From positions 1 to 64,000 of IMG/VR virus record IMGVR_UViG_3300038441_001651: a stretch of 64,000 nucleotides of DNA; one strand, given 5' to 3'. The position numbers and the translations under genes were made by a program. How positions within the stretch are numbered: the stretch's first letter is position 1; every line of letters begins with the position of its first letter. The notes below the pieces were generated by a model. That model was not told where the DNA came from. It saw nothing but the letters and a program-made list of their open reading frames with translations, and searched no databases. Source of the DNA: a virus. Of the stretch, positions 1 to 64,000 are shown one piece after another.

Positions 1-65
1 GGGAGGAGAGTCCCCCTTTCTATAATGGGGCCGTTTACTGTTCACTTTTTAACCAAGGATTTTTC

Positions 66-596
66 ATGTCTTCTGCACCTCACATTGATGACTTTCCCAC
101 TTTGTGGGGTCACCTGGGCAAGGCCCGCACCGACCGTATTCGCAACCACCAGACGGACAAGATCCGCATTGGCGGACCACGTACGCGCTGGGTTAACAAC
201 CCGCACCACTTCTTCTTCGGCACCTTGGTTTCACACGCAAGCAACAGCAAGGTCGATGATATCCTGACCGGCATCTGTGCCGTAGACGATAGCCATGACA
301 AGGTGCGCCTCTCAGCTACCCGCTTGTTCACATTGCTCTCTTGCAATCGCCGTATCAGCACCGATCTGATCAAGGTTGTGATGAAGCTGGAGGAGCGCCA
401 GGCACGACGCTACATGGCTGCAGCCAAGCTGGCCACTGCGCTGATCACCCGCCACAACGTCGCAGACACCTGGGAGATTGCCGGGGACTTCGACAATGCC
501 TGGGCTATCGAGCTTGAGGCAAAAGAAACCCCGGCCGAGTACAGCCATCTGGCTCGCCGGTCACCAACTCTGCCCGAGATCCGGGCAGGTCAATGA
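66..596 (+). CDS. Hypothetical protein, 176 aa
   Basis: I do not recognise this protein. It is a soluble-looking 176-residue product with no membrane segment or clear catalytic motif; the middle (about residues 75-140) is predicted helical and rich in charged residues (KLEERQARRYMAAAKLA). The ATG at 66 has AAGGA at 54-58 with good spacing. It is the first gene of a rightward run into the exonuclease and primase genes and overlaps a possible ATG of the next gene by four bases, so it is probably co-transcribed with replication genes. Its function is unknown. Confidence 0.75.
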   Translation: MSSAPHIDDFPTLWGHLGKARTDRIRNHQTDKIRIGGPRTRWVNNPHHFFFGTLVSHASNSKVDDILTGICAVDDSHDKVRLSATRLFTLLSCNRRISTDLIKVVMKLEERQARRYMAAAKLATALITRHNVADTWEIAGDFDNAWAIELEAKETPAEYSHLARRSPTLPEIRAGQ

Positions 597-610
597 AACC
601 AGGAGACGCA

Positions 611-973
611 ATGGAACTTCGAGCTATATTAGACGCCAACGGCAACCTTTTGCATGTAGGCAAGCAATACACCTACTCTACCGATGGTCAACTAATTCCC
701 TTTGAACTTGGCTCCGCCGACTACAGCGCAGACCCTCTGGCAGACCAAGCCAAAGCCTACCCGGCCTACTGGCGAGAAATCCCCAGCAACTGGGAATACT
801 TGGACACCTACCGGGTGGGCAAGCTGTTCCCGCTCGCGGATGACCGACTGATCCACGCCCGCAAGAAATTGCTGGTACCTGGCATCCGCACCGGCGGAAA
901 GTCCGTGTTCAAGGATGTCAAAGAAGCGCGGGACACCCTGACGCAGTGGATGATCGACAACCCGGAGAAGTAA
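611..973 (+). CDS. Hypothetical protein, 120 aa
   Basis: Unrecognised protein beginning MELRAILDANGNLL. Two starts are possible: ATG 593, overlapping the previous stop as ATGA, and ATG 611, preceded by AGGAG at 601-605. I prefer 611 because of that ribosome site. The C-terminal half has the look of a small nucleic-acid-associated domain (GGKSVFKDVKEARDTLTQWM), but no family can be assigned. It ends three bases before the exonuclease start, so the two are probably translated together. Confidence 0.7.
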   Translation: MELRAILDANGNLLHVGKQYTYSTDGQLIPFELGSADYSADPLADQAKAYPAYWREIPSNWEYLDTYRVGKLFPLADDRLIHARKKLLVPGIRTGGKSVFKDVKEARDTLTQWMIDNPEK

Positions 974-976
974 GCC

Positions 977-1960
977 ATGAAACTCACCAACAACACTGGC
1001 TTGTCGCTTTTTGCCCAGGTTTACCTGGCGCATGAGACGTATGACCGGGAAGAGGCCGGCTTGTCGGTCACTACCCTGCTGAAACCAGTGAAGCAGATCA
1101 TCCTCGCCCGGCGTGTGCCGGAAGGTATGGCTGTGGGGGATGTCTCCGACCTGATTGCTAGCAGCAACGGCACCGCCATCCATGATGCCTTCGAGGCTGC
1201 GTGGAAGTCACCAAAGCTGGCGGAAACGCTCATGCGCCTGGGCCACCCGGCCGGTATTGCCAAAAAGGTCAAGGTCAACCCGACCCAGGAAGAAGTCGCC
1301 GCCGGCGGCATCATTCCCGTGTACACGGAGATCCGCAGCAGCAAAGTCGTGCTGGGCGTCACCGTGACAGGCAAATTCGACTTCATCGGCGACGGTGCGG
1401 TCGAGGACCTGAAAAACACGTCCGTCTGGAAGTTCATGAACGCAGACTTCGAAAACTATATCCTCCAGGGCAGCATGTATCGCTGGTTGAACCCGGAGAA
1501 GGTGACGAAGGACTACATGAACCTCACGTTCCAATTCACCGACTGGAATGCCCGGGATCGCAACATGTCCCCGGACAAATATCCACCAGCGCGTATGCAC
1601 ACCCGCAAGCTCAACCTGTTGGGCCTGGCAGAGACGGAAGCCTTCGTTGAAGCCAAGGTACAGCAGCTGATTGACTTCGAGCATGCGGATGAAGACCAAA
1701 TGCCACCGTGCAGCGACAAGGACCTCTGGCGCAAGCCTGATTCCTACCGCTGGTTCTCCAAACCGGAGAAGGCCTACGAGCCCGGCGCACGATCCAGCAA
1801 AAACTTCACCGATAAGGCTGAAGCTGACCTCCACGTCGCCTCCAAGGGTGGCGCGTTAGTCACCAAGCGCGGCGGCGTAACGGCGTGCAAATACTGTGCA
1901 GGCTTCCTGGCTTGCAAGCAAAAAGACTTGCTGATCGCCTGTGGCGATCTGGAACTGTAA
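977..1960 (+). CDS. PD-(D/E)XK exonuclease with C-terminal cysteine cluster
   Basis: Probable RecB/Cas4-type DNA exonuclease of 327 residues acting in phage recombination or DNA processing. Visible core signs are the N-terminal helix AIHDAFEAAW, then GKFDFIGDG followed by EDLKNTSVW, matching the D...(D/E)xK metal-binding motif. The C-terminus has CKYCAGFLAC, a CxxCx5C pattern, and an extra cysteine occurs in MPPCSDKD, so a bound 4Fe-4S cluster or zinc is possible. The gene directly precedes the primase, the position of N4 gp42. The family call rests on motifs; the enzymatic polarity cannot be told. Confidence 0.75.
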   Translation: MKLTNNTGLSLFAQVYLAHETYDREEAGLSVTTLLKPVKQIILARRVPEGMAVGDVSDLIASSNGTAIHDAFEAAWKSPKLAETLMRLGHPAGIAKKVKVNPTQEEVAAGGIIPVYTEIRSSKVVLGVTVTGKFDFIGDGAVEDLKNTSVWKFMNADFENYILQGSMYRWLNPEKVTKDYMNLTFQFTDWNARDRNMSPDKYPPARMHTRKLNLLGLAETEAFVEAKVQQLIDFEHADEDQMPPCSDKDLWRKPDSYRWFSKPEKAYEPGARSSKNFTDKAEADLHVASKGGALVTKRGGVTACKYCAGFLACKQKDLLIACGDLEL

Positions 1961-1978
1961 TCGTCCTGGAGGACTTCA

Positions 1979-4135
1979 ATGATTCCGTTCGAAGAAATGG
2001 AATATCACCCGGACGTGGAGGAGGTGGTGCGCGTTCTGTGCGAAAAGACACAGAGTTCGAACCACCTGTTCTTCCGCGTCTTGACGACGTTCCATATGTG
2101 CATGATTGCAGCGCAAATGCGCGTTCGCATTCGTACGCATGATCGTGGTGACATTCCTGTCAACATGTACGCCCTGAACCTGGCCACCTCTGGTGCCGGC
2201 AAGGGGTTCTCCACCAACATCCTGGAAAAGGAAATCACCAACCGCTTCCGTGAAAGCTTCTTGGAGCAGTTCCCCTTCACCGCGGAACCTAACCTGGAAA
2301 AGCTGGCGCTGAAGCGTTGTGCCCGTGACAACACGGACTACGACTTCGAGCTGGACAAAATCAAGAAAGAGTTCGCCTCCCTTGGCCCGTTGGTTTACAG
2401 CTTCGATTCTGGTACGCCGGCAGCCGTCAAACAGATGCGCCACAAGCTTCTGTTGGCAGATGCTGGCTCGGTCAACCTGATCATCGACGAAATTGGTTCG
2501 AACCTCACCGCCAGCGGCGAAGTGCTGACCACCTTCCTCGAACTGTTCGACATGGGCGGCATTCGCCAGAAGATCACCAAGGTCACCGGTGAAAACATCC
2601 GTCACGAGGAAATCCACGGCAACACGCCAACGAACCTCATGATGTTCGGTACTCCGTCTAAATTGCTTGACGGCGGCAAGACCGAAGAGGAACTGATGAG
2701 CCTGCTGGACACCGGCTATGCCCGGCGCTGCTTCTTCAGTTACGGCAAAGAGAGCACCCGCGATCTGAGCCTGACTGCAGAGCAAGTCTACGAGCGCATG
2801 ACCAACAAGGCATCCTCGACGTTCATCGACGACTTCAGCGAGCGCCTGGGCTACCTGGCCGACGGCCACAACATGAACACTGTGCTGTCCATGTCGAAGG
2901 AAGTCAGCCTGATCCTGATCCAGTACAAGATCGACTGTGAGCGGCTCGCTGCAGGGCTCCCTGAGCACGAAGAGCAGCGCAAGGCAGAGATCTCCCACCG
3001 CTACTTCAAAGCGCTGAAAGCGGCCGGTGCGTACGCCTTTATCGACGGCTCCCCGGAGCTGACCGAAAAGCACCTCTACCACGCGATCAAGTTGGCTGAA
3101 GACAGCGGTAAGGCCTTCGAGCTGTTGCTGTCCCGGGAACGCCCATACGTCAAGCTGGCGCGCTACATCGCCAACTGCGGTACCGAAGTCACCGAACCGG
3201 ACTTGATGCAGGATTTGCCCTATTACAAGGGCAGCCAGGCAGCACGCGCCGACATGGTGAAGATGGCCATCGCCTGGGGCTACAAGAACAACGTCATCAT
3301 CAAGAAAGCTTTCACCGATGGCATTGAGTTCCTGCGGGGGGAAACCTTGCGGCCTACCGACCTCACCAAGCTCACTGTGAGCTATGTGATGGGCGGACCG
3401 GGCGAACACCCGGCTCATGGTTACAAGAACCAGCAGGCCCCTTGGACGCAGCTGGAGCGCCTGGTAACCAAAGACGGTATGCACTGGCTCAACCACCATG
3501 TGAACGGCGGCCACCGGACGGAGGATACCTGTCTTCCTGGCTTCAACATGATCGTGCTGGACATCGACGGGTCGATGAACCTGGCCACGGCCAAGATGCT
3601 GATGAAAGACTACGCAGCCATCTTCTACACGACCAAGCGCCACACCGACGACGAAAACCGTTTCCGTATCATCCTGCCAACCAATTACGAGTTGCGCATG
3701 GATGCCAAGGAATACAAGGAATTCATGAAGAACGTGCTGGAATCACTGCCGTTCGAAGTGGATGAGTCGTGCACCCACCGAAGCAAGAAATGGATGTCGA
3801 ATGACGGTCATTTCGAGCAGACCGAGGGTGAACTGTTCGATGTGTTGCCGTTCATCCCGAAAACCAGCAAGAACGAAGAGCGCGTCCAGCGACTGGGTTC
3901 CCAGCAGCAGATGGACAACCTCGAACGCTGGATCATCAACAACACCGGCGATGGCAACCGCAACGTCATGCTTCACCGCTACGCGCGTCTGTTGATCGAA
4001 GCCGGCAAGAACTGGGGCGAGATCAAGGACCTGGTTTGCAGCCTCAACGATAAGTTGGCGGACAAGCTCACCGAAGCCGAGATCCTAGGCTCTATCATGA
4101 CCACTGTCGGCAAAGAACTGTCGGCGCGTCCTTAA
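1979..4135 (+). CDS. Primase/helicase-like replication protein (N4 gp43-like)
   Basis: Large replication protein of 718 residues. The N-terminal half is a P-loop ATPase: Walker A SGAGKGFS with K75, and Walker B LIIDEIG with D170. The C-terminal part has VLDIDGS (D528, D530) and a later RFRIILP stretch near R561, resembling the metal-binding aspartates and the downstream basic strand of archaeo-eukaryotic primase-polymerase folds. It fits the N4 gp43 slot between exonuclease and RecA-like ATPase. The start has GGAGG at about 1968-1973. ATPase assignment is firm; the primase part is inferred from motif and context. Confidence 0.75.
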   Translation: MIPFEEMEYHPDVEEVVRVLCEKTQSSNHLFFRVLTTFHMCMIAAQMRVRIRTHDRGDIPVNMYALNLATSGAGKGFSTNILEKEITNRFRESFLEQFPFTAEPNLEKLALKRCARDNTDYDFELDKIKKEFASLGPLVYSFDSGTPAAVKQMRHKLLLADAGSVNLIIDEIGSNLTASGEVLTTFLELFDMGGIRQKITKVTGENIRHEEIHGNTPTNLMMFGTPSKLLDGGKTEEELMSLLDTGYARRCFFSYGKESTRDLSLTAEQVYERMTNKASSTFIDDFSERLGYLADGHNMNTVLSMSKEVSLILIQYKIDCERLAAGLPEHEEQRKAEISHRYFKALKAAGAYAFIDGSPELTEKHLYHAIKLAEDSGKAFELLLSRERPYVKLARYIANCGTEVTEPDLMQDLPYYKGSQAARADMVKMAIAWGYKNNVIIKKAFTDGIEFLRGETLRPTDLTKLTVSYVMGGPGEHPAHGYKNQQAPWTQLERLVTKDGMHWLNHHVNGGHRTEDTCLPGFNMIVLDIDGSMNLATAKMLMKDYAAIFYTTKRHTDDENRFRIILPTNYELRMDAKEYKEFMKNVLESLPFEVDESCTHRSKKWMSNDGHFEQTEGELFDVLPFIPKTSKNEERVQRLGSQQQMDNLERWIINNTGDGNRNVMLHRYARLLIEAGKNWGEIKDLVCSLNDKLADKLTEAEILGSIMTTVGKELSARP

Positions 4136-4146
4136 TAATTCACAGG

Positions 4147-4165
4147 GCCCCCTCCGGGGGCTTTT
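4147..4165 (+). promoter_or_regulatory. GC hairpin with TCC loop before the ATPase gene
   Basis: Six-base-pair stem GCCCCC/GGGGGC with a 3-nt TCC loop, followed by TTTTGTGATTTT. Read as RNA it is a short intrinsic terminator after the primase gene. It also matches the geometry of N4 vRNAP promoters, where the template-strand loop would be GGA. Both readings fit; a similar hairpin lies at 4925. Confidence 0.5.
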
Positions 4166-4189
4166 GTGATTTTCATCTGGAGAATTTCC

Positions 4190-4912
4190 ATGAATGACCA
4201 TTTGGCGCTCATCTGCGGCAAATCGGGCAGCGGCAAGTCTGCTTCCCTGCGTAACTTGCGCAATCCTGAGCGTGTGCTCTACCTGAACTGCGAATCCGGC
4301 AAACGTCTTCCGTTCCCGGCCAAGTTCGTGCAGAAAACCGTGACCAATCCAAACCAAGTGAAGGAAGCCTTCGCCTGGGCTGAAAAGCAGGAACACATCG
4401 ACGTTATCATCGTCGACACCCTGACTTTCTGGCTGGACATGTACATCAGCCAGTACGTGCGCAACGCTGCCGACGGCCGTGCTGCCTGGGGCAACTTCGC
4501 TGAGTTCTTCCGTACCACCATGCAAGTCGATGTGGCCAAGTCCACCAAGAAGGTCATCTTCCTGGCTCACGTCCTCGACGTGTACAACGAGACCGCCATG
4601 GTCATGGAAACCGCTATCCCGGTTGCCGGCTCGCTGAAGAACCAGGGTATCGAAGCCTTCTTCTCCATGGTGCTCATGTGCCAGAAGGTCAAGATCGACG
4701 ACCTGAAGGACGAGAACGCACTGTTGAAGATCACCGACCGCGAGCGGACCACCGGCTTCAAGCACGTGTTCCAAACCATGGTGACCAAGGAAACGGTGAA
4801 CACTCGTATCCGCGGCCCAATGATGATGTGGGGCGACAACGAAACCTACATCGACAACGACATTCAGCTGGTCATCGACCGGCTCGACGAGTACTACGGC
4901 CAAGCGGCCTAA
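4190..4912 (+). CDS. RecA/Sak4-like P-loop ATPase (N4 gp44-like)
   Basis: A 240-residue ATPase of the RecA/Sak4-like (AAA_24) type, probably a recombination mediator or ATPase working with the SSB encoded next. Walker A is CGKSGSGKS with K16, immediately at the N-terminus; Walker B is the hydrophobic strand DVIIVDTLTFW. The length is typical of Sak4-like phage proteins, which lack the long RecA N- and C-terminal domains. ATG 4190 was chosen because GGAG at 4179-4182 is properly spaced. It is flanked on both sides by TCC-loop hairpins, which may uncouple its expression from the primase and SSB genes. Confidence 0.8.
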   Translation: MNDHLALICGKSGSGKSASLRNLRNPERVLYLNCESGKRLPFPAKFVQKTVTNPNQVKEAFAWAEKQEHIDVIIVDTLTFWLDMYISQYVRNAADGRAAWGNFAEFFRTTMQVDVAKSTKKVIFLAHVLDVYNETAMVMETAIPVAGSLKNQGIEAFFSMVLMCQKVKIDDLKDENALLKITDRERTTGFKHVFQTMVTKETVNTRIRGPMMMWGDNETYIDNDIQLVIDRLDEYYGQAA

Positions 4913-4924
4913 ACTCAATCAGTG

Positions 4925-4943
4925 GCCACCTCCGGTGGCTTCT
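4925..4943 (+). promoter_or_regulatory. GC hairpin with TCC loop before the SSB gene
   Basis: Stem GCCACC/GGTGGC with a 3-nt TCC loop, followed by TTCTGTGATTTG. It has almost the same layout and downstream bases as the hairpin at 4147. It could be a terminator of the ATPase gene or a polymerase promoter hairpin feeding the SSB gene. Confidence 0.5.
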
Positions 4944-4980
4944 GTGATTTGTTTTTCCTTCCCAAATTCGGAGCAATACC

Positions 4981-5778
4981 ATGAACCCATTTGCTGACCT
5001 GGCTTCCTCGGCCCAAGACAACATCGAACAAGAAAGCGACCGCCTGGGCGGCGGCTTCCTCTGGCCCACCGGCGCTTACGAAGTCACCATCCTGGCCGCT
5101 TACCTGACCGTTGCCCAATCGGGGGCCAAGGCCATGAACTTCGAAGTTCAAGACGTCAACGGCAAGAAGCTGAAGTTCACCGAGTACGTCACCGGCAAGA
5201 ACGGAAAGCCGTACTACGAGCGCGACGGTAAGAAGACCTTCCTGAAAGGCTTCAACATCGTCAACGCAATCTCGCTGTTCACTACCAAGCTGGAGATCTT
5301 CTCGCCGGACCAAAAGTTCGAGACCAAGATCGTCAAGCTGCGCAACAAAGACACCCGCACCGAAGTGCCTACCGAAGTGCCAATGGCCGTTGGCATGCTG
5401 GGCCAGAAGATCATCCTGGGCGTCCAGCTGTCCGAGGTTCACAAGACCCGCAAGGTCAGCGTGAACGGCAAGGACGAATACCAACCGGTGCACAAGCCAG
5501 GCGAGCCGACCGTTCCAGACACCCGCCAAGAAAACGAGATCGACAAGATCTTCTTCATCGACAACAAGTGCACCATCGCCGAACTGCGCGACGCCAAGAT
5601 GAAGCAGAAGTCGCCGGAAGCCCTGTTCTACCCTGAATGGGTCAAGGACAAGACCGGTAAGGTCATCAGCAAGCTGAAGAAAGATGCCAAGCTGATCGCC
5701 CCTGCCGGCGAGGGTGCTGGCCCTGCCGGTACCCCGACCGACGCCGCCGGCGAAGAAGTCGACTCGCTGTTCGGTTAA
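4981..5778 (+). CDS. Single-stranded DNA binding protein (N4 gp45-like)
   Basis: A 265-residue protein in the N4 gp45 position. In N4 this protein coats single-stranded DNA, is needed for replication and recombination, and activates late transcription by host RNA polymerase. The sequence shows a beta-rich N-terminal region (YEVTILAAYLTVAQSG, MNFEVQDVNGKKLKF), many lysines and aromatics, a linker of small residues, and an acidic C-terminal tip GEEVDSLFG. This tip resembles the protein-recruiting tails of SSBs. Its own leader carries GGAG before the ATG and a hairpin upstream, fitting separate high expression. Assignment rests on synteny plus the tail. Confidence 0.75.
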   Translation: MNPFADLASSAQDNIEQESDRLGGGFLWPTGAYEVTILAAYLTVAQSGAKAMNFEVQDVNGKKLKFTEYVTGKNGKPYYERDGKKTFLKGFNIVNAISLFTTKLEIFSPDQKFETKIVKLRNKDTRTEVPTEVPMAVGMLGQKIILGVQLSEVHKTRKVSVNGKDEYQPVHKPGEPTVPDTRQENEIDKIFFIDNKCTIAELRDAKMKQKSPEALFYPEWVKDKTGKVISKLKKDAKLIAPAGEGAGPAGTPTDAAGEEVDSLFG

Positions 5779-5786
5779 TCCACCCC

Positions 5787-5804
5787 GGGGCAGGCAACTG
5801 CCCC
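5787..5804 (+). terminator. Intergenic hairpin after SSB gene
   Basis: Seven-base-pair stem GGGGCAG/CTGCCCC with a GCAA (GNRA) loop between the SSB gene and the gp49-like gene. There is no run of T after it, so it may stabilise or process mRNA rather than terminate fully. Confidence 0.45.
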
Positions 5805-5820
5805 ACAATTGGAGCAATCC

Positions 5821-6372
5821 ATGTCTACACCTGCTGAGCAACAACTGGAAAGCGTGATCCAGGCCAAAGGCTTGAACACTGCTCCGCGTGTCACCCCTGC
5901 GATGGTTGATGCCATGGTCAAAGACCAGGCGCTGATCAAAATCGACGATGTTGGCATGTTCTGCGTCATCAACCTGCACAACGGCCTGAAGGTCGTAGGC
6001 AAGAACCTCGGTGCCGTCTCCCCGGAGAACTACAACGAGGACATCGCCAAGCAGAAGGCCTACGAAGACGCCCGCAACCAACTGTGGCCGCTGGCCGGCT
6101 TCATGCTGGCTGAAGACATCCACCGTGGTAATCGCCCGCTGACCGAAGCTCAACGCGAGCTACCGGACCATATTCAGCGTGTGCTGACTGAAATGTACCA
6201 GGTTGGCAGCCGACTGCTCGGTTTGTCGGAATTCCTGGCCAAGCTCGATGCGGGCGTGGAAGGTATGCCGGATCTGACCGATACTGAGCTGACCGACCTA
6301 CGCGAGCAGCATGGTGTCATGAAGTCCTACGTTGCGATCCTGCAACGCCGGCTTGAACGCGCAGGCGTGTAA
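5821..6372 (+). CDS. N4 gp49 / Sf6 gp66 family protein
   Basis: A 183-residue protein. Its N-terminal half matches the phage gp49/gp66 family: RVTPAMVDAM, then NLHNGLKVVG, then VSPENYNED and the ending QLWPLAGFML. This family is common in phages and has no known biochemical role. The remaining C-terminal 80 residues are helical, ending in a coiled-coil-like LQRRLERAG. ATG 5821 follows GGAG at 5810-5813. It overlaps the next ORF by one base (TAATG), implying translational coupling with the resolvase gene. Confidence 0.8.
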   Translation: MSTPAEQQLESVIQAKGLNTAPRVTPAMVDAMVKDQALIKIDDVGMFCVINLHNGLKVVGKNLGAVSPENYNEDIAKQKAYEDARNQLWPLAGFMLAEDIHRGNRPLTEAQRELPDHIQRVLTEMYQVGSRLLGLSEFLAKLDAGVEGMPDLTDTELTDLREQHGVMKSYVAILQRRLERAGV

Positions 6373-6935
6373 TGGCCAGCCTCAGTGTAGCGGGCATGGA
6401 CCCGTCCTCTCGCAACTGGGGCATTGCAGGTGGTACCGTCTGTACGGTGACCGGCAAGCTGACCATCAAATCCCTTCGGGTAGTGCGTAGCATCGAAACC
6501 AAGGGCAAGCAGGTACGCCAGAGTTCCTCTGACCTGAGCATGGCAAAACAGCTGTATGAGGGAGTCCTCCCGTATATGAAGGCGCGTGTCATCTGCGCCG
6601 AGATACCGGTCGGTTCACAAAGCTCCCGTGCATCACTTTGCTCCGGCGTCTGCATTGGCATCCTGGGCAGTTTGCGCAACACCTCGCAATTCATTGAAGT
6701 ATCGCCCACAGAGCTGAAAGTAGCTTCGCACGGCAGCAAGACTGCCACGAAGAAACAGATGATCGCCTGGGCAATGAAAGCCCACCCAGAAGCCCCGTGG
6801 CCTCGCAAGAGCAATGGCGAAGTCCTCCTGGGTGACGCGGAACACATGGCTGACGCCGTGGCCGCTATCTATGCTGGTTTGGCTACAGACCAGTACAAAC
6901 AACTCGTTCAATTCCTACAAGGTAACGAAGCATGA
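6372..6935 (+). CDS. RuvC-like Holliday junction resolvase
   Basis: A 187-residue RNase H-fold nuclease of the RuvC type, expected to resolve branched DNA made during replication and packaging. The first acidic motif is GMDPSSRNWG (D10), followed by the strand ICAEIPVGS with its glutamate, and a C-terminal HMADAVAAIYAG with the last aspartate, the usual order D...E...D. Length fits RuvC-like phage enzymes. It lies between the gp49-like gene and a small SSB-tail-like gene, overlapping both by one to four bases. Confidence 0.8.
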   Translation: MASLSVAGMDPSSRNWGIAGGTVCTVTGKLTIKSLRVVRSIETKGKQVRQSSSDLSMAKQLYEGVLPYMKARVICAEIPVGSQSSRASLCSGVCIGILGSLRNTSQFIEVSPTELKVASHGSKTATKKQMIAWAMKAHPEAPWPRKSNGEVLLGDAEHMADAVAAIYAGLATDQYKQLVQFLQGNEA

Positions 6936-7303
6936 AACTGACTCTCTCCCACAAAGACCTGGAACTGGCCCTGATCGAATCGCTGCGCGCCAAAGGTATG
7001 TCCGCCTTCGAACCAGGCAAGGCCGCCGTCGATTTCTCGTTCAAGCGCGGCACCAAAGAGCTGATCTGCGAGCTGGACACCGAAGGCAAGCCAGCCGCTC
7101 CTAAAGCCCCTGCGGCCGCCGAGCATAAGCCGGCTACTGTCCCGGCTGCCAGCGAGCCGGTTGCTCCGGCAGCCAAGCCAGAAGTTGCTGCTGAGTCGGC
7201 CACCGAAGCGCCAGCCGAGGCCCCTACTGAACAGCCTGCCGAACATCCGGTTGAATCCCCTGCCGCCACTGTCACCGGTGAAGAAGAAAACCTGTTCGGT
7301 TAA
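6932..7303 (+). CDS. Small protein with Pro/Ala/Glu linker and SSB-like tail
   Basis: Unrecognised 123-residue protein. Residues 1-50 form a compact domain (MKLTLSHKDLELALIE, VDFSFKRGTKELICEL). The next 60 residues are a low-complexity Pro-Ala-Glu linker. The end is TGEEENLFG, very close to the SSB ending GEEVDSLFG encoded at 5778. This layout (fold, disordered linker, acidic hydrophobic tip) is that of an SSB-like or SSB-partner protein. The ATGA overlap couples it to the resolvase gene. Function is inferred only from the shared tail and neighbours. Confidence 0.65.
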   Translation: MKLTLSHKDLELALIESLRAKGMSAFEPGKAAVDFSFKRGTKELICELDTEGKPAAPKAPAAAEHKPATVPAASEPVAPAAKPEVAAESATEAPAEAPTEQPAEHPVESPAATVTGEEENLFG

Positions 7304-7311
7304 TCGTGCCT

Positions 7312-7329
7312 GCCCCGGGAAACCGGGGC
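7312..7329 (+). terminator. GNRA-loop hairpin
   Basis: Seven-base-pair stem GCCCCGG/CCGGGGC with a GAAA loop just after the SSB-tail gene. It is followed by TGTTTGCGAGG, not a strong T-run, so it may be a weak terminator or an mRNA stabiliser. Confidence 0.5.
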
Positions 7330-7346
7330 TGTTTGCGAGGTAAGCC

Positions 7347-7571
7347 ATGAAGCTGCATTGGCATTTGCTCTCGTTCTCGGTACCTGAAGCGGGCCGTTAT
7401 GACCCCTTCAGCTTGTTCGTGAGCACGAAGCATCCAGGGATCACCATCCCGCAAATTAACGCTGCCCGCGACAATGGCAACGTTCCTTCTACGGCCGTAC
7501 TGCAGACCATATCTTCACTGGGCAAATGGACCCAGGAAGAGTTTGCTGGCCAACAAGAAACCAAGGAATAA
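7347..7571 (+). CDS. Hypothetical protein, 74 aa
   Basis: Unrecognised small soluble protein, MKLHWHLLSFSVPEAG onward, with no motif I can name. A GAGGTAA sequence about nine bases upstream supports ATG 7347. The gene is packed between the hairpin at 7312 and the TerB-like gene, with three bases separating its stop from the next start, so it is likely a real member of this operon. Confidence 0.65.
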   Translation: MKLHWHLLSFSVPEAGRYDPFSLFVSTKHPGITIPQINAARDNGNVPSTAVLQTISSLGKWTQEEFAGQQETKE

Positions 7572-7574
7572 AAC

Positions 7575-8018
7575 ATGCTGGGTAAACTCGCTGGACGTCT
7601 CTTCCGCGGCGCCAAGAAAGTGGAAAACCGCGACCTGATGGAAGCCATCGTTGGTGGTGGTTTGCTGGTTGCAGCCGCCGATGGCGAGATCGAAAAAGAC
7701 GAGCTGACCAAGCTCGAAAAATTGATCTCGGGCAACGAAAACCTGAAGCACTTCGGCGCCGAAATCGGCAAAACCATCCGCCGCTTCTCCGACCTGCTGG
7801 ACGGCGATTGGCTGGTAGGTCGCTCGAAGATCCTGCGCGAACTGCGCGACATCCAGGGCAACGACGAACACGTCGAAGACGTGGTGCTGAACATCCTGGC
7901 CATCGCCAAAGCCGACGGCGAAATCGAGCCGGAAGAGCGCAAGGTGATCGAAGAAGTTGCGCGTGAGCTGGGCTACCGCCTGAGCGAAGAACACTTCGAA
8001 ATCCGCAAGGGCGCCTAA
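7575..8018 (+). CDS. TerB-like domain protein
   Basis: A 147-residue protein of the TerB-like fold. Two EF-hand-like helical repeats are visible: VAAADGEIEKDELTKLE near residue 35 and IAKADGEIEPEERKVIEE near residue 115, each with acidic clusters that could bind metal. TerB proteins are named from tellurite resistance operons but are widespread and associated with membrane or stress complexes; no tellurite function is implied here. It is followed one base later by a small membrane protein, a pairing that may be functional. Confidence 0.75.
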   Translation: MLGKLAGRLFRGAKKVENRDLMEAIVGGGLLVAAADGEIEKDELTKLEKLISGNENLKHFGAEIGKTIRRFSDLLDGDWLVGRSKILRELRDIQGNDEHVEDVVLNILAIAKADGEIEPEERKVIEEVARELGYRLSEEHFEIRKGA

Positions 8019-8019
8019 C

Positions 8020-8223
8020 ATGCGCTGGCTTAAAGCTGGCGCCTGGCTTGCTGTACCAGTGATCTTCGTCTGGGTCGTGCTTACCCTGATCGGCACCGCA
8101 CGGTGTGCGATCTACGGTAGCTCCACCGAGCGCGAAACCCGGTACAGTGGCTTCGTGGGCTGCATGGTTAAAACCAACCATGGTTGGGTACCGCGCAGCG
8201 AACTGCGTAGCTCTGCAGAGTGA
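8020..8223 (+). CDS. Small membrane protein, 67 aa
   Basis: Single-pass membrane protein with an N-terminal hydrophobic segment AWLAVPVIFVWVVLTLIG (about residues 8-25) behind a short basic N-terminus, followed by a roughly 40-residue polar tail with two cysteines (ARCAIYG, FVGCMV). The tail could face the periplasm. It starts one base after the TerB-like gene stop. I cannot assign a function; its location near the tRNA and structured RNA may be incidental. Confidence 0.65.
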   Translation: MRWLKAGAWLAVPVIFVWVVLTLIGTARCAIYGSSTERETRYSGFVGCMVKTNHGWVPRSELRSSAE

Positions 8224-8974
8224 TAGGGTATTAGTTGCCCGGGAGTCACGGAGAGCCCCGATGTAGCGCAGGCAACACCTATCAACCGGTTTACCCGTTC
8301 CGGCCAAAAACGGGTCTTTATGGGGATGTAGCTCAGCTGGCAGAGCAGAGAACTTCTAAATCTTGTGTCCCGGGTTCGATCCCCGGCATCTCCACCACAA
8401 ACTACAGCCGAGGGCTGTTTCCCTTAAAAATGCACAATCCCGTAACCGGAACGGAGCGAAAGTGCGAGGAAACAGTCCTCGGGTGCAGTTTGCACCATAA
8501 CCCTATTCATTTATCACTATATGTGGTTCAGGCGTTCAGAAGCCCTGGAATAGGGGGCAAAGATACAATGCGTTTACGCGGTAAGTAAGCCGCACCAATA
8601 GTCGATTCACCATTCGCGATCACGTAAGTAAACGTGCGCCAAGCTGACGCATTTCGCGAAAAACATCTGAATGAGAAACAAAATATTCATCTACGACTGC
8701 GAGTAAGCGGTCTCCGTAAAACATGCGAAGATTCAAAAAGGGCGCTGACAAATCGCCCGATCAAGAAGCCGAAAGAGTAATTTCGCAACAGAAGACAGTT
8801 GTGCGTCTTCTGCGCAGCCGGAAACCGTGTGAAGTGGCGCTTCACCCAGAAAACTCTTTAGCAAGCTGACCGTAAGGAGGTTTGCGGTATGGAGGGTGTT
8901 CTGGAACTGCAGTTGGTCCACCGAAAGGGCAGGGCCGTGGGAAGCTGAGGATCAGCTGCAGTTCCTGTACACCC
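8222..8974 (+). ncRNA. Large structured non-coding RNA enclosing the tRNA (GOLLD-like candidate)
   Basis: About 750 nt have no credible gene but dense complementary arms. Seen directly: GATAGG 8222/CCTATC 8278 with TTGCC/GGCAA inside; ACCCG 8293/CGGGT 8311; a 15-bp stem 8408-8422 with 8468-8482 (one G-U); GTGCA/TGCAC around 8483-8495; CCCTATTC 8501/GAATAGGG 8548; GCGG 8578/CCGC 8590; GGGCG 8740/CGCCC 8754; AGAAGAC 8790/GTCTTCT 8805; GTGAAG 8829/CTTCAC 8840; and a closing helix 894-912 of the 8 kb block with 956-974 (16 pairs around a 3x3 internal loop). Several GNRA-type loops occur. A tRNA lies inside, as in GOLLD RNAs of phages and prophages. The class assignment is inference; the structure is clear. 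Confidence 0.6.
8322..8397 (+). tRNA. tRNA-Arg (anticodon TCT)
   Basis: Full cloverleaf of 76 nt with encoded CCA at 8395-8397. Acceptor GGGGATG/CATCTCC (one G-U), D-stem GCTC/GAGC, anticodon loop CTTCTAA at 8353-8359 giving TCT, T-arm CCGGG-TTCGATC-CCCGG. The base pair at the bottom of the anticodon stem (A8352-A8360) is mismatched. It would read AGA arginine codons, rare in GC-rich hosts. Confidence 0.93.
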
Positions 8975-8993
8975 ACCAACGAAAGGAGCTTTT

Positions 8994-9470
8994 ATGTCCC
9001 AAGATCGTCAAAAAATTGAGAACAATCACACTGTCGCCGCCAGCCTGCGTGAGTTGTCCCAAGCTGTTCTTAACCTGACTGCCGCAAACCAGTGTAAAGC
9101 TGCCGACAAAGTGGCCAACATCATTATTGCTCTGGTCGACAAAACTGAGCTGATCAATGAAGACCGCGAGTCCGTATCTCAGCAAGGCGACCATCAAGCG
9201 GAAGATCACGGCCCCGGTGACGCCACCTTGCTTGAGTCCATCTTCCGCAGCCTGGCCAGCACTGATCTGGCGGCTGAACTGAAAGAAAAGATCATCAGCC
9301 CCGGTGCACCAAGCTCCGCGTGCGACTGTGGGGTGTGCCAACCACAAACCCTGAAAAGCGCCTTGGAACAGGTAGAGGGCGGTGTCGATACCGGTGACCT
9401 GTATATCAACGACAAAGGCCAGGTATACATCAACGGCAATCTGGTGGGTTACGCGGTAATCCGTCGCTAA
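8994..9470 (+). CDS. Hypothetical protein, 158 aa
   Basis: Unrecognised protein beginning MSQDRQKIENNH. The N-terminal third is helical; residues about 105-120 contain a tight cysteine group (SACDCGVCQP) that could bind metal; the C-terminus is beta-like (GDLYINDKGQVYINGNLVG). Strong AAAGGAG precedes ATG 8994. The leader of its mRNA is the closing helix of the structured RNA at 8222-8974, so RNA folding could influence its translation. The stop overlaps the next start (TAATG). Confidence 0.7.
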   Translation: MSQDRQKIENNHTVAASLRELSQAVLNLTAANQCKAADKVANIIIALVDKTELINEDRESVSQQGDHQAEDHGPGDATLLESIFRSLASTDLAAELKEKIISPGAPSSACDCGVCQPQTLKSALEQVEGGVDTGDLYINDKGQVYINGNLVGYAVIRR

Positions 9471-9676
9471 TGCGCGGCATCCGCCTTCTGTTCGGCGTAA
9501 TGCTGGGCATTGGGGCGGTGCTTGCCTTAATCACGACGTTCATTGCTGTAGGGTATGCATTGAAGATCATTGCTGCCCTTGCGGCAGTGCTTGGAGTGTT
9601 TGCCCTGGTGATCTTTCTGGTTTGGGCAGCTATCCGCGAATTCGTGATTGACCCATTGAAAAAGCCCCCTAAATAA
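9470..9676 (+). CDS. Small two-span membrane protein, 68 aa
   Basis: Very hydrophobic 68-residue protein with two membrane segments, about residues 6-30 (LFGVMLGIGAVLALITTFIAVG) and 33-55 (AALAAVLGVFALVIFLVWAA), and a basic proline-rich end DPLKKPPK. Its last codons lie inside the terminator stem. Size and topology resemble small holins or inner-membrane takeover proteins, but there are no lysis genes beside it, so I give no function. Confidence 0.65.
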   Translation: MRGIRLLFGVMLGIGAVLALITTFIAVGYALKIIAALAAVLGVFALVIFLVWAAIREFVIDPLKKPPK

Positions 9677-9688
9677 GGGGGCTTTTTT
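9661..9688. terminator. Bidirectional terminator between replication genes and vRNAP
   Basis: Stem GCCCCCT 9664-9670 with AGGGGGC 9676-9682, flanked by A-run and T-run, so it can stop transcription on both strands. It separates the rightward operon from the leftward vRNAP gene, whose stop begins at 9694. Confidence 0.85.
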
Positions 9689-9691
9689 GTT

Positions 9692-12600
9692 TTACAGCAT
9701 CTTGATTGCCGGCAGCTCTTTGAGGGAGCCGATGAAACCAAGTGCACCATCTTGCATCGGGTTATTGCCGATCTTATTCAGCCAGTTCGAATCCATGACG
9801 GATTGCAGGCCGGAGAAGAAGTTGTCCGCAACACCGAGCATCAAACCGCGTGCTGGGTGTTCCCGTACCAGACGCATGATGACTTTCTGGATTCGGAGGT
9901 AGTACTTGGTGAACATCACTAGACCCATGTCGTTCAGGTACTGCAAAGTACGGTGCGACGGCAGGTCATAGTTCACGAAGCTTTCTTCCGCCAGTTTCAG
10001 TGCATCAGCGTGGCTCAGAGGGTCTTTTACCCGGGTAGTCGCATGCTGGTACAGCGCATAGCGAGCAACCAGGTCAGACAGCTGAGTTGTCTGACTCAGG
10101 AACTTGTACGTGGCGGTGTCGTGGGTCATGTAGACCTGCTTGCCGACAGTACGCACCCAAGCCGGTACCTGCGAGGTGAACCGGTCGAGCTTACGCTCGA
10201 ACTGTGCCTTGTAGGTGTAACGGTCGTCATCAACCTCCACATCTTCCACGATGGTTGGCATCAAGCCAGCATCGATCAGCGGTTTGATCGGGTTACGCGC
10301 CAAACGATCCCGCAATTCCACCAATTCTTGCTCAGCCGGTGCACGGTCAGGGAAGTAGCCTATATCCAGCGCTTGTTGCAGCTGCATCGCACGCTTCGAG
10401 TCTTTGCGGTAATCCAGTGCGCCCTTGATAGCCACAGCATGGTACTGAGCTGCATCGCGCAGAGGAACACCTTCCCATGCCAGCAAAGTCATGTTCGACA
10501 TGATGTTGCCTGCCAGTGTCAGCACGTTCTTGATCACGAGGATGTCTTTCATCTCTTTGACCAAGGCCTGCATGATGTCTTCAGCTTGCCCGACCCGCAG
10601 TGCGGCTTTCGCGCCGAACATTGCTTCAGTGATACCGGTCAGCACCTTTTCCATCAGGTTGCGGTCAGCTGGCAGCACCTGGAAGGCGTTGGTCAGGCTG
10701 AATTTGCGATAGCCCAGGATCAGGTCCAGTTGGTCGGCCGGCACGTACATCGCGTCGTCTTTCCACACTTTCTTGATCTCGCGCTTGGTGCTTTCCGGCA
10801 ACAGGCGATACATCTCAGCAATCTGCGAATCAGCCGAGTCGGCAGACACACGCAGGTAAGAAGCTGGACGTTTGGTGTAGTCAGCCTTGTACTGATCGTA
10901 CAGGGAGCGCACCACGTCAGCGTTCTGGTTTGCCGAGCTGACTTTATCCACGATCTGTCCGGCCAGGACTCCCATCACTTGATCCATCGAATTATCGCGG
11001 TCCAGCAGGACATCGCGGTTGTGTTCGATCATCAGGTGACGGTAGTCCGCAATTCGACCGTCAGGTGCCAGGGTGGGGGCCATGTGGCCACCAGTTGCCT
11101 TGCGTGGGTCGTAGTTCGCACCGCGGGTGAACAGTTCGTCGATTGCCTGGGCTTTCGCTTGGGCAATCTGCTGGCGCATGGCCACGGAAGTGGTCTGGGT
11201 GCCTTGCATCATGTTCAGCGCTTCAGTGACCGGGCTGGAACCTTTGGCTTGCATGCCGGTGAACGACAGGGCACCAGTCAGGATACCCATTTGGCCAGCA
11301 CCACGGCGGGTCATCAGAACACGGTTACCGCCCTTCAGCGCCTTCACGTTTGGGTCCATCTGCAGGCGGGATCCTACGGTGAACCCAGCACGCACATGGG
11401 CTTCTACGTCCTTGGCTTCCACCAGCAAGACTTCGATCTTGTTGTCGTGGATCTCGGGCACGTAGCCGCTCTGTTGTAGGGCCTCGGTACCGTTGAACAG
11501 GTCATCGGTCGATTTCTCTTGCAGGCCCTTGTGGAGCTTCAAAAGGAAGTCAATACCGTTGCCGTCGTCCTGGCGGTTCATCTCGGTGCGCAGAACCTGC
11601 TTGGCGTGGTTCACGTCGGTGTCCGCGCTGTACTCGATACCGTAGACCGCCATCAGCTGATCCAGCACTGGCACCAGGTCCGCAGCCACAGCATTGGCCT
11701 GACCAGCTTTCTTGGTACCGTACATGGCCGCAATGTTGCGGGTGGACAGCATCAGGTTGGCCGAGGTCGAACCGCCCACAACCTTATGGTACGCCAGGTC
11801 TTTGGTCTGGCTGATCATGTACTGGCTGAAACCAGTGAGTGCAGCAACCTGGTTCTCCAGCTCAGTACGGTACGCGGCCATTGCCGAGCGATCTTCCATC
11901 AGGTCGCGCAGACCGGCCACACCTTTGGCTGCAACGATTGCCTGGGCGTTGGTGCGCAGGAGGACCTTGGTCATGGCATCGCGCTGCGGTTGGGTCAGGT
12001 CCTGGCCACCATTGTTGAAGGCAGCGTTCACAGCCGACACGGTGTTCTCAATGACAGCCTTGCGCTCCTGCTCGATGGCTTTGGCGCCCTTGAACAGTTC
12101 GGTAGCCAAGTTGCGGGAGTCGTAGTTGCCGCGCCATTCGGTCAGCAGGCCCATGGCCAAACCATGGCGATTACGTAGCGAAGCATCTCGCACCTTGGTC
12201 ACATGGTCGAGCACGTCATCAAGGCGATCGCCGGCCAGGGTGGACAGGGCCACAGAGGCAGCGCGCGCACCCGGGATACGGGAGTTACGCAGCATCTTGG
12301 ACTGACCCAGGGCGTCCAGCTTCTCGCGCACAGTACCAGCACCGCCGGTGATGTAGGCTTCAGCTTGGTCCATCAGGCCTAGGCGACGGTCTGCAACACG
12401 AGCCTTGCGCTTGGCTTCGATATCTACCAGCTGCTCCACCAGAGTGCTCAGCGCTACGTTGCCGGCCATGCCCGGGGTCACATGCGTGGCCAGGGATGCA
12501 AGGCGGGTCATCAAGCGGCGGAACAGTTCAGTGAGGCGGCTGGCCCACGGCAGCGACTTCAGCTCAACCTCTTGGTTTGCAGTCGAGAAACCAAGGACAT

Positions 12601-15600
12601 GACGGACTTCGGCCGAGGCCAAGCCCAGCGCAGCAAAGCGAGCCAGGTGGTTCGACTTGCCAGCAACCGGGGCAGCCGGGCGGAAGATCAGGTCGTACTT
12701 GGCCTGGGCGATGTCTTTCTCTGCCTGGGTAGCGGTGCTCCACTCGCCTTGCAGGAAGTTGGCCGGTTTCAGGGTAGCTTTCGCCTCCTTGTACAGGTTC
12801 TCCAGGCCTTGGCGAATGAACACAGTTTCCTTGGCGTTCAGCGCATGGGTGACGGTCGCTTCAACCGATTCCAGTACGAAAGCTTCCTGCTGCGACAGGA
12901 TGAACTGGCTGGCTACGGCATCCGAGCTGAATGGCAGTTTCCCGGTGGCCGAAGCCTTCAGGAACACATCCATTGGGGTAATTGCACGGTTGGCCGAGGC
13001 CTGCTCTTTGAATGCGCCGTACGGACCGTAGATAGGCTCGGTCACCGAGGTCAGCAGGTCTTTCAGGTAGGCAACGTGTGCACCGGAAGCTTTGGTGCCC
13101 GGGAGGTTACCCAGCTCTTCGAATACCTGCTCGGCGGTCATGGCGTTGACGTGATCGACGGCATCTTCGTACTTGTGGGTACGGGAAGCGCGGGCATCAC
13201 GCACAGCAGCCGCTTCTTGGAACAGGGCAGCCGAATTGGCAACCAGGTTGGCCAGGCCGTTGTTGTTCGCTGGTTTGTTGTCACCGAACAGCATGGTGGT
13301 CAACTTGCCGATGAACGACTTCAGGCCGTCCAAGAACGAGCGGTTACGCTGTTCTACTTGGATTTGAGCCAGCACATCGCGCTGGAACGCCTGGTTCGTG
13401 AGGCCCCAAGCCAGAAGCTCATGGACGTTCGAGGTAGCGTTGCGGAACTGGGCCGACAGTGCACCGTTGTTGCCGATGTGCTCAGCAGCCTTGGCACGGA
13501 TGGCTTCCAGGTCAGCAACAGCACGACCAATAGCAGTGTTCTTGCCTTCATGGGTATCCACCAGGTTGGCCAGGGCAGCGTGCACCAGTTCGTGGGTCAG
13601 CAGCTCCGGGGTGATCCCCGACTCTACGAACTCAGGCGATTTGATGAACAGTGCCGACGAACCGTTGCGCTGGGCGAACCAACCGCGGGACTTGTCCACA
13701 CCTTCACCGAATGCACCCTCAGGGCCGGTCTCGGCGGTAACGTAGGTCACAGGCATGTTGCTTGGGATGCCTTTGCGGGCCATCTTCAGCACAGTGCGCT
13801 GGAACGGATCCTGGACGTACTCAACCAGCGCGTCGATCAGGTTGTGCGCGGACAGTTTGTTCTGGCTCAGCAGCTGGACGAGGTTCACATCGGACTGCAC
13901 CACTGGTGCGCCGAGTTGGCCCCATACCGACACCTTGCCCACGGTGGCGGCACGAACAGCTTCAACCACTTCAGCAGCTTGGTTTTCCGGCAGGATTTGC
14001 ACGGCATCGGCCAAGGTACGGTTACCCGAAACCATGGAGTCAATGACCTGCTCAACCTGTGGAGTTTGCTCCACGGAAGCCAGGGTGTTCAGCGAAGTGC
14101 TCGGGGCCAGGGTGGTTACCGAGTTGTTCGACAGAACAGCAGACTGGCCAGGCTGATATACAGCCGGATCTACAGCAGCAGCCACATCCAGTTGCTCGGC
14201 GATAGCTTCAGCGGCAGGGTTGAAGGTCGAACCAACTTCCTTCAGCTTGGTGACGGCAGCAGCACGGTCTTCCGGGGTAACCACGTAGGAACCCAGGTCG
14301 GTAGCGTATTGGCCAACGGCCTGCATCTCAGCCAGGATTTCCAGCTTGTCGGTGTCAGCTTGACGCGCAGTCTCGCGGATGGCCACAACCTGGTCGTAAA
14401 CCGAGCCACGTTTACGCTTGGCACGCTCAATAGCCTTCTCGCGCAGCTTCGGTTGGATCCGGGCAGCGAGAGCAGGGTTTTGCATGACACGCGCAGCACC
14501 TTGCAGCACTTCGTCGAACATGGTCGCCATGGCGGTAGCCGACGAGTAGTTCAGCATGGTGTTATAGGTGGCTTTGTTCAGCTCCTGGCCAACCTTAGCC
14601 ACGTTGTTCAGATCCACGCCCAAGGCGTCGTGCACGTTCAGCGCTTCCATGGTTCCGTACACGGCAGACGCAATCGCCGAGTCGCTGGAGTGAATGGAGG
14701 TGATGAATGGCATTACACCCGGATCGATCTCGACAGTGCGGGTCGAGGACACGCGGGAGGAGCCGATACCGTTCATGGTGCCGTCTGGTGCAATGGTGTT
14801 CACCATGTCACCGAATGCGACTTCCTGCTCGAACGGCAGGGACGAATCCAGCTTGCGCTGAGTCTTGGCCATGTACATGCCAGCTTCACGCTGGCCGGCA
14901 GCTGAAGACATCGCAGTCTGTAGGATTGGCGCCATGTCACCCAGGATTGCATCAACCTCAGCCTGTTGGCCTTTGGTCAGGGTACGGATGGCGTTGCCGG
15001 CAGTGTTGCGAGCTACTTCACCGCTGTTGGCTTCGACATGCTCAATCACGCCGTCCCGGACAGCGTTGAAGATCTCGAAAGACATCTGCGCGGTCTGGTT
15101 GATCACGTTGCGGCGAGCAATGAAGGTGGCGTAGGTATCGCCCAGCGCAGCCTCGGTTGGCTGGCCCAGCAGCTCGTAGAACGACTTCTTCAAGGCATTC
15201 TTCTGCACATCGCTCAGCTTGGTTTCAAGTGCACGCTCGTAGCCCATTTGGGTGTCCAGGGCGAGCTTCTTGTTGACCAGCAGCACGTTGACCGCAGTCA
15301 GCAGCTTCTTGGTGGCTTCATTGTCGCGGGCAGCAGCTGCACGCTCAATGCTGTCGTAGGTGGCGTCGATGAAGGCGTCAGCCATACCTTGCACAGCAGT
15401 AGTCGGGTTCGAACCAAACATCAGTGCAGTCAGCGGCTTCTTGATGATGTTCCGGCCTTTGGAGGTCACGGTGTTGTCATCGTTCTTCAGCTGACCGGTG
15501 ATGACCTGCATTGCGTCCAGCATGTTGGTGTTACGACCAACCAGGTTGTTCAGGGCACCGGCAATCGACGACTCGTACAGGTCCAGGTTTCCCATGGCCT

Positions 15601-18600
15601 TGTAGTCGTTGAACTGCACCAGTTGCTCGCCATCCTTGTTCAGCTGACCGAGTTGGAAGAATCCACCTTGGTTCAGGGTGTCATAGCCTTTGGCGCCCAG
15701 CATCAGCAGGGAAAGCATCGGACCGTTGGTCACACCGTCCACTTCACCCATCATTGCGGTGGTGAACGAGGGTTTGCCGTCTTGCTCGGCGATGCGTTGC
15801 TCTGCTAGGGAAACCAGTGCATCAAACGAGTGGAAGTTCTCGCCGGCGGCCTTTACAGCAGCGACGATGGCTTCTTCGTTGGTTGGCGTATCGCTGTCAC
15901 GCAGAACGTCGACCAGTGCGTTGATACCGTCCTGGATAACCGGGGCGGAGATCATTGCATCGTAGCCAGCCAAAACCACGGAGGTAGTGTTGGCTTCGGT
16001 CTTCTTGCCGAACGCCTCCATCACGCGCAGCTTGAAATTGTCCATGCTGGCTTTATCGGCCAGGACAACATCAGCATTCCAGCCAGCCATAGCCAACATG
16101 TGGCGATGGATCTTGGAAGTCTGCGGGTTCACGACGTTGGCGGTCAGACCTACACGCTGAGGTTTCCATACCGAGCGACCGAAGAACAATTCCTGCTCCA
16201 GGCCGTTGGTCGATGGGTCACTGGCCATGGTGTTCACGAAAGCGTCGAAGTTGTCGATCTGTTGGATCAGACCGTCGTTCTTCGCTTCACGGGAAGCCAG
16301 GTTCTCAACGTGAGTTGGGGTATCAGTGGTCGAAACCACACCGCCCATGGCGTACAGCGCCTGTTTGGACAAACGGCCCCACACATGCCACATGTTCTGA
16401 CGAACGACGTGTGCTTTGGCGCCTTCTTTGTCCAGAATCTCCACCAGCCCTTTCGGGATGGCTTGACCAGTACGCTTGGCGAATTGTTGGTTGAATTTGA
16501 CCGGGGTGTAGCTCGGCTCAACACCTTTGGTTTCCACGGACATCAACCGGGCCAGCACAGACTGGGAACCAGTGGAACGCTCGCGGATACGCTTGACGAT
16601 GGGCGCAGGTTCACGCTTACCGTTCACTTCCTGCGAAACCACGCTGTAGAAGGTGTGGGTTACCCGCGGGTTACCTTTTTCACCCGAATTCATCAGCGCT
16701 TGCAGGGTTGTGTCAGCAAGTTGCTTACGCTCCAAGATACCCAGCTCAACCATGGCAGCAAGTGCCCGGGCGCCGACAGAAGCTTCCAGTTTGGACAGCT
16801 CAGCGTTGGTGCCTTGTTGGTTTGGGCGAAGACCCAGGGCTTGGGCAATACGTCCGCCCAGCTGCGATGCCAGCACCGATTCGCGGGTGCCAATCAGAGA
16901 CAAAGTCTGGTACGCAGCAGGCGAGACTTCATCGTCGAGGTCTTTCAACAGGATAGCGTTGATTGCCTCGTCGGAGTTACGCAGTTGGGTTGCGTTTTCA
17001 TTGGCCCACGAGAAGATGCCGAAACTCACGGCAGTTGCCAGGTTCTCGTCGATTTGCCCATCCGCATTTTGGAGGAACTGTGCCATGTCCCGATAGAAAA
17101 AGTCCGGGCGTTTGGCGCGAGTAGCAGTCACTCGGAATTGCTTGCGAACCGCCTGCGCAGAGTATTGCGCGAAGTTGAAGAAGGCGTTCAGGGCGGCCGT
17201 TTGAGGGCCGGACAGTGGATCTTTCTGGTCAAGGAAGTCCTGGACTGTTGCTTCGCCAGCTTTGATGGCGGAAGCAAAGTCTTTGACAGCTACGAGAGGA
17301 CGCAGGCTGGCGTCGGTGTCGTTACCCGATTCCTGGCTGAACAGCTCGGAAACCAAGTTGACGGAGGTGTAGTTGTCGGCAGTCACTGCCACACCAGTTT
17401 GCTCGCCGATTGCGGTGAGCTTGCCCGCGGCACGATCCGTGGCGCTGTCAGCTTGCTCAACCTGGGCCGGGGCCTCTTCTGGTACGACCGCAGCTTCTTG
17501 GTCAGCGGCCGGCGCAGCAGTCTCTTCTACAGCAGGAGCTACCTGTGCAGATTCAACGGCTGGTTCAGCCACAGCTTCAGTTGCTGGGACAATGACTTCA
17601 CCCTGCTCGAAGTCACCCGATTGCACAACCGGGGCAGCAGCAGGAGTTGGAGCAGCGTTTACCAGAGCTTCGAATGCAGCAGCAGTCTTTGCCAGCACAT
17701 CCGCTTCAGCAGCTACACCGTCGCGCAGCCGGAAGGAACGGGCATCAACCACCAGACCACCACGGGCTTTAAGGGCTTGGCCCTTCAAATCCGTTGGACC
17801 CCATTCGCCTTGCTCATTCCGCACGATGTTGATCGACTTGTTGGTGCCCTTCACTTGCTCATAGGCAGTGGTGATAGCGTCCAACTTCGAGACACGACTG
17901 GCGGCGAATGCGCGAATGCCATCGACTTGCGAGCGGGCTGCGTCTTCGTTGCCATTGGCCAGGGCCATACGGATTGCATTGCGATACTGCGGGATACCCT
18001 TGAAACCATCGCCACCAGTGGCAATGTCGGAACGTACGCCGGTAAGGCCTTTCAGGGCGTTGGCTGCCACCTGTGCTTCGCTGAAGAGGCGCATGGCGGT
18101 ACGTTGGCCGACGGACAGGGCTTCGCTCTGTGCAAGAGCATCGGCAACCTGGGTGTCTACGGCTTCAGGATTGGTCATGGTCAGGGTCAGCAAGCGGTCA
18201 GCCGCTTGAACATCACCTGTCTGTGCTTCATTTGCCATGGCTTCAACAGCAGCCGGCTCAGGGCTGGTGTCTACGCGCAGGCGCTCACCTGCTTGTTGTA
18301 CGGCGTCCAGCTGCGACTGCAAACGAGCCAGCTCAGCTTCGTCAGCCTTGCGTTGCTCGGGGGTGTACGACGACACAGCCTCGTGGATTTCACGCATATC
18401 CGCAACTTCAGCTTGGTCAACGCCAGCGGCTTCCATTTGCGAGATCAGCTCACCAATTTGCGCAACGCGCTCAGGCGAGGTGTTATCCAGGCGTGCTTGC
18501 ACCGAAGACAAGTCAGCAGTCAGGTTTTGCTGGATTTCGTCAGCCTGGGCCAGGTTCGCAGCTACATCGGCACCTTCGTTCAACGACATCTGGTGCAGTG

Positions 18601-19864
18601 CTTCAACAGCGCGCACTGGATCATAAGTCGCGGACTCGGTGTCGGCGAGCGACGAAACATCGCCAGACTCAACAGCAGAGGTAAAGGCTTCTTCTACCGA
18701 GGCACGATTCTTGGCCCGGGCAGGTTCAGCACCGCCAAGTTCGGCGGACAGCTGGAAGTTACCGCCAACCAGTGCACCAATGGTGGCACCTTCGACAATT
18801 TCTTCCAGAGTTGGGTCACCCAGCTTGGCTCGCGCTTCAGCATAGGTTTGGTAGCCTTCAGTGATGCCTTCTTTGGCGGCAGCGCCACCAACAGCACCAG
18901 CGCGGCTCATTGCACCGCGAGCATTACCCGAACCTGCAGCACGCATGCTGCGTAGTACAGAGGCATCACCCACCAGTTCGGCAGCAGCTGCGGATGCAGC
19001 GAATGCACCCATTTCAGTACGCTGGCTTGCGTCGGGGATCTGACCGTCGTTGTTCAGGTAGTACTCTTGCAGGCCTTCGCGGTATAGGTCAGCACCGTAA
19101 CCGGCGTTGGTACCTACCAGCAAAGCAGGGTTTACAGCGGCAGCTGCCAGCTGTGGGATGTTCTCGACGGTGTACTCAGCAACCGCTTGTGGCGATTGCA
19201 GGCCGGTGGCCAGGGCATTACCTGCAGTTTTCAGGATGCCTTTGGCACCGGTCAGCAAACCATCAACGATCTCACCATCTTCCAGCTGATAGCGGGCATC
19301 ACGCAGTTGCGCAACACCATCAGCAGTTTCACGACGAATATCACGGCTCAGGGTATCCCGGGCAGTGTTGTCGACGATGCTGGAAATGTCGAAGAAGTCA
19401 GCCACATCTTGGCCAACTTTCTGCAGACCTTGGGCACCTTGCAGGCGCTCCATGAAGGTTTGCGGGATACCGTCGTCACCGGGTGCTTGTTGCGCCAGGA
19501 GAGCCAGGTCATTTTCGTTTTCAGTGCCGGCCATCCAGCGGTTGTACGCCTGCACCTGCTCTTCCGGTACGGAAGCCAAGGCACCAGAGGAAATGGCGTC
19601 AATTGGCAGGGTTGCCAGGTTACCGGCCAGGCGGCTTGCGCCAGAAACCAAGGAAGCACCGAGGTTGGCCGCACGGCCAATGGTGTCGTCAGCGTCGTAG
19701 CCCATTTTTTCAATCAGCGCCTGCTTCTTCTGTTCAGAAGCTACAGCTACCTGGGCAGATTTCTGCTCGGTATCAAAAAGGGGGCGGAAGCCCCCAGTTT
19801 GTGCTGTAGGCAGGCCGGCTGGGAACAATTGGTCGAAACCGTAGTTCTCGTCACCGTTTGCCAT
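9692..19864 (-). CDS. Virion-encapsulated RNA polymerase (N4 gp50-like)
   Basis: Giant 3,390-residue protein, the hallmark of N4-like phages. It is packaged in the capsid, injected with the DNA and transcribes early genes from hairpin promoters on single-stranded or supercoiled template. T7-type catalytic motifs occur in order: motif A EVDGVTNGP with D1376; motif B R1471 and K1475, then F1483-G1484 (the same spacing as T7 R627, K631, Y639-G640); motif C NVHDALGV with H1745-D1746. About 1,100 N-terminal and 1,400 C-terminal residues flank the polymerase; the N-terminal part has coiled-coil and a Pro-Ala-Glu linker near 780-850. First gene of the virion block by position, likely last transcribed. 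Confidence 0.96.
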   Translation of the reverse strand: MANGDENYGFDQLFPAGLPTAQTGGFRPLFDTEQKSAQVAVASEQKKQALIEKMGYDADDTIGRAANLGASLVSGASRLAGNLATLPIDAISSGALASVPEEQVQAYNRWMAGTENENDLALLAQQAPGDDGIPQTFMERLQGAQGLQKVGQDVADFFDISSIVDNTARDTLSRDIRRETADGVAQLRDARYQLEDGEIVDGLLTGAKGILKTAGNALATGLQSPQAVAEYTVENIPQLAAAAVNPALLVGTNAGYGADLYREGLQEYYLNNDGQIPDASQRTEMGAFAASAAAAELVGDASVLRSMRAAGSGNARGAMSRAGAVGGAAAKEGITEGYQTYAEARAKLGDPTLEEIVEGATIGALVGGNFQLSAELGGAEPARAKNRASVEEAFTSAVESGDVSSLADTESATYDPVRAVEALHQMSLNEGADVAANLAQADEIQQNLTADLSSVQARLDNTSPERVAQIGELISQMEAAGVDQAEVADMREIHEAVSSYTPEQRKADEAELARLQSQLDAVQQAGERLRVDTSPEPAAVEAMANEAQTGDVQAADRLLTLTMTNPEAVDTQVADALAQSEALSVGQRTAMRLFSEAQVAANALKGLTGVRSDIATGGDGFKGIPQYRNAIRMALANGNEDAARSQVDGIRAFAASRVSKLDAITTAYEQVKGTNKSINIVRNEQGEWGPTDLKGQALKARGGLVVDARSFRLRDGVAAEADVLAKTAAAFEALVNAAPTPAAAPVVQSGDFEQGEVIVPATEAVAEPAVESAQVAPAVEETAAPAADQEAAVVPEEAPAQVEQADSATDRAAGKLTAIGEQTGVAVTADNYTSVNLVSELFSQESGNDTDASLRPLVAVKDFASAIKAGEATVQDFLDQKDPLSGPQTAALNAFFNFAQYSAQAVRKQFRVTATRAKRPDFFYRDMAQFLQNADGQIDENLATAVSFGIFSWANENATQLRNSDEAINAILLKDLDDEVSPAAYQTLSLIGTRESVLASQLGGRIAQALGLRPNQQGTNAELSKLEASVGARALAAMVELGILERKQLADTTLQALMNSGEKGNPRVTHTFYSVVSQEVNGKREPAPIVKRIRERSTGSQSVLARLMSVETKGVEPSYTPVKFNQQFAKRTGQAIPKGLVEILDKEGAKAHVVRQNMWHVWGRLSKQALYAMGGVVSTTDTPTHVENLASREAKNDGLIQQIDNFDAFVNTMASDPSTNGLEQELFFGRSVWKPQRVGLTANVVNPQTSKIHRHMLAMAGWNADVVLADKASMDNFKLRVMEAFGKKTEANTTSVVLAGYDAMISAPVIQDGINALVDVLRDSDTPTNEEAIVAAVKAAGENFHSFDALVSLAEQRIAEQDGKPSFTTAMMGEVDGVTNGPMLSLLMLGAKGYDTLNQGGFFQLGQLNKDGEQLVQFNDYKAMGNLDLYESSIAGALNNLVGRNTNMLDAMQVITGQLKNDDNTVTSKGRNIIKKPLTALMFGSNPTTAVQGMADAFIDATYDSIERAAAARDNEATKKLLTAVNVLLVNKKLALDTQMGYERALETKLSDVQKNALKKSFYELLGQPTEAALGDTYATFIARRNVINQTAQMSFEIFNAVRDGVIEHVEANSGEVARNTAGNAIRTLTKGQQAEVDAILGDMAPILQTAMSSAAGQREAGMYMAKTQRKLDSSLPFEQEVAFGDMVNTIAPDGTMNGIGSSRVSSTRTVEIDPGVMPFITSIHSSDSAIASAVYGTMEALNVHDALGVDLNNVAKVGQELNKATYNTMLNYSSATAMATMFDEVLQGAARVMQNPALAARIQPKLREKAIERAKRKRGSVYDQVVAIRETARQADTDKLEILAEMQAVGQYATDLGSYVVTPEDRAAAVTKLKEVGSTFNPAAEAIAEQLDVAAAVDPAVYQPGQSAVLSNNSVTTLAPSTSLNTLASVEQTPQVEQVIDSMVSGNRTLADAVQILPENQAAEVVEAVRAATVGKVSVWGQLGAPVVQSDVNLVQLLSQNKLSAHNLIDALVEYVQDPFQRTVLKMARKGIPSNMPVTYVTAETGPEGAFGEGVDKSRGWFAQRNGSSALFIKSPEFVESGITPELLTHELVHAALANLVDTHEGKNTAIGRAVADLEAIRAKAAEHIGNNGALSAQFRNATSNVHELLAWGLTNQAFQRDVLAQIQVEQRNRSFLDGLKSFIGKLTTMLFGDNKPANNNGLANLVANSAALFQEAAAVRDARASRTHKYEDAVDHVNAMTAEQVFEELGNLPGTKASGAHVAYLKDLLTSVTEPIYGPYGAFKEQASANRAITPMDVFLKASATGKLPFSSDAVASQFILSQQEAFVLESVEATVTHALNAKETVFIRQGLENLYKEAKATLKPANFLQGEWSTATQAEKDIAQAKYDLIFRPAAPVAGKSNHLARFAALGLASAEVRHVLGFSTANQEVELKSLPWASRLTELFRRLMTRLASLATHVTPGMAGNVALSTLVEQLVDIEAKRKARVADRRLGLMDQAEAYITGGAGTVREKLDALGQSKMLRNSRIPGARAASVALSTLAGDRLDDVLDHVTKVRDASLRNRHGLAMGLLTEWRGNYDSRNLATELFKGAKAIEQERKAVIENTVSAVNAAFNNGGQDLTQPQRDAMTKVLLRTNAQAIVAAKGVAGLRDLMEDRSAMAAYRTELENQVAALTGFSQYMISQTKDLAYHKVVGGSTSANLMLSTRNIAAMYGTKKAGQANAVAADLVPVLDQLMAVYGIEYSADTDVNHAKQVLRTEMNRQDDGNGIDFLLKLHKGLQEKSTDDLFNGTEALQQSGYVPEIHDNKIEVLLVEAKDVEAHVRAGFTVGSRLQMDPNVKALKGGNRVLMTRRGAGQMGILTGALSFTGMQAKGSSPVTEALNMMQGTQTTSVAMRQQIAQAKAQAIDELFTRGANYDPRKATGGHMAPTLAPDGRIADYRHLMIEHNRDVLLDRDNSMDQVMGVLAGQIVDKVSSANQNADVVRSLYDQYKADYTKRPASYLRVSADSADSQIAEMYRLLPESTKREIKKVWKDDAMYVPADQLDLILGYRKFSLTNAFQVLPADRNLMEKVLTGITEAMFGAKAALRVGQAEDIMQALVKEMKDILVIKNVLTLAGNIMSNMTLLAWEGVPLRDAAQYHAVAIKGALDYRKDSKRAMQLQQALDIGYFPDRAPAEQELVELRDRLARNPIKPLIDAGLMPTIVEDVEVDDDRYTYKAQFERKLDRFTSQVPAWVRTVGKQVYMTHDTATYKFLSQTTQLSDLVARYALYQHATTRVKDPLSHADALKLAEESFVNYDLPSHRTLQYLNDMGLVMFTKYYLRIQKVIMRLVREHPARGLMLGVADNFFSGLQSVMDSNWLNKIGNNPMQDGALGFIGSLKELPAIKML

Positions 19865-19876
19865 AGTTGATGTCTC

Positions 19877-21145
19877 CTATCGAAGTTTTCGGTCCTCGTC
19901 CGCTTCTGGCAGGAGACCTGGGCTATTTTGCTGAGCACCAGCAGGTTTATTGCCTGCCAGCTCGGCGAGTGCTGCAACGATACCAGAAGTGTCCAGCGCA
20001 GAGCTAGACCCGATCTGCGTTTTCGCCCGTTTAAGAGTTTGCATCACATTGTTGGCTTGGCCCCGAATTTCCTGGGCTGCCTCAGCTTTTGCACGGTTTG
20101 CCGCACCGGCATTACCCGATAGGATATCGCGGAAGTGATCTTCGATATCGGTGGCCGGGTTGTCGGTGATCCACCACTTCCCTTTGATGGCTTGCAGTTC
20201 CTGTTGCAGAAGCGCCGGCGGTACCTTGATCTTGGTGCCGTCATCCAAGGTGACACCGGAACTCAGCATCTCGGTGACCTTCTTGGTCATCTGACGGCGG
20301 TCGGTAGTGTTACCGTTCAGCCACGAGTCGAATTCACCTTTCGGAAGGTCTGCCAGCAGAGCCTGTGCATCTTTACCTGGATCAGTCGACACATTGGCCC
20401 ATTCGTTACCGGCCAAGCGGGTATTCAGGATAGTCTTGGCTTGTTCCGCAGCGTCATCCAGGATACGCGCCCCATTACGGAAGTTACGTTCTTCCTGAGC
20501 GTTCGTCATGTTGATCTTACGCAGTGCTCGGTTTTCCGCAGCAGCCGCCATGGATTCCTGGAACTGTGCAATCTGCCGGGTTTCTGCACGGTTCTGCCGT
20601 TGCTGATCTTCAGCGGCGTATTCCCGGCGAGTCTTGGCATCCAGCACGCTCATCAGCGACTGGGCGACCTTGCCTTCGTCAAGGAACTCAGTGTCTGCCA
20701 GCAGCTTCTGGACGCCAGCCATATCACCGGCTTGTGCCATTTGCAGACCTTGGTCAACCAGGGTCCGTTGATCCCGCTCGGTTTGCTGGTCCTCGAACTG
20801 GTTGGCCACCAGGGTACGGCGCTGGTTGTCGGTCACCCGGGAATCAATGGCCCCGCGGGTAGCATCACGATCAATCAGTGCACCGAACTCTTGGCGCATG
20901 GCTTCCAAGCCTGCACGTTGAGTCGGGTCGGACAAGTCAGCCGTCTGCACAGCATCCAGGTACTGTGCGGTGTTGTTCGCACGCTGGGCCACGAACTGTT
21001 GCTGTTGTTGCTTCTGGTTTTGCTGGATCAAGCCAGCTACTGCCTGAAGCCCCTGGTTGAATTGCTGTTGGCCCATATTGAGCAGGCCCGGGGCAGAACC
21101 AACCCCGGAGCCTCCAACGTTACGCCAAGTGATTGGTTCTGCCAT
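19877..21145 (-). CDS. Virion protein (N4 gp51-like)
   Basis: A 422-residue protein in the N4 gp51 slot immediately upstream of the vRNAP gene. It is Gln- and Ala-rich with long helical stretches (FNQGLQAVAGLIQQNQKQQQQQ, about residues 30-50), typical of proteins ejected with the DNA or lining the internal core. No enzymatic motif is seen. It ends 13 bases before vRNAP starts, so the two are co-expressed and may be packaged together. Role inferred from synteny. Confidence 0.7.
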   Translation of the reverse strand: MAEPITWRNVGGSGVGSAPGLLNMGQQQFNQGLQAVAGLIQQNQKQQQQQFVAQRANNTAQYLDAVQTADLSDPTQRAGLEAMRQEFGALIDRDATRGAIDSRVTDNQRRTLVANQFEDQQTERDQRTLVDQGLQMAQAGDMAGVQKLLADTEFLDEGKVAQSLMSVLDAKTRREYAAEDQQRQNRAETRQIAQFQESMAAAAENRALRKINMTNAQEERNFRNGARILDDAAEQAKTILNTRLAGNEWANVSTDPGKDAQALLADLPKGEFDSWLNGNTTDRRQMTKKVTEMLSSGVTLDDGTKIKVPPALLQQELQAIKGKWWITDNPATDIEDHFRDILSGNAGAANRAKAEAAQEIRGQANNVMQTLKRAKTQIGSSSALDTSGIVAALAELAGNKPAGAQQNSPGLLPEADEDRKLR

Positions 21146-21148
21146 GGC

Positions 21149-21625
21149 TTACACCCGATTCTTGTTCATGTAGTCTTCGACCGACTGGTACGCCGTCGGG
21201 TTCGAGGCAACACGGGCACGCTGACGATCTTCCAGCGCGGTGTTGGTGGTTTTGCGTTGGGCGTCGAAGTTCAGGTCGAATTGGCGGCGAGCCTCTTTGA
21301 ACTGATCCTTGGCCAGACCCACAGCCTGCCGGCCCTGCATTGCACCGAATAGCGCCTGGCCCAAACCAAGGGCAATAGGCACCCAGCCTTGAGTGCCTAC
21401 ACCGGTCTTGGTGTTGATGCCACCGAACATGCTGTTGGCGCTGAACAGGCCGCCACCTTGGGAGCCGCCACCACCGAACATGTTGCTTAGCCAGTTTCCG
21501 CCGATAGGGGAGAAACCGCCCAGGCCTGCCATCTGTGTCGAAGGTGCGCCCAAGGTTTGGCTGTTATAGCCGCCGCCCGAACCACCCAGACCGAAATTGA
21601 AATTAAGCGGTTCCAATTCGTCCAT
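21149..21625 (-). CDS. Gly-rich virion protein (N4 gp52-like)
   Basis: A 158-residue protein in the gp52 slot. The N-terminal half is Gly-rich and low complexity (FGLGGSGGGYNS, FGGGGSQGGGLFS), followed by a small hydrophobic patch (WVPIALGLGQALFGAMQG) and a helical basic C-terminal half. A proline-poor glycine-rich lead and amphipathic helix fit a structural or ejected virion component. Its start overlaps the end of the gp53-like gene by 23 bases. Confidence 0.7.
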   Translation of the reverse strand: MDELEPLNFNFGLGGSGGGYNSQTLGAPSTQMAGLGGFSPIGGNWLSNMFGGGGSQGGGLFSANSMFGGINTKTGVGTQGWVPIALGLGQALFGAMQGRQAVGLAKDQFKEARRQFDLNFDAQRKTTNTALEDRQRARVASNPTAYQSVEDYMNKNRV

Positions 21626-23894
21626 CGTTAAAATCCTCTTCTACGTTTTTGAGTTTAGGCAACTGCAGCATAGTATCCACGTAAAACTCCGGGATACTGA
21701 GAGCAGCTACGCCGATGTTACCAGAAGCCACCGTACGGTCGTACATTTGCGTCGGAGTCTCGCCAAGTACGATCATCGGGATCAACTTCGACGATTGCAC
21801 ACCACCAACTTCAGATAGGTCCATAAGTAGCCCTGTCTGGTCCTGGATATCCATCAGCTTATCCATTTCCTGCTGTGCCCAGGTCTGGAAGCCAACAATA
21901 TCACCCGTCAATGAGTCAATCTCGTTTTGCAGGTCGGCGGCGTCCTGTGTAAACGATTCCTGGGCCAAGCCTGCACCCGACTGCAGCAATGGTGTGGCCC
22001 AGTCAGCTTCTACCTGCATACCGTACAGGGACGCTGCGATAGCTGCGATAGCTGCGAGGAACGCCAGCTTTGGACCGAGTGCTTTGACAAACAGCTTGTA
22101 CACTACCGAAACCAGCAAGCCCTTGATTATGATCGACAAAACCGTGATCGCCACCGCGGTCGCACTGATCGCGGCGGCTGCCACAATTGATTGCCATGCG
22201 GCCCCCCAGGTCCAGATGGTGATCACGATTGCGATGACGATGAGCACGATCTTAAACCAGCCAGATTGATACCAACGGGTCTTCGTGACGATGACCGTGT
22301 TCACCATGAGCCGCATGAAGCGACACAGGGCTTGTTCCTGATCGGGCACGCCCAAAGTGCGCATGATGGACATGTCCACCGGGATCAAAAGATCTTCCGA
22401 GTCAGCGCCGGCAGCAAACCCTTTCTTGCGGTGCACCTCGTAGTTCACCCGCATGTTGTAGACGTGCAGTTCCTCGTACATGGAATCCAGCACCTGGTAG
22501 CGGTAGATCCACGTCGGGACGGTGATGACCACCTCTTCCCAGCCCACACCGGAGCGGGTCTGCGTGTTGTACCGGTGAGCCTTCTGCTCAACCAGCTTGT
22601 ACTCACTGGTGTACTCACCCTTCTTACCAATCTTGCCGCCCATGCGCTTTTTGTCGATACCGGAGTACTGGAATGACATCGCAAAGCGGTTATCCGCAAT
22701 GTGCTGCACCTGAGATGGGGATGTGGTGTAAGTGTCCAGCTTCCCAGCTAAACCATTGGCAAAAGCAGATTCGCCAACACTGTTGCTGTATAGCGAGTTG
22801 AAATGCTTGTACAGGTACTCCAGGCAGGCCGGGTGCTTGTCTGCTGGGTTTGCCCCGAACATCAGGATGGTTTGCTCTACGTCGCTCACATCCGGGTCTT
22901 CGTGCACAGCATCCGACACGGTGTCGTAGGTCACCCCGATCATGTCGCACCACTTCTTCATCTTCTCCATGGTGAGCGGGGTTTCTTGGTCGTAAGCGTT
23001 GCGCCCCCCGTGGCGGAAGTAAGTCCAGGGGTAGTACTGACCAGTCCCGATGTTACCGAACTCGAATGCCCGGTCAATCAGCGGGTACGTGCCCGAGCCC
23101 TGCTGGTAGGTAAAGAAACCAGTACGCCCAGAAGCCGTGCGATAGCGGCACATGTGGAAGTCAGCTTCAGGGTCGACGTTACCCATAGATACGGTGATGC
23201 CGTGCTGGAAGAACACCTTCTGATCGTTTTCGTAGATGTACGTGATGGTCACATAGTCTTCGGTCGCAACCATGCTCACTTCATACGGTGTTGGTGAGGC
23301 GTACTTGCCGATGCCCATCAAAGTGTTGAAGGGTGCGTCAGGGCGATAACCTGATGTCGGCGACGGGCCTAGTTGCACGAGCATGCCCATGTCGTGGGAC
23401 TCAACCATCCAATCGTAGTCTTCCTGCATGTAGGTGGCCTGGATGTCCGTTAGGTACACCGGATACCCATACTGCGGGCTGACCCCGGTTAGCTCGTTGG
23501 TTTGCGAATTATAGCCCATGGCATCGTGGCAATATTGCCAGCCAAAGTGCGAAGAGTTGAGCGGCCCCATGATGTAGTACTCAGGGGTGATCGGCTCGCC
23601 GATATTCGCCTCAATTGCAGCATAGACTTCCTGCTCGGCGGTTTTCACCGTCTTGACATCTGCGCCTGGAAAGCCGGGTGGATAACCGACACTCTTCAGG
23701 TAGTTATACCCGTTGGCTGAGTTAATGCCGATAGAACCGGCCACGCTTTCAAGCATGTTCTCGACAAGCTGGTCTTCCTCCAGAATACCCCGGATCAATC
23801 CATTGGCCGCGCTGTTCGGGATCTGTTTTTCCTCAAACACAGGCTGGATCGTTACGTTTACCGTGTATTTCTTCTTGCTGCTGAAAAGGCCCAT
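21603..23894 (-). CDS. Large virion protein with hydrophobic domain (N4 gp53-like)
   Basis: A 763-residue protein starting MGLFSSKKK; ATG 23894 was chosen because GGAG lies six bases upstream. The first 500 residues look like a folded beta-rich structural domain. Residues of roughly 545-640 hold several hydrophobic spans (IVLIVIAIVITIWTWGAA, AIAAIAASLYG), unusual for a capsid protein and suggesting insertion into the host membrane during DNA ejection. The C-terminus is helical. Position matches N4 gp53. Function is inferred; membrane segments are seen directly. Confidence 0.7.
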   Translation of the reverse strand: MGLFSSKKKYTVNVTIQPVFEEKQIPNSAANGLIRGILEEDQLVENMLESVAGSIGINSANGYNYLKSVGYPPGFPGADVKTVKTAEQEVYAAIEANIGEPITPEYYIMGPLNSSHFGWQYCHDAMGYNSQTNELTGVSPQYGYPVYLTDIQATYMQEDYDWMVESHDMGMLVQLGPSPTSGYRPDAPFNTLMGIGKYASPTPYEVSMVATEDYVTITYIYENDQKVFFQHGITVSMGNVDPEADFHMCRYRTASGRTGFFTYQQGSGTYPLIDRAFEFGNIGTGQYYPWTYFRHGGRNAYDQETPLTMEKMKKWCDMIGVTYDTVSDAVHEDPDVSDVEQTILMFGANPADKHPACLEYLYKHFNSLYSNSVGESAFANGLAGKLDTYTTSPSQVQHIADNRFAMSFQYSGIDKKRMGGKIGKKGEYTSEYKLVEQKAHRYNTQTRSGVGWEEVVITVPTWIYRYQVLDSMYEELHVYNMRVNYEVHRKKGFAAGADSEDLLIPVDMSIMRTLGVPDQEQALCRFMRLMVNTVIVTKTRWYQSGWFKIVLIVIAIVITIWTWGAAWQSIVAAAAISATAVAITVLSIIIKGLLVSVVYKLFVKALGPKLAFLAAIAAIAASLYGMQVEADWATPLLQSGAGLAQESFTQDAADLQNEIDSLTGDIVGFQTWAQQEMDKLMDIQDQTGLLMDLSEVGGVQSSKLIPMIVLGETPTQMYDRTVASGNIGVAALSIPEFYVDTMLQLPKLKNVEEDFNDGRIGTA

Positions 23895-23907
23895 GAAATG
23901 CTCCAAT

Positions 23908-23931
23908 AAAAAAGGGAACCCGAAGGTTCCC
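23908..23931 (-). terminator. Intrinsic terminator, UUCG loop
   Basis: On the minus strand: GGGAACC, loop TTCG, GGTTCCC, then six T. It follows the gp54-like gene and precedes the gp53-like gene, so it should reduce transcription from the abundant capsid genes into the internal-protein and vRNAP genes. Confidence 0.9.
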
Positions 23932-23948
23932 TCAGTTTACCACGCTGT

Positions 23949-24683
23949 TTAGGCGTTAACGCCGTCCAGCATCTTGGCGACGGCACGCCCAACGTTAACA
24001 TCTGCCAGGCCGTTGGCCATGTCTGCCACGGTACCGGAGTCAGTGGTCCGGCGCACGTTCCAGGTGTCCGTCATCAGCTTGGCCGCTTTCTGTTCAGCAT
24101 CGCGCTTGAAGCCGTCGGTCTGCGCCTGGTACAGCAGTTTCTGCTTGCCGATGACCGAATCAGGTTCAACACCGAAGCCAGAGGTCTGAGCTTTCTCGGT
24201 TGCCGTCTTCTGGTTGGCCAATGCAGTTTGAGCCTTGGTTTGCTCCACTTGCTGCATGGTCAGATCGAACTGCGCCTTGAGTACGCATTCCTGTGCCTTG
24301 AGGTTCAACAGCTCCTGTTCAAGGTTCACCGTCTCCTGTTTGGTTTTCAGGACCTGGGCCTTGATCAGCTCGACGTTCTGCTGCTCGCGGTCGATCTCTT
24401 TCTGCGCCAGCTCGATCTGCTTCTCGGTCAGGCGTACCTGCGCTTCAACCAGCATTGCCCGGTTGGCCGCTTCATCTTTCTGCAACAGGAAGCTGGTGGC
24501 GTTGGACAGCACCGGCGTTAGCGAGTTGAGGTAGACATTGGCGTAGTCAGCTCCCCGGAGACGGTTCGCCTTGAACTCCAGCTCCAGGTGGCTGGTCATT
24601 GCCCGCATCAGTACGTCAAACGCACCGGTGCCGTCTACGGTAGCCGTGGTCAGGCTGTCCAGGGTAATCGGTGCGCTTGCCAT
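23949..24683 (-). CDS. Coiled-coil virion protein (N4 gp54-like)
   Basis: A 244-residue protein dominated by a long coiled coil from about residue 70 to 160 (repeated heptads rich in Q, K, E, L) with a short globular N-terminus and a helical C-terminus. The gene sits between the gp55-like gene and a strong terminator. In N4 the gp54 protein is a minor virion protein; a neck or ejection role fits the coiled coil but is inferred from position only. Confidence 0.7.
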
Positions 24684-24689
24684 CGTGTG

Positions 24690-25391
24690 TTACTCCTGGG
24701 TACCGGCAGCCATGGCCTGGCGCTGGGCCAGATCTTTCAGCTCGCTCTTGGTCAGCGGCGGCAGTACGGCGATGTTGTAAGCTTTGACGCAGCGCGGGGT
24801 GACAACTTCAATGCCTGCACGGCCGGTCTTTTCGCGGTCGAAGACCATGAATTCTTTGGTCATCAGCTCGTCGTAGAGCACCTTCTCGATGTGCCATTCG
24901 CGGTTGAACGGGATGAAGCGCTGGACGGTGCCGAAGTTGCGGTTCGAGACGCAGAGTAGCTCGCCCTTGAGGTTCTTCTTGGCCGGGTCCATGCAGGACA
25001 CTTGCACGCGAACCAGGGCCAGAGCTTCACGCTTCAGGCGGTTGCGGCGAGCGCCTTCACTTTCATCGGCTGGCGCTGGTTTCTGGCCGGCAGCCAAAGC
25101 ATCAGCTAGCGACGGCATCTTGGTGGGCTCTACCGGGGACTTGATCTCACCGTCGTCGGTCGAAGGGGCCTGGGCAGGCGCAGTACCAGCAACAGGTTTT
25201 ACTTCAGCCGCACCTACAGCGTGCACCGCAGGCACAGGCTCGTGGGTGACAGGGCCGTCAGTGGATACAGCAGCATTGACGACTTCGCGTAGTTTCTCGA
25301 CACCCCAGCGGCCGTCTACGGCAATACCGAGCTTTTCAGCACGCGCTTTCAGGGAATCCAGTTCAGATGGGGTTTGCAGTTCTTCAGACAT
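24690..25391 (-). CDS. Virion-region protein (N4 gp55-like)
   Basis: A 233-residue protein. ATG 25391 is preceded by GGAG on the minus strand. The first 110 residues are acidic, Pro/Ala-rich and probably flexible after a short SAP-like helix pair (LDSLKARAEKLGIAVDGRWG). The C-terminal 110 residues are basic and folded (FIPFNREWHIEKVLYDELM). The SAP-like start could touch DNA. The gene is directly downstream of the major capsid gene across a terminator. No firm function. Confidence 0.65.
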   Translation of the reverse strand: MSEELQTPSELDSLKARAEKLGIAVDGRWGVEKLREVVNAAVSTDGPVTHEPVPAVHAVGAAEVKPVAGTAPAQAPSTDDGEIKSPVEPTKMPSLADALAAGQKPAPADESEGARRNRLKREALALVRVQVSCMDPAKKNLKGELLCVSNRNFGTVQRFIPFNREWHIEKVLYDELMTKEFMVFDREKTGRAGIEVVTPRCVKAYNIAVLPPLTKSELKDLAQRQAMAAGTQE

Positions 25392-25423
25392 TGCGTTTCT
25401 CCAGAAACGTTGTGGTGGTACCC

Positions 25424-25446
25424 AAAAGGGGAGCACTAGGCTCCCC
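25424..25446 (-). terminator. Intrinsic terminator after major capsid gene
   Basis: On the minus strand GGGGAGC, loop CTAGT, GCTCCCC, then TTTT. It lies just downstream of the capsid stop, which would keep capsid mRNA far more abundant than downstream genes. Confidence 0.85.
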
Positions 25447-25464
25447 GAATGGTATTGCTTGCCG

Positions 25465-26655
25465 TTACAGGCGCGCTACGGTCTTGATCAGACCGATACG
25501 CTCAGGACGCAGGGCCATGAAGCCGTAGTACCACTTAATGGCCATGAAGCCCATCTCGCCGTACGGATCCAGGCGGTCAGCAGTCTCGACGCCAGGCATC
25601 TTCTTGATGATCTTGAACTTGGTCGACTGGCCATCGGTCTGGAAACCAATGGTAGTGAACGAGCCCTGGCCGATGCAGAGCATCGGGAAAACATCATAGT
25701 TGGTGCCGTTGTCGTGGTTCGAAGCGTCGCCCGGCTCGATGGTCGCGCCAGCGCCGGCCCACTTCAGCATTTCAGGAACGATGATGACGCGGAATTCATC
25801 GATCTGGCCGATTTCACCGATCAGGGTTTCACCGCCGGCAGCGTACTTCTCGACCGAGATGAACGCAGGGTTGCCGTGCAGGTCCTTCATGGCCTTCAGG
25901 GTTGGGATCAGCTCGGAGCCACAGTGCAGCGGACGGGCGCCCGGGATGGTACGGGTGTCGGTCAGGCGGGTACCGTTGATCTGCGTGATGGTACGCGGAG
26001 TGCGGTTGTTGGTCAGCTGGATGCCCAGGCGCAGCAGGTCATCGTAGGTCACCAGGTCATCTTTGCCGATGGTGGCGTTCGAGGTTGCGTCACCGGCGTA
26101 GCGGATTACACCCGCGGCGTTGATGATGTCGATCTGCAGAGCCGCTTCGGACATCTGGTGTGCACCGTTCACCATTTCGCGGGTGATGTGCATGTCCAGC
26201 TCTTCGTCCGAGTCGAAGTCCAGGGATTCCTGGGTGAACTCGTCGTAGAAGCCGAACTTTTCCAGGGTGCCTTCCAGCTCGATACGGGTGAAGCCAACGC
26301 GGTTAACGCGGCCGCCGTGTTCGGTCAGGGTTGGCAGCTTGCCTGGGATCAGGCCGATGTCCTTGCTGGAACCATACAGGTTACCGTTGGCAATGACGGC
26401 GCCGTTGGCGTCGATGCCCTGGTCGTTGACGTTTCGGTCGTCGAGCAGTGGGATGTAGTGGAACTTGGTGATCTTCTTGCCCATGTGCTTCGGCATGACG
26501 GTAACGTCAGCGATCTGGGTGAAGAACTGTTCTTTACGCGCTTCGATCAGCGCTTGTTTCTGGTGAAATTCCTCGTAGGCCTGTGGGCCAATCGAAGAAG
26601 GGTTGCCAGGTGGGCTGTTGTAGGAAGCTGGGGTATACAGGTTTGGAGCTGCCAT
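25465..26655 (-). CDS. Major capsid protein (N4 gp56-like)
   Basis: A 396-residue protein matching the N4 gp56 major coat protein in length, position and character: N-terminal arm [13 protein letters not shown], then an acidic helix and HK97-fold-like body with the beta/helix mix and Gly-rich turns expected. It is placed between the scaffold-like gene and the gp55-like gene and is followed by a strong terminator, as expected for a product made in hundreds of copies. No cleavage site is evident at the N-terminus. Confidence 0.88.
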
Positions 26656-26666
26656 GGTCTATTTCC

Positions 26667-27821
26667 TTAGCGTTTTGCTTGCTTCAAGAACTCTTCGTCG
26701 CTCATCGCGAGGAAGTTCGGCTTCTGTGCTACTTCGGATGCAGTCGATGCACCCGTCGAAGGGGCAGCAGCGCGACGGCGGTCTTCGTCGGTTTTACTCG
26801 ACGGAGATTTCTTGCCTGGGGTAACCAACTTGGTGACGGGGCCTTTCGGCGCCGGCTTCGCGTTGAATGCCCCAGCCTGTGCCAGTTCTCGACCAATGTC
26901 GTTGTACGCCTGCATCAGGGGTACGCCATTCAGTTGGCCCAGCATCTGACGGTGGTTTACTTCGTCCATGATCTTGTCATAGACACCGTTTTCCATTTGC
27001 TCGGTCAGTTGCAGCAGCGAATTGGGGTGGTTACCCACCAAAGCTTGAGACGCCTGGTCCCAGCCTTTCATTTCGTCTACCAGACGGCCGAATTGCTTCG
27101 AACTCTTGGCTTCGGCAATGACTTCTTCGAGGTCCAAAGATGCTTCGCTTGGTGCGCGAGACTCTGCGCGGTAGGCAGCAACTTTGTCGTCGTCGAGGTC
27201 ATGTACGTCAACTTTGGAGTCCTTCAGCAACTTGCCGATAGCTTCCGGTTTTCCGGCGAGCAAGTCAACTGCGAATGCCAACTTTTCGTGGTCAAGCAGG
27301 TTGTTTTGCTCAAGAACTTTCACATAACCCAAGTTCTTCTTGTCGGCGGCACGCTTCTGCGAATAGTTGGCACCCATCTGCATCAGACGGATAGCTTCGT
27401 CCACATTACGCACTTTCATGTCCCGGCCGTTAGCACGGAACGATTCGAAGATACGGTGGGCATCTTCAGGCAGGACGGGAGTGGAAACCTCCGGTTTCTC
27501 TACCGGCTGTTGGCGATCTGCATCAGTTTGCTCTCGCGCATCAGTTTCGTCAGCTTCGTTCGTGCCCGGTTGGCGGCTTTCCGCGCTTTGCCCTTCGCCC
27601 TGCGTTTCTGCTTCGGCGTTGCCTTCAGCGGGGTCGCCATCCACAACAGGAACGTCTCCCGCATGTGGCTGTACGCTTTCTTCGGCGTTAAGGACATCGA
27701 CAGTTTCGTCAGCTTTGACATTGGGTTGCTCCTGGGAAACAGCAGCAGCTTGTGCTTCAACCAACTTGGCCGGGCCTTGGGCCAGGAAGTCGGCGTCGGA
27801 CATCGAGAGGAAGTCAGCCAT
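26667..27821 (-). CDS. Scaffold-like protein (N4 gp57-like)
   Basis: A 384-residue, acidic and largely helical or disordered protein directly upstream of the capsid gene. The region of residues 15-140 is Glu/Asp/Gln-rich (AVSQEQPNVKADETVDVLN), the middle is helical, and the basic C-terminus ends NFLAMSDEEFLKQAKR, which resembles its own N-terminus MADFLSMSDADFLAQ. Composition and position are those of a capsid scaffolding protein. The repeated FLxMSDxxFLxQ motif at both ends is notable. Confidence 0.75.
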   Translation of the reverse strand: MADFLSMSDADFLAQGPAKLVEAQAAAVSQEQPNVKADETVDVLNAEESVQPHAGDVPVVDGDPAEGNAEAETQGEGQSAESRQPGTNEADETDAREQTDADRQQPVEKPEVSTPVLPEDAHRIFESFRANGRDMKVRNVDEAIRLMQMGANYSQKRAADKKNLGYVKVLEQNNLLDHEKLAFAVDLLAGKPEAIGKLLKDSKVDVHDLDDDKVAAYRAESRAPSEASLDLEEVIAEAKSSKQFGRLVDEMKGWDQASQALVGNHPNSLLQLTEQMENGVYDKIMDEVNHRQMLGQLNGVPLMQAYNDIGRELAQAGAFNAKPAPKGPVTKLVTPGKKSPSSKTDEDRRRAAAPSTGASTASEVAQKPNFLAMSDEEFLKQAKR

Positions 27822-27823
27822 GC

Positions 27824-28165
27824 TTATTCCTCCAGAGCTTCACGCAGTTGGAGAGCTTCTTCTTCTTCGTGTTCTTTGAGGGTGCGCTTGGCAACCTCGG
27901 CCGCAGTGCGGAGGGTGCGGAAGAAGGCATTCAGCTGGGCAACAGCCGACAGATCACGAATAACATTGGCCTGGCCTTGCGGGGTTTCACACGCAGGATC
28001 GGCGAGCATCAGGGTCAAGCGGTGGGCTTCACGCTTGAAGTAACCATCCATGATGAGTTCGTTGAAGTCGGGGTTGTTCAGCAGACGTTCGAGGCAATCA
28101 CCGCGGGAAATGATGCTTTTACACTCTTCCATGGTGACTTTGATTTCTTTGACAGCATTGCCCAT
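27824..28165 (-). CDS. Small structural-block protein (N4 gp58-like)
   Basis: A 113-residue helical protein, ATG 28165 chosen for its GGAG and for the clean start MGNAVKEIKVTMEECK. The C-terminus is very acidic (KEHEEEEALQLREALEE). It lies between the portal and scaffold-like genes, ending two bases before the latter, in the gp58 slot. A role in assembly is likely from position, with no direct motif. Confidence 0.7.
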   Translation of the reverse strand: MGNAVKEIKVTMEECKSIISRGDCLERLLNNPDFNELIMDGYFKREAHRLTLMLADPACETPQGQANVIRDLSAVAQLNAFFRTLRTAAEVAKRTLKEHEEEEALQLREALEE

Positions 28166-28192
28166 TTGGGTTGCTCCTGATGGTTGGTTGTG

Positions 28193-28212
28193 GGGACTTC
28201 CGTAGAAGTCCC
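28193..28212 (-). terminator. Intergenic hairpin after the portal gene
   Basis: Eight-base-pair inverted repeat GGGACTTC/GAAGTCCC with a 4-nt loop between the end of the portal gene and the gp58-like gene. On the minus strand no T-run follows, so it may be an mRNA processing or stability element. Confidence 0.45.
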
Positions 28213-28230
28213 GCATATTACAAAAGTTTT

Positions 28231-30384
28231 TTACAGCGCGCCAGGTTTATTCAACTGGCTAGCCTCTTGCTGACGAATCAGCGACTGGACTGCCTGCAAT
28301 CGTGCCTGACTTTCAGCTTGTCGGTCAAGAGACTGCAAGTTGCGCTCTTGTGTCACGCCGGACTCTTGTTCCAGGAAGTCGAGGTTAGTTTTGTCGGCGT
28401 TCGCGTTCAATGCGTTGGCCTTCGCCACTTCGGTACCTTGTTTAACACCGGCCAGCTGAGCACCAGAAGCATAGTGCATTGCCTTGGCTTGTTCGGTTGC
28501 GATCTGCGCTTGCAACAGTTCAAGCTCCAGTTGGGCCTTCATCTGCGCTATTGGGTCAGGTTGCGGCTTATGATCTCGAATCTTCTTGGCCAGGTCGGGC
28601 ATTTTGCGCAGTTCGGCAATATCACCCAGGATCAAGGCAGTCACATCCCACCCCACGTTCGGGCCAACGGTCTGCAACATGAACGACAGTTCTTGAGCCT
28701 TGGAGTTGTCTTCTTCTGCAGTGGAGATCGACAAGCTCAGGTCGAAGTTGCCGGCCAGATCGTCCCGACGGATGTCCACGAACTGTTCGTTGGTGACCCG
28801 GATGACTTCCCGGTCTTCCAGGAACACGGCGTTCATGGCGATGATCTTGCGGCCTACGTGCACCATACCGGCAGCCAGACGGCGCAGGATGCCCAGTTCA
28901 CGCTTGGATGCAGCGTCCAGTGCACCACGCACACCAGTTGCTGTATCACCCAGCGAGCTGCCGCTCAAACCAGCAGAGAAAGCCTGTACGCCGGTGAGAC
29001 CTTCAGCCTGGCGGTTCTGTAGCTCCAGCATCTGCCACGCCGACACAGGGATTTCCTGGAAGGTGTGCATGTGGAATGCGGATCGCGGGTCACTACCCGG
29101 GTTGAACTCGTAGTTCTTCCCTTCGTTGAACTTCCGCAGGTTTGGTGCGTCGAGTGCACCCTTCATCATGCCGACCTGGCCGTTGGCCGACTTGGCAAAC
29201 ACATCAACCATACCGCGGGAGATTGCACCAGCAGTCTTCTGGTTTTCGATCAGCAGCGAACCGTCGCTCTCACCGTAGACCGATTCGAAGATGGGCAGGT
29301 AAGCAATGGCGGTAAACGGCAGCTTCTGATCCGGGAAGGGGTTCTCTTCCATCCGAATCAGTACATCGCCTACCCACGCAGCGACAAAAGGCTGCACACG
29401 ACCACTACCGTCCAGATCACGGTATCCCCAGTACTCATAGACAACGAATTTACTACGCGGCTTATCCACGAAGTTGAACGTTTTATCTTTGGCTTCGACT
29501 GCATAGTCTGGTTCAGAGAGCGGATTCGACTGATCGACATTGATCTTCTCCAGGTTTTTGTACCGGCCATCCTTCTTCAGGTCAGACAGGCTGGAAGTGA
29601 ATTTGTGCACAATGAAATTGGCGTCGTCGAGGATACCCTTGCAGGTTGGGTCCACGATGATGTCACGATGCGAGCAAACCATGATGGTAGGGTGGTTTGC
29701 CAGCACATCTTCGACTTCCTCTTCCAGGTAGCCCTCAATCGACGGCTCATAAGGAATGCCGTCACCCTGGTACGCTTCATGCGCCAGACGATAGCCTTCG
29801 TCCACCTCGAAGTATTCAGACGGGGATTCGGCCTGGAGCTGGTCCAACTGCAGCATGATCTCTGCATATTCAGGGTTCTGCGTCAGTTTGTACTGCGGGA
29901 CTTGCTCTTTGCGGTTCTCGACCTCCCGTTTCCAGCCGGTCTTCAGGAAAGCCACACCAGTATCAACTGCCGCGCGTACCATAGTGTCGATCAGGTGCTG
30001 TTTACCGATCTTGGTGTTCAACTGGTTGTTCAGCAACATCCCATTCTGCCGGGCCGCATTGCGGTCTTCGGCAGTGACTGGCTTCACCTCGTAGATGTCG
30101 GGGGAAGACAGGAACGGTTCAGACAGGGAGGCATAGCGCCACTCTGCCTGTTGACGGATCAGCTTCGGCTGAACCTGGGACTTGCCTACCACTTTTGGCG
30201 CAGCACCGCGGCCTTTGGTGTGCAGGTAGTCCAACCACTCGTCAATCAGCTGTACCTGGGCAGAATGCGAGGTGTTCGAGTTCTCGACATCCCGCTTCAG
30301 CTCGGTTAGCGTTGGCTCGTGGGCCCAGTCGGTCAGTTTTCGCTGATTCAGCGTTTCGACCGGTTGTTTCTCTTCTTGTGCCAT
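28231..30384 (-). CDS. Portal protein (N4 gp59-like)
   Basis: A 717-residue protein in the gp59 position, forming the dodecameric ring through which DNA is packaged and ejected. It has the usual mixed N-terminal wing, the central crown region, and a long helical barrel-like C-terminus rich in Gln and Ala (IAQMKAQLELELLQAQIATE) ending in repeated QxR heptads. ATG 30384 is preferred over GTG 30390 because the GGAG is eight bases upstream of the ATG. Confidence 0.87.
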   Translation of the reverse strand: MAQEEKQPVETLNQRKLTDWAHEPTLTELKRDVENSNTSHSAQVQLIDEWLDYLHTKGRGAAPKVVGKSQVQPKLIRQQAEWRYASLSEPFLSSPDIYEVKPVTAEDRNAARQNGMLLNNQLNTKIGKQHLIDTMVRAAVDTGVAFLKTGWKREVENRKEQVPQYKLTQNPEYAEIMLQLDQLQAESPSEYFEVDEGYRLAHEAYQGDGIPYEPSIEGYLEEEVEDVLANHPTIMVCSHRDIIVDPTCKGILDDANFIVHKFTSSLSDLKKDGRYKNLEKINVDQSNPLSEPDYAVEAKDKTFNFVDKPRSKFVVYEYWGYRDLDGSGRVQPFVAAWVGDVLIRMEENPFPDQKLPFTAIAYLPIFESVYGESDGSLLIENQKTAGAISRGMVDVFAKSANGQVGMMKGALDAPNLRKFNEGKNYEFNPGSDPRSAFHMHTFQEIPVSAWQMLELQNRQAEGLTGVQAFSAGLSGSSLGDTATGVRGALDAASKRELGILRRLAAGMVHVGRKIIAMNAVFLEDREVIRVTNEQFVDIRRDDLAGNFDLSLSISTAEEDNSKAQELSFMLQTVGPNVGWDVTALILGDIAELRKMPDLAKKIRDHKPQPDPIAQMKAQLELELLQAQIATEQAKAMHYASGAQLAGVKQGTEVAKANALNANADKTNLDFLEQESGVTQERNLQSLDRQAESQARLQAVQSLIRQQEASQLNKPGAL

Positions 30385-30420
30385 GGGCACATCTCCTAAA
30401 CCAATGAAGTGAGTATCTTA

Positions 30421-30846
30421 ATGGAAATCATCAAACTGCACCCGAATCTTCAACACCCAACTCGTGGTACCGACGGTGCGGCAGGCTACGACATCTTCAT
30501 GCCCGAGGCTGGTACTTCCATGCACGGTCGGGGCAAACTTACCGGACTTGGTTTCGCTTGCAAGGTTCCGGCCGGCCATGTGGCGTTGATTCTGCCACGT
30601 TCGAGTGCCGGTGTGAAATTTGGTGTGCATTTGGGCAACACCGTCGGCGTTATCGACAGTGATTACGAAGGCGAGTGGAAGGTGAACATTCGCCAGCACG
30701 AAAACGATATTGTGGACTGGGCTGCAGGTGATCGCCTGTTCCAGTTCATCGTTGTGCCAGTTGCTACCCCTTTCCTGGAATTCGTTGACAAGTTCAGCGA
30801 ATCCAGCGTACGTGGGGAGGGCGGGTTTGGTTCTACGGGTAAATAG
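30421..30846 (+). CDS. dut: dUTPase
   Basis: Trimeric dUTP pyrophosphatase, 141 residues, converting dUTP to dUMP and so keeping uracil out of phage DNA and supplying dTTP synthesis. All five family motifs are present in order: GAAGYDIF, PRSSAGVKFGV, GVIDSDYEGEW, GDRLFQFIV and RGEGGFGSTG. I prefer ATG 30421 to the in-frame GTG 30409. It is a lone rightward gene inside the leftward virion block, beginning 36 bases from the portal gene start, so it needs its own promoter or read-through. Confidence 0.95.
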   Translation: MEIIKLHPNLQHPTRGTDGAAGYDIFMPEAGTSMHGRGKLTGLGFACKVPAGHVALILPRSSAGVKFGVHLGNTVGVIDSDYEGEWKVNIRQHENDIVDWAAGDRLFQFIVVPVATPFLEFVDKFSESSVRGEGGFGSTGK

Positions 30847-30884
30847 ATTTTTTGAACGGCGGGGGAGTAACCCCGCCATCCCAA

Positions 30885-30907
30885 GGGGCCATTGCGGCCC
30901 CTTTCTT
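30885..30907. terminator. Bidirectional terminator after dUTPase gene
   Basis: Stem GGGGCC 30885-30890 with GGCCCC 30896-30901, preceded by AA and followed by TTTCTT. A second hairpin, GGCGGGG 30858 with CCCCGCC 30871, lies just before it. Together they separate the convergent dUTPase and connector genes. Confidence 0.75.
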
Positions 30908-31574
30908 ATGCCCAGCCGGCGCGACGAATCGCGTTGGTTTGCTGCTCAACGTAACCGAGATCCAGGCCTGCATCCGTCAGGCGTGCACACTCTGCGTTGT
31001 ACAGCCCGAAGTATGCGTTCAGTGCCTGGGTGCCATCCTGCAGGCCGACAGGCATGTGCAGCCGGCTCGCGGTGTACAAGCACAGCGCCCACAGATACGG
31101 CATGTCCAGGTCGATCTCGGTGATCTCCGGGTCAATGTCGCCGTAGCAGTCCATGATCCGGGAACCCAGCGAGCGATACTTCACCACCAGGTTCTTCACC
31201 GGGTAATCCCGGCGCAGGACAGGTGGCACGACCATGGTCAGTCGATTGAGGAAGTTCACTGAACGGTCAGTGAAATCGTTTACGGCGATCTCCCGGCTGT
31301 GCTCATCTTGTACACTGTGCAGCTGGAGGAAGCGCCCATTCACCTGGGTGCCATAATCCGCCAGGTTGTACACCTCTTTGTCAGCTTCGATAGGTACCGT
31401 CACGGTACCCACCTTTAGCTTGAACCGGGTGTGCAAATCCACCAAACCAGCGTTCATAACCTCAACGATGGCTTGATACTTGGTCGGCATGATCTTGCCG
31501 GTGCCTTGGTCGACGCAACTGAGCTGGTTCAGCTCAGACATCTCCATTTGGGTGAAAGCGGTAGAAAGTTTCAT
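30906..31574 (-). CDS. Head-tail connector / tail tube protein (N4 gp67-like)
   Basis: A 222-residue protein between terminase and portal regions. The C-terminal part YLWALCLYTASRLHMPVG, with following helices, looks like the adaptor fold of podovirus gp11-type connectors that join portal and tail; the N-terminal helices begin MKLSTAFTQMEMS. In N4 the corresponding position holds the gp67 tail protein. Its stop overlaps the bidirectional terminator. Identification rests on position and fold-like pattern. Confidence 0.65.
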   Translation of the reverse strand: MKLSTAFTQMEMSELNQLSCVDQGTGKIMPTKYQAIVEVMNAGLVDLHTRFKLKVGTVTVPIEADKEVYNLADYGTQVNGRFLQLHSVQDEHSREIAVNDFTDRSVNFLNRLTMVVPPVLRRDYPVKNLVVKYRSLGSRIMDCYGDIDPEITEIDLDMPYLWALCLYTASRLHMPVGLQDGTQALNAYFGLYNAECARLTDAGLDLGYVEQQTNAIRRAGWA

Positions 31575-31580
31575 GATTCC

Positions 31581-33239
31581 TCACACGAGATAGTTAGCCA
31601 ACGGACTTGGTTCCGATGCCACATCATCATCCCACATTCCACCACCTTCGCGCTGCTCCACTTCACCTGCGGTAGGTGCCACCGGTTTCATCACAGCCAA
31701 CATCGAAATGGTGTCGATGAAGTCGTCTTTCTTCGAACGGAAGCCAGAAGCAGAGGCAAGACTCAACTCGCTGTACATCTCCTGCATGATCGGGCCTTCC
31801 TTGTCCTCTTCCGGGAAGTAGATCTTGTGTAGCTTGAACAGTGGCACAACGGTGTTGAATCGCTGCATCTTGTTCGTGTTCGGGCGGATACCCGGCTTGT
31901 TGCTGTTCCCTTCACTGGCCAGGTTGAAGTAGATGTTGCGCTGCACCATCTGGTCCTGAATCCAAGGAATGAAGCCGGCTTGCTGCCCCGACACCTCAAC
32001 GCCGACGTTCATCGGCCGCCAACGCGAAACCAAGGTGAACAAGTCGTTGATGTTCGCGCCCATGTCTTGCCGGCGGCAAATGCCGTCGACCCAGTACCAG
32101 TCGCCGTTGTAGTTGTACGCCCACACCGAGATCACGCTGAAGTCGTTGGCTTGCTTCTCGCTCACTGCAAAGTCGGTCGTGATGTAGAAGTTGAAGCTCG
32201 ACTTGAACTTCATCACCTGGCGTTTCTTGTACCACTGGATTTCGCCGTCGAGAATCAGGCGGTCGTCGTCCGACATGATGCGCAGCATCAATTCCTGGTT
32301 GAAGGTGTCCACCTTACCGACCTTCACAGCCGTCTCGTACTTCTTCTTCACGAAGCTATACGGGAAACGGTCCGGCCAGGCCCCCCGGAAGTCCACCTCC
32401 GCGCACGGGAATTGATCGCAAACCGGGTAGACGTTGACACGCCAAGCCCCGGACTCAATCGCCTTATACAGCGGGTCCTTGGCGTTAAACGGGGTACCCG
32501 ACCAGATGATCATGTTCCGCTCTGGGTGCAGCGCATGGTCCACCGCCTTATAGATGGTGTCCTCTACCGCGGCGATCACCGTGGCCGAGCGTGCATCTTC
32601 GTCGCTGATCAAGTCATCGAGCACCGCCAGGCGCGGCCGCTTACCCATCTCCTTCGACCCCCGCACACCCGTCTTGGCGCCGTAGCCCTTGACGATGAAC
32701 ACGTTGCCGTCCAGGTTGACGAACTTCCACCGCAAGTCGGTGAATTCTGTCCCATTTGGGTTGTCCGGACTCTTAGGCGGCATGTATTTCTGCAGAAAAT
32801 CGCTGTTTTCATAGCGATACTGCAAGTTCTTGCGCATGTTCTTCACACCGTTCTCGATGCTATCCGACACGTACAAGGCCAGCTCAATACGCCCGAAATT
32901 GGGCAATCCGCCGTACATTCCCAGGTAAAGGAACAAATACTCACCCATCAGGGTAGTTTTCGCCGCACCCCGGAAGACCATGTTCGCCAAACGAGGGAAC
33001 TTGTTCAATTCCCCCTTGCCGTCGTACTCCAGGTCATCAATGTTGTCCAGCATGTGCAAGTGCAGCACCGGGGTGGTGTTCTCCTCCCCTTGCCCGCCAT
33101 TCACCAGCTTGATGAACGTGACGAACTCCAATGCGAAGTTGGACGGCACATAGTGTGGATCGGTGGAGTAATCCACCCCATCCAGCCACTGATCGACCGT
33201 CTTGTACGCTTCTTCTACCGGAATGCAGACTTCGGTCAT
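31581..33239 (-). CDS. terL: Terminase large subunit (N4 gp68-like)
   Basis: DNA-packaging motor, 552 residues. The ATPase domain shows Walker A RGAAKTTL (K94) and Walker B LAVLDDLISDED. The RNase H-type nuclease domain shows TDFAVSEKQ, then NVGVEVSGQQ, then KKDDFIDTISM for the metal-binding acidic residues. It cuts concatemers and pumps DNA into the capsid. It overlaps the upstream small-subunit gene by four bases (ATGA). Placement near one genome end fits N4, where terminase lies by the right terminus. Confidence 0.93.
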   Translation of the reverse strand: MTEVCIPVEEAYKTVDQWLDGVDYSTDPHYVPSNFALEFVTFIKLVNGGQGEENTTPVLHLHMLDNIDDLEYDGKGELNKFPRLANMVFRGAAKTTLMGEYLFLYLGMYGGLPNFGRIELALYVSDSIENGVKNMRKNLQYRYENSDFLQKYMPPKSPDNPNGTEFTDLRWKFVNLDGNVFIVKGYGAKTGVRGSKEMGKRPRLAVLDDLISDEDARSATVIAAVEDTIYKAVDHALHPERNMIIWSGTPFNAKDPLYKAIESGAWRVNVYPVCDQFPCAEVDFRGAWPDRFPYSFVKKKYETAVKVGKVDTFNQELMLRIMSDDDRLILDGEIQWYKKRQVMKFKSSFNFYITTDFAVSEKQANDFSVISVWAYNYNGDWYWVDGICRRQDMGANINDLFTLVSRWRPMNVGVEVSGQQAGFIPWIQDQMVQRNIYFNLASEGNSNKPGIRPNTNKMQRFNTVVPLFKLHKIYFPEEDKEGPIMQEMYSELSLASASGFRSKKDDFIDTISMLAVMKPVAPTAGEVEQREGGGMWDDDVASEPSPLANYLV

Positions 33240-33919
33240 TGCTGCACCTCAAAAGGTAGCCGTTGCGCGGCAACCTCCTTCGCATTCGCCAGACCCGAGC
33301 TGATATGCGCACGCTGCTGGTCCGCCAGCTCCTGCATCTGCTTACGCACCGCGGCCATGGTATCGCCCACCTCCTCGCTGACATCCAGTGTGATCTTGGT
33401 TTTCTCTGGCTGCTTCAGATGGGTCAGGATGGAGTTGGCTGCGTCACAGCGCACCTTCTCGCTGGAGGCGTTCACCATCAGGTCAGCCTGCGTCATGAGC
33501 GCCTGCTGGAACAGATCCTGGTTGCCAACCCACACCGGTACCAAGGCTTGCTCCATGATCAACGTCACGAGCTTGCTCTTGTTGTACGCGCTGATGTACG
33601 AGGCAATGTCTTTCTGCGGCACATTACGGTTACAGAAGTCCTGGTACTTGGCCGGGAAAGTCGCCACATACGCATCCAGGTTGCTCTTGCCCATTAGCTT
33701 CTGGGTCACGTACTTAACCGCGTACACATACCCCTCAAGCTTGAACTTACCCTCCTTCAGGACAGTCGTGTGGCCTACCAGACGGTCACGGTACTGCTCT
33801 GCCAGGTTAGGGTCCGTCAGCAACGCATTCAGCCCATCCTGCACTTCCTGGGTCAAATTCCCACGGAACTGCGCCGGCAGGCACTGCTTGAACTGGTCTG
33901 CTGTCAAAAGGTTGCTCAT
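33236..33919 (-). CDS. Probable terminase small subunit (N4 gp69-like)
   Basis: A 227-residue protein starting MSNLLTADQFKQCLP. The N-terminal helical part LTADQFKQCLPAQF and the long helical centre are consistent with the DNA-recognition and oligomer regions of small terminases, and it directly precedes the large subunit with a four-base overlap. The C-terminus has a coiled-coil stretch (VRKQMQELADQQRAHIS). The call comes mainly from location. Confidence 0.6.
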   Translation of the reverse strand: MSNLLTADQFKQCLPAQFRGNLTQEVQDGLNALLTDPNLAEQYRDRLVGHTTVLKEGKFKLEGYVYAVKYVTQKLMGKSNLDAYVATFPAKYQDFCNRNVPQKDIASYISAYNKSKLVTLIMEQALVPVWVGNQDLFQQALMTQADLMVNASSEKVRCDAANSILTHLKQPEKTKITLDVSEEVGDTMAAVRKQMQELADQQRAHISSGLANAKEVAAQRLPFEVQQ

Positions 33920-33923
33920 GTGC

Positions 33924-34313
33924 TTAATCCTTGAACAGTTTGTAACGGGATTGCTCAAACAGCTCCAGTGCTTCCCGCAACAGCCACTGTACCGTATATG
34001 CCTCGTATTCCTTGCCGGGATTCTTCTCCCGCATGTCTTTCTTGATTCGCTGCCAGATATGCTGCACTTCGTGTGCAATCAGCGTGGCAATGGCCAGCTT
34101 GTTGCGATCAGGGCCCAGATGGTCACCAACCGTTAAAGCACAGACAGTCCCGTCGGGGGTGTCATAGAAAGTGGTCACCCGGGCATCTGCCGTTGGGTAC
34201 TCCTCACCCTTCACACCCAGGCGCTTCATCAGCTTCTTCCAGGCCTTCTTGTTCGGCACAAACACCGACTGAACATGGTAGGGCCCCGGGGTAAACCACA
34301 ACGGCTCACTCAC
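33924..34313 (-). CDS. Putative zinc metallopeptidase-like protein
   Basis: A 129-residue protein with AHEVQHIW near residue 80, an HExxH zinc-binding motif within a helix, as in small phage and bacterial peptidases. The downstream acidic ligand could be in YEAYTVQWL. It starts at GTG 34313, overlapping the next gene by four bases. It could process a virion protein or be an inactive fold; no cleaved product is evident. Confidence 0.6.
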   Translation of the reverse strand: MSEPLWFTPGPYHVQSVFVPNKKAWKKLMKRLGVKGEEYPTADARVTTFYDTPDGTVCALTVGDHLGPDRNKLAIATLIAHEVQHIWQRIKKDMREKNPGKEYEAYTVQWLLREALELFEQSRYKLFKD

Positions 34314-34513
34314 AGGCGACCCCCGATCTTCCGGTCAATATCTTCTGCGTAGACCACCTGCCGTGCACAAGTGCACCCATTACGATCATAGTCACGCTGA
34401 ATAGCCACCCGAGGGCTCATATGCAGGGTCTTCACCTGCCATACGTGAGCCTCAGTACAGCCCAGGCATTTGGCCTCAACCACGTCATCAATCTTCAGAT
34501 CTTCCAGATTCAT
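34310..34513 (-). CDS. Small Cys-rich protein, 67 aa
   Basis: Small protein with two cysteine pairs, AKCLGCTEAH and NGCTCARQ, spaced like a zinc ribbon, and a basic C-terminus DRKIGGRL. ATG 34513 was chosen with GAAGAG upstream. It overlaps both neighbours by four bases, so it belongs to the promoter-proximal end of the late operon. A nucleic-acid or protein-binding role is possible but unproven. Confidence 0.6.
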   Translation of the reverse strand: MNLEDLKIDDVVEAKCLGCTEAHVWQVKTLHMSPRVAIQRDYDRNGCTCARQVVYAEDIDRKIGGRL

Positions 34514-34776
34514 ATCTCTTCCCACAGTTTGATGAAGTCTTCGTGCTCAGCGAGCCAGATATTACCCCCGCGCTGCAACACTACCCATTCGCCAGGCTCA
34601 ACCTGCTGCCATTGCCCCGTAATCACCCGAACCTCGACAAACCCTTCGTCATCGAACCGTAGCTTACCCAGGTTGTACACTGCGTGAAACCAAGAAGGCC
34701 AACAGGCACAGTGGCCCTCGAAACGGTGGGCAATGTACTCAAAGGGCCGATCAACCCGGCGAAACTTGCGAACCAT
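34510..34776 (-). CDS. Hypothetical protein, 88 aa
   Basis: Unrecognised 88-residue protein starting MVRKFRRVDRP, rich in Trp, His and Arg, with the C-terminal strand pair RVITGQWQQVEPGEWVVLQRGG. ATG 34776 has GGGGGTG upstream. It is the first gene of the leftward late operon, right beside the putative late promoter at 34810-34838. Nothing more can be said from sequence. Confidence 0.6.
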   Translation of the reverse strand: MVRKFRRVDRPFEYIAHRFEGHCACWPSWFHAVYNLGKLRFDDEGFVEVRVITGQWQQVEPGEWVVLQRGGNIWLAEHEDFIKLWEEI

Positions 34777-34809
34777 GGTACAACACCCCCGAACAATAGA
34801 ATAGGGGTG

Positions 34810-34838
34810 AGTATAGGTCACATAGGTGTAGTACGAAA
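34810..34838 (-). promoter_or_regulatory. Candidate sigma-70 late promoter
   Basis: On the minus strand TATACT at 34815-34810, 17 bases downstream of TTTCGT at 34838-34833, in an AT-rich patch, about 34 bases before the first late gene. The -35 is weak, as expected for N4-type late promoters that use host polymerase helped by phage SSB (family knowledge). Confidence 0.4.
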
Positions 34839-34988
34839 TATAAAATTTAGAACCCGCGGGATTTGGGGAAAAATTCTGTAGGGGTATGAACACAGTACTT
34901 ATGTATTCGTTCTTGGTTTCCGGGAGTACCCCCCCGGGGTCCTGTTCTCTTGAGTTTTCCTCAAAGACCCACCCCAGGTACCCTTACC

Positions 34989-35006
34989 GGGCCTTCGGCC
35001 CTGTAA
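34989..35006 (+). promoter_or_regulatory. Hairpin early promoter 1 (vRNAP type)
   Basis: GGGCC, loop TTC, GGCCC, then TGTAATG. The template strand therefore carries a 5-bp stem with loop GAA, matching N4 vRNAP promoters, where the central purine of a 3-nt loop is at -11. That rule puts +1 at about 35006. The surrounding 34777-35178 stretch otherwise holds no confident gene. Confidence 0.65.
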
Positions 35007-35110
35007 TGCATGCTTTAGCGGAGACCTCTTCAGTGATCATTGAAATGCTCTGTACTCTGGCTGTTGCTGTGTGGTTCGACGATACCGTGAGTGGTATCTG
35101 GAATCTGTAG
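35006..35110 (+). CDS. Possible leaderless micro-ORF, 34 aa
   Basis: An ORF reading MHALAETSSVIIEMLC... with a hydrophobic centre (CTLAVAVW) begins exactly at the transcription start predicted for hairpin promoter 1 and has no ribosome-binding site. It could be a leaderless message for a small membrane peptide or simply leader RNA. Nothing but location supports it. Confidence 0.25.
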   Translation: MHALAETSSVIIEMLCTLAVAVWFDDTVSGIWNL

Positions 35111-35121
35111 CCTTCGGCCTT

Positions 35122-35149
35122 GTGGTGGATACCTTCGGGTGTTCACCAC
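35122..35149 (+). terminator. UUCG-loop hairpin before first early gene
   Basis: Twelve-base-pair stem 35122-35133 with 35138-35149 (two G-U pairs) and TTCG loop, followed by TATTCTTTTCC. It may stop or slow transcription from promoter 1, or protect the 5' end of the downstream message. Confidence 0.55.
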
Positions 35150-35178
35150 TATTCTTTTCCTTAGCTAGGAGATACACC

Positions 35179-35475
35179 ATGTTCAAGCAAATCTTCGCAA
35201 TGATCGCCCAGTTCGCACTGATGCTGACCAACCTGTTCTCTGCAGGTACCAAGCTGAGCAACGCTGCTGTCCACTCCGCTTCCTGGGTGGAAGGTGCTGC
35301 TGAAGGCTTCAACGAGATCGCTACTCTCGAACGTAACGAGAAACTCGATGCTCTGCGTGGCAAGTACGACATCAACCAGCGCATCCGTGCTGCTGAACAA
35401 GCTCTGTCCGCTTCTGATCTGGAAGCCAAGCTCAAGCTGCTCAAGGCTGAAGCCAAGAACGAAGTAGCTGCGTAA
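35179..35475 (+). CDS. First early gene, helical protein of 98 aa
   Basis: Starts MFKQIFAMIAQFAL at ATG 35179 with AGGAG at 35167-35171. An amphipathic or weakly hydrophobic N-terminus (about 1-20) is followed by a highly helical, Ala/Glu/Lys-rich body (LDALRGKYDINQRIRAAEQAL). Such proteins are often abundant early phage products. The high-quality ribosome site and optimal codon use suggest strong expression. Function unknown. Confidence 0.75.
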   Translation: MFKQIFAMIAQFALMLTNLFSAGTKLSNAAVHSASWVEGAAEGFNEIATLERNEKLDALRGKYDINQRIRAAEQALSASDLEAKLKLLKAEAKNEVAA

Positions 35476-35521
35476 GTAATCCAACGGGGATCGAAAGGTC
35501 CCCAAACCAAGGTGAATAACC

Positions 35522-35608
35522 ATGGCCTTCGAATCATCACTCGCAATCCTGTGTTTCCTGTTAGCCACCACGCTGCTCGGTGCACTCTGGTACTCAACTC
35601 CTAAATAG
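35522..35608 (+). CDS. 28-aa single-span membrane protein
   Basis: Tiny protein MAFESSLAILCFLLATTLLGAL... with one hydrophobic span of about 18 residues and a short polar end. AAGGTG lies eleven bases upstream. It follows the 98-aa gene and is followed directly by a terminator, completing a two-gene early unit. A similar 28-residue membrane protein lies at 38528. Confidence 0.6.
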   Translation: MAFESSLAILCFLLATTLLGALWYSTPK

Positions 35609-35610
35609 GG

Positions 35611-35631
35611 GCTGGGTACCAGCTCTTTTTT
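35611..35631 (+). terminator. Intrinsic terminator, GTA loop
   Basis: GCTGG, loop GTA, CCAGC, then TCTTTTTT. It closes the first early transcription unit. Confidence 0.75.
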
Positions 35632-35790
35632 AAGAGCACACACGAAGCACACATCAAAAGCACACAATCCTTCCCCTTTAGACAGTAGGTGAGGAAGATC
35701 CCTTTCTTCCCTTCCCCTTTCAGTCAGATTCCCCTACATGTGAGGGAGAGTGAGGGAGATTGGAGGTGAAACAGTGTGTTTGCAGTGAGT

Positions 35791-35819
35791 TTGACCTGCA
35801 ATTGTCCCTTTCCTACATC
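35791..35819 (+). promoter_or_regulatory. Possible sigma-70 promoter
   Basis: TTGACC and TACATC separated by 17 bases in the pyrimidine-rich 35609-35904 gap, which otherwise holds only repeats of CTTCCCCTT. It may allow host polymerase to add early transcription. Weak -10. Confidence 0.3.
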
Positions 35820-35866
35820 CTATCAACCTTCCCCTTCATTCCGATACCTAACGGTAGACTATCGTT

Positions 35867-35883
35867 CACCTTCGGTGCTGTAA
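35867..35883 (+). promoter_or_regulatory. Hairpin early promoter 2 (vRNAP type)
   Basis: CACC, loop TTC, GGTG, then CTGTAATAG. Template loop GAA as in promoter 1, and TGTAA follows closely. The predicted +1 is near 35883, giving a 22-nt leader with GGAGG before the first array gene at 35905. Confidence 0.65.
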
Positions 35884-35904
35884 TAGACAACCTTGGAGGT
35901 ATTT

Positions 35905-36132
35905 ATGGACTATCTGCTGTTACCTAACGGAACTGTGCTGGCACTGAAAGCATTGGACAGTGTTCCTTCTGTTATAAGGCGTGCCAATGAACAACGTGCT
36001 ATATGTACCTATTGGTACGTCGCAGAGAATGATCAATGGTGTTGTGCCTTCAATGAAGCGCGTGGAGGCATTGCAATTGATCGCTCCTGTGTACCTGATG
36101 TTGTATTGCTTGCACATACGATGGTGACTTAA
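35905..36132 (+). CDS. VPE-family early protein 1, 75 aa
   Basis: First of eighteen diverged relatives. N-terminal strand pair MDYLLLPNGTVLALKAL, centre TYWYVAENDQWCC with paired tryptophans, and end SCVPDVVLLAHTMVT carrying the family signature. GGAGG at 35895-35899 sets ATG 35905. The gene is promoter-proximal to hairpin 2. No known domain is recognised; the small beta-plus-helix layout suggests a protein-binding factor acting early on the host. Confidence 0.75.
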   Translation: MDYLLLPNGTVLALKALDSVPSVIRRANEQRAICTYWYVAENDQWCCAFNEARGGIAIDRSCVPDVVLLAHTMVT

Positions 36133-36375
36133 ATGGAATACATGCTGCTGGCTGATGGTACGGTGAAGTCTTTCCCGTGCCTATCTACAGGCACTCAGAT
36201 CCTTGAAGCTTTGAAAGCCCATAACGGAGTTAGCCATTACTGGTGGGACGGTGTTTACGAGAACACTTGGCGGGTGTGGCATATAACCCACCAAATTGGT
36301 GCCCGTAATGGTGGTTTCCCTGTAAAAGAAGAAGATGTCCCTGAAGTTATCAAACTTGCTCGAGTGCTGGAGTAA
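36133..36375 (+). CDS. VPE-family early protein 2, 80 aa
   Basis: Begins directly after the previous stop (TAAATG). Shows YMLLADGTVKSF near the N-terminus, HYWWDG and NTWRVWH in the centre, and EDVPEVIKLARVLE at the C-terminus. Close in pattern to proteins 1, 3 and 4, which form one contiguous block. Without its own ribosome site, it probably depends on re-initiation after gene 1. Function unknown. Confidence 0.75.
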   Translation: MEYMLLADGTVKSFPCLSTGTQILEALKAHNGVSHYWWDGVYENTWRVWHITHQIGARNGGFPVKEEDVPEVIKLARVLE

Positions 36376-36377
36376 CT

Positions 36378-36623
36378 ATGGCTGACTATTTGTACTTTGC
36401 TGATGGCACTGCCGAAGCTGTTGAAGAACTCGATATGCGAGCCCTGCGTGAGCGTATGCATATGCGTAGTGCTGAAGCCACTTACTGGGTGTTTGCGAAT
36501 GATGAGACCCAGAAGGCTGGTTGGGTCATGTGTACTATGCGTATGGCCACCAACCGCAGCATAACAGAAGATGAAGTGCCTGAATCTGTACGCATGCTGC
36601 ACTTAATTGCAGGAGGCTGCTGA
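36378..36623 (+). CDS. VPE-family early protein 3, 81 aa
   Basis: YLYFADGTAEAVEEL at the start matches the family DGxV strand pair; TYWVFANDE then GWVM supply the central Trp pair; DEVPESVRMLHLIAGG is the signature, here with Leu replacing the usual Ala. GGAG-type spacing is poor, so coupling from the upstream gene (two-base gap) is likely. No function assignable. Confidence 0.72.
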   Translation: MADYLYFADGTAEAVEELDMRALRERMHMRSAEATYWVFANDETQKAGWVMCTMRMATNRSITEDEVPESVRMLHLIAGGC

Positions 36624-36884
36624 ATGGAAGCTGAGTACCTGCTGAAAGCCAATGGCGAAGTCCTTGTCATAGCGGCCTCTGCGAACTGGGAGCAGCTACA
36701 GATGCTGCTCACCCTCACAGGTGCCCATTCGTATTGGTTCCCGCGGTGGAATGATGAAGATGAGCCAGATAGCCTATATCGGGACTCGTGGGGCATGTTC
36801 CTGCCTGGGGACGATAGTTATGCCATCGTAAAAACCCCGCAAGTACCTGAAGTTATACGCCTAGCCCATCTAATGGTGGGCTGA
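36624..36884 (+). CDS. VPE-family early protein 4, 86 aa
   Basis: EYLLKANGEVLVI, central HSYWFPRW and SWGMF, acidic loop NDEDEPD, and PQVPEVIRLAHLMVG at the end. AGGAG is present inside the end of the previous gene. It closes the first array block; its stop codon lies inside the stem of hairpin promoter 3, so transcription signals overlap the coding end. Confidence 0.75.
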   Translation: MEAEYLLKANGEVLVIAASANWEQLQMLLTLTGAHSYWFPRWNDEDEPDSLYRDSWGMFLPGDDSYAIVKTPQVPEVIRLAHLMVG

Positions 36885-36899
36885 CCTTCGGTCATGTGA
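36882..36899 (+). promoter_or_regulatory. Hairpin early promoter 3 (vRNAP type)
   Basis: TGACC, loop TTC, GGTCA, then TGTGACG. Five-pair stem, template loop GAA, predicted +1 near 36899. It would drive the 36931 gene, which has its own AGGAG. Confidence 0.6.
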
Positions 36900-36930
36900 C
36901 GAAAGTTAAACCAAATAAACAGGAGTTCAA

Positions 36931-37230
36931 ATGTTCTTTGAAGCTATCTTCACCATCTGCATGACCGACCCTGCGACTGAAGTTACTACTTGTCGCATCA
37001 TGGTCACTGAAATGACTCAGCTCGCCAGTTCTAACACTCAATGTGTGCAAAAAGCTGAGATGTTGTCCAAGAGTGTGGGCGCTGCTGCACGTAAGCAGTT
37101 CCCACAACTGAAGTTCAGCGGTGAGGCTGTGTACTGTGGCAGTACCGCTACTTACACCGAAAGTATCACCAAACTAGTCAAGTCGGGCTATGAAATGTCC
37201 GGCTTCAAGTATGTACAGGAGCGGTTCTGA
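36931..37230 (+). CDS. Hypothetical early protein, 99 aa
   Basis: Unrecognised. MFFEAIFTICMTDPA... is beta-like, with several Thr and Cys residues, then a helix QLASSNTQCVQKAEML and a C-terminal region GSTATYTESITKLVKSGYEM resembling the small single-domain phage proteins that end in a short Lys/Tyr helix. AGGAG at 36921-36925 supports ATG 36931. Its stop overlaps the next start by one base. Confidence 0.68.
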   Translation: MFFEAIFTICMTDPATEVTTCRIMVTEMTQLASSNTQCVQKAEMLSKSVGAAARKQFPQLKFSGEAVYCGSTATYTESITKLVKSGYEMSGFKYVQERF

Positions 37231-37499
37231 TGAAACCAAGTGAAATGATCCAAGCTGCTATCGACAGTGGTATCTACAAAAGCAGTCTTTACATGTGCAA
37301 CGCTGTAAAGAATTTGCCGGGCGCGCGGTACCTAGATGTATGTGATTGTCAAATGGCCATCACTAAACGCATTTATCCGTTTGCTACGCTGCCTGCGTAC
37401 ATCGCACATCGTGATGGCATGAAGGGATACCCAAACTACCAACAGCGTGTGGAGTTTTGGCTGGAGTTCATCGAAGAACTGAAAAAGCAAAACCGATAA
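37230..37499 (+). CDS. Hypothetical early protein, 89 aa
   Basis: Unrecognised 89-residue protein. MKPSEMIQAAIDSGIYKSS looks like a helical N-terminus; a cluster CNAVKNLPGARYLDVCDCQM holds three Cys; the C-terminus is helical (VEFWLEFIEELKKQNR). ATG 37230 shares a base with the previous stop, preceded by AGGAG. Composition suggests a soluble regulatory or inhibitory protein, but that is only a guess. Confidence 0.68.
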   Translation: MKPSEMIQAAIDSGIYKSSLYMCNAVKNLPGARYLDVCDCQMAITKRIYPFATLPAYIAHRDGMKGYPNYQQRVEFWLEFIEELKKQNR

Positions 37500-37578
37500 T
37501 CTAAAAATGCAAATTTGACGATTTCGGCGAGAAAAACGATAAACCAAAGGGATAGATTCCCGCAGTTGAGGTATAGCA

Positions 37579-37779
37579 ATGCCGTTCCCACTCTATGCAA
37601 TCCTCGTTGCCCTTTCCGTTGTGGCCTGTATCGAAATATGCGTTAGCTTTCTCGAATGGGTCCAAGAAAACTGGTATGGCCCACACCCGAACACAAAACC
37701 GTATCAGTGGAAGCGCATGTGCATCATTGCGCTGGTGCTGATCACTACCATGCTGTTGTTCAAGTGGGGTCAGCCATGA
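37579..37779 (+). CDS. Two-span membrane protein, 66 aa
   Basis: MPFPLYAILVALSVVACIEICVSF forms one hydrophobic segment near the N-terminus; MCIIALVLITTMLLFKWG forms another at the C-terminus; a polar loop of about 20 residues lies between. GAGGTA precedes ATG 37579. Its end overlaps the next start as ATGA. It could be an early inner-membrane protein; no specific family is recognised. Confidence 0.65.
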   Translation: MPFPLYAILVALSVVACIEICVSFLEWVQENWYGPHPNTKPYQWKRMCIIALVLITTMLLFKWGQP

Positions 37780-38078
37780 TCAAGCTGCATGAGGTGCCGC
37801 CGGATATCTACGCAGAGCACCTTGCCCACCAGAAGTCCCAGGTTGCCCGGGCATTGCGGCTGTATGTGCGCACGAAGGGCTTCACCTACAGGCATGGCGC
37901 CTACCTCGTAGGCTGCAGCTATAACGCCTTCGGCCATGTCATGCGTGGTGAGGAGTGGAGGGTATCCTTCGACCTCATCTTCCGTATGGCTACCGTGTTC
38001 GGTATCAAAATCCACATTGGGGTGTCTCTGCCCCAGAACGATGTAACCTGTAAGACCGCTGGCCCTTCGGGCCTGTAA
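37776..38078 (+). CDS. XRE-like helix-turn-helix protein, 100 aa
   Basis: The region YRHGAYLVGCSYNAFGHVM followed by RVSFDLIFRMATVFGIKI (about residues 37-75) looks like the four-helix XRE DNA-binding fold, suggesting an early transcription regulator. The N-terminus is helical and basic. ATG 37776 overlaps the preceding stop. The last 18 bases coincide with hairpin promoter 4, so the protein end is constrained by the promoter. Confidence 0.6.
   Translation: MIKLHEVPPDIYAEHLAHQKSQVARALRLYVRTKGFTYRHGAYLVGCSYNAFGHVMRGEEWRVSFDLIFRMATVFGIKIHIGVSLPQNDVTCKTAGPSGL
38061..38078 (+). promoter_or_regulatory. Hairpin early promoter 4 (vRNAP type)
   Basis: GGCCC, loop TTC, GGGCC, then TGTAAAGG. Same stem size, loop and downstream TGTAA as promoters 1 and 2. 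Predicted +1 near 38078. It would transcribe 38134 onward. Confidence 0.65.
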
Positions 38079-38133
38079 AGGCATACGTCTGCCACAAAAT
38101 CCCTTTCTGATCCAATATTCTGGAGTATTTCCC

Positions 38134-38475
38134 ATGGCCGTTACCCGTAACCAAGATCGCAACAACGCCCCTGCTGCCCGTACTGAGCGTGAGCCAAGCC
38201 AAGCCAAGAAGACCCTAGGCTTCTTCAACATCAACATCCCTACCGTCGGCGGTACACCGATCCGCGTCGATGCTGTACGCCTGATGGAAGGCACCAAGGT
38301 GCATGAGCAGCTGGCTGCATACCTCGGCTGCACTCGCCCCGGCGACGAGAAGTTGCAAGGTGAAGAGCTGGTGGCCGAGAAGGCCAAGCGTCTGGCTGAA
38401 GTGGTCTCCAAGCTGGAGTTCAGCTTCAACCCAACCCGTACCGAAGAAGAGTCCCTGCTGGCTCTCGGCGTCTGA
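38134..38475 (+). CDS. Hypothetical early protein, 113 aa
   Basis: Unrecognised. A disordered basic start (MAVTRNQDRNNAPAARTERE) is followed by a beta-like segment (FFNINIPTVGGTPIRVDAVRL) and a helical C-terminal half (ELVAEKAKRLAEVVSKLEF). GGAG upstream and GC-rich optimal codons suggest high expression. It forms a unit of its own between hairpin promoter 4 and the strong hairpin at 38483. Confidence 0.72.
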   Translation: MAVTRNQDRNNAPAARTEREPSQAKKTLGFFNINIPTVGGTPIRVDAVRLMEGTKVHEQLAAYLGCTRPGDEKLQGEELVAEKAKRLAEVVSKLEFSFNPTRTEEESLLALGV

Positions 38476-38482
38476 CCTACCT

Positions 38483-38506
38483 GGCCACTACCTTCGGGTG
38501 GTGGCC
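38483..38506 (+). terminator. UUCG-loop terminator-like hairpin
   Basis: Ten-pair stem 38483-38492 with 38497-38506 (one G-U) around TTCG, followed by TACCTTTTGG. Likely attenuates transcription after the 113-aa gene. Confidence 0.65.
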
Positions 38507-38527
38507 TACCTTTTGGAGAGCAATCCA

Positions 38528-38614
38528 ATGGTAAAGATCATCGCTTCGTGCATGCTTCGCGTAACCCTGTACCTTTCCGTCTGCATTTCCCTCTTTGCAC
38601 TGTTTATTAACTAA
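38528..38614 (+). CDS. 28-aa single-span membrane protein
   Basis: Tiny protein MVKIIASCMLRVTLYLSVC... with a span of about 20 hydrophobic residues ending LFALFIN. GGAGAGCAATCC precedes ATG 38528, the same leader wording as several other genes here. Its stop overlaps AAGGAG of the next gene, so the two are linked. Its size equals the 35522 protein but the sequences differ. Confidence 0.55.
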   Translation: MVKIIASCMLRVTLYLSVCISLFALFIN

Positions 38615-38624
38615 GGAGCTTCAA

Positions 38625-39365
38625 ATGTTCGGTGAAATCATTCAACTCGTTCCTCACATGGTCGGTTACGGCTTCACTGTGCTGCTTTCGTTGCTGGTGG
38701 GTTACCATCTGCGCGAAAAGCGGCATGAGGTTAACCTGAATGCGGCAATCGCCAACTTCGAAGAAGGCTGTGCTGGTCTTCGCGCAATAAACCAAGAGAA
38801 TCTGAAGATCGAGCGCGCTGTGCGGCGTGAGCTGGAAATCTCCGTACTCAAGTGCGGTGAATCCATTGAAAAGATGGCTCAAGAGCTGGAAGCTGAGAAG
38901 AGGCGTGCTGACTTCAACGATGGCTTCCGTAGGGCAATTGTTGAACCATTGGTAGCCCTACGTCTATGGAATACTGGAAACATGGATGTTCGCCCGTCTT
39001 CACTGCTCAATGTGCTTGTAGCGCACGCCGAAGACTGTGTATTGAACCCCGAAATGAGCAAACGAGCGAAGAACCTGTTCATTCGTGGTGTACGTAAGGG
39101 CGCCAAGCAAGGGCGTGAGCAGATGGCCAAGCTGATGCAGAAGTCCATCGACAATCAGGCTGCGACCATCGAAAGCTATGGCCGTGCTTACCAGATTGCT
39201 GAAAAGCGTCGTGCTTTGTTCCGTATTGGTGTGAATAACGTCCTGAAGGACAAGATTGGTCTGCCTGCTGTACGCCGTAGCATACTGAATGGTATCGCAG
39301 AGGAAGTAGCACGTCTGCATGACGTGGAAGCGCGTAAAGAACTCACCAAAGCTCAAGGAGAATAA
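38625..39365 (+). CDS. Membrane-anchored coiled-coil protein, 246 aa
   Basis: N-terminal membrane span about residues 10-27 (MVGYGFTVLLSLLVGY), then a basic turn and a long coiled coil from about 30 to 110 (EEGCAGLRAINQENLKIERAVRRELE). The rest is helical and basic (LMQKSIDNQAATIESYGRAYQIAEKRR). AAGGAG at 38613-38618 sets ATG 38625. The topology suggests an inner-membrane scaffold or sensor made early. It is followed by another membrane-anchored small protein, so they may form a complex. Confidence 0.72.
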   Translation: MFGEIIQLVPHMVGYGFTVLLSLLVGYHLREKRHEVNLNAAIANFEEGCAGLRAINQENLKIERAVRRELEISVLKCGESIEKMAQELEAEKRRADFNDGFRRAIVEPLVALRLWNTGNMDVRPSSLLNVLVAHAEDCVLNPEMSKRAKNLFIRGVRKGAKQGREQMAKLMQKSIDNQAATIESYGRAYQIAEKRRALFRIGVNNVLKDKIGLPAVRRSILNGIAEEVARLHDVEARKELTKAQGE

Positions 39366-39367
39366 CT

Positions 39368-39676
39368 GTGGAAGAAGCACTGATGATCGCGTTTGTCGCC
39401 CTGTTTATCCTGACCGTTGTCAAATTCGGTCGGGTTCTGTCGCAAAGCCAGAAAGGGAGTGAGATTCACGAATTACTGGGCATGAAGTTGGAAATTGTGC
39501 ACCAGATGCTGGGGAATTTCCCACAAAAGCGTGAAACCATCTGGTGTGATGGCGTCAAAGATGCTCAACAGCATCTCAATGCTCGTATTCGTGCTGGTAT
39601 CGCACATGCCTCGCTCTATGAGCGGGGTAAGCGCACTCACCGCATGAATCATGACGGTATCTTGGTGCCGGTATGA
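39368..39676 (+). CDS. Membrane-anchored protein, 102 aa, GTG start
   Basis: Starts at GTG 39368 seven bases after AAGGAG. Residues 5-22 are hydrophobic (LMIAFVALFILTVVKFG), the rest is helical and basic with a Trp/Cys turn (TIWCDGVKDAQQHLNARI). Topology parallels the 246-aa protein just upstream. It overlaps the following array gene by four bases (ATGA). Confidence 0.68.
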   Translation: MEEALMIAFVALFILTVVKFGRVLSQSQKGSEIHELLGMKLEIVHQMLGNFPQKRETIWCDGVKDAQQHLNARIRAGIAHASLYERGKRTHRMNHDGILVPV

Positions 39677-40095
39677 CCAAAAATACCAATAAAGAAGGTA
39701 TGGCACAGGAGCGTCTGCTTAAAGGCGTTCCTGATGAAGAAATGGCGCAATTTTGCGATGTCTGGGCAAAAACGGCAGACCCTATGTACTCGACAAATAA
39801 CGTGGTACCTCGTGCGTACATTGAACAGGAAGTGATAGTTGCTGCTTTCAAAAATGGTGTCGTACTAGAGACCGAGACCAAAGCCCGGTTTAAGCTGGGT
39901 GACTGGGCTCAAGCTGCACATAAGAAGCACGGGCCTTGCCGCGTGATTGCCTTTAAACCAGGTGAGCTGATGTGGCGTGAGGTACGCTGGAAGAATGCCA
40001 ACAGCGGTACTCTGTACCGTAGGCCTTCCTTCATGACGCTCAATCCTGCGCAAGTGCCTCAAGAGCTACAGCTTGCTGCATTAATGTTGGGGTAG
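39673..40095 (+). CDS. VPE-family protein 5 with extended N-terminus, 140 aa
   Basis: Longest member of the family. Residues 1-60 are an extra helical lead (EGMAQERLLKGVPDEEMAQF); the family-like part follows, with GDWAQAAHKKHG and VIAFKPGELMWREVRW, ending NPAQVPQELQLAALMLG. The signature has Gln in place of Glu/Asp. It overlaps the preceding gene and leads the second array block (39673-41072). The extension could be a fused second domain. Confidence 0.68.
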   Translation: MTKNTNKEGMAQERLLKGVPDEEMAQFCDVWAKTADPMYSTNNVVPRAYIEQEVIVAAFKNGVVLETETKARFKLGDWAQAAHKKHGPCRVIAFKPGELMWREVRWKNANSGTLYRRPSFMTLNPAQVPQELQLAALMLG

Positions 40096-40097
40096 TT

Positions 40098-40346
40098 ATG
40101 GAATATCGTTACTTCTTTACCAAAGACGGCGCAATCCAAGGGGTTGAGACGCTTAATGTAACGACCTCGTTCATATACTTGCAGAACATAGGTCAAATGT
40201 ACGAAGGGTGCCACTGCTGGGCTAAGTTAGGGAATACCACATGGTATTCCTGCCCAGCTGCGGGCTTTGCGTTCACCCGCATGGAAGCTCACCAATCATG
40301 GGAAGAAGTCCCTGATTACGTTCGAATGGCAGAGGCTTTGTTATGA
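40098..40346 (+). CDS. VPE-family protein 6, 82 aa
   Basis: EYRYFFTKDGAIQGVETL, centre HCWAKLGNTTWYS, signature EEVPDYVRMAEALL. Inside the gene (40231-40250) is a 20-nt inverted repeat with eight-pair arms, which could form an mRNA hairpin. Start two bases after the previous stop. Function unknown. Confidence 0.7.
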   Translation: MEYRYFFTKDGAIQGVETLNVTTSFIYLQNIGQMYEGCHCWAKLGNTTWYSCPAAGFAFTRMEAHQSWEEVPDYVRMAEALL

Positions 40347-40573
40347 GTCTGACTGTTTTCATCAACTGTGGTAACGCATGTGAGGTGCGCGACATCCCTG
40401 AGTTTGACTGGAAGGCTCTGGACGCAGTTTGTGCAGAGTTTTCTGAGAATCACCTATGGGCGCACCTGAGTACGCAAGGATGGTGTATCTACTCCCGTGT
40501 TCATAAGCGCTGGAAGGTTATAGCATCCAGTGCTGTACCGGAAATCATCAAAATGGCGAGGTTGCTGCATTGA
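40343..40573 (+). CDS. VPE-family protein 7, 76 aa
   Basis: Overlaps gene 6 by four bases (ATGA). SLTVFINCGNACEVRDI at the start departs from the DG motif but keeps the strand-turn-strand pattern; centre HLWAHLSTQGWCIY; end SAVPEIIKMARLLH. Short and probably one domain. Its stop shares bases with the TTG start of gene 8. Confidence 0.7.
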   Translation: MSLTVFINCGNACEVRDIPEFDWKALDAVCAEFSENHLWAHLSTQGWCIYSRVHKRWKVIASSAVPEIIKMARLLH

Positions 40574-40815
40574 TCGGCCCTTGGTACGTAGTTCGTGATG
40601 GAGACATCATTGACGTGCTTGAAAAGGCAACGCTCGACTCTAAGGGGTGGATAAACTACCGAAAACGCATAAGCGAGCATGAAAATGCAGTAGCTTGGAA
40701 AAAAGACAAAGAAGGATGCTGGCATAGCTTACGAAGCTCTGATGCTCTTAATGGGCATTGGGTATCCTTCGTTACCCCACCAACTTGTGTAAAAATGGCG
40801 GATATTCTGCAATGA
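40570..40815 (+). CDS. VPE-family protein 8, 81 aa, TTG start
   Basis: Starts at TTG 40570, overlapping the stop of gene 7 as TTGA, which implies termination-dependent re-initiation. GPWYVVRDGDIIDVLEK opens the family pattern; AVAWKKDKEGCWHSL is the Trp pair; the signature is degenerate, TPPTCVKMADILQ, with Pro-Pro and Thr in place of P-E. Unknown function. Confidence 0.68.
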   Translation: MIGPWYVVRDGDIIDVLEKATLDSKGWINYRKRISEHENAVAWKKDKEGCWHSLRSSDALNGHWVSFVTPPTCVKMADILQ

Positions 40816-41072
40816 CTACGTGGTATATCATAGAAGACGACATTATTGTGCACGTTTTCTCTGCTTCGGCGCACGGAGAAGTCAGTACGTTTGATAGGCG
40901 GGAAATACTACGCAAGAGTTATCCTAACGCCACAGCATGGCTCTGCAAGCCTTGGCTTGATGAGGAACTACGCTGGTACTCGCTCCCATGCAAATATGCG
41001 CACATGGCTTTGTGGGATCACGCACAACCTCCCGAAGTTTTACAAATGGCTAAATTACTGGAGATTTCGTAA
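40812..41072 (+). CDS. VPE-family protein 9, 86 aa
   Basis: ATG 40812 overlaps gene 8 by four bases. TTWYIIEDDIIVHVFSA, centre ATAWLCKPW with LRWYSLP, end AQPPEVLQMAKLLEIS. It is closest in N-terminal pattern to gene 8 (WYxxxDxDIIxV), suggesting a local duplication. It is followed with one-base overlap by an unrelated 144-aa gene. Confidence 0.7.
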   Translation: MTTWYIIEDDIIVHVFSASAHGEVSTFDRREILRKSYPNATAWLCKPWLDEELRWYSLPCKYAHMALWDHAQPPEVLQMAKLLEIS

Positions 41073-41506
41073 TGAAAGAACTGAAACGTGGTGACATGAT
41101 GGAAGTTTTCGGTGAAGTGGATCACTTCATCGTTGCTGTGGGGAGTAAGCTGCGTAGCGAAACCAAAGAGCTGATTATGCTCAACGGTCTCTCCGGGGTT
41201 CTGGGTACTAAATACCCTACCCTACCGGCTGCTATGGGAAAGTGGATCGCTGAGACCTGTGGTGATGGCGGTGCCTTCTACCTGCGTTGCGCAGGCAAGG
41301 TGGGCATCATACAGAACATGGATCTGCCTCGCAATGGGGTGAACCTCTCCTACATCGGAGCTGGTGTGCTCATGCTGTCCCAGCTGGCACGCCTGCACTC
41401 CGAGAAGAAGTACGCCCTCGAATGGCCTGGCCACACCGAGCCTGAGTGGTTGCTGAAGAACATGTTCGATAAGCTGCCGGCTAACGTGGAGGTCTGGAAG
41501 CCATGA
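41072..41506 (+). CDS. Possible macrodomain-like protein, 144 aa
   Basis: Not a VPE-family member. MKELKRGDMMEVFGEVDHFIVAVGSKL resembles the opening of ADP-ribose-binding macrodomains (GDxxxV..VDxIV); GVLGTKYPTLPAAMGKW resembles their Gly-rich first loop and YP turn; the end PGHTEPEWLLKNMFDKLP resembles the last helix. The conserved Asn expected after IVNA is absent, so activity is doubtful. If real, it could erase host ADP-ribosylation. Codon use here is more GC-rich than in neighbours. Tentative. Confidence 0.55.
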   Translation: MKELKRGDMMEVFGEVDHFIVAVGSKLRSETKELIMLNGLSGVLGTKYPTLPAAMGKWIAETCGDGGAFYLRCAGKVGIIQNMDLPRNGVNLSYIGAGVLMLSQLARLHSEKKYALEWPGHTEPEWLLKNMFDKLPANVEVWKP

Positions 41507-41739
41507 TCAGGGGCGCGGTGTCAATCCTGTTCAACCCCGTTACCCTTACCGTAGAGCGCTTCCACGAAGGCTGGCTCAGGACAGCCGAATGGGGCGCCAA
41601 CACCCTCTATTACCTAACTGGGTTTGGGGAAGGTGAGCCGGGCCGCTGGTTTTACTACAGCAGCGAGCACGACGGCCGTGACATCAAGTTCGACAACATG
41701 CCGGAGGAGGTGCGCTTGGCGTACCTGTTAAGCCAATGA
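41503..41739 (+). CDS. VPE-family protein 10, 78 aa
   Basis: ATGA overlap with the previous gene. AVSILFNPVTLTVERF replaces the DG hairpin; centre LYYLTGFGEGEPGRWFYYS; signature DNMPEEVRLAYLLSQ. GC-rich like the preceding 144-aa gene. It opens a run of seven consecutive members to 43293. Confidence 0.68.
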   Translation: MIRGAVSILFNPVTLTVERFHEGWLRTAEWGANTLYYLTGFGEGEPGRWFYYSSEHDGRDIKFDNMPEEVRLAYLLSQ

Positions 41740-41999
41740 ATGCTGTAGATCCTTGGGGTAATCCTTATCCCATAAGCAAGTTTGAACCCGTATCAATTAC
41801 ATGGGACTACGTGAACGAGGTTGTGGTGGAAAAGAACCACTTCAGCCTGTTCTCTACTACGTGGGAGTTTCTATATTCCCCGCAGGACCCTTTCGCCATC
41901 TCTGAGTGGAAGGTTTGCCGTTGTCCGGGCGATGAATCTTGGGTGCATGAGAGCGACGTGCCCGAAATGGTTCGAATGGCCTTATTGGTGTGCACATGA
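41736..41999 (+). CDS. VPE-family protein 11, 87 aa
   Basis: Overlaps gene 10 by four bases. Starts MNAVDPWGNPYPISKFEPVS; centre TTWEFLYS and SEWKVCRC; signature SDVPEMVRMALLVCT. The N-terminal extension is Pro-rich and unlike its neighbours. No function known. Confidence 0.68.
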   Translation: MNAVDPWGNPYPISKFEPVSITWDYVNEVVVEKNHFSLFSTTWEFLYSPQDPFAISEWKVCRCPGDESWVHESDVPEMVRMALLVCT

Positions 42000-42211
42000 A
42001 AGCAAAACAGATTGGTTTCTGCCGAGTTACTCAAAGTTTGGTCACGGATAGTAAGATTCTGGATATTCCGTATCTTCAAGATGATATGGATGTTTACAGC
42101 AAGACCTCCATGGGCCCTTGGAAGGTATGGGCGCCTGAGTACCAGTGTTACAAGATCATTCACGAAAATGAGGTCCCTGACGTAGTTAAAATGGGGGTAA
42201 TGCTGCTATGA
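41996..42211 (+). CDS. VPE-family protein 12, 71 aa
   Basis: Smallest member. ATG 41996 overlaps the preceding stop (ATGA) and is preferred to GTG 41990. KAKQIGFCRVTQSLVTDSKI, GPWKVWAP in the centre, and NEVPDVVKMGVMLL, with Gly in place of the signature Ala. AT-rich relative to upstream genes. Confidence 0.66.
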   Translation: MKAKQIGFCRVTQSLVTDSKILDIPYLQDDMDVYSKTSMGPWKVWAPEYQCYKIIHENEVPDVVKMGVMLL

Positions 42212-42459
42212 GTCGTGTTCCTATTATCTTTAACAGCGTAAGCCAGAAAGTTATTCGTATAGAAAGCCTGCCTGAGCATAATCTAATTCCTGATGAATAC
42301 TTTCATGAAGTTGATATAAACGGGGAACTTACACTGTACGTGCATGTGACCGGACGAAAAGATAGTAAGGAGTGGCTGTGCTGGAACAAAAGGGCACAAG
42401 AATGGTTCCATTTTCCTAATCCGCATGAGCAAATCAAGCTTGCGAGGATGTTGGTATGA
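42208..42459 (+). CDS. VPE-family protein 13, 83 aa
   Basis: Overlaps gene 12 by four bases. RVPIIFNSVSQKVIRIESL then LYVHVTGRKDSKEWLCW and EWFHF; C-terminus NPHEQIKLARMLV, where the VPE part has become PHEQ but the KLARMLV helix is kept. Distinctly AT-rich. Unknown function. Confidence 0.65.
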   Translation: MSRVPIIFNSVSQKVIRIESLPEHNLIPDEYFHEVDINGELTLYVHVTGRKDSKEWLCWNKRAQEWFHFPNPHEQIKLARMLV

Positions 42460-42743
42460 AACGTGTACCTCACGTAACAAATAATGAACATATGGCCATC
42501 TACACCCTTGTGTTGGTCATTAATGGGCTGCCAGAGGTGTATAGGAACGAGCGAATTGACAATATCATCAATGAAACTCGCGTAGCCTACATAGAAGATC
42601 CTTTTATGCTTTGCTATATAAAAGACTCTAAGGGTTGGCGTAAAGGTGAGTGGTTTCATTCACAGAGACGATACTTCTGGGACTCTGTAGCAAACAACTC
42701 AGTTCCTGACATTATCCTACTTGCGGAGATGGTTGCACCATGA
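42456..42743 (+). CDS. VPE-family protein 14, 95 aa
   Basis: Overlaps gene 13 by four bases. An N-terminal lead (KRVPHVTNNEHMAIYT) precedes the usual strand LVLVINGLPEVYRN; centre GWRKGEWFHS and YFWDS; signature NSVPDIILLAEMVAP. AT-rich. Its KRVP/RVP opening resembles gene 13, so the two may be recent duplicates. Confidence 0.66.
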   Translation: MKRVPHVTNNEHMAIYTLVLVINGLPEVYRNERIDNIINETRVAYIEDPFMLCYIKDSKGWRKGEWFHSQRRYFWDSVANNSVPDIILLAEMVAP

Positions 42744-43030
42744 GTGCCTTGTGGGTCATCTTGAATGATGACAAAACGGAAGTTATTGAGGTGTTTACCT
42801 CTGAAGATTCAAATTCACAACCTTTTCAGGAGAAGTTCAAGAAACATAAAGCAGGCACCGTCTTTTGTCGCCGAGCCGAGACTTATAGCGTAAGAGTTAA
42901 CTGGTATTACAGCATGCATGTCTGGCATGACGTAACAAGGTGGGGTTACGGTGAGCCTGACCTGATTACATGGTCTGCATGCTATATCATCCCTGAAATA
43001 ATCAAAATGTTGGAGATCGTAAGCCAATGA
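42740..43030 (+). CDS. VPE-family protein 15, 96 aa
   Basis: Overlaps gene 14 by four bases. ALWVILNDDKTEVIEVF restores the DD-turn pattern; VNWYYSMHVWHDV in the centre; end CYIIPEIIKMLEIVSQ, with Leu for the signature Ala as in gene 3. A charged helix FQEKFKKHKAG sits between strands and centre. Confidence 0.67.
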   Translation: MSALWVILNDDKTEVIEVFTSEDSNSQPFQEKFKKHKAGTVFCRRAETYSVRVNWYYSMHVWHDVTRWGYGEPDLITWSACYIIPEIIKMLEIVSQ

Positions 43031-43293
43031 TGAAAGCTTTCAATGTGATAAACGGGGAACTGGTTGCCGTAGTAACTTCCGCAGGCTTCGACATGACAGC
43101 TACTGGTTTAGAGTTAGCGTTCCCCCACGGTAAAGTTTACCGTTGGGTATCTTCACTACCGATCGACTTTATCCCGTGGCGTGTCCTGGTGCGTAAGTTT
43201 CATAAGCATGGAAGAGATTACTATGGGACATTAATGCCCATAAAAGAAGTCGATTTACCTGAAGTGGTGCGCTTAGCGCACATGGTTTCGTAA
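43027..43293 (+). CDS. VPE-family protein 16, 88 aa
   Basis: Overlaps gene 15 by four bases. AFNVINGELVAVVTSAG, centre VYRWVSSLPIDFIPWRVLV, end VDLPEVVRLAHMVS. It is the last member before the RNA polymerase small subunit, which follows 23 bases later with its own AAAAGGAG. Confidence 0.7.
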   Translation: MMKAFNVINGELVAVVTSAGFDMTATGLELAFPHGKVYRWVSSLPIDFIPWRVLVRKFHKHGRDYYGTLMPIKEVDLPEVVRLAHMVS

Positions 43294-43316
43294 GATCAAT
43301 AAAAGGAGTTATATCC

Positions 43317-44246
43317 GTGAAAGCTACCCTTATGCTCACCGACGACATGCAAAAGGCAAACGAGTACCGCTTTGCCCGCCATCATGTCGATAAGTACATG
43401 CGTGATTACGTCTTGAATGACGTTGAAGTTATCCCGCTGCTGGATAAGGGTGTTGAGATACTCACTGAGTGGGTAAATACCGAATTCAGCTACGAAAGCA
43501 AGAACATCCGCGTATCCGCCCTTAAAGGCATGGATCTGCGTGAACTGGTCACCGAAGTAGTGGTGGCCTCGGCCTATTGCCAGCATGAAGAGCTGTTCAC
43601 CAGCTTCACTGCACGCATGGCCGGTATACTGGGCTGGGACGACAAGAAGTCGAGCATCACCACAGTGGCTGAGATCACTGCGGTGCTGTGCGATACTGAC
43701 CTGTTCGACCTGACCCAAGCAAACCGCTTCAGCTCTTGGAACATTCTCAGCAACATCACCTTGTCGCTGGAACTGCAGGAATACATAGCAAACTGTGCCT
43801 ACCTGCCCCCACTGGTGCATAAACCAAGTAAGCTGAGGCACAACCGCGATACTCCGTATCTGACCATCGGGCAAGACTCGGTGATCCTCAACAAGGGTCA
43901 CCACAACGACGACGTGTGTCTTGATGTGCTGGATTCCAAGAATGCTGTGGCTTTGTCGCTGGATTTGGAATTCCTCAGCACTGTCGAGGAAGAGCCCAAC
44001 AGCGAGCTGGATTCCCCAGAGAAACAGAACATGTGGTTGCGTATGAAGAAGCAATCGCATGAGTTCTACCTGCTGATGGCGAAGCAAGGCAACAAGTTCT
44101 ACCTGCACCACAAATATGACAAGCGTGGACGTATCTACGCTCAGGGCTACCACATTTCTACCCAAGGGGCTCCCTACAAGAAGGCGATGATTGAATTCGC
44201 CAATAAGGAAGCTGTAACTGATATCCCGCAGGAGTTCCAACTATGA
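43317..44246 (+). CDS. RNA polymerase II subunit 1 (N4 gp15-like)
   Basis: One half of the heterodimeric T7-like polymerase that transcribes middle genes in N4-like phages; 309 residues, starting at GTG 43317 after AAAAGGAG. It carries the region that precedes the catalytic motifs in T7 RNA polymerase, including YDKRGRIYAQG (D268, R270-R272), the DxxGR motif that contacts the template-RNA hybrid. Motifs A, B and C are absent here and present in the second subunit. In N4 the two subunit genes are adjacent; here five small ORFs lie between them. Confidence 0.92.
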   Translation: MKATLMLTDDMQKANEYRFARHHVDKYMRDYVLNDVEVIPLLDKGVEILTEWVNTEFSYESKNIRVSALKGMDLRELVTEVVVASAYCQHEELFTSFTARMAGILGWDDKKSSITTVAEITAVLCDTDLFDLTQANRFSSWNILSNITLSLELQEYIANCAYLPPLVHKPSKLRHNRDTPYLTIGQDSVILNKGHHNDDVCLDVLDSKNAVALSLDLEFLSTVEEEPNSELDSPEKQNMWLRMKKQSHEFYLLMAKQGNKFYLHHKYDKRGRIYAQGYHISTQGAPYKKAMIEFANKEAVTDIPQEFQL

Positions 44247-44431
44247 AACGCTTCATGCTGTTTGGTCGCGATTGTTATTATCCGGCAGGTGGGTGGCAGG
44301 ACTTCGAAGGAGACTTTGATACTGTCGAAGATGCTCGCGCGCATATCCTTGCTCAAGAGTATCGTCGTGATGCTTATGATTTGATCGACGTGGACACTAA
44401 AGAAGATCACTGGAAGGAGCTTAACCTTTGA
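44243..44431 (+). CDS. Hypothetical protein, 62 aa
   Basis: Overlaps the polymerase subunit gene by four bases. MKRFMLFGRDCYYPAGGWQDF followed by a helical part VEDARAHILAQEYRRDAYDLIDV. The pattern resembles small phage proteins of the type 'FxLFGRDxYYPxGG...D', a recurring short fold of unknown role. Its stop overlaps the next TTG start. Confidence 0.65.
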   Translation: MKRFMLFGRDCYYPAGGWQDFEGDFDTVEDARAHILAQEYRRDAYDLIDVDTKEDHWKELNL

Positions 44432-44541
44432 AAGAAGCGTGGTTTGAAATTAAACGGGCTGCCAAGGCCTTTATCATAATGTGCAAGGCATTCGAGAATG
44501 CTTTTGTACACACCCTTGAACAACCGGAGAAAAAGAAATGA
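44428..44541 (+). CDS. Small ORF, 37 aa, TTG start
   Basis: TTG 44428 overlaps the previous stop as TTGA, and the end overlaps the next ATG as ATGA. AAGGAG lies upstream. The peptide is basic and helical (KEAWFEIKRAAKAFIIM) with one possible amphipathic helix. Tight packing on both sides supports it being translated, but it is short. Confidence 0.5.
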   Translation: MKEAWFEIKRAAKAFIIMCKAFENAFVHTLEQPEKKK

Positions 44542-44654
44542 AAGAGATGAAACCAAAGCCTAAACCTGTGAAACAAGAACCTAAGGCTGTCCGCCGTGTT
44601 GGCGCAATGCGCTTCACCAAGTGTGGCACCTTCCGAGGTTTCAATTATGGCTAG
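44538..44654 (+). CDS. Small basic ORF, 38 aa
   Basis: ATG 44538 overlaps the upstream stop. Lys/Pro-rich start MKEMKPKPKPVKQEPK, then RRVGAMRFTKCGTFRG. Its last eight bases overlap the next VPE-family start. Likely a small nucleic-acid-binding or disordered peptide; support is mainly the overlapping arrangement. Confidence 0.5.
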   Translation: MKEMKPKPKPVKQEPKAVRRVGAMRFTKCGTFRGFNYG

Positions 44655-44940
44655 ATTGTTCATTAGGTACGAGCCAGTGGAATGTCATGTAGCTATTGGG
44701 CTTGGGCTTAACAGCTTCAAAGTGGATGCTCGCCATTTAACCGATAGAGGGTTGGATATTTGCAGGTACTCTATCGACCCCTGTTACGTGTGCTTTGTGC
44801 ATGAAGGTAAATGCTACGCAGGGCGTACATTTAACACATTCACCGCATTTGGTGAAAAAATTGTTAGTGTCTCATGCGTGCCATTCAACGATTATTCACC
44901 TGGCCAGAAAATGATTCTGGCTGACATGATACTGGGGTAA
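44647..44940 (+). CDS. VPE-family protein 17, 97 aa
   Basis: ARLFIRYEPVECHVAIG, centre CYVCFVHEGKCYAGRTF with several Cys, end YSPGQKMILADMILG, a diverged signature retaining the LADMIL helix. It shares the first 13 bases (ATGGCTAGATTGT) with gene 18, evidence for duplication. It sits between the two RNA polymerase subunit genes. Confidence 0.65.
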   Translation: MARLFIRYEPVECHVAIGLGLNSFKVDARHLTDRGLDICRYSIDPCYVCFVHEGKCYAGRTFNTFTAFGEKIVSVSCVPFNDYSPGQKMILADMILG

Positions 44941-44942
44941 CT

Positions 44943-45245
44943 ATGGCTAGATTGTATGTTGCAGGCGAGCTTGTGGATGCAAACTGGCCTGAGCCTAAAC
45001 GGACAAGTACAGGGAACCACGTTTACACCCGTTCGAAGCCGTGTTGGGACGAAAAGCACGATAATGATATCCGTGTGCTTGTTTTTACCCGGTCTGGTGA
45101 TTATGCCGTGTTTATCCCTAATGTTTACTGGGGCACTGCCCTAGGAAGGGACAAAGTGGAAGTATCATGGCACAGAGTGCATCATTCTAACCGTGAGCAA
45201 TATATTCCAGACGTTTTCCGTCTGGAGCGCATGATTCTCAATTAA
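44943..45245 (+). CDS. VPE-family protein 18, 100 aa
   Basis: ARLYVAGELVDANWPE, centre IRVLVFTRSGDYAVF, end QYIPDVFRLERMILN. Signature Ala is replaced by Glu. Starts two bases after gene 17 with the same opening codons. It is the last array member, ending 22 bases before the second polymerase subunit. Confidence 0.66.
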   Translation: MARLYVAGELVDANWPEPKRTSTGNHVYTRSKPCWDEKHDNDIRVLVFTRSGDYAVFIPNVYWGTALGRDKVEVSWHRVHHSNREQYIPDVFRLERMILN

Positions 45246-45267
45246 GTTCAATAAAGGTGAGTAAACC

Positions 45268-46521
45268 ATGAAATTCTATACCCCGTTCCAGTGGCTGTGT
45301 GTTGATATCGCAAACCAAGGCTATGATGACAAGAAACTGTTCGAAGAACGTGTTGAGTGGGTGAAGGAGAACTTCGCCCGCTTGCCGTACCTGAACACCA
45401 GCAAGAAAGAACGTCCGCTGTACCTGAAGGCTGTCAATGCCCTGTACCGTGCTTGCCGCGGTCAACAGATCGGTCACATGGTTGGCTTGGATGCAACGTG
45501 CTCGGGCATGTCCATCATGTCCGTGGTCACCAAGTGCTTCAAGGGCTGCCTGGCCACCAACCTGATCGACCCTGACAAGCGCAATGACGCCTACACCATG
45601 GTCACGGACGCTGCCAGCAGAATGCTGGAAGGCGACCTGATCATTGACCGTAATGACGCTAAGCAGGCCACCATGACCACGCTGTACGGCTCGCAGAAGA
45701 CTCCCCGGGAGATCTTCGGTACCGATACCGAGGAACTGGACGCCTTCTATGCTGGCTTGGTCGAGGTTGCCCCGCTGGCGGTAGAGTTGCTGGGTGACCT
45801 GCGTAACGCCTGGCAACCCTATGCGCTGGAACACCGCTGGGTGTGCCCAGACAACTTCAACGTCCGTATCAAGGTGATGCAGAAGGTTGAGGGTGAGCGT
45901 GTCGAGGTTGACGAGCTGGACGGTGCCACGTTCACCTATGACTATTACATCAATGAGGGTTCCAAGTCTGACCTGAAGCTGGTGGCCAACGTTACCCATT
46001 CGCTGGACGCCTACCTGCTCCGCTCCATGGAGCGTCGCTGTAACTACAACAAATCAGCTGTGACCAAGGCCCTGTGCCTGTTGCTGGATGAATACAAGCA
46101 CCGTAAATCTGGCTTCCACGTTGAGTGGCACCTCGGCGAAGCAGTCAATCTTGCGCAACAACTCATTGCTGTTTGGGGGGGTTGCGAGATGCCAGATGCA
46201 CGGCTGTTTGACGTGTTGAATGAACGCGATGTGCGCTTCATGGACGATAGGCATATCGCGCAGATGATTGCCTTGGCTGATCAACTGCTGGAACGCGAAC
46301 CGTTCGAGATCGTCACCGTTCACGATGAGTTCAAGTGCCACCCGAACAACTGCAACTGGATGCGCCTTACCTATGCACAGATCATGGCCGATTTGGCCCG
46401 TGCTCGCGTGCTGGAGGACATCTACGAGCAGATTACCGGTATGACCCCAACCTATGAGAAGAGCATGGACGGCGATGAGCTGGCTGCGCTGATTCTGGAG
46501 AGTAATTATGCGCTGTCGTAA
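45268..46521 (+). CDS. RNA polymerase II subunit 2 (N4 gp16-like)
   Basis: Catalytic half of the heterodimeric middle-gene polymerase, 417 residues. T7-type motif A is GLDATCSG (D75); motif B has R128, K132, M136-T137 and Y140-G141, the full RxxxKxxxMTxxYG pattern; motif C is TVHDEFKCH (H352-D353). Together with subunit 1 it makes a complete T7-like polymerase. AAAGGTGAG precedes the ATG. A strong terminator follows at 46666. Confidence 0.94.
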   Translation: MKFYTPFQWLCVDIANQGYDDKKLFEERVEWVKENFARLPYLNTSKKERPLYLKAVNALYRACRGQQIGHMVGLDATCSGMSIMSVVTKCFKGCLATNLIDPDKRNDAYTMVTDAASRMLEGDLIIDRNDAKQATMTTLYGSQKTPREIFGTDTEELDAFYAGLVEVAPLAVELLGDLRNAWQPYALEHRWVCPDNFNVRIKVMQKVEGERVEVDELDGATFTYDYYINEGSKSDLKLVANVTHSLDAYLLRSMERRCNYNKSAVTKALCLLLDEYKHRKSGFHVEWHLGEAVNLAQQLIAVWGGCEMPDARLFDVLNERDVRFMDDRHIAQMIALADQLLEREPFEIVTVHDEFKCHPNNCNWMRLTYAQIMADLARARVLEDIYEQITGMTPTYEKSMDGDELAALILESNYALS

Positions 46522-46618
46522 ACCATGGACCTTTGGCGACACGATTTCAGTAATTACCATAAATTGTGTCTTGTTCATCCCACCAGCATTAGCGCTTGTT
46601 GAGTACTTGTGCAGGTGA
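46508..46618 (+). CDS. Small membrane ORF, 36 aa
   Basis: ATG 46508 overlaps the end of the polymerase gene by 14 bases, with GGAG about nine bases upstream. The peptide has a hydrophobic stretch VITINCVLFIPPALALV. It lies before the terminator, so it would be the last gene of the early operon. Weak support. Confidence 0.4.
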   Translation: MRCRKPWTFGDTISVITINCVLFIPPALALVEYLCR

Positions 46619-46640
46619 TGCATAAAAATTCAGTAGAGTG

Positions 46641-46660
46641 AGTGCACTCCGTGCACTTTG
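46641..46660 (+). promoter_or_regulatory. TCC-loop hairpin, polymerase promoter candidate
   Basis: AGTGCAC, loop TCC, GTGCACT, then TTGATGAG. Seven pairs, 3-nt loop; template loop GGA as in the N4 P2 promoter. A near copy lies at 48449. Because a terminator follows at 46666, it may instead be part of a double terminator. Confidence 0.45.
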
Positions 46661-46665
46661 ATGAG

Positions 46666-46697
46666 CCTTCCCCCGAAAGGGGGAGGGTATTATTTTT
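46666..46697 (+). terminator. Strong terminator after RNA polymerase operon
   Basis: Nine-pair stem 46666-46674 with 46679-46687 and a GAAA loop, followed by TATTATTTTTTTC. The 46522-46741 gap holds only the micro-ORF and these hairpins. Confidence 0.92.
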
Positions 46698-46741
46698 TTC
46701 TTTAGGGGACGCCCCAGGAGAGGGGCTGAGGTGAGTAAACC

Positions 46742-46945
46742 ATGAATGAAGAGCAAACCAACAAGGTGACTGTCTGGGCAGTTACCGCGCCCGGGTTCAC
46801 CATAGGCAGTCTGGCTGAACAGGTCAAACGCTCGCGGGCTGAGGTGGATTGTTTCACTGAAACTGCACGTCAGTTGCTTCGCGAGTGGAAAGCCCGCGGC
46901 AAAGTGAAATTCAACCGCGGCCAGTGGAAATGGGTGATTAATTAG
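46742..46945 (+). CDS. Winged-helix-like protein, 67 aa
   Basis: MNEEQTNKVTVWAV, then FTIGSLAEQVKRSRAEVDCFTETARQLLREWKARGKVKF, which reads as a small helix-turn-helix with a wing (VKFNRGQWKWVIN). Probably binds DNA and could regulate middle transcription. GAGGTGAG precedes ATG 46742. Its stop overlaps the next GTG start. Confidence 0.65.
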   Translation: MNEEQTNKVTVWAVTAPGFTIGSLAEQVKRSRAEVDCFTETARQLLREWKARGKVKFNRGQWKWVIN

Positions 46946-47301
46946 TGAGCAAGATCATAGCAGAGTACGAACGTGTCACCGGCGAGTCTTTTGAGGCTGC
47001 TTGTAAACGACTCGCGCGGGAAAACTGCTGTGGTTACATGGCAGCCGAGCTAATCGGCTTCACCAGCAAACAAGGCCTTGATTACGCGATGAAGAAGCGC
47101 GGTATCGAGGTGATATTCAGGAGTGTCAAACTTCCTGGTAAATCTGACAGAGCCGGAAGGTATTTGCGAGCAAAGCTCCGCAAAGAGGGGAAATTGCCAC
47201 CAATTTCCAAATCTCCGGCTAAATCGTCAAAAACACAGTCAGAGCATTACTGGCGTAAATTAAACCAAGGAATTGAGGGTAACAATGCGGAAAGTAAGTG
47301 A
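46945..47301 (+). CDS. HTH-like DNA-binding protein, 118 aa, GTG start
   Basis: GTG 46945 overlaps the previous stop. Helix-turn-helix signs lie in YMAAELIGFTSKQGLDYAMKKRG (about residues 33-55); the C-terminal 50 residues are Lys/Ser-rich and basic (RYLRAKLRKEGKLPP). Likely a phage DNA-binding protein or recombination accessory factor. It overlaps the next gene by 17 bases. Confidence 0.62.
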   Translation: MSKIIAEYERVTGESFEAACKRLARENCCGYMAAELIGFTSKQGLDYAMKKRGIEVIFRSVKLPGKSDRAGRYLRAKLRKEGKLPPISKSPAKSSKTQSEHYWRKLNQGIEGNNAESK

Positions 47302-47566
47302 AGCTCGACGGTTTACCACCGATGAGCCAGAAGTGAAACGCACCGCCTACGTTGTTGAAGAACAGGACGTAGGTAAGACCCAGAAGAACTACCTGGGTCA
47401 AGAACCCTACACCTTCCAGCCAGACGACGTTGGCCGGGCGCTGGAAGTGGTACAAAACAAGTCCCCAGGCTCCATGTCCTGGCGATTCGGCTCGATGTTC
47501 AATGACATCACAGCCGAGTACCCTGAAACCAAACCTTACCTTGGCGCCCCTAGCGCAGGGGAGTAG
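47285..47566 (+). CDS. Hypothetical protein, 93 aa
   Basis: MRKVSEARRFTTDEPE, acidic and beta-like, with QEPYTFQPDDVGRALEVVQ and a C-terminal FGSMFNDITAEYPETK. No family recognised. GAGGG upstream of ATG 47285. It is part of a coupled run of small middle genes. Confidence 0.62.
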   Translation: MRKVSEARRFTTDEPEVKRTAYVVEEQDVGKTQKNYLGQEPYTFQPDDVGRALEVVQNKSPGSMSWRFGSMFNDITAEYPETKPYLGAPSAGE

Positions 47567-47568
47567 CT

Positions 47569-47745
47569 ATGCTGAAAATGTTCCAAGTTACCTGGTTTGA
47601 CGCAGGTAACTGTGAAATTGCCGCTGTCCGCCTGGAAGCGACCTCTATCCCGGGCGCGTATGCCCCGGCTTACCACGGGCTCAACCGCAAGCAGTTTGCG
47701 GAGGTCCAAAGCGAAGCTGTCCGCATGACAGTCGAGGAAGTGTAA
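47569..47745 (+). CDS. Hypothetical protein, 58 aa
   Basis: Small gene reading MLKMFQVTWFDAGNCEIAAV... and ending MTVEEV. GGGGAG precedes ATG 47569 at good spacing, and its stop overlaps the next start (TAATG). The beta-hairpin-like opening and Ala/Glu composition fit a folded small domain. No function can be assigned. Confidence 0.62.
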   Translation: MLKMFQVTWFDAGNCEIAAVRLEATSIPGAYAPAYHGLNRKQFAEVQSEAVRMTVEEV

Positions 47746-48068
47746 TGAGCAAGAACAATCAGCGTAATCTAAGCGAAATCAACCTGGGCAACCAGACCTA
47801 TGACCGTGGTTTCGCCGACGGCTTTGCCGGCCGGCCAAAGTCGATCAAGAAGTCCCACCGCCACGCGCATCGTTACCATACCGGCTACCGACATGGGGCC
47901 GAAGGCTTTGGAAAATCCAACAAAGAATGGCCACCCTCGCCGGGTATCACCAATGGTAATCTGCCTGGGGTGATTACCCTTATCCAAGGTGAAGGTGCCA
48001 AGGCTTTGGCCGATGGCAACAAAATCCTCAAATGGCACCAGCGTCTGCTGGCCTGGTTCCGCAGCTAG
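47745..48068 (+). CDS. Hypothetical basic protein, 107 aa
   Basis: MSKNNQRNLSEINLG, then a Gly/His/Lys/Arg-rich stretch (YDRGFADGFAGRPKSIKKSH, HRYHTGYRHGAEGFG) with two YxxG(F/Y)xxGxxG-like turns, and a helical C-terminus ILKWHQRLLAWFRS. The repeated G(F/Y)xxG units recall small DNA- or RNA-associated proteins. Coupled to the previous gene by one base. Confidence 0.6.
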   Translation: MSKNNQRNLSEINLGNQTYDRGFADGFAGRPKSIKKSHRHAHRYHTGYRHGAEGFGKSNKEWPPSPGITNGNLPGVITLIQGEGAKALADGNKILKWHQRLLAWFRS

Positions 48069-48077
48069 GAGAAAACC

Positions 48078-48449
48078 ATGGACATCAACAAGCCGGTGGC
48101 ACTACCTGCACGAAAGAAATGGGTAACCCCTTTGGGGAGCGCCACGATCGATATCGAGGCTGACGGCTGGAACGCCTGCCTCGACGAAATCGCCAAGCTG
48201 GGGCCGCTGTATCCCTGCGCCGATCCTGGCGAGGTTGATCGGCTGCAAGCGGCGCTGCGCACCGAAGTCGAGGCCGGTGACAGCTGGAAGCGTGAAGCGG
48301 AAACCCTGCGAGCCCAGCTGGCCGAAGCGCATACGCTGCTGAGTGAGGTGATGGAACCCGCGTGTAAACTACAGCCTATCAGTCATTCACTTATCGATAA
48401 GATTGACGCCGCCCTATCCGCCAGCGCAGAGCCAAAACCAGGAGAATAA
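48078..48449 (+). CDS. Hypothetical coiled-coil protein, 123 aa
   Basis: MDINKPVALPARKKWVTPLG, then DGWNACLDEIAKLGPLY, followed by a coiled coil (VDRLQAALRTEVEAGDSWKR) and a helical C-terminus. This arrangement, a short folded lead followed by EVDRLQAAL...WKREAE heptads, is common in phage and prophage proteins of the Ead/Ea22-like type. AGGAG precedes the ATG. Its stop lies in the stem of the TCC-loop hairpin at 48449. Confidence 0.65.
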   Translation: MDINKPVALPARKKWVTPLGSATIDIEADGWNACLDEIAKLGPLYPCADPGEVDRLQAALRTEVEAGDSWKREAETLRAQLAEAHTLLSEVMEPACKLQPISHSLIDKIDAALSASAEPKPGE

Positions 48450-48468
48450 CTGCACTCCGTGCAGTGTT
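48449..48468 (+). promoter_or_regulatory. TCC-loop hairpin, polymerase promoter candidate
   Basis: ACTGCAC, loop TCC, GTGCAGT, then GTTGTGACC. Seven pairs and a template loop GGA; close match to 46641. N4 spacing would place +1 near 48468. Confidence 0.5.
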
Positions 48469-48474
48469 GTGACC

Positions 48475-48494
48475 GCTCCGGGGAAACCCGGGGC
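48475..48494 (+). terminator. GAAA-loop hairpin
   Basis: GCTCCGGG, loop GAAA, CCCGGGGC (one G-U). It follows the TCC hairpin directly and lies in the leader of the next gene. No T-run follows; it may stabilise the mRNA. Confidence 0.45.
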
Positions 48495-48514
48495 ATTAAC
48501 CTTGGAGAACGACC

Positions 48515-48742
48515 ATGAAGTGTGAAGTCTGCGGCGAGGAGCACTTCACCTCACTCATTGACCCTCGCTACACCCATGTTTGTCATCAGTGTGTTGAAGA
48601 CGGTATGGCTGGTATCGCTGAAGGTGATGAAGTGTTTCGTGTGATACTTTCCTGTCGATGTGGTAACTCTGGGCCTGTGAATTACGATGACGGGCTATGT
48701 ATCGGCTATTACTGTGGGAGCAGTCAATTTTGCATACCGTGA
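48515..48742 (+). CDS. Zinc-ribbon protein, 75 aa
   Basis: Starts MKCEVCGEEHF and has a second pair HVCHQC, giving a CxxC...CxxC zinc-ribbon in the first 30 residues; two further Cys pairs occur later (LSCRCGN, CIGYYCG). TTGGAG precedes ATG 48515. Likely binds zinc and nucleic acid or protein. GTGA overlap with the next gene. Confidence 0.68.
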   Translation: MKCEVCGEEHFTSLIDPRYTHVCHQCVEDGMAGIAEGDEVFRVILSCRCGNSGPVNYDDGLCIGYYCGSSQFCIP

Positions 48743-49098
48743 CCGACAGTATGCTCGAAACCTTACAAGATAAGTGTCGTTTACCCTGGACCAGGTGCCA
48801 GATGGTCAAGATGGTCAGTCTTTACCTGGAAGAGGGTAAAAGCTGCAGGGAGATTGCCAAGTTGTATGGGATCTCCTACAACACCTGCCGTAGGATGCTT
48901 TCCATCCTGGGCGTCGAATTCCGTACCTCTGGTACATTCCAACGAAAATTTACCGACGAAGACGAGAAGTTCTTCCTTCGTTGTAACCGTCGCGGACTTT
49001 CCGTGACCGATTTAGCGACAGTCAAACAAGTGACCGTCGAAACCATGAACAAAAGTCTGCGCCGTGCGCGCATCAAGGAATATAAATGTCCAACCTGA
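48739..49098 (+). CDS. HTH protein related to resolvase/transposase helix-turn-helix, 119 aa
   Basis: MVSLYLEEGKSCREIAKLYGISYNTCRRML (about residues 18-47) is a clear recognition helix-turn-helix of the Hin/Trp type; a second similar unit is GLSVTDLATVKQVTVETMNKSL near residue 85. GTG 48739 overlaps the previous stop; ATG 48697 and 48751 are alternatives. Probably a DNA-binding regulator rather than an enzyme, as no catalytic domain is attached. Confidence 0.66.
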   Translation: MTDSMLETLQDKCRLPWTRCQMVKMVSLYLEEGKSCREIAKLYGISYNTCRRMLSILGVEFRTSGTFQRKFTDEDEKFFLRCNRRGLSVTDLATVKQVTVETMNKSLRRARIKEYKCPT

Positions 49099-49448
49099 AA
49101 AACCTCCCGATCAGCTTGAAAATTGCTGACGAATTCCTGGCCAGTTTCGAAAAAGACCCGGCTGTAATGGCTGCTGCGGCCCGCGCACTCATGGATGAGG
49201 TCAAACGTGCTCGCCAGGTGCTCACCGACGGCTACAACCGCAAAGAGCTGACCGTGTGTAACGGCAAGCTGGGTTATGTCGACCCGAAGGATGCTGCGCG
49301 CTTCCTATCGGATGAAATCCCGCGCCTCACCATCTACCGTAAGAAGAAGTCGGCGCATAACATGGCTCTCTTCTACCCGAAACCCCCCCGTTTCTACCTG
49401 GAGAACCAGGCCAAGGCGAAACCAGCCCGTAAAGGGGTGAAGCGTTAA
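49086..49448 (+). CDS. Hypothetical protein, 120 aa
   Basis: MSNLKNLPISLKIADEFL, helical, then KELTVCNGKLGYVDPKDAARFLSD, and a basic C-terminus (AKAKPARKGVKR). It overlaps the previous gene by 13 bases and the next by one. No known family is recognised; the basic tail suggests nucleic acid contact. Confidence 0.63.
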   Translation: MSNLKNLPISLKIADEFLASFEKDPAVMAAAARALMDEVKRARQVLTDGYNRKELTVCNGKLGYVDPKDAARFLSDEIPRLTIYRKKKSAHNMALFYPKPPRFYLENQAKAKPARKGVKR

Positions 49449-49636
49449 TGGCTCGCCCGTCGTACATCCGCCACGTCAAGATCCGTTCCGAACAACTGCG
49501 GGCCATGCTGCATGAAGCCTGGAAACTGGGCAACGAGTCGTATGAGATTCACGAACAGCCTGCCGGTGAAGTTGAACGCCGTGGGCACGTCCTGGACATC
49601 ATGTTGAAGGCCGGCCTGGCCGAAATGAAGGAGTAA
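49448..49636 (+). CDS. Hypothetical protein, 62 aa
   Basis: Small basic-to-acidic helical protein MARPSYIRHVKIRSEQLRAML, ending LKAGLAEMKE. One-base overlap with the upstream stop (TAATG). Packed in the small-gene run; function unknown. Confidence 0.6.
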   Translation: MARPSYIRHVKIRSEQLRAMLHEAWKLGNESYEIHEQPAGEVERRGHVLDIMLKAGLAEMKE

Positions 49637-49639
49637 ACC

Positions 49640-49963
49640 ATGTGGGTAATCCGTGACAGTGACGGCGCAGAAACCCTGCATGCCATCTACCCAGAATGGG
49701 CCAAAGACTTGGAACACCTAACGGTCACCGAATTGGTACCGAAAGCGTTGTACTCGGCCGTGGCCGAAGAGCTGGCAGAGGTTAAGAAAGAGTTGACCAC
49801 AGCACAGGCCTTGGCCAGGCAGCACATGCGAGCAATGCGTCAGCGTGGTGAGCGTATGCGGGAAATCGAAGCCTGCAACAACAAGTACTACGGCTTGCTG
49901 CAGCAATACAACCTCATCGGGAAACCGCTCGATGATTCACCCATCATCAGAGAAAAAGTCTGA
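49640..49963 (+). CDS. Hypothetical coiled-coil protein, 107 aa
   Basis: MWVIRDSDGAETLHAIYPEW, then a long coiled coil (SAVAEELAEVKKELTTAQAL and on to about residue 85), ending PLDDSPIIREKV. GGAG before ATG 49640. It resembles small phage proteins pairing a short folded lead with an Ead-like coiled coil. No specific role. Confidence 0.62.
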   Translation: MWVIRDSDGAETLHAIYPEWAKDLEHLTVTELVPKALYSAVAEELAEVKKELTTAQALARQHMRAMRQRGERMREIEACNNKYYGLLQQYNLIGKPLDDSPIIREKV

Positions 49964-49975
49964 TAAGGACCAGAT

Positions 49976-50188
49976 ATGCATCAGGTTATCCAACCGGTGC
50001 ACAATCCTGTCTTCCCTGTGTACGACGACCTCCATGACGTGATCATGGAGGCCTCGTATGCCTTGGATGACGGTTTGCTCACCACCAACCATTTACGCCA
50101 GCTGTTCGGCAGCTACCACAACACCCTTATTGCCAAGATGACTGCGGCTGATCAAGGGAAGCCTCAACCACCCGTGCCATCTGGTTGA
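49976..50188 (+). CDS. Hypothetical protein, 70 aa
   Basis: MHQVIQPVHNPVFPVYDD, then a helical part VIMEASYALDDGLLTTNHL and a Pro-rich end QPPVPSG. AAGGAC upstream. Its 3' end overlaps convergently with the end of the minus-strand gene at 50127 by 62 bases, so one or both tails may be under little constraint. Confidence 0.58.
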   Translation: MHQVIQPVHNPVFPVYDDLHDVIMEASYALDDGLLTTNHLRQLFGSYHNTLIAKMTAADQGKPQPPVPSG

Positions 50189-51047
50189 TACGCTCTTCCA
50201 AGCGTGCAATATCTTGCATGTGCTCGGAGCGCAACATCTCAAACTCCGAATTAACTGCTTGCCGAAGATCATTGAGCTGACGGTCTACTGATGCTTCAAG
50301 TGCTTGCACCTGCTCATCGGTGTAACCCTTGGCCCCTGTAACCTCACCCCGGATCTGCTGGGAAAGCTCGGCATACTTCTGATCCGTGTAACTCCACAAC
50401 TGATCCACTTGAGTCGTCTGGCTTTCAAACTTCGCATCCACTTTGTCCGCGTTCGTTTGCACCACCTTACCCAACTCATCGGTATGCGCCTTAGCGCGCT
50501 GTTCCGAAGCGTCAATCTGCGGTTGCCAGTTCTCAGGCGCCAAGCTGTTCAATGCAGCGTAGAGCTGCTCGATATGGTGCTGCATTTCAGCATTCGCTTG
50601 GTTTATGCGAACAACCTCAGCATCGGTATACCCTTTGGCCTCCAGCAGGCCCTGCTTGTCGCCATTGTCCACATAGACAGTCCAGCCTTCAGGCAACCCA
50701 GGACTTACACCAGAAGATCCCATACCGTACATAGGGAAAACGTCAATATCTCCTTTCACCATGGCTTGAGTAGGCAATTCGCCGGTGAGCATCGAACCAT
50801 AGACGCTCCAGCCACGCTGAAGCATTTGGTCGATTTGATGCACCATGGTGTCTTCACCCGTCTTGCTCACCAGGCGATACTGAGGCGCTGACGCCACCTT
50901 GCCTGTACGGATCATCAACTGGGCCGGCGTGCCGGAAACCAAGGTAGGTGATCCCACGAGCGCAAAACCGAGCTTGGCTGCGTTCTCAACCAGCTCATGC
51001 ATAGGCACTTGGCCAATTTTCTGAATGACGCGGATGTTTTCGTTCAT
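50127..51047 (-). CDS. Probable virion protein with coiled coil, 306 aa
   Basis: MNENIRVIQKIGQVPMHE, a folded domain to about residue 115, then two copies of a GYTDxxV turn (EAKGYTDAEVVRINQANAE; GAKGYTDEQVQALEASVD), each followed by a long coiled coil. This looks like a trimeric shaft, as in tail or head fibres. It is leftward in a rightward region, like the virion gp17 gene in N4. I infer a head-decoration or fibre role from topology and orientation; no receptor-binding tip is seen. Confidence 0.6.
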   Translation of the reverse strand: MNENIRVIQKIGQVPMHELVENAAKLGFALVGSPTLVSGTPAQLMIRTGKVASAPQYRLVSKTGEDTMVHQIDQMLQRGWSVYGSMLTGELPTQAMVKGDIDVFPMYGMGSSGVSPGLPEGWTVYVDNGDKQGLLEAKGYTDAEVVRINQANAEMQHHIEQLYAALNSLAPENWQPQIDASEQRAKAHTDELGKVVQTNADKVDAKFESQTTQVDQLWSYTDQKYAELSQQIRGEVTGAKGYTDEQVQALEASVDRQLNDLRQAVNSEFEMLRSEHMQDIARLEERINQMARVVEASLDQPQSSWQ

Positions 51048-51064
51048 GTTATTCCCCCGGGTAA

Positions 51065-51092
51065 AAGAAAACCGCCAAAAGGCGGTTTTCTT
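51065..51092. terminator. Bidirectional terminator between two leftward genes
   Basis: Twelve-pair inverted repeat 51065-51076 with 51081-51092 and AAAA loop; T-rich end on both strands. It would cut the transcript between the 172-aa and 306-aa genes. Confidence 0.85.
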
Positions 51093-51128
51093 CGGCACGT
51101 CAGTTTGGGTTGAACCCACCTCCCCCAT

Positions 51129-51647
51129 TTACGGGGCAGTAGCACCCTTTCCCACAATCACTTGGTTCAGAAGAACCTGAGTAGTAGCATGCTGAGCGTT
51201 GTTGTGTGCTTCGCTGAGCTGGATGCGCAGCTCAGTGGCACGAGAACGTTCGGCATCCAGCGCCTGTTGCAGAGCCAGCTCGCGGCCCTTCGACGCTTGG
51301 TCTTGGATGTTGAAGTTGGTCGCGGCGAAGCCTTGCGAGATGGTGCCACTCAGACCACACAGGGCCAGAGCGTTGGCCGAAGCAGCGTCGGTCACGGCGT
51401 CTTTGACGGTACCGAAGCCAATGGCGTTGCCAGCACCCAGGCCAGCGATCATGCCCTGAGTTTGCTCGCGCTGGAAACCAGCGGCCAGCTGATTCAGGCT
51501 GTTGTTCATCTGGTCAGGGGTAACAGCACCGGATTGACCGTTGTTACCGCGGCCGCCACCGAAGATACCGTTTTCGCCCAGCAGGAGGCCAGCAACACCG
51601 GCAGCCAGAGGACCCCAGGCGGAAGTTTCAGTTTTGGTGTCAGACAT
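51129..51647 (-). CDS. Gly/Ala-rich probable virion protein, 172 aa
   Basis: Start MSDTKTETSAWGPLAAG at ATG 51647 with AAGGA seven bases upstream; an in-frame TTG at 51806 would add 53 residues but lies in a control palindrome. The sequence has GPLAAGVAGLLLGENGIFGG, Gly-rich repeats, and helical DQMNNSLNQLAAGF and coiled LQQALDAERSRATELRIQL. It pairs with the next leftward gene, suggesting virion or head decoration. No family recognised. Confidence 0.6.
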   Translation of the reverse strand: MSDTKTETSAWGPLAAGVAGLLLGENGIFGGGRGNNGQSGAVTPDQMNNSLNQLAAGFQREQTQGMIAGLGAGNAIGFGTVKDAVTDAASANALALCGLSGTISQGFAATNFNIQDQASKGRELALQQALDAERSRATELRIQLSEAHNNAQHATTQVLLNQVIVGKGATAP

Positions 51648-51805
51648 GTCTACATCCTTCTCTTTGGTTTGGGACTGCATTGTTTCGGCAGGTGCCTCAA
51701 CCGAAGTTGCGCTTGCTGCCTGACTTTGCAGGTGATTAGCCCGGCGTTCCCGGGCTCGTTGCTCTAAAGCGGCGAGATCCACGATCACCCCTTGCCAATT
51801 GTGCA

Positions 51806-51819
51806 AGACAGGATTGTCT
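51806..51819. promoter_or_regulatory. Possible operator palindrome
   Basis: AGACA-GGAT-TGTCT, a two-fold symmetric site in the divergent gap 51648-51865 between the leftward virion-like genes and the ribbon-helix-helix gene. It could be the operator of that regulator; the gap holds no other clear gene. Confidence 0.35.
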
Positions 51820-51865
51820 CGCTGCGGCTATCATATGGCCTCCATGTCTTACGGAAAAACCAACT

Positions 51866-52048
51866 ATGGCCAAGAAAGCGGGGCGACCCCTGTTATATGA
51901 GTTCGAAGACAACCCAATGAAGGTGTTTTCGGTGCGATTGAACGTAGTACAAGAGCGTGACGCACTGAAGCTCGGCGGAGGCAGTCTAAGCGATGGCATC
52001 CGTAAAGCATTGGAATTCGCAATTCAAAATAAGGGGAAAATTGCATGA
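51866..52048 (+). CDS. Ribbon-helix-helix-like regulator, 60 aa
   Basis: The strand VFSVRLNVVQ and following helices GGGSLSDGIRKALEFAI have the layout of a CopG/Arc DNA-binding ribbon-helix-helix, and the length (60) fits. Basic N-terminus MAKKAGRPLL resembles an AT-hook-like GRP motif. It faces a divergent promoter region with a palindrome at 51806, so autoregulation or control of the leftward pair is plausible. Overlaps the next gene by four bases. Confidence 0.62.
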   Translation: MAKKAGRPLLYEFEDNPMKVFSVRLNVVQERDALKLGGGSLSDGIRKALEFAIQNKGKIA

Positions 52049-52371
52049 ACATGCAGCAACTGTTACCAATTATTTCTCAAGTGGTCGGCCGTGATGTTTC
52101 CGGTGAGGTGAACTTGTTCATCCGCTCCCGTGAAGCCCTCGGACGTGCACTTAATCCAGAAGGTCAACGGTTTGTGCTGGGCCATTGGCGCCAGCTGCCA
52201 GACTTCCTGGAATCCCAGGCTGGACGTGATGCAATGATCGCATTCATCAACTCCTGGATCGTCGGAACCTACCCGCAACTCGCTCCACCGCCTCAAACCA
52301 CCGTACCTCAACTGCAGGTGCCGGAAATCCCGGCCATTGCACCAGAACCCCCATCCGCTCTATTGAGCTAA
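52045..52371 (+). CDS. Hypothetical protein, 108 aa
   Basis: MNMQQLLPIISQVVGRDV, helical to about residue 75 (SQAGRDAMIAFINSWIV), then a Pro-rich tail (APPPQTTVPQLQVPEIPAIAP). ATGA overlap with the regulator gene and a terminator just after it, so the two form a unit. The folded helical part and flexible tail could serve as an adaptor. Unknown function. Confidence 0.6.
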   Translation: MNMQQLLPIISQVVGRDVSGEVNLFIRSREALGRALNPEGQRFVLGHWRQLPDFLESQAGRDAMIAFINSWIVGTYPQLAPPPQTTVPQLQVPEIPAIAPEPPSALLS

Positions 52372-52373
52372 AC

Positions 52374-52398
52374 AAAACCCCGCTTCGGCGGGGTTTTT
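52374..52398. terminator. Strong UUCG-loop terminator
   Basis: AAAACCCCGC, loop TTCG, GCGGGGTTTT with five T. Separates the regulator unit from the AAA ATPase genes. Confidence 0.9.
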
Positions 52399-52415
52399 CA
52401 TTTCTAGGATCTACT

Positions 52416-53243
52416 ATGTCCGCCAAAACTGTTGAGCAAGTCCGTCGTGTGCTTGAAATTCACCAAACCAGTGAAGCGAAGATCAGGCCTCACTTCTTCC
52501 TAACTGGCCCGTCCGGCTCGGGCAAGACCTACAACATCCAGGCCATCTGCGATCAGCTGATGCTGCCGATGTTTGAAATCAACTGCGCTGCCCTGACCAA
52601 GGAAGGCATCTCCGGCAATTCCCTGTCCAAGGCTCTCGCGCCGGTGGCGCAGTCGGCCTTTGGCCCGGCTGTGGTGTTCTTGGACGAATTCGACAAGATG
52701 TTCGTGCAAGGCAACAACAACGCTGTCCTGGCTGGTGATTCCACCTCGGCTATCCAGAATGAGCTGCTGAAGGTGCTGGAAGGTAAAACCACCAGCGTCT
52801 ACACCGGCAACTATGGCCAGTACGAGCAGATCACCATCGACCACTGCCTGTTCATCTTCGCCGGCGCTTTCAACGGCGAAGGGGATATCGACCTGGACCG
52901 CTTGCGCGCCTTCGGCATCAAGACCGAATTGCTCGGACGAGTGGGCCTTTCCTTCAACATGGAAAAGGTCAAACTGGCCGACCTCCTGGCAGCCGTAGAA
53001 ACCAGTGAATTGCTGGACAGCTACTGCAAGTTGTTCCCTGGCGCTGACCGCGACACTGTTGTCGCTGAGGTGCAGAAAGTGGTCTCCGATAACTACGAGA
53101 TGAACACGCTCGGCTATCGCCAGATCACCACCCTGATTCACCAGTACTTCATCAACGGTTCGCTGGCCAAGGCCAAGAAGCAACCGGTGTTCAACAAAGC
53201 TTTGACCCTCCCAACCCCTACCGACCTGTTCGACAACAACTAA
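52416..53243 (+). CDS. AAA+ ATPase, ClpX/RuvB-like core (275 aa)
   Basis: A 275-residue AAA+ ATPase with Walker A TGPSGSGKT (K37), Walker B VVFLDEFDKMF (DE), sensor-like FAGAFNG and an arginine-finger candidate in ELLGRVG, the ClpX-type order. In N4-like phages the cognate gene precedes a MoxR/VWA pair. It probably remodels a protein complex. Its ending TPTDLFDNN is acidic, recalling the SSB tip. Confident as AAA+; the client is unknown. Confidence 0.85.
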   Translation: MSAKTVEQVRRVLEIHQTSEAKIRPHFFLTGPSGSGKTYNIQAICDQLMLPMFEINCAALTKEGISGNSLSKALAPVAQSAFGPAVVFLDEFDKMFVQGNNNAVLAGDSTSAIQNELLKVLEGKTTSVYTGNYGQYEQITIDHCLFIFAGAFNGEGDIDLDRLRAFGIKTELLGRVGLSFNMEKVKLADLLAAVETSELLDSYCKLFPGADRDTVVAEVQKVVSDNYEMNTLGYRQITTLIHQYFINGSLAKAKKQPVFNKALTLPTPTDLFDNN

Positions 53244-53255
53244 GGAAAATTCCTC

Positions 53256-54320
53256 ATGTCTATGCTCAAAGACTTCGAAATCCCAATGGGCGAAGCCGCT
53301 CAACACGTCCGTGATTGCTTGCTGGCCAACCTGGTTCCAATCCTGCGCGGTAGCCCGGGCATCTCCAAATCCGCAGTGATCCACAGCATCGCCGAAGAGC
53401 TGAACCTGTGCATGATCGACATGCGCTTTGCTGGCTTCGACCCTACCGACATGAACGGCTTCCCCGGCCTTGACATGGCAGAAGGCATCGCCAAGTACTA
53501 CCCGCTGGAAGGCTTCCCTCTCGACACCGACGAGCTGCCAATCAACCCAAAAACCCAACAGCCGTACGCCGGCTGGCTGGTGTTCTGTGACGAGCTGACC
53601 TCGGCCCCTGAGATGGTTCAGGCTGCATCGTACAAGTTCTTCCTGGACCGCAAGGTGGGCCAGCGTAACCTGCACGAGAAGGCCTACATCTGCGCGGCCG
53701 GCAACCATGACGACGACCAGGCGGTAACCGTGGCCATGTCCACTGCGCTGATCTCTCGCCTGGTCAACCTGTCGGTTACCCACGACATGGATCACTGGCT
53801 GAAGTGGGCACAGAAGGGCAACATCCGCTCGTTGATCACCTCCTACCTGGAGTGGCGCCCGGAGGCCTTCTACACCTTCGACAACAAGAACCCGGACCAG
53901 CCGTTCGCGTGCCCACGTTCGTGGGAATTTGTGAACAAGCTGCTGGATGTGTGGAACGGCAACCCAATCGGTAAGCTGGCCCCCATTGCCGGCTGCGTCA
54001 ACTCCATCGCTGTCGAGTTCATCGCGTTCGCGGGCATGCGTGCCAACCTACCGAAGAAGTCCGAAGTACTGGCTGACCCGCTCAATGCCAAGCTGCCAGG
54101 TAACGGCGACCCAGGCCCGCTGTACGCACTGACTGGTGCGCTGGGTGACTGGTTCGAGCCGGACAACGCCGAAACCATGATGAAGTACATCAGCCGTATC
54201 CCGGCCGAGTACCAAATCGTGACCATGCGCAATATCACCCGCCGTCAAGGTATGGCGGTGCTGGGCAATCCGGCAGTAGCGGCGTGGATGAAAGCCAACG
54301 CCAGCGACTTCGTAGGCTAA
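53256..54320 (+). CDS. MoxR-like AAA+ ATPase (N4 gp24-like)
   Basis: A 354-residue MoxR-family chaperone ATPase. Walker A is RGSPGISKS (K38), followed by the family-typical FDPTDMNGFP, Walker B LVFCDELTSAP and sensor CAAGNHDDD. MoxR proteins act with a VWA-domain partner to install metal or remodel proteins; the VWA gene lies two genes downstream at 54784. It begins 12 bases after the first AAA+ gene, so the two could form mixed rings. Confidence 0.85.
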   Translation: MSMLKDFEIPMGEAAQHVRDCLLANLVPILRGSPGISKSAVIHSIAEELNLCMIDMRFAGFDPTDMNGFPGLDMAEGIAKYYPLEGFPLDTDELPINPKTQQPYAGWLVFCDELTSAPEMVQAASYKFFLDRKVGQRNLHEKAYICAAGNHDDDQAVTVAMSTALISRLVNLSVTHDMDHWLKWAQKGNIRSLITSYLEWRPEAFYTFDNKNPDQPFACPRSWEFVNKLLDVWNGNPIGKLAPIAGCVNSIAVEFIAFAGMRANLPKKSEVLADPLNAKLPGNGDPGPLYALTGALGDWFEPDNAETMMKYISRIPAEYQIVTMRNITRRQGMAVLGNPAVAAWMKANASDFVG

Positions 54321-54324
54321 GGCC

Positions 54325-54759
54325 ATGGCGCAGACTTACATAGCTGCGCCTGGGGAGGATCTGCAGCTGCTCCTGGATGCTATAGGGGCAGGTAGGGTCC
54401 AGGCCCAGCACAACGTTGATGATCTGGTGGTGTTGGTTTTGAACGGACATGCAGGTAAAAACCTGCAAGTGCTAAAAAAAGCCGGCCTTTCATTCAACTA
54501 TGCAAGTTTTGCCCATAAAACACCGTGTTCTGCCACAGAAGTAGGGCAGTGCCGCTATGGGCACGACGGCGAAGTGATGTTCCACAATCTTGTGCCTGAT
54601 CGGGAACTTTCCCAGGCCCTAGTGCGGTTGATAGACCGCAAAGAGTTTGACGGGCCCGAACTGTATCGCATTGTCCTCGTGTGCTGTGGTACCGAGTCCT
54701 GGGACAGCCGGCACGAAAACGGGCAGATGTACAAGATGCGCTGCCTACTCTCTGACTAA
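54325..54759 (+). CDS. Hypothetical protein between MoxR and VWA genes, 144 aa
   Basis: Unrecognised 144-residue protein. MAQTYIAAPGEDLQLLLD, then DDLVVLVLNGHAGKNLQV, a Cys/His-containing middle, and YRIVLVCCGTESWDSRH near the end. It is embedded between the MoxR and VWA genes, four bases after the former, so it may be a third component of that machine. No N4 equivalent is recognised from sequence. Confidence 0.62.
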   Translation: MAQTYIAAPGEDLQLLLDAIGAGRVQAQHNVDDLVVLVLNGHAGKNLQVLKKAGLSFNYASFAHKTPCSATEVGQCRYGHDGEVMFHNLVPDRELSQALVRLIDRKEFDGPELYRIVLVCCGTESWDSRHENGQMYKMRCLLSD

Positions 54760-54783
54760 CCAAACTGCCTTGGAGGCAAACCA

Positions 54784-55974
54784 ATGGAACAACATGCTGA
54801 ATTCTGGAAGGCTGTCACCAAGGCACGTCTTGACCTGATGCAAATGCCTAGTGCCACTTTTGTGACCACTCTGGCCCTGATGATGAAGCAGAAGGTAGAT
54901 GTCCCTGGCATCGACACTGCGGCCACTGATGGCTTGTCCATCTTCTACAACGCCAAGTTCTTCTTGTCCTTGCCCCGTAAACAGCGCTGCACCCTCATTG
55001 CCCACGAGGCCATGCACGCGGCCCTGGAGCACATGGTCTTGGCCAAGGAACACGGCATCACCCCAGAAATGCACCGCAAGTTCAACCGGGCAGCTGACTA
55101 CGTAATCAACGACTTCCTGGTGCAGGGCGGCTTTGAGCCTATCCCGAAGTGGTGCCACGACGTGAAGTACCGCGGCATGAGCACCCTGCAGGTGTACCGG
55201 CTGCTGGAAGACGAGCCTGAGCCTCCTGCCTCTAGTGGGGGTGGTGGAGGGCAAGGCGAAGGGGGAGAAAATCCTTTCGATGATCTGCTTCCGGCTGGTG
55301 TCAGCGAGCCAGACATGACCCCCGGGCAGGCTGCCCAGAAGATCCGTGGCAACATCACATCGGCGGCGGTAGCTGCCAAGATGAAGGATGGCGACAAGCC
55401 TGGGAGTATTCCGGCCGACGTTCAGGTGTTCCTGGACGGCCTGCTGAAGCCGAAATTGCCGATGGCTGCGCACCTGCGCAAGTTCTTCAACGCCATCGAC
55501 AAATCCAACTACAGCTGGCAGAAGCTGAACCGCCGGTTCTACCCTCAGCTGATGCCCGGCCTCAAGGGCAAGAAGTTGGGGCATATCGCCTTCGCCTTCG
55601 ACATGTCGTCCTCGGTCAGCGACTCGGACATCAAGCGCTACGTGACTGAGCTGATGGCCGTGGTGCGCAACCTCAAACCAGAGAAGATCACCCTGGTACA
55701 GTTCACCTGTGAGCTGAAGTCGGTACACAAGATCAAGTCGGTACAGGACCTGGCCAATATCGAGCTTCGCGGCCGGGGCGGTACCTGTATCGAGCCCCTG
55801 ATGGAATGGGCCAAGATCAACAAGCCCACGGCGCTCTGCGTCTTCACGGATGGCGAGTACCCGCATCCATCTTTCAACCCAGGTTGCCCTATCATGTGGA
55901 TGATCCATGGCTACTCCAAGGACAACTTCCACTGTGACTTCGGCACCACCATCCGCTTTGACGTGGAGGACTGA
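54784..55974 (+). CDS. VWA-domain protein with metallopeptidase-like N-terminus (N4 gp25-like)
   Basis: A 396-residue two-domain protein. Residues 70-80 hold AHEAMHAALEH (H74-E75, H78), an HExxH motif in the predicted metallopeptidase domain seen in VWA-like phage and bacterial proteins. After a Gly/Glu linker (residues about 140-165), the VWA domain has MIDAS FDMSSSVS (D273, S275, S277), GGTCIEP and VFTDGEYP (D356). Works with the MoxR ATPase at 53256. Role in phage biology is unknown but the set is conserved in N4 relatives. Overlaps the helicase gene by one base. Confidence 0.85.
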   Translation: MEQHAEFWKAVTKARLDLMQMPSATFVTTLALMMKQKVDVPGIDTAATDGLSIFYNAKFFLSLPRKQRCTLIAHEAMHAALEHMVLAKEHGITPEMHRKFNRAADYVINDFLVQGGFEPIPKWCHDVKYRGMSTLQVYRLLEDEPEPPASSGGGGGQGEGGENPFDDLLPAGVSEPDMTPGQAAQKIRGNITSAAVAAKMKDGDKPGSIPADVQVFLDGLLKPKLPMAAHLRKFFNAIDKSNYSWQKLNRRFYPQLMPGLKGKKLGHIAFAFDMSSSVSDSDIKRYVTELMAVVRNLKPEKITLVQFTCELKSVHKIKSVQDLANIELRGRGGTCIEPLMEWAKINKPTALCVFTDGEYPHPSFNPGCPIMWMIHGYSKDNFHCDFGTTIRFDVED

Positions 55975-57221
55975 TGAGTGAGTTAATCCTGACCCCCAGC
56001 CAAGAGCGGGGCTACGACAAGTTCCAATCGTTCTACCTCGACCCGTCGCAGACAGTCATGCTGCTCAAGGGTTACTCTGGCACCGGCAAGACCACCTTGG
56101 TGAAGCGTTTTCTGCAGGATATTCCGCAGATGGACGCGATGGCCAAGTTGATCGCGCCGGACTACCGACCGCAGAAGATTATTCTCGCGGCCACCACAAA
56201 CCAGGCAGCTGAGGCATTTGCCCTCGCTGTCGACTACAAGTACGAGGTTCGTACCATTCACTCGGTGTGCGAGCTTCGCTTGCAGACCAACTACAAAACC
56301 GGGGAGAAATCCCTGATGCCGTATGGTGACGGGGTAGAAGATGCACTCATCTTCTGCGACGAAGCCAGTTTCGTAGACAAGAAGCTGCTGGGGTTGATCC
56401 TCAAGCAAATCAAGCGCTGCAAGATCGTCTTCATGGGAGATCCGGCTCAGCTGACACCTGTGGAAGACGATCACATGCCAGTGTTCCTGATGAACGCCTG
56501 CGAGGTCGAACTGACCGATCTGGTGCGCTTCGAAGGTGGAATCATGCAGAACCTCATGGGTAACCTGCGTGCTGCCGTCATGGAAGGCAACTGGTCGAAG
56601 TTTCCGCTGGTCCCTGGGGTTATTGATCGAGTTGATCGCCAAGCCTTCATGGGAGCGGCTGAGACGCTCTTTCGTGCCCCGGACTCAGGGCAAGTGAAGA
56701 TTCTGGCCTACACCAACGACCGTGTGGTGAAGTACAACAACTTCCTGTCCCGCAGCATCCTAGGTACCGCAGAACCTCAGGCAGGTCAGCATATGCTGGT
56801 CAACGAGGCGGTGAACAACAGCGCCAGCCGGTGCACCAACAACGAAGAGGTGACCATCGAATCCATCGAGCCGGCTACCTCTCACGGGGTCGCAGGGTAC
56901 GAAATCGTGTTCCGCGGCAAGGGGGGTTACTACTTCATGCCCAAGGCACGAGGGAAGAAGATGGAGGCCCATCGCCGCGCCTCTATGGAGGACGATTGGG
57001 AAGCCATGAAGGAGATCCTGGATACCTGGATCGACTTGCGCCCGGCGTTCGCCCAGACAGTCAACAAGTCGCAGGGTTCCACCTACGACATTGGTTTGAT
57101 CGATCTGGACGACATCTGCGGCCATGCCCGCACACTGGAACAGCTGGCCCGGCTGCTTTACGTCGCACTTAGCCGGTTCCGTAAACGCATCATCTTGACC
57201 GGAGACCTTCGGAGGAAATAA
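55974..57221 (+). CDS. DNA helicase, Dda/RecD2-like (N4 gp37-like)
   Basis: SF1 5'-3' helicase of 415 residues. Motif I GYSGTGKTT (K39), motif II IFCDEASF, motif III MGDPAQLTPVED, a hook-like insert, motif V VNKSQGSTYD and motif VI YVALSRFRK are all visible in the right order. It likely unwinds DNA ahead of, or loads, the replisome. Starts at ATG overlapping the VWA stop and ends with a one-base overlap to the next gene. Confidence 0.9.
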   Translation: MSELILTPSQERGYDKFQSFYLDPSQTVMLLKGYSGTGKTTLVKRFLQDIPQMDAMAKLIAPDYRPQKIILAATTNQAAEAFALAVDYKYEVRTIHSVCELRLQTNYKTGEKSLMPYGDGVEDALIFCDEASFVDKKLLGLILKQIKRCKIVFMGDPAQLTPVEDDHMPVFLMNACEVELTDLVRFEGGIMQNLMGNLRAAVMEGNWSKFPLVPGVIDRVDRQAFMGAAETLFRAPDSGQVKILAYTNDRVVKYNNFLSRSILGTAEPQAGQHMLVNEAVNNSASRCTNNEEVTIESIEPATSHGVAGYEIVFRGKGGYYFMPKARGKKMEAHRRASMEDDWEAMKEILDTWIDLRPAFAQTVNKSQGSTYDIGLIDLDDICGHARTLEQLARLLYVALSRFRKRIILTGDLRRK

Positions 57222-57745
57222 TGGACGCAAGAACCAGAGCGCGCTTCAAGTCGCTCGTTCGGGAACGTTTGGTGAAATTCATCTACGATCCTGTCGATCT
57301 TTACCACAAACGCGAACTCGCGGAGATTATCGTGGAGAACGACGCTCTGGTTGGCGTTCAGTACCACGGGTTCATCTACCGCAACAAGTTCCACACACAG
57401 AGCGTATATGTCCGGCCGCCGCAAAACATTCCACGGCTTTTTGAGTCGTTGCATGGGCGGATGGACAAAATGCTCGAAGAGCAACTGTCCATTGACCGGG
57501 ACGAGAAGCCACTGGTGCTGGGTTACCTGCAAAAGTGGCTCAACTCCTCCAATGATCCAGCTGTGCTGTTCCAACGCCTGCCGACAGCGCTGCGGGTGCC
57601 ATTCCAGCAAGTCATTGCCGAAAACGGGTGGAGTTTCCCGGAGATGGATATGGATGACGCGGCCCACACAATGGGTATCGGGGAACGGTCACTCGACGCA
57701 CTGAAACTCAGGCTTATGACCAACCTGATACAAGGGGACCGCTAG
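57221..57745 (+). CDS. Hypothetical protein between helicase and polymerase (N4 gp38-like)
   Basis: A 174-residue protein, MDARTRARFKSLVRER, helical and basic at the start, with a central beta region YHGFIYRNKFHTQSVYV and an acidic helical C-terminus. Its position between helicase and DNA polymerase genes and one-base overlaps on both sides suggest a replication accessory factor. No domain is recognised. Confidence 0.68.
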   Translation: MDARTRARFKSLVRERLVKFIYDPVDLYHKRELAEIIVENDALVGVQYHGFIYRNKFHTQSVYVRPPQNIPRLFESLHGRMDKMLEEQLSIDRDEKPLVLGYLQKWLNSSNDPAVLFQRLPTALRVPFQQVIAENGWSFPEMDMDDAAHTMGIGERSLDALKLRLMTNLIQGDR

Positions 57746-60378
57746 TGCGTCATCACTTGTTCTTCCAGAAAAACCAGACGGGTAAGTACCCGGTTGCTGT
57801 CCTTATGAAGCAATACACTTTCGACCAGGGGCTGATTCATCAGAATTACATCAAGCCTCTGGTTGATCGTGGCATTCCGCAAGAAGACTGCATCGCTTTC
57901 AGCCTCTCGTATGAAAATGCGAAGAAGGTCTCGGCGAAGCAGGTAAAAGAGTACTCTGGCAACCTGCTCAAGGTGCTGGAGCGTGTAGGCACCCGGTACA
58001 TCTACTGCACCGACGGAACGTACTTCAAGTACCTCACCGGCCAGAAGAAAGCTGAGGTTCACCTCGGTTACTCGCTGCCTTGTGCTGTTCCTGGCTTCGA
58101 GCACATGCAGGTGGTCTTGGGCGTCAACTACCAGGTTCTGGTGTACGCCCCGGACAAAGCTGCTCACCTAAACCAAGGGTTGGATGCGCTCTGCTCAGTT
58201 TACAAAGGCAATTACATCCCGCCGGGCGATCAGATCATCCATTCCGAGCATTACCCGGAAGGTGCGGAGGCCATTCGCAATGCGCTCGACGAACTACACC
58301 GGTATCCTCATCTGGCGATGGACATCGAAGGATACGGACTACGGCTGGATACATCCGGTATCGCGACCTTCGCACTTGCCTGGACCCACCACGATTTCAT
58401 CGCGTTCAAGGTGGACCTTCAGGATCATCACGGGAAAGACGCCGAGGGTAATTATCATAGCCGCCGGGACAACCAAGAAATTCGAAGTGTCCTCAAAGAA
58501 TTTCTGCGGCAGTACCTGGGACGTAAACGCTTCCATAGCGCCACTTTCGACGTAAAGCACCTCATCTACAACCTGTGGATGCGCGACCCGCTCGATTATG
58601 AGTCCTGCCTGGAAGGTTTGGACATCATGTGCAACAACCTCGACTGTACTAAGGTGATTTCGTACCTGGCCACCAACTCGTGTGCCGGGAACACCCTCAA
58701 CCTGAAGTATCAGTCGCAAGAGTTCACCGGTAACTACGCCCAGGAAGAGATCAAGGACATTCGCAAGATTCCTGTCCAAGATCTGCTCCGCTACAACGGC
58801 GTCGACACCATGGCGACGAACTACACCTACGACAAGCACATGCCGACGGTTATCGCCGATCAGCAGAAAGAGCTGTACGACGGTCTGATGTTGGACAGCC
58901 TCAAGCTGATTATCAACGTCGAGCTGGTCGGTCTGCCGATGTGCCCGAAGAAGGTGATGGAAACCAAGGAAAAGCTGGAGAAGCTCCAGGAAGAGTACCT
59001 GACGGTCGTTCAAGAACACCCGATGGTGCACAAGCTCAACCACCTGCTCCAGGTGGAGGCCATGGAGAAAAAGAACGCCACGTTGAAGACGAAACAGCAT
59101 CCGCTGGAGCACTTCCGCGATACGGTGTTCAACCCAGGCTCTCCGCTGCAATTGCAGAAGCTTCTGTACGAACTGATGGATTTGCCCATCCTGGCCCGTA
59201 CGCCTACCAAGGCGCCGGCCACAGGTGGCAAGATCATCAAGCAGCTGCTCGACCACGAGAAAGCTGTACCGTATAAAGAGCTTTTACAGGCCCTGGTCGA
59301 CTACTCCGCGGTCACCAAGATCATCCAGGCATTCATGCCGGCCTTCGAGAACGGGCTGCTTAAAGCGGACGGCATGCGCTATCTGCATGGCGTGTTCAAC
59401 CTCGGCGGTACCGTGTCTGGGCGGCTGTCTTCCAGCGACCCGAACATGCAGAACCTGCCGGCCGGCTCCGCCTATGGCAAGTTGATCAAGGAACTGTTCA
59501 TGGGTCCGGCCGGGTGGATCTTTGCCGGCGCCGACTTCAACTCGCTGGAGGATTACATTTCCGCCCTGACCACCAAGGACCCGAACAAGCTGAAGGTCTA
59601 CCTGGATGGCTACGACGGGCACTGCTTGCGCGCATATGCGTACTTCAGTGACCAGATGCCGGACATTGACCCAACCTCGGTTGCATCGATCAACAGTATC
59701 GCCAAGAAGTACCCAGATCTGCGCCAGGAGTCAAAGGCTCCAACCTTCGCGCTGACCTACCAGGGCACCTTCGCCACCTTGATGAAGAACCTTGGCTGGC
59801 CGGAGGACAAAGCCAAGCGGATCGAGGCGAACTTCCACGAACTGTACAAGGCCTCGACTGAGTACATCATGGACCGCCTCAAGCAAGCTACCATTGACGG
59901 TTACGTCACTGTGGCCTTTGGTTTGCGCTTGCGCACGCCAATGCTGGCGCGGTCGTACCTACAGCTGGATTGCACCCCGAAAGAGGTCGCGGCCGAAGGT
60001 CGTACCGCAGGTAACGCCATGGGCCAGTCCTATGGTCTGCTGAACAACCGGGCAGCTGCTGCGTTCATGAAACGTGTGCATGCCAGCCCATTCCGCTACG
60101 ACATCAAACCAGTGGCGTTGATTCACGACGCCATCTACATCTTGATCCGAAACGACCCTGCAGTTGTCGAGTTCTCCAACCGTGTGCTGATCGAAGAGAT
60201 GTCCTGGCAGGAATTGCCAGAGATCATGCACGACAAGGTGAAGATCGGTGCAGCGCTGGATCTGTTCTACCCCAACTGGGCCACACCGGTAACTTTGCCG
60301 GTCGGCGCCGACATTCCAACCATCAAGAAGGTCTGTGCTGAGCACATGGCCAAAATCCGGGAGAAACAAGCAGCATGA
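57745..60378 (+). CDS. Family A DNA polymerase (N4 gp39-like)
   Basis: Replicative DNA polymerase, 877 residues, starting at GTG 57745. The 3'-5' proofreading domain has AMDIEGYG (D193, E195), SATFDVKH and RYNGVDTM. Polymerase motif A is GADFNSLED (D597), motif B has K664 with Y672-Q-G, and motif C is LIHDAIYI (H794-D795). Motif C has Ala where Pol I and T7 have Glu. The first 180 residues are an extra domain. The length matches the N4 enzyme. Confidence 0.93.
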   Translation: MRHHLFFQKNQTGKYPVAVLMKQYTFDQGLIHQNYIKPLVDRGIPQEDCIAFSLSYENAKKVSAKQVKEYSGNLLKVLERVGTRYIYCTDGTYFKYLTGQKKAEVHLGYSLPCAVPGFEHMQVVLGVNYQVLVYAPDKAAHLNQGLDALCSVYKGNYIPPGDQIIHSEHYPEGAEAIRNALDELHRYPHLAMDIEGYGLRLDTSGIATFALAWTHHDFIAFKVDLQDHHGKDAEGNYHSRRDNQEIRSVLKEFLRQYLGRKRFHSATFDVKHLIYNLWMRDPLDYESCLEGLDIMCNNLDCTKVISYLATNSCAGNTLNLKYQSQEFTGNYAQEEIKDIRKIPVQDLLRYNGVDTMATNYTYDKHMPTVIADQQKELYDGLMLDSLKLIINVELVGLPMCPKKVMETKEKLEKLQEEYLTVVQEHPMVHKLNHLLQVEAMEKKNATLKTKQHPLEHFRDTVFNPGSPLQLQKLLYELMDLPILARTPTKAPATGGKIIKQLLDHEKAVPYKELLQALVDYSAVTKIIQAFMPAFENGLLKADGMRYLHGVFNLGGTVSGRLSSSDPNMQNLPAGSAYGKLIKELFMGPAGWIFAGADFNSLEDYISALTTKDPNKLKVYLDGYDGHCLRAYAYFSDQMPDIDPTSVASINSIAKKYPDLRQESKAPTFALTYQGTFATLMKNLGWPEDKAKRIEANFHELYKASTEYIMDRLKQATIDGYVTVAFGLRLRTPMLARSYLQLDCTPKEVAAEGRTAGNAMGQSYGLLNNRAAAAFMKRVHASPFRYDIKPVALIHDAIYILIRNDPAVVEFSNRVLIEEMSWQELPEIMHDKVKIGAALDLFYPNWATPVTLPVGADIPTIKKVCAEHMAKIREKQAA

Positions 60379-60551
60379 GCCAAGTAATTATTCAAGTTAT
60401 CGTGGACGTACCTGACCTGCAAGAAGGTGATGCAGAGCGCATCGCTGAGGGGGTCGGTAACCTCATCAACGACAGCGGAGAGCTGTCCGGGGAGTTCTAC
60501 CAGGAGTTCGGCGTGACCGAAGTCACTACTGTGTTTGAGGACGTTGTATGA
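60375..60551 (+). CDS. Small acidic protein, 58 aa
   Basis: Overlaps the polymerase gene by four bases and the next gene by four. MSQVIIQVIVDVPDLQ... is a beta-alpha arrangement with a very acidic profile (EFGVTEVTTVFEDVV at the end). Tight overlaps on both sides and the coding pattern support it, although it is short. Function unknown. Confidence 0.6.
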   Translation: MSQVIIQVIVDVPDLQEGDAERIAEGVGNLINDSGELSGEFYQEFGVTEVTTVFEDVV

Positions 60552-61015
60552 GCAAACTCTTCTACGAACTTAAGGGTTTCAACCGTGACACCCACCCTAT
60601 CCGCCGGCTAGGTCCCAACATGATCGCCACAGCTTGCATGATCACATGCAGCGAATGTGGGGAGAGTGTGCGCCATAACGGCGGCCCTGCCCGTGGCGCT
60701 AAATGCGTGTCTTGTACGCAAGCCGAGCTGGTAAAACTTTGTGGGGGTGCCGCTCCTGTGGGTATCCAGTGCGTTTATACCGAGCGCCTGGAAGATAAGA
60801 GCATTCAAATGTGCGAGGCCAAGCACGCAACATTCTGCTCGGTTTATCTGCGCCTCCCTGTTGGCGAGGTCGTTCCGGTTCACGATTACTACATCCAACC
60901 GGAAAACCCGGACCGGGCCACAGAAAGGGCAGCAGATCTGGTCAATGCTTTGGCCTACATCTTCGGCATCGAGCTGGAACCACAAGGAGCACTGGACAGT
61001 GATCTTCAACCGTAA
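60548..61015 (+). CDS. Zinc-ribbon-like protein, 155 aa
   Basis: ACMITCSECGES and KCVSCTQAE provide a CxxC...CxxC pair (about residues 33-60) typical of a zinc ribbon; a second part from about residue 75 is beta-like (HATFCSVYLRLPVGE) with a helical end (DLVNALAYIFG). ATGA overlap with the preceding gene. Probably a nucleic-acid-binding protein of the replication cluster. Confidence 0.65.
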   Translation: MSKLFYELKGFNRDTHPIRRLGPNMIATACMITCSECGESVRHNGGPARGAKCVSCTQAELVKLCGGAAPVGIQCVYTERLEDKSIQMCEAKHATFCSVYLRLPVGEVVPVHDYYIQPENPDRATERAADLVNALAYIFGIELEPQGALDSDLQP

Positions 61016-61520
61016 TTACCTGCTGCAAGCAGCGCCCATCAAGGACATGCTCACCGAAAAGGTGAGCGGTCCTGGCGGCACTAGCTACGGTCTGACCGAG
61101 GCCGGGTACGACATTCGCATCAAGCAGGATATTCGTTTCTTCTGTGACGGCGAGCGCCGTCGGGTTTCTGTGGAAACTTTTGACGAATACGGGATCGGCT
61201 TGTTGGATGAATTTAACAACGGCCGTTTTGCCTTGGCCTCGGCCATGGAAGAGTTCCTCATGCCCAACTACCTGGTGGGAGTGGTGCACGACAAATCCAC
61301 CTGGGCCCGGCGAGGCCTGTCTGTGTTCAACACGGTCATCGAACCAGGTTGGAGAGGGTTCCTGACCCTGGAGCTGGTGTACCACGGCGAGGGTGAACTG
61401 ATCATCCCAGCGGGCGCCGGTATTGCCCAGGTGTTGTTCAGCGAAATCAACGAGCCGGCCAACTATGGCGGCAAATATAACAATCAACCGGATCGCCCGG
61501 TGGGACCGATCAACAGTTGA
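60999..61520 (+). CDS. dcd: dCTP deaminase-like enzyme
   Basis: A 173-residue dCTP deaminase/dUTPase-fold protein that should produce dUTP (or dUMP) from dCTP, feeding the dUTPase encoded at 30421. Key signs: HDKSTWARRG (conserved Ser and Arg), VIEPGWRGFLTLEL with the catalytic Glu in LEL, and a C-terminal YNNQPDRPVGPI tail typical of the family. GTG 60999 was chosen because AAGGAG lies about nine bases upstream. It overlaps the zinc-ribbon gene by 17 bases. Confidence 0.85.
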   Translation: MIFNRNYLLQAAPIKDMLTEKVSGPGGTSYGLTEAGYDIRIKQDIRFFCDGERRRVSVETFDEYGIGLLDEFNNGRFALASAMEEFLMPNYLVGVVHDKSTWARRGLSVFNTVIEPGWRGFLTLELVYHGEGELIIPAGAGIAQVLFSEINEPANYGGKYNNQPDRPVGPINS

Positions 61521-61551
61521 TCTTGGTATCAACACTGTATACCATGATTGG

Positions 61552-62157
61552 ATGAAGACCAAAAATACGCCTAATCAGGATCTGCTGAAAGCTTGCCTGA
61601 ACTACGACCCAGAAACCGGCGCCCTTCTTTGGAAGGTGCGCCCGGAATGGACTTTCCCCCCTCAGCCGGGACGTACACCGTCCCACATAGCCAACGCCTG
61701 GAATGCTGCGTGGGCTGGAAAGCCTGCGCTTAACAGTGCCGCCAAAAACGGCTACCTGCGTGGAACTATTAACGGTTCGTTTTACTACGCGCACCGCATC
61801 ATCTGGAAGTTGGTTCATAACGTCGAACCCGATGATATTGATCACGATGACGGTAACCGCTCGAACAACGTGCTTAAAAATCTATTCGCCCGTACTCGGG
61901 AGGATAATTTGAAAAATCGCCGGCTTAGCAAGAACAACACCAGTGGTTATCATGGAGTCTCGTTCAGTAAGCGCCACAAGCTGTGGTCGGCAACAATTTA
62001 CCACGAAAAGAAACCGGTCCATCTGGGGTGGTTCAAAGAATTCGACGAAGCTGTCGAAGCTCGCAAAGCAGCTGAAATTCAGTATGCATATCACCCTAAC
62101 CACGGCCGAAATCAAAACCAGGCAGACAATCCAGTCGGCCCAATCGAGAGCACCTAA
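61552..62157 (+). mobile_element. HNH homing endonuclease with AP2 domain
   Basis: Free-standing HNH endonuclease, 201 residues. After an NUMOD-like lead (LLKACLNYDPETGALLWKV), HRIIWKLVHN, DIDHDDGNRSNNVLKNLF forms the HNH core; then an AP2-type DNA-binding segment, SGYHGVSFSKRHKLWSATI to GWFKEFDEAVEARKAAEI. Such genes spread themselves between phages. It directly follows the dCTP deaminase gene, and its last residues (NQADNPVGPIEST) copy the deaminase tail. Start ATG 61552 lacks a good ribosome site. Confidence 0.82.
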
Positions 62158-62421
62158 ATGCGAGCATACATCACCAAATACGCCCTGAGTCAGGGCATCT
62201 TTTCTGTCGAAGGTCGGCTGCATTCCGGTGAGTATGACATGTTCATCTACCGCACTGCCAATAGCCACTTTGACCAGTACGCCCACGGGAAGGACTTCCA
62301 CCTAACCCGCAAAGCTGCAATCGAACGGGCAGAGGAAATGCGCAAGCGTAAGCTGGATTCCCTGATCAAGCAGCAAGCCAAGATCAGCAACATGACCTTC
62401 GCCGACATCAAGGAACTGTAA
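62158..62421 (+). CDS. Hypothetical protein, 87 aa
   Basis: MRAYITKYALSQGIFSVEG, beta-like, FIYRTANSHFDQYAHGKDFHLT, then a basic helical C-terminus (RAEEMRKRKLDSLIKQQAKI). Its start touches the endonuclease stop (TAAATG). This strand-rich lead with a helical Lys/Arg end is a recurring phage small-protein fold of unknown role. Confidence 0.65.
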   Translation: MRAYITKYALSQGIFSVEGRLHSGEYDMFIYRTANSHFDQYAHGKDFHLTRKAAIERAEEMRKRKLDSLIKQQAKISNMTFADIKEL

Positions 62422-62423
62422 TC

Positions 62424-62789
62424 ATGGCCCGCACCAAACACAGCCCGGGCAAATTCGGGCATGCACCGGTCAACGGCCGGTACTTCTATGTCCACCGCCA
62501 GAGCCGCTGTGTTCGGGTGTGGGACATGACAACACAGCCTGTTCCAGCCTACGGGTGGGAACAGGTTTCCCTGGCAGAGTGGGAGGCTTTCCGTAAGGAA
62601 ACGCTGACCATTCCGCTGAAGAAGCGAAAGCAACTCCACGCAACACTGTATGAGGAAAAAGAATGTCCGAAGTCGACGAAATCGCTCAAGCCATCAAAGA
62701 GCAGCACCCAGGCTACTTCCCCATCCAAACCCGGGCGCACGCGGTCAGCATTGCCACAGGCCAGATGCCGGAAGAAAGTTTCAACATGA
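62424..62789 (+). CDS. Hypothetical protein, 121 aa, read-through tail
   Basis: The first 80 residues (MARTKHSPGKFGHAPVNGRYF, then WEQVSLAEWEAFRKETL and KKRKQLHATLYEEKE) look like a normal basic small protein. The last 42 residues are Ser/Lys/Pro/Arg-rich and coincide with another gene (62663-62830) in a different frame, so they look like a lost stop codon. Unrecognised function. Confidence 0.6.
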   Translation: MARTKHSPGKFGHAPVNGRYFYVHRQSRCVRVWDMTTQPVPAYGWEQVSLAEWEAFRKETLTIPLKKRKQLHATLYEEKECPKSTKSLKPSKSSTQATSPSKPGRTRSALPQARCRKKVST

Positions 62790-62830
62790 TTCAGGCAGTT
62801 GCTGACGCATTGATGGAACTCTCGGCATAA
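62663..62830 (+). CDS. Hypothetical protein, 55 aa
   Basis: Reads MSEVDEIAQAIKEQHPGYF... and ends MELSA; the codon pattern is typical of this phage and the helical acid-rich protein looks real. GAGG lies about six bases upstream of ATG 62663. It overlaps the upstream gene by 127 bases in another frame. The holin leader begins directly after its stop. Confidence 0.6.
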   Translation: MSEVDEIAQAIKEQHPGYFPIQTRAHAVSIATGQMPEESFNMIQAVADALMELSA

Positions 62831-62840
62831 ATCGGTATTA

Positions 62841-62899
62841 CTCCAGTCAATTTGCCACTATCATAGCGGTCGACCGCTTTATGGTCATTTTGACTGGAG
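62841..62899 (+). promoter_or_regulatory. RNA hairpin hiding the holin ribosome-binding site
   Basis: CTCCAGTCAA (62841-62850) pairs perfectly with TTGACTGGAG (62890-62899), whose GGAG is the ribosome site of the holin ATG 62907. Between them is a 14-nt perfect palindrome (62865-62878). The fold would reduce initiation, delaying holin accumulation. Confidence 0.55.
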
Positions 62900-62906
62900 A
62901 AGTACC

Positions 62907-63233
62907 ATGCCTTGGAAACAAGACCCCAACATTTGGGGAGTTGTTGGCGCTATCCTCATCAGCTTGGTTTCTGGCTTCCTGTCTGTGGCTTCGGCCCTGG
63001 TAGGCGGCCATAAATTCTCGTTCTTGTGGTTGGCGGCCCAACTCACCGGTGCCTGCTTGGCAGGCTGGCTCGTTTGGGACATGTTCCCTGCTGTAGAGCC
63101 GGACTTGCCAGCATGGATCACCCAACCCATTGCCACCTCGCTTGCTGCTCACTACGGGGGCAAGTGCTTCTCCATTTTGGAGAAACTTGCAGGCAGCCGG
63201 CTGGGGATCCCACCACCTAACCCAACCCCCTAA
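62907..63233 (+). CDS. Holin-like membrane protein, 108 aa
   Basis: Shows two or three hydrophobic segments: about residues 9-30 (IWGVVGAILISLVSGFLSV), 37-57 (FLWLAAQLTGACLAGWLVW) and a weaker amphipathic stretch near 72-90 (IATSLAAHYGGKCFSILEKL). The last, with HYGG...LEKL, recalls phage holins of the lambda-S/LydA type. Holins time lysis by making membrane holes for endolysin release. It has Rz/Rz1 genes nearby on the other strand, though no endolysin is in view. Confidence 0.7.
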   Translation: MPWKQDPNIWGVVGAILISLVSGFLSVASALVGGHKFSFLWLAAQLTGACLAGWLVWDMFPAVEPDLPAWITQPIATSLAAHYGGKCFSILEKLAGSRLGIPPPNPTP

Positions 63234-63234
63234 C

Positions 63235-63261
63235 AAAAACCCCGCCAAGTGCGGGGTTTTT
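63235..63261. terminator. Strong terminator after holin gene
   Basis: AAAAACCCCGC, loop CAAGT, GCGGGGTTTTT. Works on either strand. The ribosome site of the next gene starts just beyond it. Confidence 0.9.
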
Positions 63262-63276
63262 ATTGGAGCAATCCAA

Positions 63277-63561
63277 ATGCCTAAATATTTCACTGTTGTG
63301 TATGAAGTGCATGACGAAGACAAGTTCCGGCAGATCGCCAGCGAAGCGGCTGCTGGCATGCTCAGCCCGCCTGATCGAATTGCCCGCCTGGGCTTCGATA
63401 TCACCGGTTGCGGCTGGGGCGACAGCATGACTCGCGCAGATGCGCACGCGGCGGTGAGTGATTACTCCGACGAGGAGGCCTTGGATCTTCTGCTGCGCCA
63501 GGAAGACGAAGACATCTCGGAGGTTGCTGTTAAGCGGCGGGTGAAGGAGATCGTCGGATGA
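63277..63561 (+). CDS. Hypothetical protein, 94 aa
   Basis: MPKYFTVVYEVHDEDKFRQIA, a beta-alpha start, then a conserved-looking ITGCGWGDSMTRADA and acidic helical C-terminus (DEEALDLLLRQEDEDISEVAV). TTGGAG at 63263-63268 sets ATG 63277. The strong upstream terminator implies its own promoter or incomplete termination. No known family recognised. Confidence 0.65.
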   Translation: MPKYFTVVYEVHDEDKFRQIASEAAAGMLSPPDRIARLGFDITGCGWGDSMTRADAHAAVSDYSDEEALDLLLRQEDEDISEVAVKRRVKEIVG

Positions 63562-63740
63562 TCAAGTCAGTATTTCTGATGATCTACCTGTCAACCAATG
63601 CAGGTTGGCAGATCACCGGTCCTTACACTCAAGCGCAGTGCGAGATACTGAAAGAAGCCGTCCATAAGGCAAAAGAGGAGTCCCGCTGGGGTCTGGTACT
63701 GCCCTCGGTAATCAAATGCCAGGACGCAGGTGATAAGTGA
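63558..63740 (+). CDS. Hypothetical protein, 60 aa
   Basis: ATGA overlap with the previous gene. MIKSVFLMIYLSTNAGWQITG has a short hydrophobic N-terminus that could be a signal or anchor; the rest, CEILKEAVHKAKEESRWG, is helical and basic with a C-terminal Cys. It ends at a bidirectional terminator facing the lysis gene on the other strand. Confidence 0.58.
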   Translation: MIKSVFLMIYLSTNAGWQITGPYTQAQCEILKEAVHKAKEESRWGLVLPSVIKCQDAGDK

Positions 63741-63744
63741 AAAC

Positions 63745-63760
63745 GGGGCCTAATGGCCCC
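63745..63760. terminator. Convergent terminator
   Basis: GGGGCC, loop TAAT, GGCCCC, between the rightward small gene and the leftward Rz gene, whose stop lies inside the stem at 63750-63752. Confidence 0.7.
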
Positions 63761-64000
63761 GGGCTTTATCGTACATGCGCTCGACTGCTAGTCCGCGGGC
63801 GCGAGATTCATCAAAAGCTGCCGCGAGTTCTTGTCGCTCTGCAGTACAGCCTGTGTACAGGTCGGTAAGCACCATTGCGGCGCGGGTAGCTGACGATACT
63901 GCACTGGAACTGCCGGCAGACTCACCGGCTCGTTGTAGACGGGTTCGTAGTGCGGCAACTTCGCCGTGCAGGCTGTCAAGCTCATTACGAGCGTCAAGTT
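63750..64000 (-). CDS. Rz-like i-spanin (C-terminal part)
   Basis: Minus-strand reading frame entering from beyond the window and ending at 63750. The visible part includes HGEVAALRTRLQRAGE, SATRAAMVLTDLYTGC, ERQELAAAFDESRARGLAVE and RMYDKARGH, characteristic of the Rz/DUF2514 spanin family: coiled coil followed by a short conserved C-terminal segment with Cys. Spans the inner membrane and periplasm to disrupt the outer membrane at lysis. Start not visible. Confidence 0.75.
   Translation of the reverse strand, partial: LDARNELDSLHGEVAALRTRLQRAGESAGSSSAVSSATRAAMVLTDLYTGCTAERQELAAAFDESRARGLAVERMYDKARGH
63788..64000 (-). CDS. Rz1-like o-spanin lipoprotein (partial)
   Basis: A second minus-strand frame nested inside the Rz gene. 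The lipobox LTAC in LVMSLTACTAKLP indicates cleavage and lipidation at Cys, followed by a Pro-rich mature part (NEPVSLPAVPVQYRQLPAP). Nesting of Rz1 within Rz is classical for spanin pairs. The true start probably lies just past the window edge; TTG 63997 is in frame. It anchors in the outer membrane as partner of Rz. Confidence 0.72.
   Translation of the reverse strand, partial: NLTLVMSLTACTAKLPHYEPVYNEPVSLPAVPVQYRQLPAPQWCLPTCTQAVLQSDKNSRQLLMNLAPAD

Follow-up and report, generated by a model that had tools for sequence, protein, structure and literature searches.

Giant structured RNAs of phages fall, to our knowledge, into few classes. One of these, GOLLD, is marked by expression that increases during lysis and by assembly into a homo-oligomeric cage. 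The two closest to the RNA described here are GOLLD and ROOL, whose function is given as not known in the available text of PMC12286853. As described there, GOLLD has a universally conserved 3' region and a less conserved 5' region, with tRNAs sometimes lying in the linker, and ROOL is large, ornate, carried by phages and prophages, and often found near tRNA islands. Our searches of the open-licence PMC literature turned up no account of a large RNA in N4-like phages. The available text of the genome paper of phage 98PfluR60PP lists one tRNA and lacks the words 'noncoding', 'non-coding' and 'intergenic' (PMC6325676), and that of PMC3715699 does not use 'intergenic' or 'non-coding' for LUZ7, LIT1 and PEV2.

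Here we describe a locus of an N4-like phage that resembles GOLLD in its constant 3' part, variable 5' part and occasional tRNA, and that we regard as a GOLLD-like analogue. In our reading, positions 8222-8980 of the analyzed window encode a large structured noncoding RNA – apparently of an undescribed class – that probably acts in trans as a scaffold with putatively decoy-like arms.

A gene-free region beside the virion RNA polymerase gene

Our window covers the first 64,000 bases of a virus record 72,851 bases long and is identical, over this region, to an IMG/VR contig. Features below lie on its + strand unless stated otherwise. A stretch of ~770 nt (8224-8993) contains no credible gene: its borders are the stop of the upstream open reading frame (ORF) at 8223 and the start, at 8994, of the next credible gene. 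A first-pass annotation made from the sequence had called the phage N4-like and the gap free of credible coding frames, and both calls held. A 3390-aa ORF on the minus strand (9692-19864) matches the virion RNA polymerase of phCDa – a member of the Schitoviridae and the closest named relative of the window phage – and of other Schitoviridae, which identifies the phage as N4-like. Two ORFs inside the gap were searched and neither has a convincing family match: ORF 8235-8585 matches nothing in Pfam and only weakly one family in PHROG (E 0.0098, 19 residues), and ORF 8896-9075 matches neither Pfam nor PHROG.

The gap belongs to the final part of a rightward run of genes, ahead of a terminator-like site at 9666-9681. 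No sigma-70 promoter was found near the RNA between 7500 and 9800. The downstream gene (8994-9470, 158 aa) has its ribosome binding site at 8982-8988 and is a neighbor of the RNA, outside it. Just upstream of the RNA region, a gene at 7575-8018 encodes a TerB-like protein (Pfam PF05099, PHROG 632) that occurs in many other phage contigs too.

Compared with 20 shuffles, the fold energy of the gap has a z of -4.43. In a wider test its z of -6.18 was the lowest among 42 + strand segments of 770 nt. Among the 41 other + strand segments, of which one overlaps the gap, values go down to -5.41, and the gap read on its minus strand gives -4.95, so stability alone would not prove an RNA. We rejected it as proof and treat it as suggestive.

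A conserved 3' core covaries among related phages

To place the region among its relatives, we searched viral contigs with the C-terminus of the polymerase, which returned 16 loci, and with an alignment, which returned 65. Loci with closer polymerases have a noncoding gap at the same place, and gaps with this RNA are 750-1450 nt long. We identified, next to the virion RNA polymerase gene, a conserved 3' core – helices H2 and H3 and strands A, B and C – that is shared by 12 distinct phage sequences. Three named isolates carry the RNA: the Pseudomonas fluorescens phages phCDa (gap 2527-3540) and 98PfluR60PP, and the Pseudomonas sp. phage Littlefix. The carriers form a group of Pseudomonas-type N4-like phages (Schitoviridae: Shizishanvirus, Littlefixvirus and uncultured relatives).

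A sequence profile recognised the core in Littlefix (E 1e-10), 98PfluR60PP (6e-14) and locus L092 (3e-7) and missed that of L096, which was found by motif only. DNA searches of phage records returned only these three isolates, tRNA matches aside. Our model R1 gave 14 strong matches (77-135 bits) among 68 sources, with the next score at 14.7; these are 11 sequences used to build the model, a second Littlefix record (L002) and two near-duplicates (L089 and L094), and the 68 sources held no independent new member beyond them. LUZ7, PEV2, Ka3 and the more distant polymerase loci tested had no strong R1 match. Run on 11 whole records, R1 gave a single match each in five. A match to a Terriglobia MAG in a scan of genome contigs was attributed to chance, as it covers model positions 85-109 only, at 15.7 bits. 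We set aside a survey of gaps without ORFs next to the polymerase gene in other Schitoviridae: its ORF scoring was crude, and many of the gaps it listed lie away from the place of the RNA.

In the window, the core comprises H2 (8829-8845; GTGAAG/CTTCAC), strand A (8846-8856), H3 (8861-8885; GCAAGC..GTTTGC, inner CC/GG), strand B (8894-8912) and strand C (8956-8974), with which the RNA domain ends on its 3' side, shortly ahead of the ribosome binding site. 5' of H2 lies a further core helix, H1 (8789-8812; CAGAAGAC/GTCTTCTG), whose place is taken in relatives by hairpins of other sequence, judged by eye and uncounted.

We aligned the 12 distinct core sequences, leaving out near-duplicates (alignment A2). 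Over the 24 pairs of H2, A:B and H3, 95.8% of 283 cells are paired, a count of sequences rather than events in which seven of the 12 rows (L085-L088, L090, L095 and phCDa) are closely related. Two-sided changes affect 13 of the 24 pairs, including five of six in H2 and four of eight in H3 (6 + 2 pairs, 100% of cells paired); A:B is paired in 91% of cells. None of 500 shuffles equaled the alignment on four of five measures; the remaining one, further pair types, was equaled by 264 of them. Sliding the partners by 1-3 columns left 42-49% paired. Across the larger 3' module of nine relatives, 21 of 74 predicted pairs have two-sided changes, and the B:C helix has them in 6 of 35. Core cells include 43 G-U and 0 A-C, which indicates from the alignment that the conserved core is read on the + strand.

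It is this comparison of sequences, rather than fold stability, that establishes a structured RNA at the gap. The first-pass annotation had proposed such an RNA and suggested a search for covariation in related phages; the relatives covary strongly.

Two elements in which one strand has two possible partners

In strand-exchange riboswitches and attenuators, one strand pairs with either of two partners, and the two pairings are mutually exclusive. Pairing predictions reveal two elements of this kind in the RNA, each with one strand that can pair upstream or downstream. These elements, together with module exchange and recurring RAGYAA hexaloop hairpins, go beyond the first-pass annotation.

Element 2 belongs to the core: A follows H2, B follows H3 and C closes the domain. 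All 12 sequences give B two predicted partners: A, at -17.3 to -29.8 kcal/mol, and C, at -32.5 to -47.1 kcal/mol. The window's B:C pairing had been noted before as a closing helix, and we recovered it as 8894-8912 with 8956-8974, with 6 + 10 pairs on the two sides of a symmetric 3x3 internal loop. The sequence of B differs among groups (GGGTGTTCTGG in the window, GGTTATATCGG in 98PfluR60PP), and the pairing options are kept. When nine sequences were cross-paired, the own or a sister partner was usually best; exceptions are the C strands of L088 and L085, for which the window's B is a better partner than the B of the same phage, and several rows in which the B of L092 comes close to a tie. In seven of the nine sequences, at most 24 of 1000 shuffled A strands equaled the A:B pairing (15 of 1000 in the window), and the difference was insignificant in L090 (143/1000) and L001 (133/1000). 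Alignment A3 alone holds little covariation for A:B.

Element 1 lies in the 5' half, where a hairpin comes immediately after a long helix, up:b, and the 5' arm of the hairpin can pair with the upstream strand of that helix as well. The window's helix (8402-8484) encloses an arm and contains the 15-bp stem reported earlier, which our fold reproduced at 8408-8422 with 8468-8482 (15 positions, one G-U); its upstream strand extends to 8402. Hairpin b:c (GGTGCAGTTTGCACC, 8482-8496) is directly 3' of it. The folded topology is the same in 15 of 15 gaps, in all of which element 1, located by eye and without a shuffle control, has 4-8 positions that could pair both ways, a count that in the window includes a spurious small stem. 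On rechecking the window, pairing with the upstream strand was predicted at -15.6 kcal/mol against -8.6 for the hairpin. L091 has element 1 and lacks the core.

Such mutually exclusive pairings are typical of switches, and both in the window (8974 versus 8982) and in groups A and B only a few bases separate the end of strand C from the ribosome binding site. The RNA might then be a cis-acting leader or switch in which A, B and C regulate translation of the downstream small genes (158 aa and 68 aa). We think this unlikely. The distance from C to the start codon is tens of bases in Littlefix and 98PfluR60PP, and 750-1450 nt with exchangeable arms far exceeds what a leader needs. Conservation of the downstream gene falls far short of that of the core, and the gene differs in kind between the window and its relatives, so that the RNA is not kept with a conserved regulated gene; the window's 158-aa protein weakly matches two of nine other proteins at the same place (E about 1e-3 to 1e-4). 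A plain leader is disfavored because of this poor conservation. Known riboswitches and attenuators share the single strand with two exclusive partners, whereas here there are two such elements, no terminator-like site was found at strand C on the + strand, and there is no conserved downstream gene.

Exchangeable hairpin modules in the 5' part

The 5' end of the window RNA folds into a predicted hairpin domain (8222-8283) with the outer stem GATAGG/CCTATC (8222-8227 with 8278-8283); the first bases of this stem are also part of the upstream ORF's stop codon. Enclosed in the stem is module M1 (8234-8276), with the interior CG...CGATGTAGCGCA and a covarying closing stem (GTTGCC/GGCAAC in the window). 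A search for its interior CG...CGATRTRGCGCA located M1 in 20 of 170 loci, which are all copies of just seven phages and lie in the RNA region; its sequence motif occurs once in the window against 0.01 expected. In six phages the five pairs of the closing stem are 100% paired, four of them with two-sided changes. One further occurrence, in L171 (one of six contigs with the M1 pattern), was rejected as chance, lying antisense inside a 716-aa ORF that looks portal-like by eye.

The position of M1 differs among phages. It lies within the 5' part in the window and L087, the central arm in L088, L089, L008 and phCDa, and, in L091, another gap ~1.6 kb upstream. A second module, M2 (CAGAAACG...GAAACAATG), is located in the central arm of L087, L095, L090 and L094; in L088 and L089 it sits in the 5' part. 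Blocks of the M1 and M2 types match between gaps with position shifts of about 210-360 nt. These matches demonstrate, at the level of predicted hairpins, that the variable 5' part is built of modules whose position differs among phages.

L088, L089 and L008 have near-identical sequences over their 3' ~560 nt, except in the M1 arm of L089. Their 5' 200-300 nt are unrelated or poorly related, with the M2 block there common to L088 and L089. Near-identical 3' halves joined to unrelated 5' halves imply that arms have been replaced on a constant body. A decaying tRNA cluster – tRNA gene debris and recombination scars with incidental structure – would fit the mosaic 5' half and the tRNAs and tRNA-like T-arm sequences present in several gaps. 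Debris would neither keep paired two-sided changes, and so is already contradicted by the covariation of the core, nor leave the 3' half near-identical as arms change, and we consider this explanation very unlikely.

Between element 1 and the core, the window fold alone predicts a hairpin with internal structure (CCCTATTC/GAATAGGG, 8501-8555). Four hairpins capped by RAGYAA hexaloops follow, at 8578-8593 (GCGGTAAGTAAGCCGC), 8621-8636 (CACGTAAGTAAACGTG), 8695-8712 (GACTGCGAGTAAGCGGTC) and 8770-8785 (CGAAAGAGTAATTTCG). RAGYAA-capped hairpins with at least 4 pairs number 16 in 13 gaps, including the window's four, against 0.36 expected from 100 shuffles (sd 0.62, maximum 3), a descriptive count given that the pattern was chosen post hoc and the 13 gaps are mutually related. 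GNRA-capped hairpins are not strikingly enriched (17 over 13 homologous gaps, 9.5 +/- 2.7 in shuffles).

In Littlefix (L093), two tRNA T-arm-like sequences lie inside the B:C hairpin. Its close relative 98PfluR60PP has a different B:C insert, which resembles that of L092.

tRNA content and comparison with known RNA classes

The tRNA-Arg (anticodon TCT) of the first-pass annotation is present at 8322-8397, in the variable 5' half, and is also found by Rfam; its cloverleaf covers only 76 of the ~770 nt. ARAGORN placed a tRNA inside two of 13 gaps (the window and L096), and further relatives have a tRNA beside the gap. The tRNA is thus an occasional, not a constant, part of the RNA. A tRNA interrupted by the RNA was rejected as a candidate, since ARAGORN, allowing introns to 1200 nt, returned nothing but the ordinary tRNAs that the window and L096 contain. 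The second Littlefix record contains a tRNA-like match of 134 nt (6753-6886), longer than a plain tRNA and with an apparent large insertion.

The size and elaborate fold of the region would suit a self-splicing intron, a tmRNA or another known catalytic RNA. At gathering scores, Rfam found only the tRNA in the window and no family besides tRNA in nine relatives. No split gene surrounds the RNA, and ARAGORN found no tmRNA in 13 gaps. The permuted tmRNA model of Rfam scored 20.1 bits in the window against the 47 needed, in a match that overlaps the 3' part of the tRNA. We rejected self-splicing RNA and tmRNA on the Rfam and ARAGORN results, and hold a known catalytic RNA of any kind to be extremely improbable.

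The first-pass annotation had proposed a member or analogue of GOLLD. Membership fails and likeness stands: the Rfam models for GOLLD and ROOL gave no match in the window even at E <= 10 and none in relatives at permissive thresholds, on which we rejected membership in either class, and the layout is as the available text of PMC12286853 describes for GOLLD – a large phage RNA with a conserved 3' part, a variable 5' part and occasionally a tRNA near or inside it. GOLLD nevertheless differs from the RNA described here, which has no covariance-model match, carries arms at differing positions and has two recurring three-strand elements. With ROOL, as characterized in the same text, it shares large size, ornate structure, carriage by phages or prophages and the frequent proximity of tRNA islands that marks ROOL (PMC12286853), and again there is no covariance-model match.

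A divergent GOLLD or ROOL that the Rfam models miss – an RNA multimer forming a cage that encloses a tRNA or other cargo – would explain the shared layout, with its conserved 3' part, variable 5' part, occasional tRNA, phage carriage and ~800 nt (available text of PMC12286853). Against this stand the lack of any match at permissive E-values and the presence of a tRNA inside only two of 13 gaps. Such a divergent member seems to us quite improbable.

Possible counterparts in more distant phages

N4-like phages of P. aeruginosa have a shorter structured element, at 3131-3546 of L104 (PEV2) and 3145-3542 of L103 (LUZ7). Like the RNA of the window, it lies beside the virion RNA polymerase gene, and a long hairpin (GGAGTGCTCTGG..CCAGAGCACTCC), comparable to B:C, closes it ahead of the next gene; it differs in being about 400 nt long and in lacking the R1 core. 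The available GenBank entry describes PEV2 ORF 67.1, at the same locus, as 'Very strongly transcriptionally expressed'. Because PEV2, LUZ7 and Ka3 lack the core, this note concerns a different, shorter element; we take it as a lead only, its relation to the R1 RNA being unproven. At the PEV2/LUZ7 locus, TTGACT and, 17 nt further on, a possible -10 box, seen by eye, lie upstream of PEV2's strongly transcribed stretch.

In L097, whose polymerase is 39% identical, repeated long hairpins on GACCATCATTGAAGCC..GGCTTCAATGATGGT occur at the same place without the R1 core. They occupy the last ~1270 bases before the polymerase stop and are perhaps another ornate RNA.

Discussion

Rfam, protein and literature matches gave no hint of function. 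Antisense action on other phage genes was rejected: within the 64-kb window the longest complementary match is 14 nt (E 0.15). A mechanism can nevertheless be sketched for a trans-acting RNA. It would be transcribed within the rightward operon that runs to the terminator at 9666-9681. Folding co-transcriptionally, the early helices up:b and A:B may be invaded by the later strands c and C, and the RNA may then be released or capped at the long B:C hairpin. More speculatively, the RNA would act in trans as a scaffold that displays exchangeable arms, sometimes tRNAs or tRNA-like, to host factors. The arms would most plausibly be decoys for RNA- or tRNA-directed host functions or defenses, a role that we guess at from analogy and from arm exchange.

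A constant body with fast-changing, partly tRNA-like arms suggests contact with something that varies between hosts, and rapid exchange of arms on such a body fits an arms race. We tentatively raise the possibility of a combinatorial RNA: a 3' scaffold, folded by two strand-exchange elements, that carries hairpin and tRNA-like cassettes swapped by recombination and serving as host-facing decoys or ligands. If so, the RNA would be a counterpart of variable-surface strategies in the arms race between phages and hosts.

The RNA occurs in cultured phages of a well-studied family, beside a hallmark polymerase gene, which makes its expression, structure and deletion directly testable. Arms that change on a near-identical body are natural experiments on the contacts of the RNA, and the locus would offer phage biology a new giant-RNA system to test.

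Follow-up and report, generated by a model that had tools for sequence, protein, structure and literature searches.

Putative hairpin promoters for the virion RNA polymerase in the early region of a Pseudomonas-type schitovirus

Introduction

Recognition of a single-stranded DNA hairpin by a polymerase is classically exemplified by the virion RNA polymerase (vRNAP) of phage N4. Its three early promoters P1, P2 and P3 are template-strand hairpins with a C-G closing pair, a three-nucleotide loop of the type G-R-A and a T at position -4. They are located 5' of early genes in a phage that possesses a giant, Cys-free vRNAP (PMC4496689; PMC12633501). The enzyme specifically reads the template bases -11A/G, -10G, -8G and +1C (PMC4496689), and the template loop of P1, as given for an oligonucleotide, is GAA (PMC12633501). 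Hairpin promoters were further predicted in the phages LIT1, LUZ7 and PEV2, each with three that are located 5' of genes 1, 12 and 13 (Ceyssens 2010; PMC3715699). For the Pectobacterium phages CB1, CB3 and CB4, three vRNAP hairpins with 3-nt loops were predicted in the early region (PMC6027278). The experimental data that we found in the literature concern N4 only.

Results

The window originates from a schitovirus

The stretch of DNA analysed here, referred to as the window, comprises 64 kb of a virus record of 72,851 bases. The phage carrying it is a schitovirus, a Pseudomonas-type relative of N4. The window contains the Schitoviridae gene set, namely an RNAP1/RNAP2 pair, an N4-type SSB, a DNA polymerase, a primase and a terminase. 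The two subunits of the N4-like middle RNA polymerase are encoded on the plus strand at 43317-44246 (RNAP1; phrog_2166, E 4e-108) and 45268-46521 (RNAP2; phrog_2051, E 1e-139). Among the named members of the phage collection, the Pseudomonas phage phCDa (Shizishanvirus, Schitoviridae) is closest; its RNAP2 is 81% identical. The early genes of the window have no Pfam and few PHROG matches, and a tRNA was the sole match of an Rfam search.

Four perfect hairpins and a weaker fifth one precede early genes

The initial annotation had listed four hairpins of 4-5 bp with the coding-strand loop TTC (template GAA) at 34989, 35867, 36882 and 38061. These positions are exact to the base, and the stems are perfect. 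All sites are located on the plus strand. Site A (34989-35009) consists of the hairpin GGGCC-TTC-GGCCC at 34989-35001 and the initiator TGTAATGC. Site C (35867-35886) combines CACC-TTC-GGTG (35867-35877) with TGTAATAG (35879-35886), site D (36882-36902) combines TGACC-TTC-GGTCA (36882-36894) with TGTGACGA, and site E (38061-38081) combines GGCCC-TTC-GGGCC (38061-38073) with TGTAAAGG. The same distance to a downstream TGTAA or TGTGA had been claimed for all four, and this is what we find: if the loop centre is set to -11, TGTAA (sites A, C and E) or TGTGA (site D) occupies positions -4 to +1 in N4 numbering. Their number is probably five, as a weaker site B at 35110-35128 had been overlooked. 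Its hairpin GCC-TTC-GGC (35110-35118) is followed by an A.C mismatch and by TGTGGTGG. The stem has only 3 bp in the window phage, and the register is that of the other sites. A further candidate, CCTTCGGCCATGT at 37927, lies within an ORF and has a stem of 3 bp; it was set aside as probably due to chance.

As had also been noted, each of the four hairpins lies 5' of one or several early genes. Sites A and B precede the first early gene (35179-35475, plus strand), which codes for 98 residues and is without a Pfam match. Four small ORFs start 3' of site C, from 35905 onwards. Site D, which overlaps the stop codon of the ORF 36624-36884, is followed by ORFs starting at 36931 and 37230. Site E overlaps the preceding ORF at its end and is followed by a gene at 38134-38475 (plus strand) that matches PHROG 6271, annotated as 'toxin'. 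In LIT1 and LUZ7, a gene annotated as 'toxin' is likewise located 3' of a hairpin homologous to site E. The sites of LIT1, LUZ7 and PEV2 share with those of the window the core CC-TTC-GG, stems of 4-5 bp, TG at -4/-3 and GG at +3/+4, as well as the syntenic position of the first sites and of the site 5' of the 'toxin' gene. LIT1 and LUZ7 differ from the window phage in that TTC and TAC loops are mixed.

In order to define a site for counting, we required a hairpin of at least 4 bp with the core C-TTC-G and TGT at -4 to -2, and compared the counts with those of dinucleotide-preserving shuffles. The plus strand of the whole window contains four such sites, compared to a mean of 0.02 and a maximum of 1 in 300 shuffles; the minus strand of the whole window contains none. 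For the early region only, the four sites compare to a mean of 0.002 and a maximum of 1 (2000 shuffles). All four fall inside one stretch of 3.1 kb, 5' of early genes. The early region contains fewer sigma-70-like sites than its shuffles (6 observed versus 13.1).

The sites are conserved and their stems change in a compensatory manner

Eight related virus contigs, phCDa among them, were compared with the window. Site E is kept in all eight; its stems differ and stay paired, for example GGCCC/GGGCC in the window phage, GGGCC/GGCCC in contig L061 and GGACC/GGTCC in contig L065. Sites A and C were found again in several of these relatives. Homologues of site A occur in L062, L064 and phCDa, and a related site with a TAC loop exists in Littlefix. 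Site C has homologues in L079 (position 2200) and in LIT1 at position 803; the latter hairpin, located before gene 2, resulted from the present scan and goes beyond the list of Ceyssens 2010. Site B has a stem of 4-5 bp in several relatives and is homologous to the first hairpin of LIT1. No homologue of site D was seen among the eight relatives. This lack and the poor hairpin of site B in the window phage count against an interpretation of the sites as promoters.

For 29 distinct aligned sites, 87.6% of the stem cells are paired, compared to 67.3% in shuffles, and 28 cells are changed on both sides, compared to 9.1. The covariation score is 0.499 versus 0.129 in shuffles; none of 500 shuffles scored as high and slid controls reached at most 0.175. 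As the sites were picked by a scan for the C-G closed core, it is mainly the outer stem pairs that provide a fair test of covariation. Sites B and E are recognisable by their flanks as well as by the hairpin core. Stems thus change on both sides while the sites persist, which is the behaviour that a hairpin requires. As a positive control, the same scan was run on N4. It returned the proven promoters P1, P2 and P3, and no further C-G closed TTC or TCC hairpins were found in the first 7 kb.

The window encodes a giant vRNAP

A protein of 3390 residues without any Cys is encoded on the minus strand at 9692-19864. On the basis of sequence, profile and fold matches it is a vRNAP, with an RNAP core at approximately residues 820-1900, and corresponds to the giant Cys-free vRNAP expected of Schitoviridae. 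A sequence search of the PDB gave a match to N4 gp50. A profile-profile comparison of the vRNAP core of the window clade with the N4-side vRNAPs resulted in an E-value of 9e-59 over 942 columns; in this alignment both catalytic Asp residues, D559 and D951, and R424 are conserved. The core was modelled by means of AlphaFold2 (59-row alignment; pLDDT 89.9, pTM 0.87). A Foldseek search of the PDB with the predicted core ranked N4 vRNAP entries at the top, among them the complexes with promoters P1 and P2 (TM 0.70-0.74). The structure matches with Z values of 23-26 over 930-958 residues were the N4 mini-vRNAP entries and the best full-length state.

The residues by which N4 vRNAP reads its promoters lie in weakly aligned regions (mini-vRNAP numbers). 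Opposite K114 is R916 or a gap, opposite R119 a gap, and opposite W129 Y924 or F923. D901 is aligned with G1701, and R904, which contacts -8G in N4, with R1704. It counts against a promoter function of the sites that K114, R119 and W129, which recognise -11 in N4, are not retained as such and that D901 is replaced by Gly.

The initiator departs from that of N4

The window sites share with P1-P3 of N4 the location 5' of early genes, the hairpin with a 3-nt loop centred at -11, the template closing pair C-G and the T at -4; stems of at least 5 bp were also counted as a likeness, with site C having 4 bp. At all sites the template loop is GAA, as in P1, and has a 5' G, a 3' A and a purine at -11, so that -11A and -10G hold. 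Two other positions differ: template -8 is C instead of G at every site, and template +1 is T instead of C at four sites (A, C, D and E), site B being the only one that has C. The bases -8C and +1T at these four sites are not those that N4 vRNAP reads, which is an argument against the promoter interpretation. Furthermore, the spacer is TGTR rather than TTTT or TTAT, and there are four or five sites rather than three.

A comparison within the Pseudomonas-type group (35 sites) revealed a T at -4 (97%), a G at -3 (91%), a purine at +1 (97%) and G at +3 (83%) and +4 (89%), which corresponds to template CC at +3/+4. In contrast, the conserved GG of N4-type sites (57 sites) is at +1 (84%) and +2 (86%). 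Within the window, GG at +3/+4 is present at sites B and E only. The downstream TGTRA proposed initially is correct for the four listed sites and is not fixed in the group, where the pattern is T-G-N-N-R-N-G-G.

These patterns bear on the proposed starts at 35006, 35883, 36899 and 38078. They agree with N4 spacing, since the downstream motif occupies -4 to +1 in each of the four cases; +1 of site B would be 35125. The GG of the group is located two bases farther from the hairpin, and therefore transcription may start at approximately 35008 (A), 35885-35886 (C), 36901 (D) and 38080 (E), which makes a position 2 nt downstream plausible. Judging from these motifs, the start is likely either the N4-numbered +1, a purine, or +3, the first G of the conserved GG. 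An ONT-cappable-seq study of LUZ7 reportedly bears on the start sites.

Loop triplets vary between schitoviruses

According to the initial annotation, the loop carries a central purine at -11. This rule is broken in close relatives, which have the loop TAC (template GTA) and thus a pyrimidine at -11. At the position of site E, Littlefix, 98PfluR60PP and L067 contain GGGGC-TAC-GCCCC-TGTAAAGG, and LIT1 and LUZ7 contain CAGGC-TAC-GCCTG-TGTAATGG. In Littlefix, TAC occurs at four sites.

We extended the survey to C-G closed hairpins near gene starts in approximately 105 schitovirus early regions. The counts of loops versus their reverse complements were 60:2 for TCC:GGA, 31:2 for TTC:GAA, 20:4 for TGC:GCA and 14:6 for TAC:GTA; some lineages carry ATA, ACA, TCT or CTT loops. 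In Possum and Kc283, which are related to CB1, CB3 and CB4, most loops are ATA, so that the template reads TAT and not GNA. The same loop is found in 80% of the site pairs within a genome, compared to 21% after permutation (maximum 37%). Each phage tends toward one loop triplet, and this triplet differs between lineages. A minimum of eight loop changes is needed on the N4 side of the vRNAP tree. In the wide sense, a vRNAP promoter of Schitoviridae is a same-strand triloop hairpin present at several early genes, with loop and initiator shared within the genome, and this is what the window contains. The scan of Erwinia Ea9-2, Rhizobium RHph_N38 and Pseudomonas ZC03 yielded no clear family of early hairpins.

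Most phages with TCC loops retain R119 and W129, and most of those with TGC, TTC, TAC, TCT, CTT or ACA loops have lost them. After correction for the tree, three to four independent pairs were left and a sign test was not significant. The coevolution of loop and vRNAP residues is for this reason suggestive only.

Discussion

The original proposal that the hairpins are vRNAP promoters is supported by the excess of sites over shuffles, the conserved hairpins, their compensatory stems, the synteny with sites of LIT1, LUZ7 and Littlefix, the recovery of P1-P3, the strand asymmetry of the loops in schitovirus early regions, the low number of sigma-70-like sites and a vRNAP gene whose product is predicted to fold like N4 vRNAP. 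We consider it highly probable that sites A, C, D and E, together with the weaker site B, are early vRNAP promoters of this schitovirus. By analogy to the N4 model (PMC4496689), the vRNAP would be injected with the first DNA, and host gyrase would supercoil the entering DNA, upon which short inverted repeats may extrude. The template-strand hairpin would then expose a G-A-A loop, in which G and A form a sheared pair, on top of the C-G closing pair. It would be bound by vRNAP, and RNA synthesis would start at a fixed distance downstream, leading to transcription of the early genes. The supercoil-driven extrusion, the mode of binding and the timing are assumed to correspond to N4.

It is improbable that the hairpins work in RNA, as a leader hairpin, processing site, attenuator or terminator, and not as template-strand DNA promoters. 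They are intergenic and would be transcribed by read-through, their RNA folding energies are -2.3 to -9.3 kcal/mol, and another RNA hairpin, 12 bp long and with a T-rich tail, comes after site B (35122-35149). However, sites A, C, D and E are absent from the list of terminators and lack the T-rich tract that an intrinsic terminator has after its stem. A UUCG tetraloop was rejected as well: the stem register does not match and homologous sites carry TAC. The T..C loop is not a known stable RNA triloop. Its fixed outer bases, which are G..A in the template, and the lineage-dependent middle base fit the sheared G:A pair that the N4 hairpin forms in DNA (PMC4496689), and the conserved bases extend past the loop at a fixed distance.

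Even less probable is that the palindromes are operators bound by a dimeric repressor or a different DNA-binding protein; this could account for short inverted repeats 5' of several genes. An operator would keep the letters of its arms, whereas the arms vary with compensation between sites and relatives. Moreover, conservation beyond the hairpin is one-sided (TGNNRNGG downstream), and N4 sites of the same anatomy are proven promoters. Although CCTTCGG occurs 16 times on the two strands of the window and some of these hairpins are UUCG-type terminators (38483-38506), a chance or repeat-derived likeness of four GC-rich hairpins is ruled out by the shuffles, the recurrence of sites A, B, C and E in relatives and the stem covariation.

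As early vRNAP promoters, the hairpins of the window are a further case of a known type, because the predictions for LIT1, LUZ7 and PEV2 (2010) and those of the Pectobacterium CB1 type precede them; they are a variant that deviates from two positions of the N4 consensus. For a family-wide change of loop and initiator, no description was found in the limited library of literature that was searched. We slightly favour the interpretation that schitoviruses have repeatedly changed the hairpin code. The C-G closed triloop would stay constant, while the loop triplet (coding strand: TCC, TTC, TGC, TAC, TCT, CTT, ATA or ACA), the -8 pair, the distance of the GG (+1/+2 or +3/+4) and elements of the enzyme would vary by lineage. 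The enzyme elements altering in step would be the -11 recognition element and the specificity loop. The window phage would then represent one dialect, CC-TTC-GG followed by TGTARNGG.

For the annotation of N4-like phages, a central purine is an unsafe search rule; a better one is a C-G closed triloop that is found repeatedly, with the same letters, 5' of early genes in one genome. Natural promoters that break the -8G and +1C rules, together with a vRNAP whose sequence is known and whose fold is predicted with confidence, open the specificity of this enzyme class to direct tests and are a possible source of orthogonal single-strand promoters. If the hairpin code has indeed changed repeatedly, the schitoviruses would provide a natural set of mutually orthogonal pairs of single-strand hairpin promoters and polymerases.

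The leader of early gene 1 (35179-35475, plus strand) can form an RNA hairpin, GTGGTGGATACC-TTCG-GGTGTTCACCAC (35122-35149), whose 12-bp stem is followed by a T-rich tail. Its onset coincides with the start of site B, a candidate promoter of the virion RNA polymerase (vRNAP), and a similar leader is found in relatives and in LIT1 (GTGGATTGATCCTGTGTCACCAC). The hairpin upstream of early gene 1 is a candidate 5' stabilising hairpin or attenuator. Further downstream, four tandem ORFs of 75-86 amino acids each (35905-36884) have similar N-termini (Y-L/M-L/Y ... NG/DG); they are probably diverged paralogues that form a single early operon.

Hairpins with a TCC loop and a stem of 6-7 bp are centred at 4154, 4932, 46649 and 48457, each shortly downstream of a stop codon, and look like terminators. 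In LIT1, LUZ7 and phCDa, such hairpins likewise lie 3' of the gene for the middle polymerase subunit RNAP2 and of later genes. The template loop C(GGA)G of the N4 early promoters P2 and P3 also occurs in these terminator-like hairpins. Within an ORF, a 3-bp hairpin in promoter register (CCTTCGGCCATGT, 37927-37939) is probably due to chance. Among the other schitoviruses compared, L132, L139, L116 and L160-L162 possess early hairpins that share a CTT, ACA, TCT or ATA loop, which falls outside the GNA template rule.

LIT1 contains a CACC-TTC-GGTG hairpin with TGGAGTGG upstream of gene 2 (L009:803); the published list of LIT1 hairpins comprises genes 1, 12 and 13 and lacks that of gene 2 (Ceyssens 2010, PMC3715699). 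Because the first promoter and gene 1 of LIT1 lie inside its terminal repeat, the physical genome end would, by analogy, probably be located at 34900-35870, and the record would be circularly permuted. The vRNAP core encoded by a separate record, the 41-kb contig L201 (IMGVR_UViG_3300028592_000040), is 100% identical to that of the window. The two records represent two samplings of one phage or of two that are almost identical.

Follow-up and report, generated by a model that had tools for sequence, protein, structure and literature searches.

Sequence evidence for a sixteen-member tandem protein family in the early region of an N4-like phage

Introduction

No function is known for most early genes of N4-like phages. 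The source virus studied here belongs to the Schitoviridae (N4-like phages), has a genome of 72.9 kb, is related to Pseudomonas phage phCDa and is associated with soil Pseudomonas as host group; it carries rows of small open reading frames (ORFs) beside its RNA polymerase genes. Do these rows descend from a single gene, and if so, what might so many copies do? The original prediction, made on the 64,000-nucleotide stretch analysed here (the window), described 18 tandem ORFs, m01 to m18, as one family with a shared C-terminal signature, expanded by duplication and rapid divergence and perhaps competing with host targets such as defence factors. Its coordinates and sequences match the window. 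Below, we delimit the family, describe its predicted fold and history, and weigh what it may do.

Results

Locus and gene packing

All the genes concerned lie on the plus strand. The landmarks are RNAP1, an N4-like heterodimeric RNA polymerase subunit (43317..44246, +; phrog_2166, E 4e-108), and the N4-like RNAP2 (45268..46521, +), which is 79-82% identical to the RNA polymerase of phCDa and close relatives. A non-family gene (41072..41506, +) separates blocks 2 and 3; it is 57-65% identical to phCDa-like and 43-44% to Littlefix-like orthologs and weakly matches phrog_335, and at a like position in other Schitoviridae (LIT1, LUZ7, 98PfluR60PP) the annotation is phosphatase. The intrinsic-terminator-like hairpin 3' of RNAP2 (46665..46688, +; a 10-bp stem, then ATTATTTTTT) is a possible end of the early unit. 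N4-type hairpin promoters were also sought; 3-nt-loop hairpins are present upstream, none of them convincing.

As predicted, most junctions are 4-nt stop/start overlaps: they make up nine of the 13 family-family junctions in the three confirmed blocks, counted with ATG 41996 as the m12 start, and the remaining four leave 0-2 nt between the genes.

Family membership

Each protein was scored against an HMM trained on the remaining 17, alongside 238 non-family ORFs of the window and 300 full shuffles per member. Scores for m01-m16 ranged from 10.9 to 35.9 bits and were matched by none of the non-family ORFs (top 3.7-7.8); only one full shuffle, of m15, attained its member's score.

Block 1 comprises m01 (35905..36132, 75 aa, 24.3 bits, 0/300 shuffles), whose ATG at 35905 follows a strong SD, TTGGAGGTA, then m02 (36133..36375, 80 aa, 35.9 bits), m03 (36378..36623, 81 aa, 35.5 bits) and m04 (36624..36884, 86 aa, 22.9 bits), which closes the block and retains VPEVIRLAHLMVG with no overlapping gene at its end. 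Block 2 opens with m05 (39673..40095, 140 aa, 10.9 bits, 0/300 full shuffles), an N-terminal extension of ~50 aa followed by the family domain, and continues with m06 (40098..40346, 82 aa, 25.4 bits), m07 (40343..40573, 76 aa, 25.3 bits), the TTG-initiated m08 (40570..40815, 81 aa, 24.8 bits) and m09 (40812..41072, 86 aa, 18.0 bits). Block 3 runs from m10 (41503..41739, 78 aa, 15.6 bits) through m11 (41736..41999, 87 aa, 24.2 bits), m12 (41996..42211, 71 aa from ATG 41996 or 73 aa from GTG 41990, 23.9 bits; orthologs in eight contigs, mostly at 44-51% identity), m13 (42208..42459, 83 aa, 13.8 bits, 0/300 full shuffles), m14 (42456..42743, 95 aa, 17.5 bits) and m15 (42740..43030, 96 aa, 12.7 bits, 1/300 shuffles) to m16 (43027..43293, 88 aa, 17.6 bits), just upstream of RNAP1.

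When everything but the last 15 residues was shuffled (300 times per member), no shuffle attained the real score for seven members (m01, m02, m03, m06, m08, m10 and m12), 1-3 of 300 did so for six, and 16-19 of 300 for m05, m15 and m16. Because tail-kept shuffles rarely reach the real scores, the likeness also covers the body and not just the C-terminal helix. Comparison of slot profiles by hhalign agreed: six held-out true slots gave 57-86% (m05, by its slot alignment, 80.8%; m10 86.3%; m11 74.2%; m14 63.1%; m15 56.8%; m16 85.8%), with eight control groups at ≤0.8%. Five rounds of iterative HMM searching collected 117 members at E<1e-3, none on the minus strand, and the best reversed decoy in the last round stood at E=2.

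These results support a single homologous family for 16 of the 18 ORFs, whose resemblance in the leave-one-out test is better than that of shuffled sequences, the kind of comparison by which the original prediction had proposed to be judged. The claim does not extend to m17 (44647..44940, +, 97 aa), which scores -0.3 bits, a value that 69 of the 238 unrelated ORFs also reach, and whose slot profile reaches 0.2% by hhalign; with five orthologs at 42-49% identity, it is a conserved neighbour and not a member by sequence. Its companion m18 (44943..45245, +, 100 aa; 5.3 bits, 4/300 shuffles as good, hhalign 2.3%) is a possible diverged member, as yet unproven.

Conserved positions and predicted fold

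The turn, the central tryptophans and the terminal helix described at the outset all reappear in an alignment of 101 family sequences. W at column 49 and P at column 70 each occur in 100/101, D/N at column 8 in 62/101 and G at column 9 in 50/101. Every one of m01-m16 combines W49, P70-E/D71, a hydrophobic C-terminal helix and an HMM score above all unrelated ORFs; m17 does not. The near-invariant positions (W49, P70, the turn and the helix hydrophobics) look structural, and the alignment holds no catalytic constellation or polar residue set common to the family. N-terminal columns 1-2 are poorly conserved (KL 0.36-0.42 vs 4.35 at P70). Net charge across the 16 members runs from -8 to +4 and is negative in 12, which argues against a general nucleic-acid binder, a role we therefore disfavour.

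AlphaFold models of m02 and m15, the latter built from slot orthologs only, were both confident (pLDDT 87.6 each) and show the same element order, beta-beta-alpha-beta-beta-beta-alpha. In the m02 model the C-terminal tail is an integral helix (pLDDT ~93). The best matches of this model in BFVD are phCDa proteins (TM 0.86 and 0.74); its weak Foldseek matches include proteins of the Litunavirus phages RWG and phi176 and of ZC08 (TM 0.41-0.59). Foldseek did not connect the m02 and m15 models to each other's phCDa orthologs, and the putative shared fold draws its support from HMM homology and from the element order of two members.

The expectation that no described family has this layout was borne out in the libraries searched: Pfam, PHROGs, NCBIfam and PADLOC gave no more than sporadic weak hits, involving one or two members (best E ~0.005), and a literature search found no paper on the phCDa/Littlefix early array family. 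The family profile matched no PDB chain at E≤10, and Foldseek of the m02 model against solved folds gave nothing at E≤1. The best VIA-align Z was 3.6 for both models, a value that unrelated rows equalled. A missing solved-fold match does not prove the fold new.

Distribution and slot history

Significant relatives are confined to two phage groups, phCDa-like (9-12 per genome) and Littlefix-like (~6-8), where they occupy the same early region. A whole-record HMM search of 12 other Schitoviridae, including LUZ7, LIT1, ZC03, inbricus, phiA41, Presley, G7C and VCO139, found none at E≤0.01. Proteins of LIT1, LUZ7, ZC03 and KPP21 whose tails resemble that of the family (e.g. LVPPEIRAQSLL in the protein preceding LIT1 RNAP1) were considered as members and are non-significant. 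Slot scans of viral contigs returned only phages already in the set, and one scan of bacterial genomes, with the m05 slot, yielded no family member. One viral contig is identical to the window across their overlap.

Slots are mostly monophyletic across phages and their order is fixed, whilst block 1 differs in copy number (four in the window, three in phCDa, 0-2 in others). Together with the leave-one-out and iterative HMM results, slot monophyly supports the proposed expansion by duplication from one ancestral gene; most of these duplications are older than the split of the phages concerned.

Divergence and allele mosaicism

Family orthologs are only ~25-55% identical where RNAP1 is 85-87% identical, so the divergence foreseen for the family is indeed strong. 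No sign of positive selection as its motor is seen: gene-wide dN/dS has a median of 0.29 and a maximum of 0.77, and is below 1 in every family comparison with 0.05<dS<2. Other small early genes fall to similar levels of protein identity, and fast divergence is thus not special to the family. Purifying selection acts on the slots, which are old, and as most slots are also monophyletic, the copies are likely non-redundant. Reading frames are intact in related contigs.

A contrast emerged between close relatives. Phages L007 and L009 have RNAP1 proteins 98.7% identical, yet identity in their adjacent family slots varies between 98% and 29%, several with saturated dS. Across pairs with RNAP1 ≥90% identical, dS exceeds 1 or is saturated in 55/88 family genes vs 29/90 other early ORFs, a comparison of short genes by the NG86 method over non-independent pairs in which the non-family set may include some spurious ORFs. 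Strongly diverged alleles beside near-identical ones in near-identical phages suggest recombinational replacement, and the strongest diversification seems to consist of old diverged alleles taking over at fixed slots.

Discussion

We put at about even odds the reading that the array supplies a set of early binding proteins, all built on one scaffold, for host takeover or counter-defence. On this account, one ancestral small-protein gene would have given rise, by repeated duplication, to many copies in the early region of some N4-like Pseudomonas phages, each copy keeping the core (the Trp residues, the D-G turn and the Pro-capped C-terminal helix within the domain) whilst surface and loops diverged. 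The copies would be produced together early in infection, mostly via translationally coupled genes, and would act as non-enzymatic binders, each slot probably with its own host target, e.g. a defence, restriction, transcription or replication protein. Exchange of slot alleles by recombination in the phage population could then retune the set to local hosts. A putative counter-defence or host-target role fits the data; nothing here specifically favours a decoy mechanism. Fixed gene order and coupling would suit subunits of one complex equally well.

That leads to the strongest alternative, which we nonetheless regard as unlikely: the paralogs would together form a single hetero-oligomeric phage complex, its subunits assembling co-translationally from the coupled genes through the C-terminal helix as shared interface. 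Such a complex might take part in early transcription alongside RNAP1/RNAP2 or in DNA internalisation. The nine 4-nt overlaps among family genes, a block 3 that stops just before RNAP1, the fixed and mostly monophyletic slots, and a helix hydrophobic on most faces are what such a complex would lead one to expect. Tightly matched subunits, however, sit awkwardly with copy number and slot content that differ between phages and with single slots swapped for diverged alleles beside unchanged ones, and the 12 other Schitoviridae with no significant member have the same kind of RNAPs.

Less probable again seems a turnover of duplicates that is largely neutral or locally selected, in which cheap small genes are kept for mild host effects and have no common target theme. 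Unrelated tandem paralog families recur in LUZ7 and Presley as if duplication were frequent in this region, but the uniformly sub-unity dN/dS, the intact frames and the persistence of slots across phages despite saturated synonymous divergence speak against it. We give still less credence to packaging of the proteins in the virion and injection like T4 internal proteins, with the shared terminus as packaging or targeting signal: a signature common at one end, a variable body and several copies per phage are reminiscent of such proteins, but the homology covers the whole domain and not the tail alone, the tail is a predicted integral helix, and the genes sit next to RNAP1/2 in the early region, away from structural genes. 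Finally, a DNA-level constraint, imposed by the ribosome-binding site that serves the next overlapping gene, is rejected as very improbable, for although the SD of overlapping pairs does fall within the [LM]-A-[RED] codons close to the gene end, the block-end genes m04 and m16 retain VPEVIRLAHLM and LPEVVRLAHMV with no overlapping gene, and the V-P-E and body conservation fall outside the SD.

Returning to the repertoire of early binders, the family has practical consequences. With 16 early genes of one phage assigned to one family, sixteen unknowns shrink to one scaffold with testable slots, and nature already provides swaps for target finding, in near-identical phage pairs with differences at single slots. 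Should the slots act in counter-defence, the array would amount to a compact host-inhibitor set. More tentatively, and with rather less confidence than in the binding role itself, a fold with no recognised solved relative might be a general binding scaffold in lytic phage, its ~16 genes providing one protein per slot, each for a different host protein, with alleles shuffled among phages as a population-level repertoire and a like arrangement reached independently by other N4-like phages with unrelated proteins.

Two arrays invite comparison. The right-end cluster gp87-gp115 of LUZ7 (PMC3715699; phrog_6063, phrog_11216) is likewise a tandem array of small, closely packed paralogous genes, 28 of its 29 being mutually homologous, and in this Schitoviridae phage it adjoins both the early region and the gene that resembles N4 gp69; it differs in its consensus Y..L..KY.KE, its shorter proteins and an hhalign score to the present family of 0.8% over 10 aligned columns. 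The Acinetobacter phage Presley has seven homologous tandem small genes after RNAP2 (L029 9760-12679), but with the motif A+.NLLG and an hhalign score of 0.1%. That unrelated tandem families turn up in both phages suggests a strategy general to this phage family, one overlooked when genes are annotated singly.

Known inhibitors offer functional parallels. Acr proteins such as AcrID1 of archaeal rudiviruses are small viral inhibitors, and closely homologous AcrID proteins have almost no target contacts in common (PMC7689449). The array family differs in that its profile matches no PDB chain. Among the T4 internal proteins, Ip1, Ip2 and Ip3 are each active against a single, different type of GmrSD restriction, with no cross-protection (PMC12373910). 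These are small non-essential phage proteins, several per genome with one terminal signature in common, an arrangement that recalls the array. The T4 proteins carry an N-terminal packaging signal and are injected, whereas no such common signal is seen in the array family (columns 1-2, KL 0.36-0.42), whose N-terminus is variable and whose conserved end is C-terminal and lies within the predicted fold.

Family membership and protein anatomy

The original prediction of an 18-member tandem family at 35905–45245 stands for the first sixteen plus-strand ORFs (m01–m16), fails for m17 and is marginal for m18 (44943–45245). In a leave-one-out test, an HMM built from 17 proteins was run on the eighteenth, on shuffled versions of it and on 238 window ORFs unrelated to the family. 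m01–m16 scored 10.9–35.9 bits, none of the 238 unrelated ORFs matched any of these scores, and a single full shuffle of 4,800, for m15, attained the real score. When all but the last 15 residues were shuffled, the mean score fell for every member, with the real score reached by 0 of 300 versions for seven members, 1–3 for six, and 16–19 for m05, m15 and m16. Shuffling the last 15 residues alone also lowered the score; together, these effects indicate that homology spans the body as well as the tail. A profile–profile test agreed: six held-out slots (fixed array positions occupied by orthologs across related phages) gave 57–86%, eight conserved non-family early groups ≤0.8%, the m17 slot 0.2% and m18 2.3%. 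HMM iteration through related contigs brought the family to 117 sequences at E<1e-3, all encoded on the plus strand; the best reversed decoy of the last round had E=2.

The m17 protein (44647–44940), without family match to the array, is itself conserved between RNAP1 and RNAP2 in six phages, with an invariant MARLFIR start and an invariant M.IL near its end.

The expected D/N-G turn, tryptophans and C-terminal helix pattern were recovered among the strongest columns of a 101-member alignment: W49 and P70 (each in 100/101), hydrophobic 73, M/L 75, A 76 and L/M 78, then W or Y 37, the turn at 8–9 and aromatic 63. This alignment contained no conserved polar set fit for a shared active site. Some m05-slot orthologs in related phages (L010:7070-7504, L006:6612-7049, L022:6503-6928) carry a Cys-rich N-terminal extension, CH....GC.G.CMS, a possible metal site that is absent from the window copy.

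Genes mostly join by 4-nt stop/start overlaps, as first observed (9 of 13 family–family junctions), and the ribosome-binding site of the downstream gene often lies within terminal-helix codons. The terminal motif is also kept in the block-end genes m04 and m16, which need encode no such site.

Predicted fold

AlphaFold2 models of m02 (79 members in the alignment) and m15 (eight slot orthologs only) both reached pLDDT 87.6. Their elements, E2-6 E11-14 H20-29 E32-42 E46-53 E62-64 H71-79 and E3-8 E15-21 H27-33 E41-46 E53-61 E75-80 H86-95, follow an identical predicted order, compared as such rather than by superposition; as a caution, the m02 alignment also contains m15-slot sequences. Foldseek retrieved phCDa family proteins with m02 (TM 0.86 and 0.74) and m15 (TM 0.89) but did not cross-link the two. 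In structure comparisons, neither model clearly matched a PDB fold. Profile searches of Pfam, PHROGs, NCBIfam, PADLOC and PDB matched no library family, in keeping with the earlier statement that no described family was known.

Genomic context, distribution and evolution

The metagenomic IMG/VR virus record measures 72,851 bases. Its nearest relative in GenBank, Pseudomonas phage phCDa of the Schitoviridae (Shizishanvirus), infects P. fluorescens. RNAP1 (43317–44246) and RNAP2 (45268–46521) mark the N4-like early region, with a strong terminator-like hairpin (46665–46688) 3′ of RNAP2. Upstream of block 1 (35620–35720 in the window), several related phages show repeated GCACACA units and a conserved GACAGTAGG...GAGGAAGA stretch, which possibly form a regulatory region.

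Whole-record HMM searches found 15 matches in the window's genome, all inside 35.9–43.3 kb, 9–12 each in phCDa and four related contigs, six each in Littlefix and 98PfluR60PP, and none in twelve other Schitoviridae records. A larger iterated model raised Littlefix-type genomes to 7–8 at E<0.1; the m05 slot, scanned once against a collection of prokaryote genomes, gave no match.

In the tree, members of most slots from the various phCDa-like phages form single clades, so the duplications are old; copy number varies in block 1, and Littlefix-type members cluster separately with modest support. Family orthologs from the window and from phCDa-like phages mostly share 25–55% identity, vs 85–87% for RNAP1, and dN/dS inside the family has a median of 0.29 (maximum 0.77). 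In the related phages L007 and L009, whose RNAP1 is 98.7% identical, adjoining slots swing between 98% and 29–41% protein identity. Synonymous divergence in the diverged slots is high or saturated and unlikely to postdate the split, making recombinational replacement the simplest reading. Across close pairs, which are not independent, dS was >1 or saturated in 55/88 family genes vs 29/90 other early ORFs (Fisher p 8e-5); judged by protein identity alone, the family does not stand out among the small early genes.

Proposed role and comparison with known systems

We propose that the array is probably a repertoire of binders directed at different host targets. Coupled genes in an early region, a putative common scaffold that lacks a catalytic core, a predominance of acidic members (12/16 net negative), old non-redundant slots and allele replacement would all fit such a repertoire. 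Early transcription is suggested by the position beside RNAP1/RNAP2 and by N4 biology (PMC3715699). The main rival to a binding repertoire is that the array proteins form one hetero-oligomeric complex.

Tandem small-protein families recur in Schitoviridae. The 29 small genes of the LUZ7 cluster, described as lacking similarity to database entries (PMC3715699), form one tandem paralogous family (gp87–gp115; L054:8699-14346; NC_013691, 68698-74345): 28/29 outscore all unrelated ORFs and 27/29 all shuffles, with consensus Y..L..KY.KE, partial grouping in phrog_6063 and phrog_11216, and no Pfam match. In Acinetobacter phage Presley (L029:9760-12679), seven of the eight small genes that follow RNAP2 in tandem are homologous to one another, with motif A+.NLLG, and differ in kind from the LUZ7 set. 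Neither array shows sequence relatedness to the window family. The small early genes of Pseudoalteromonas phage pYD6-A (L031:1932-4344) include some that may be paralogs, though this set is weaker. In LIT1, gp18, gp21 and gp22 (L014:5532-5879, 7131-7415, 7419-7691) flank RNAP1 and form paralogous pairs gp18–gp22 and gp21–gp22; the gp18 and gp22 tails (VPPEIRAQSLL, IPKELQALLTI) resemble the window family, without significant homology.

The nearest working precedent is the T4 internal proteins (PMC12373910), which differ from the array family in their conserved end and in packaging.
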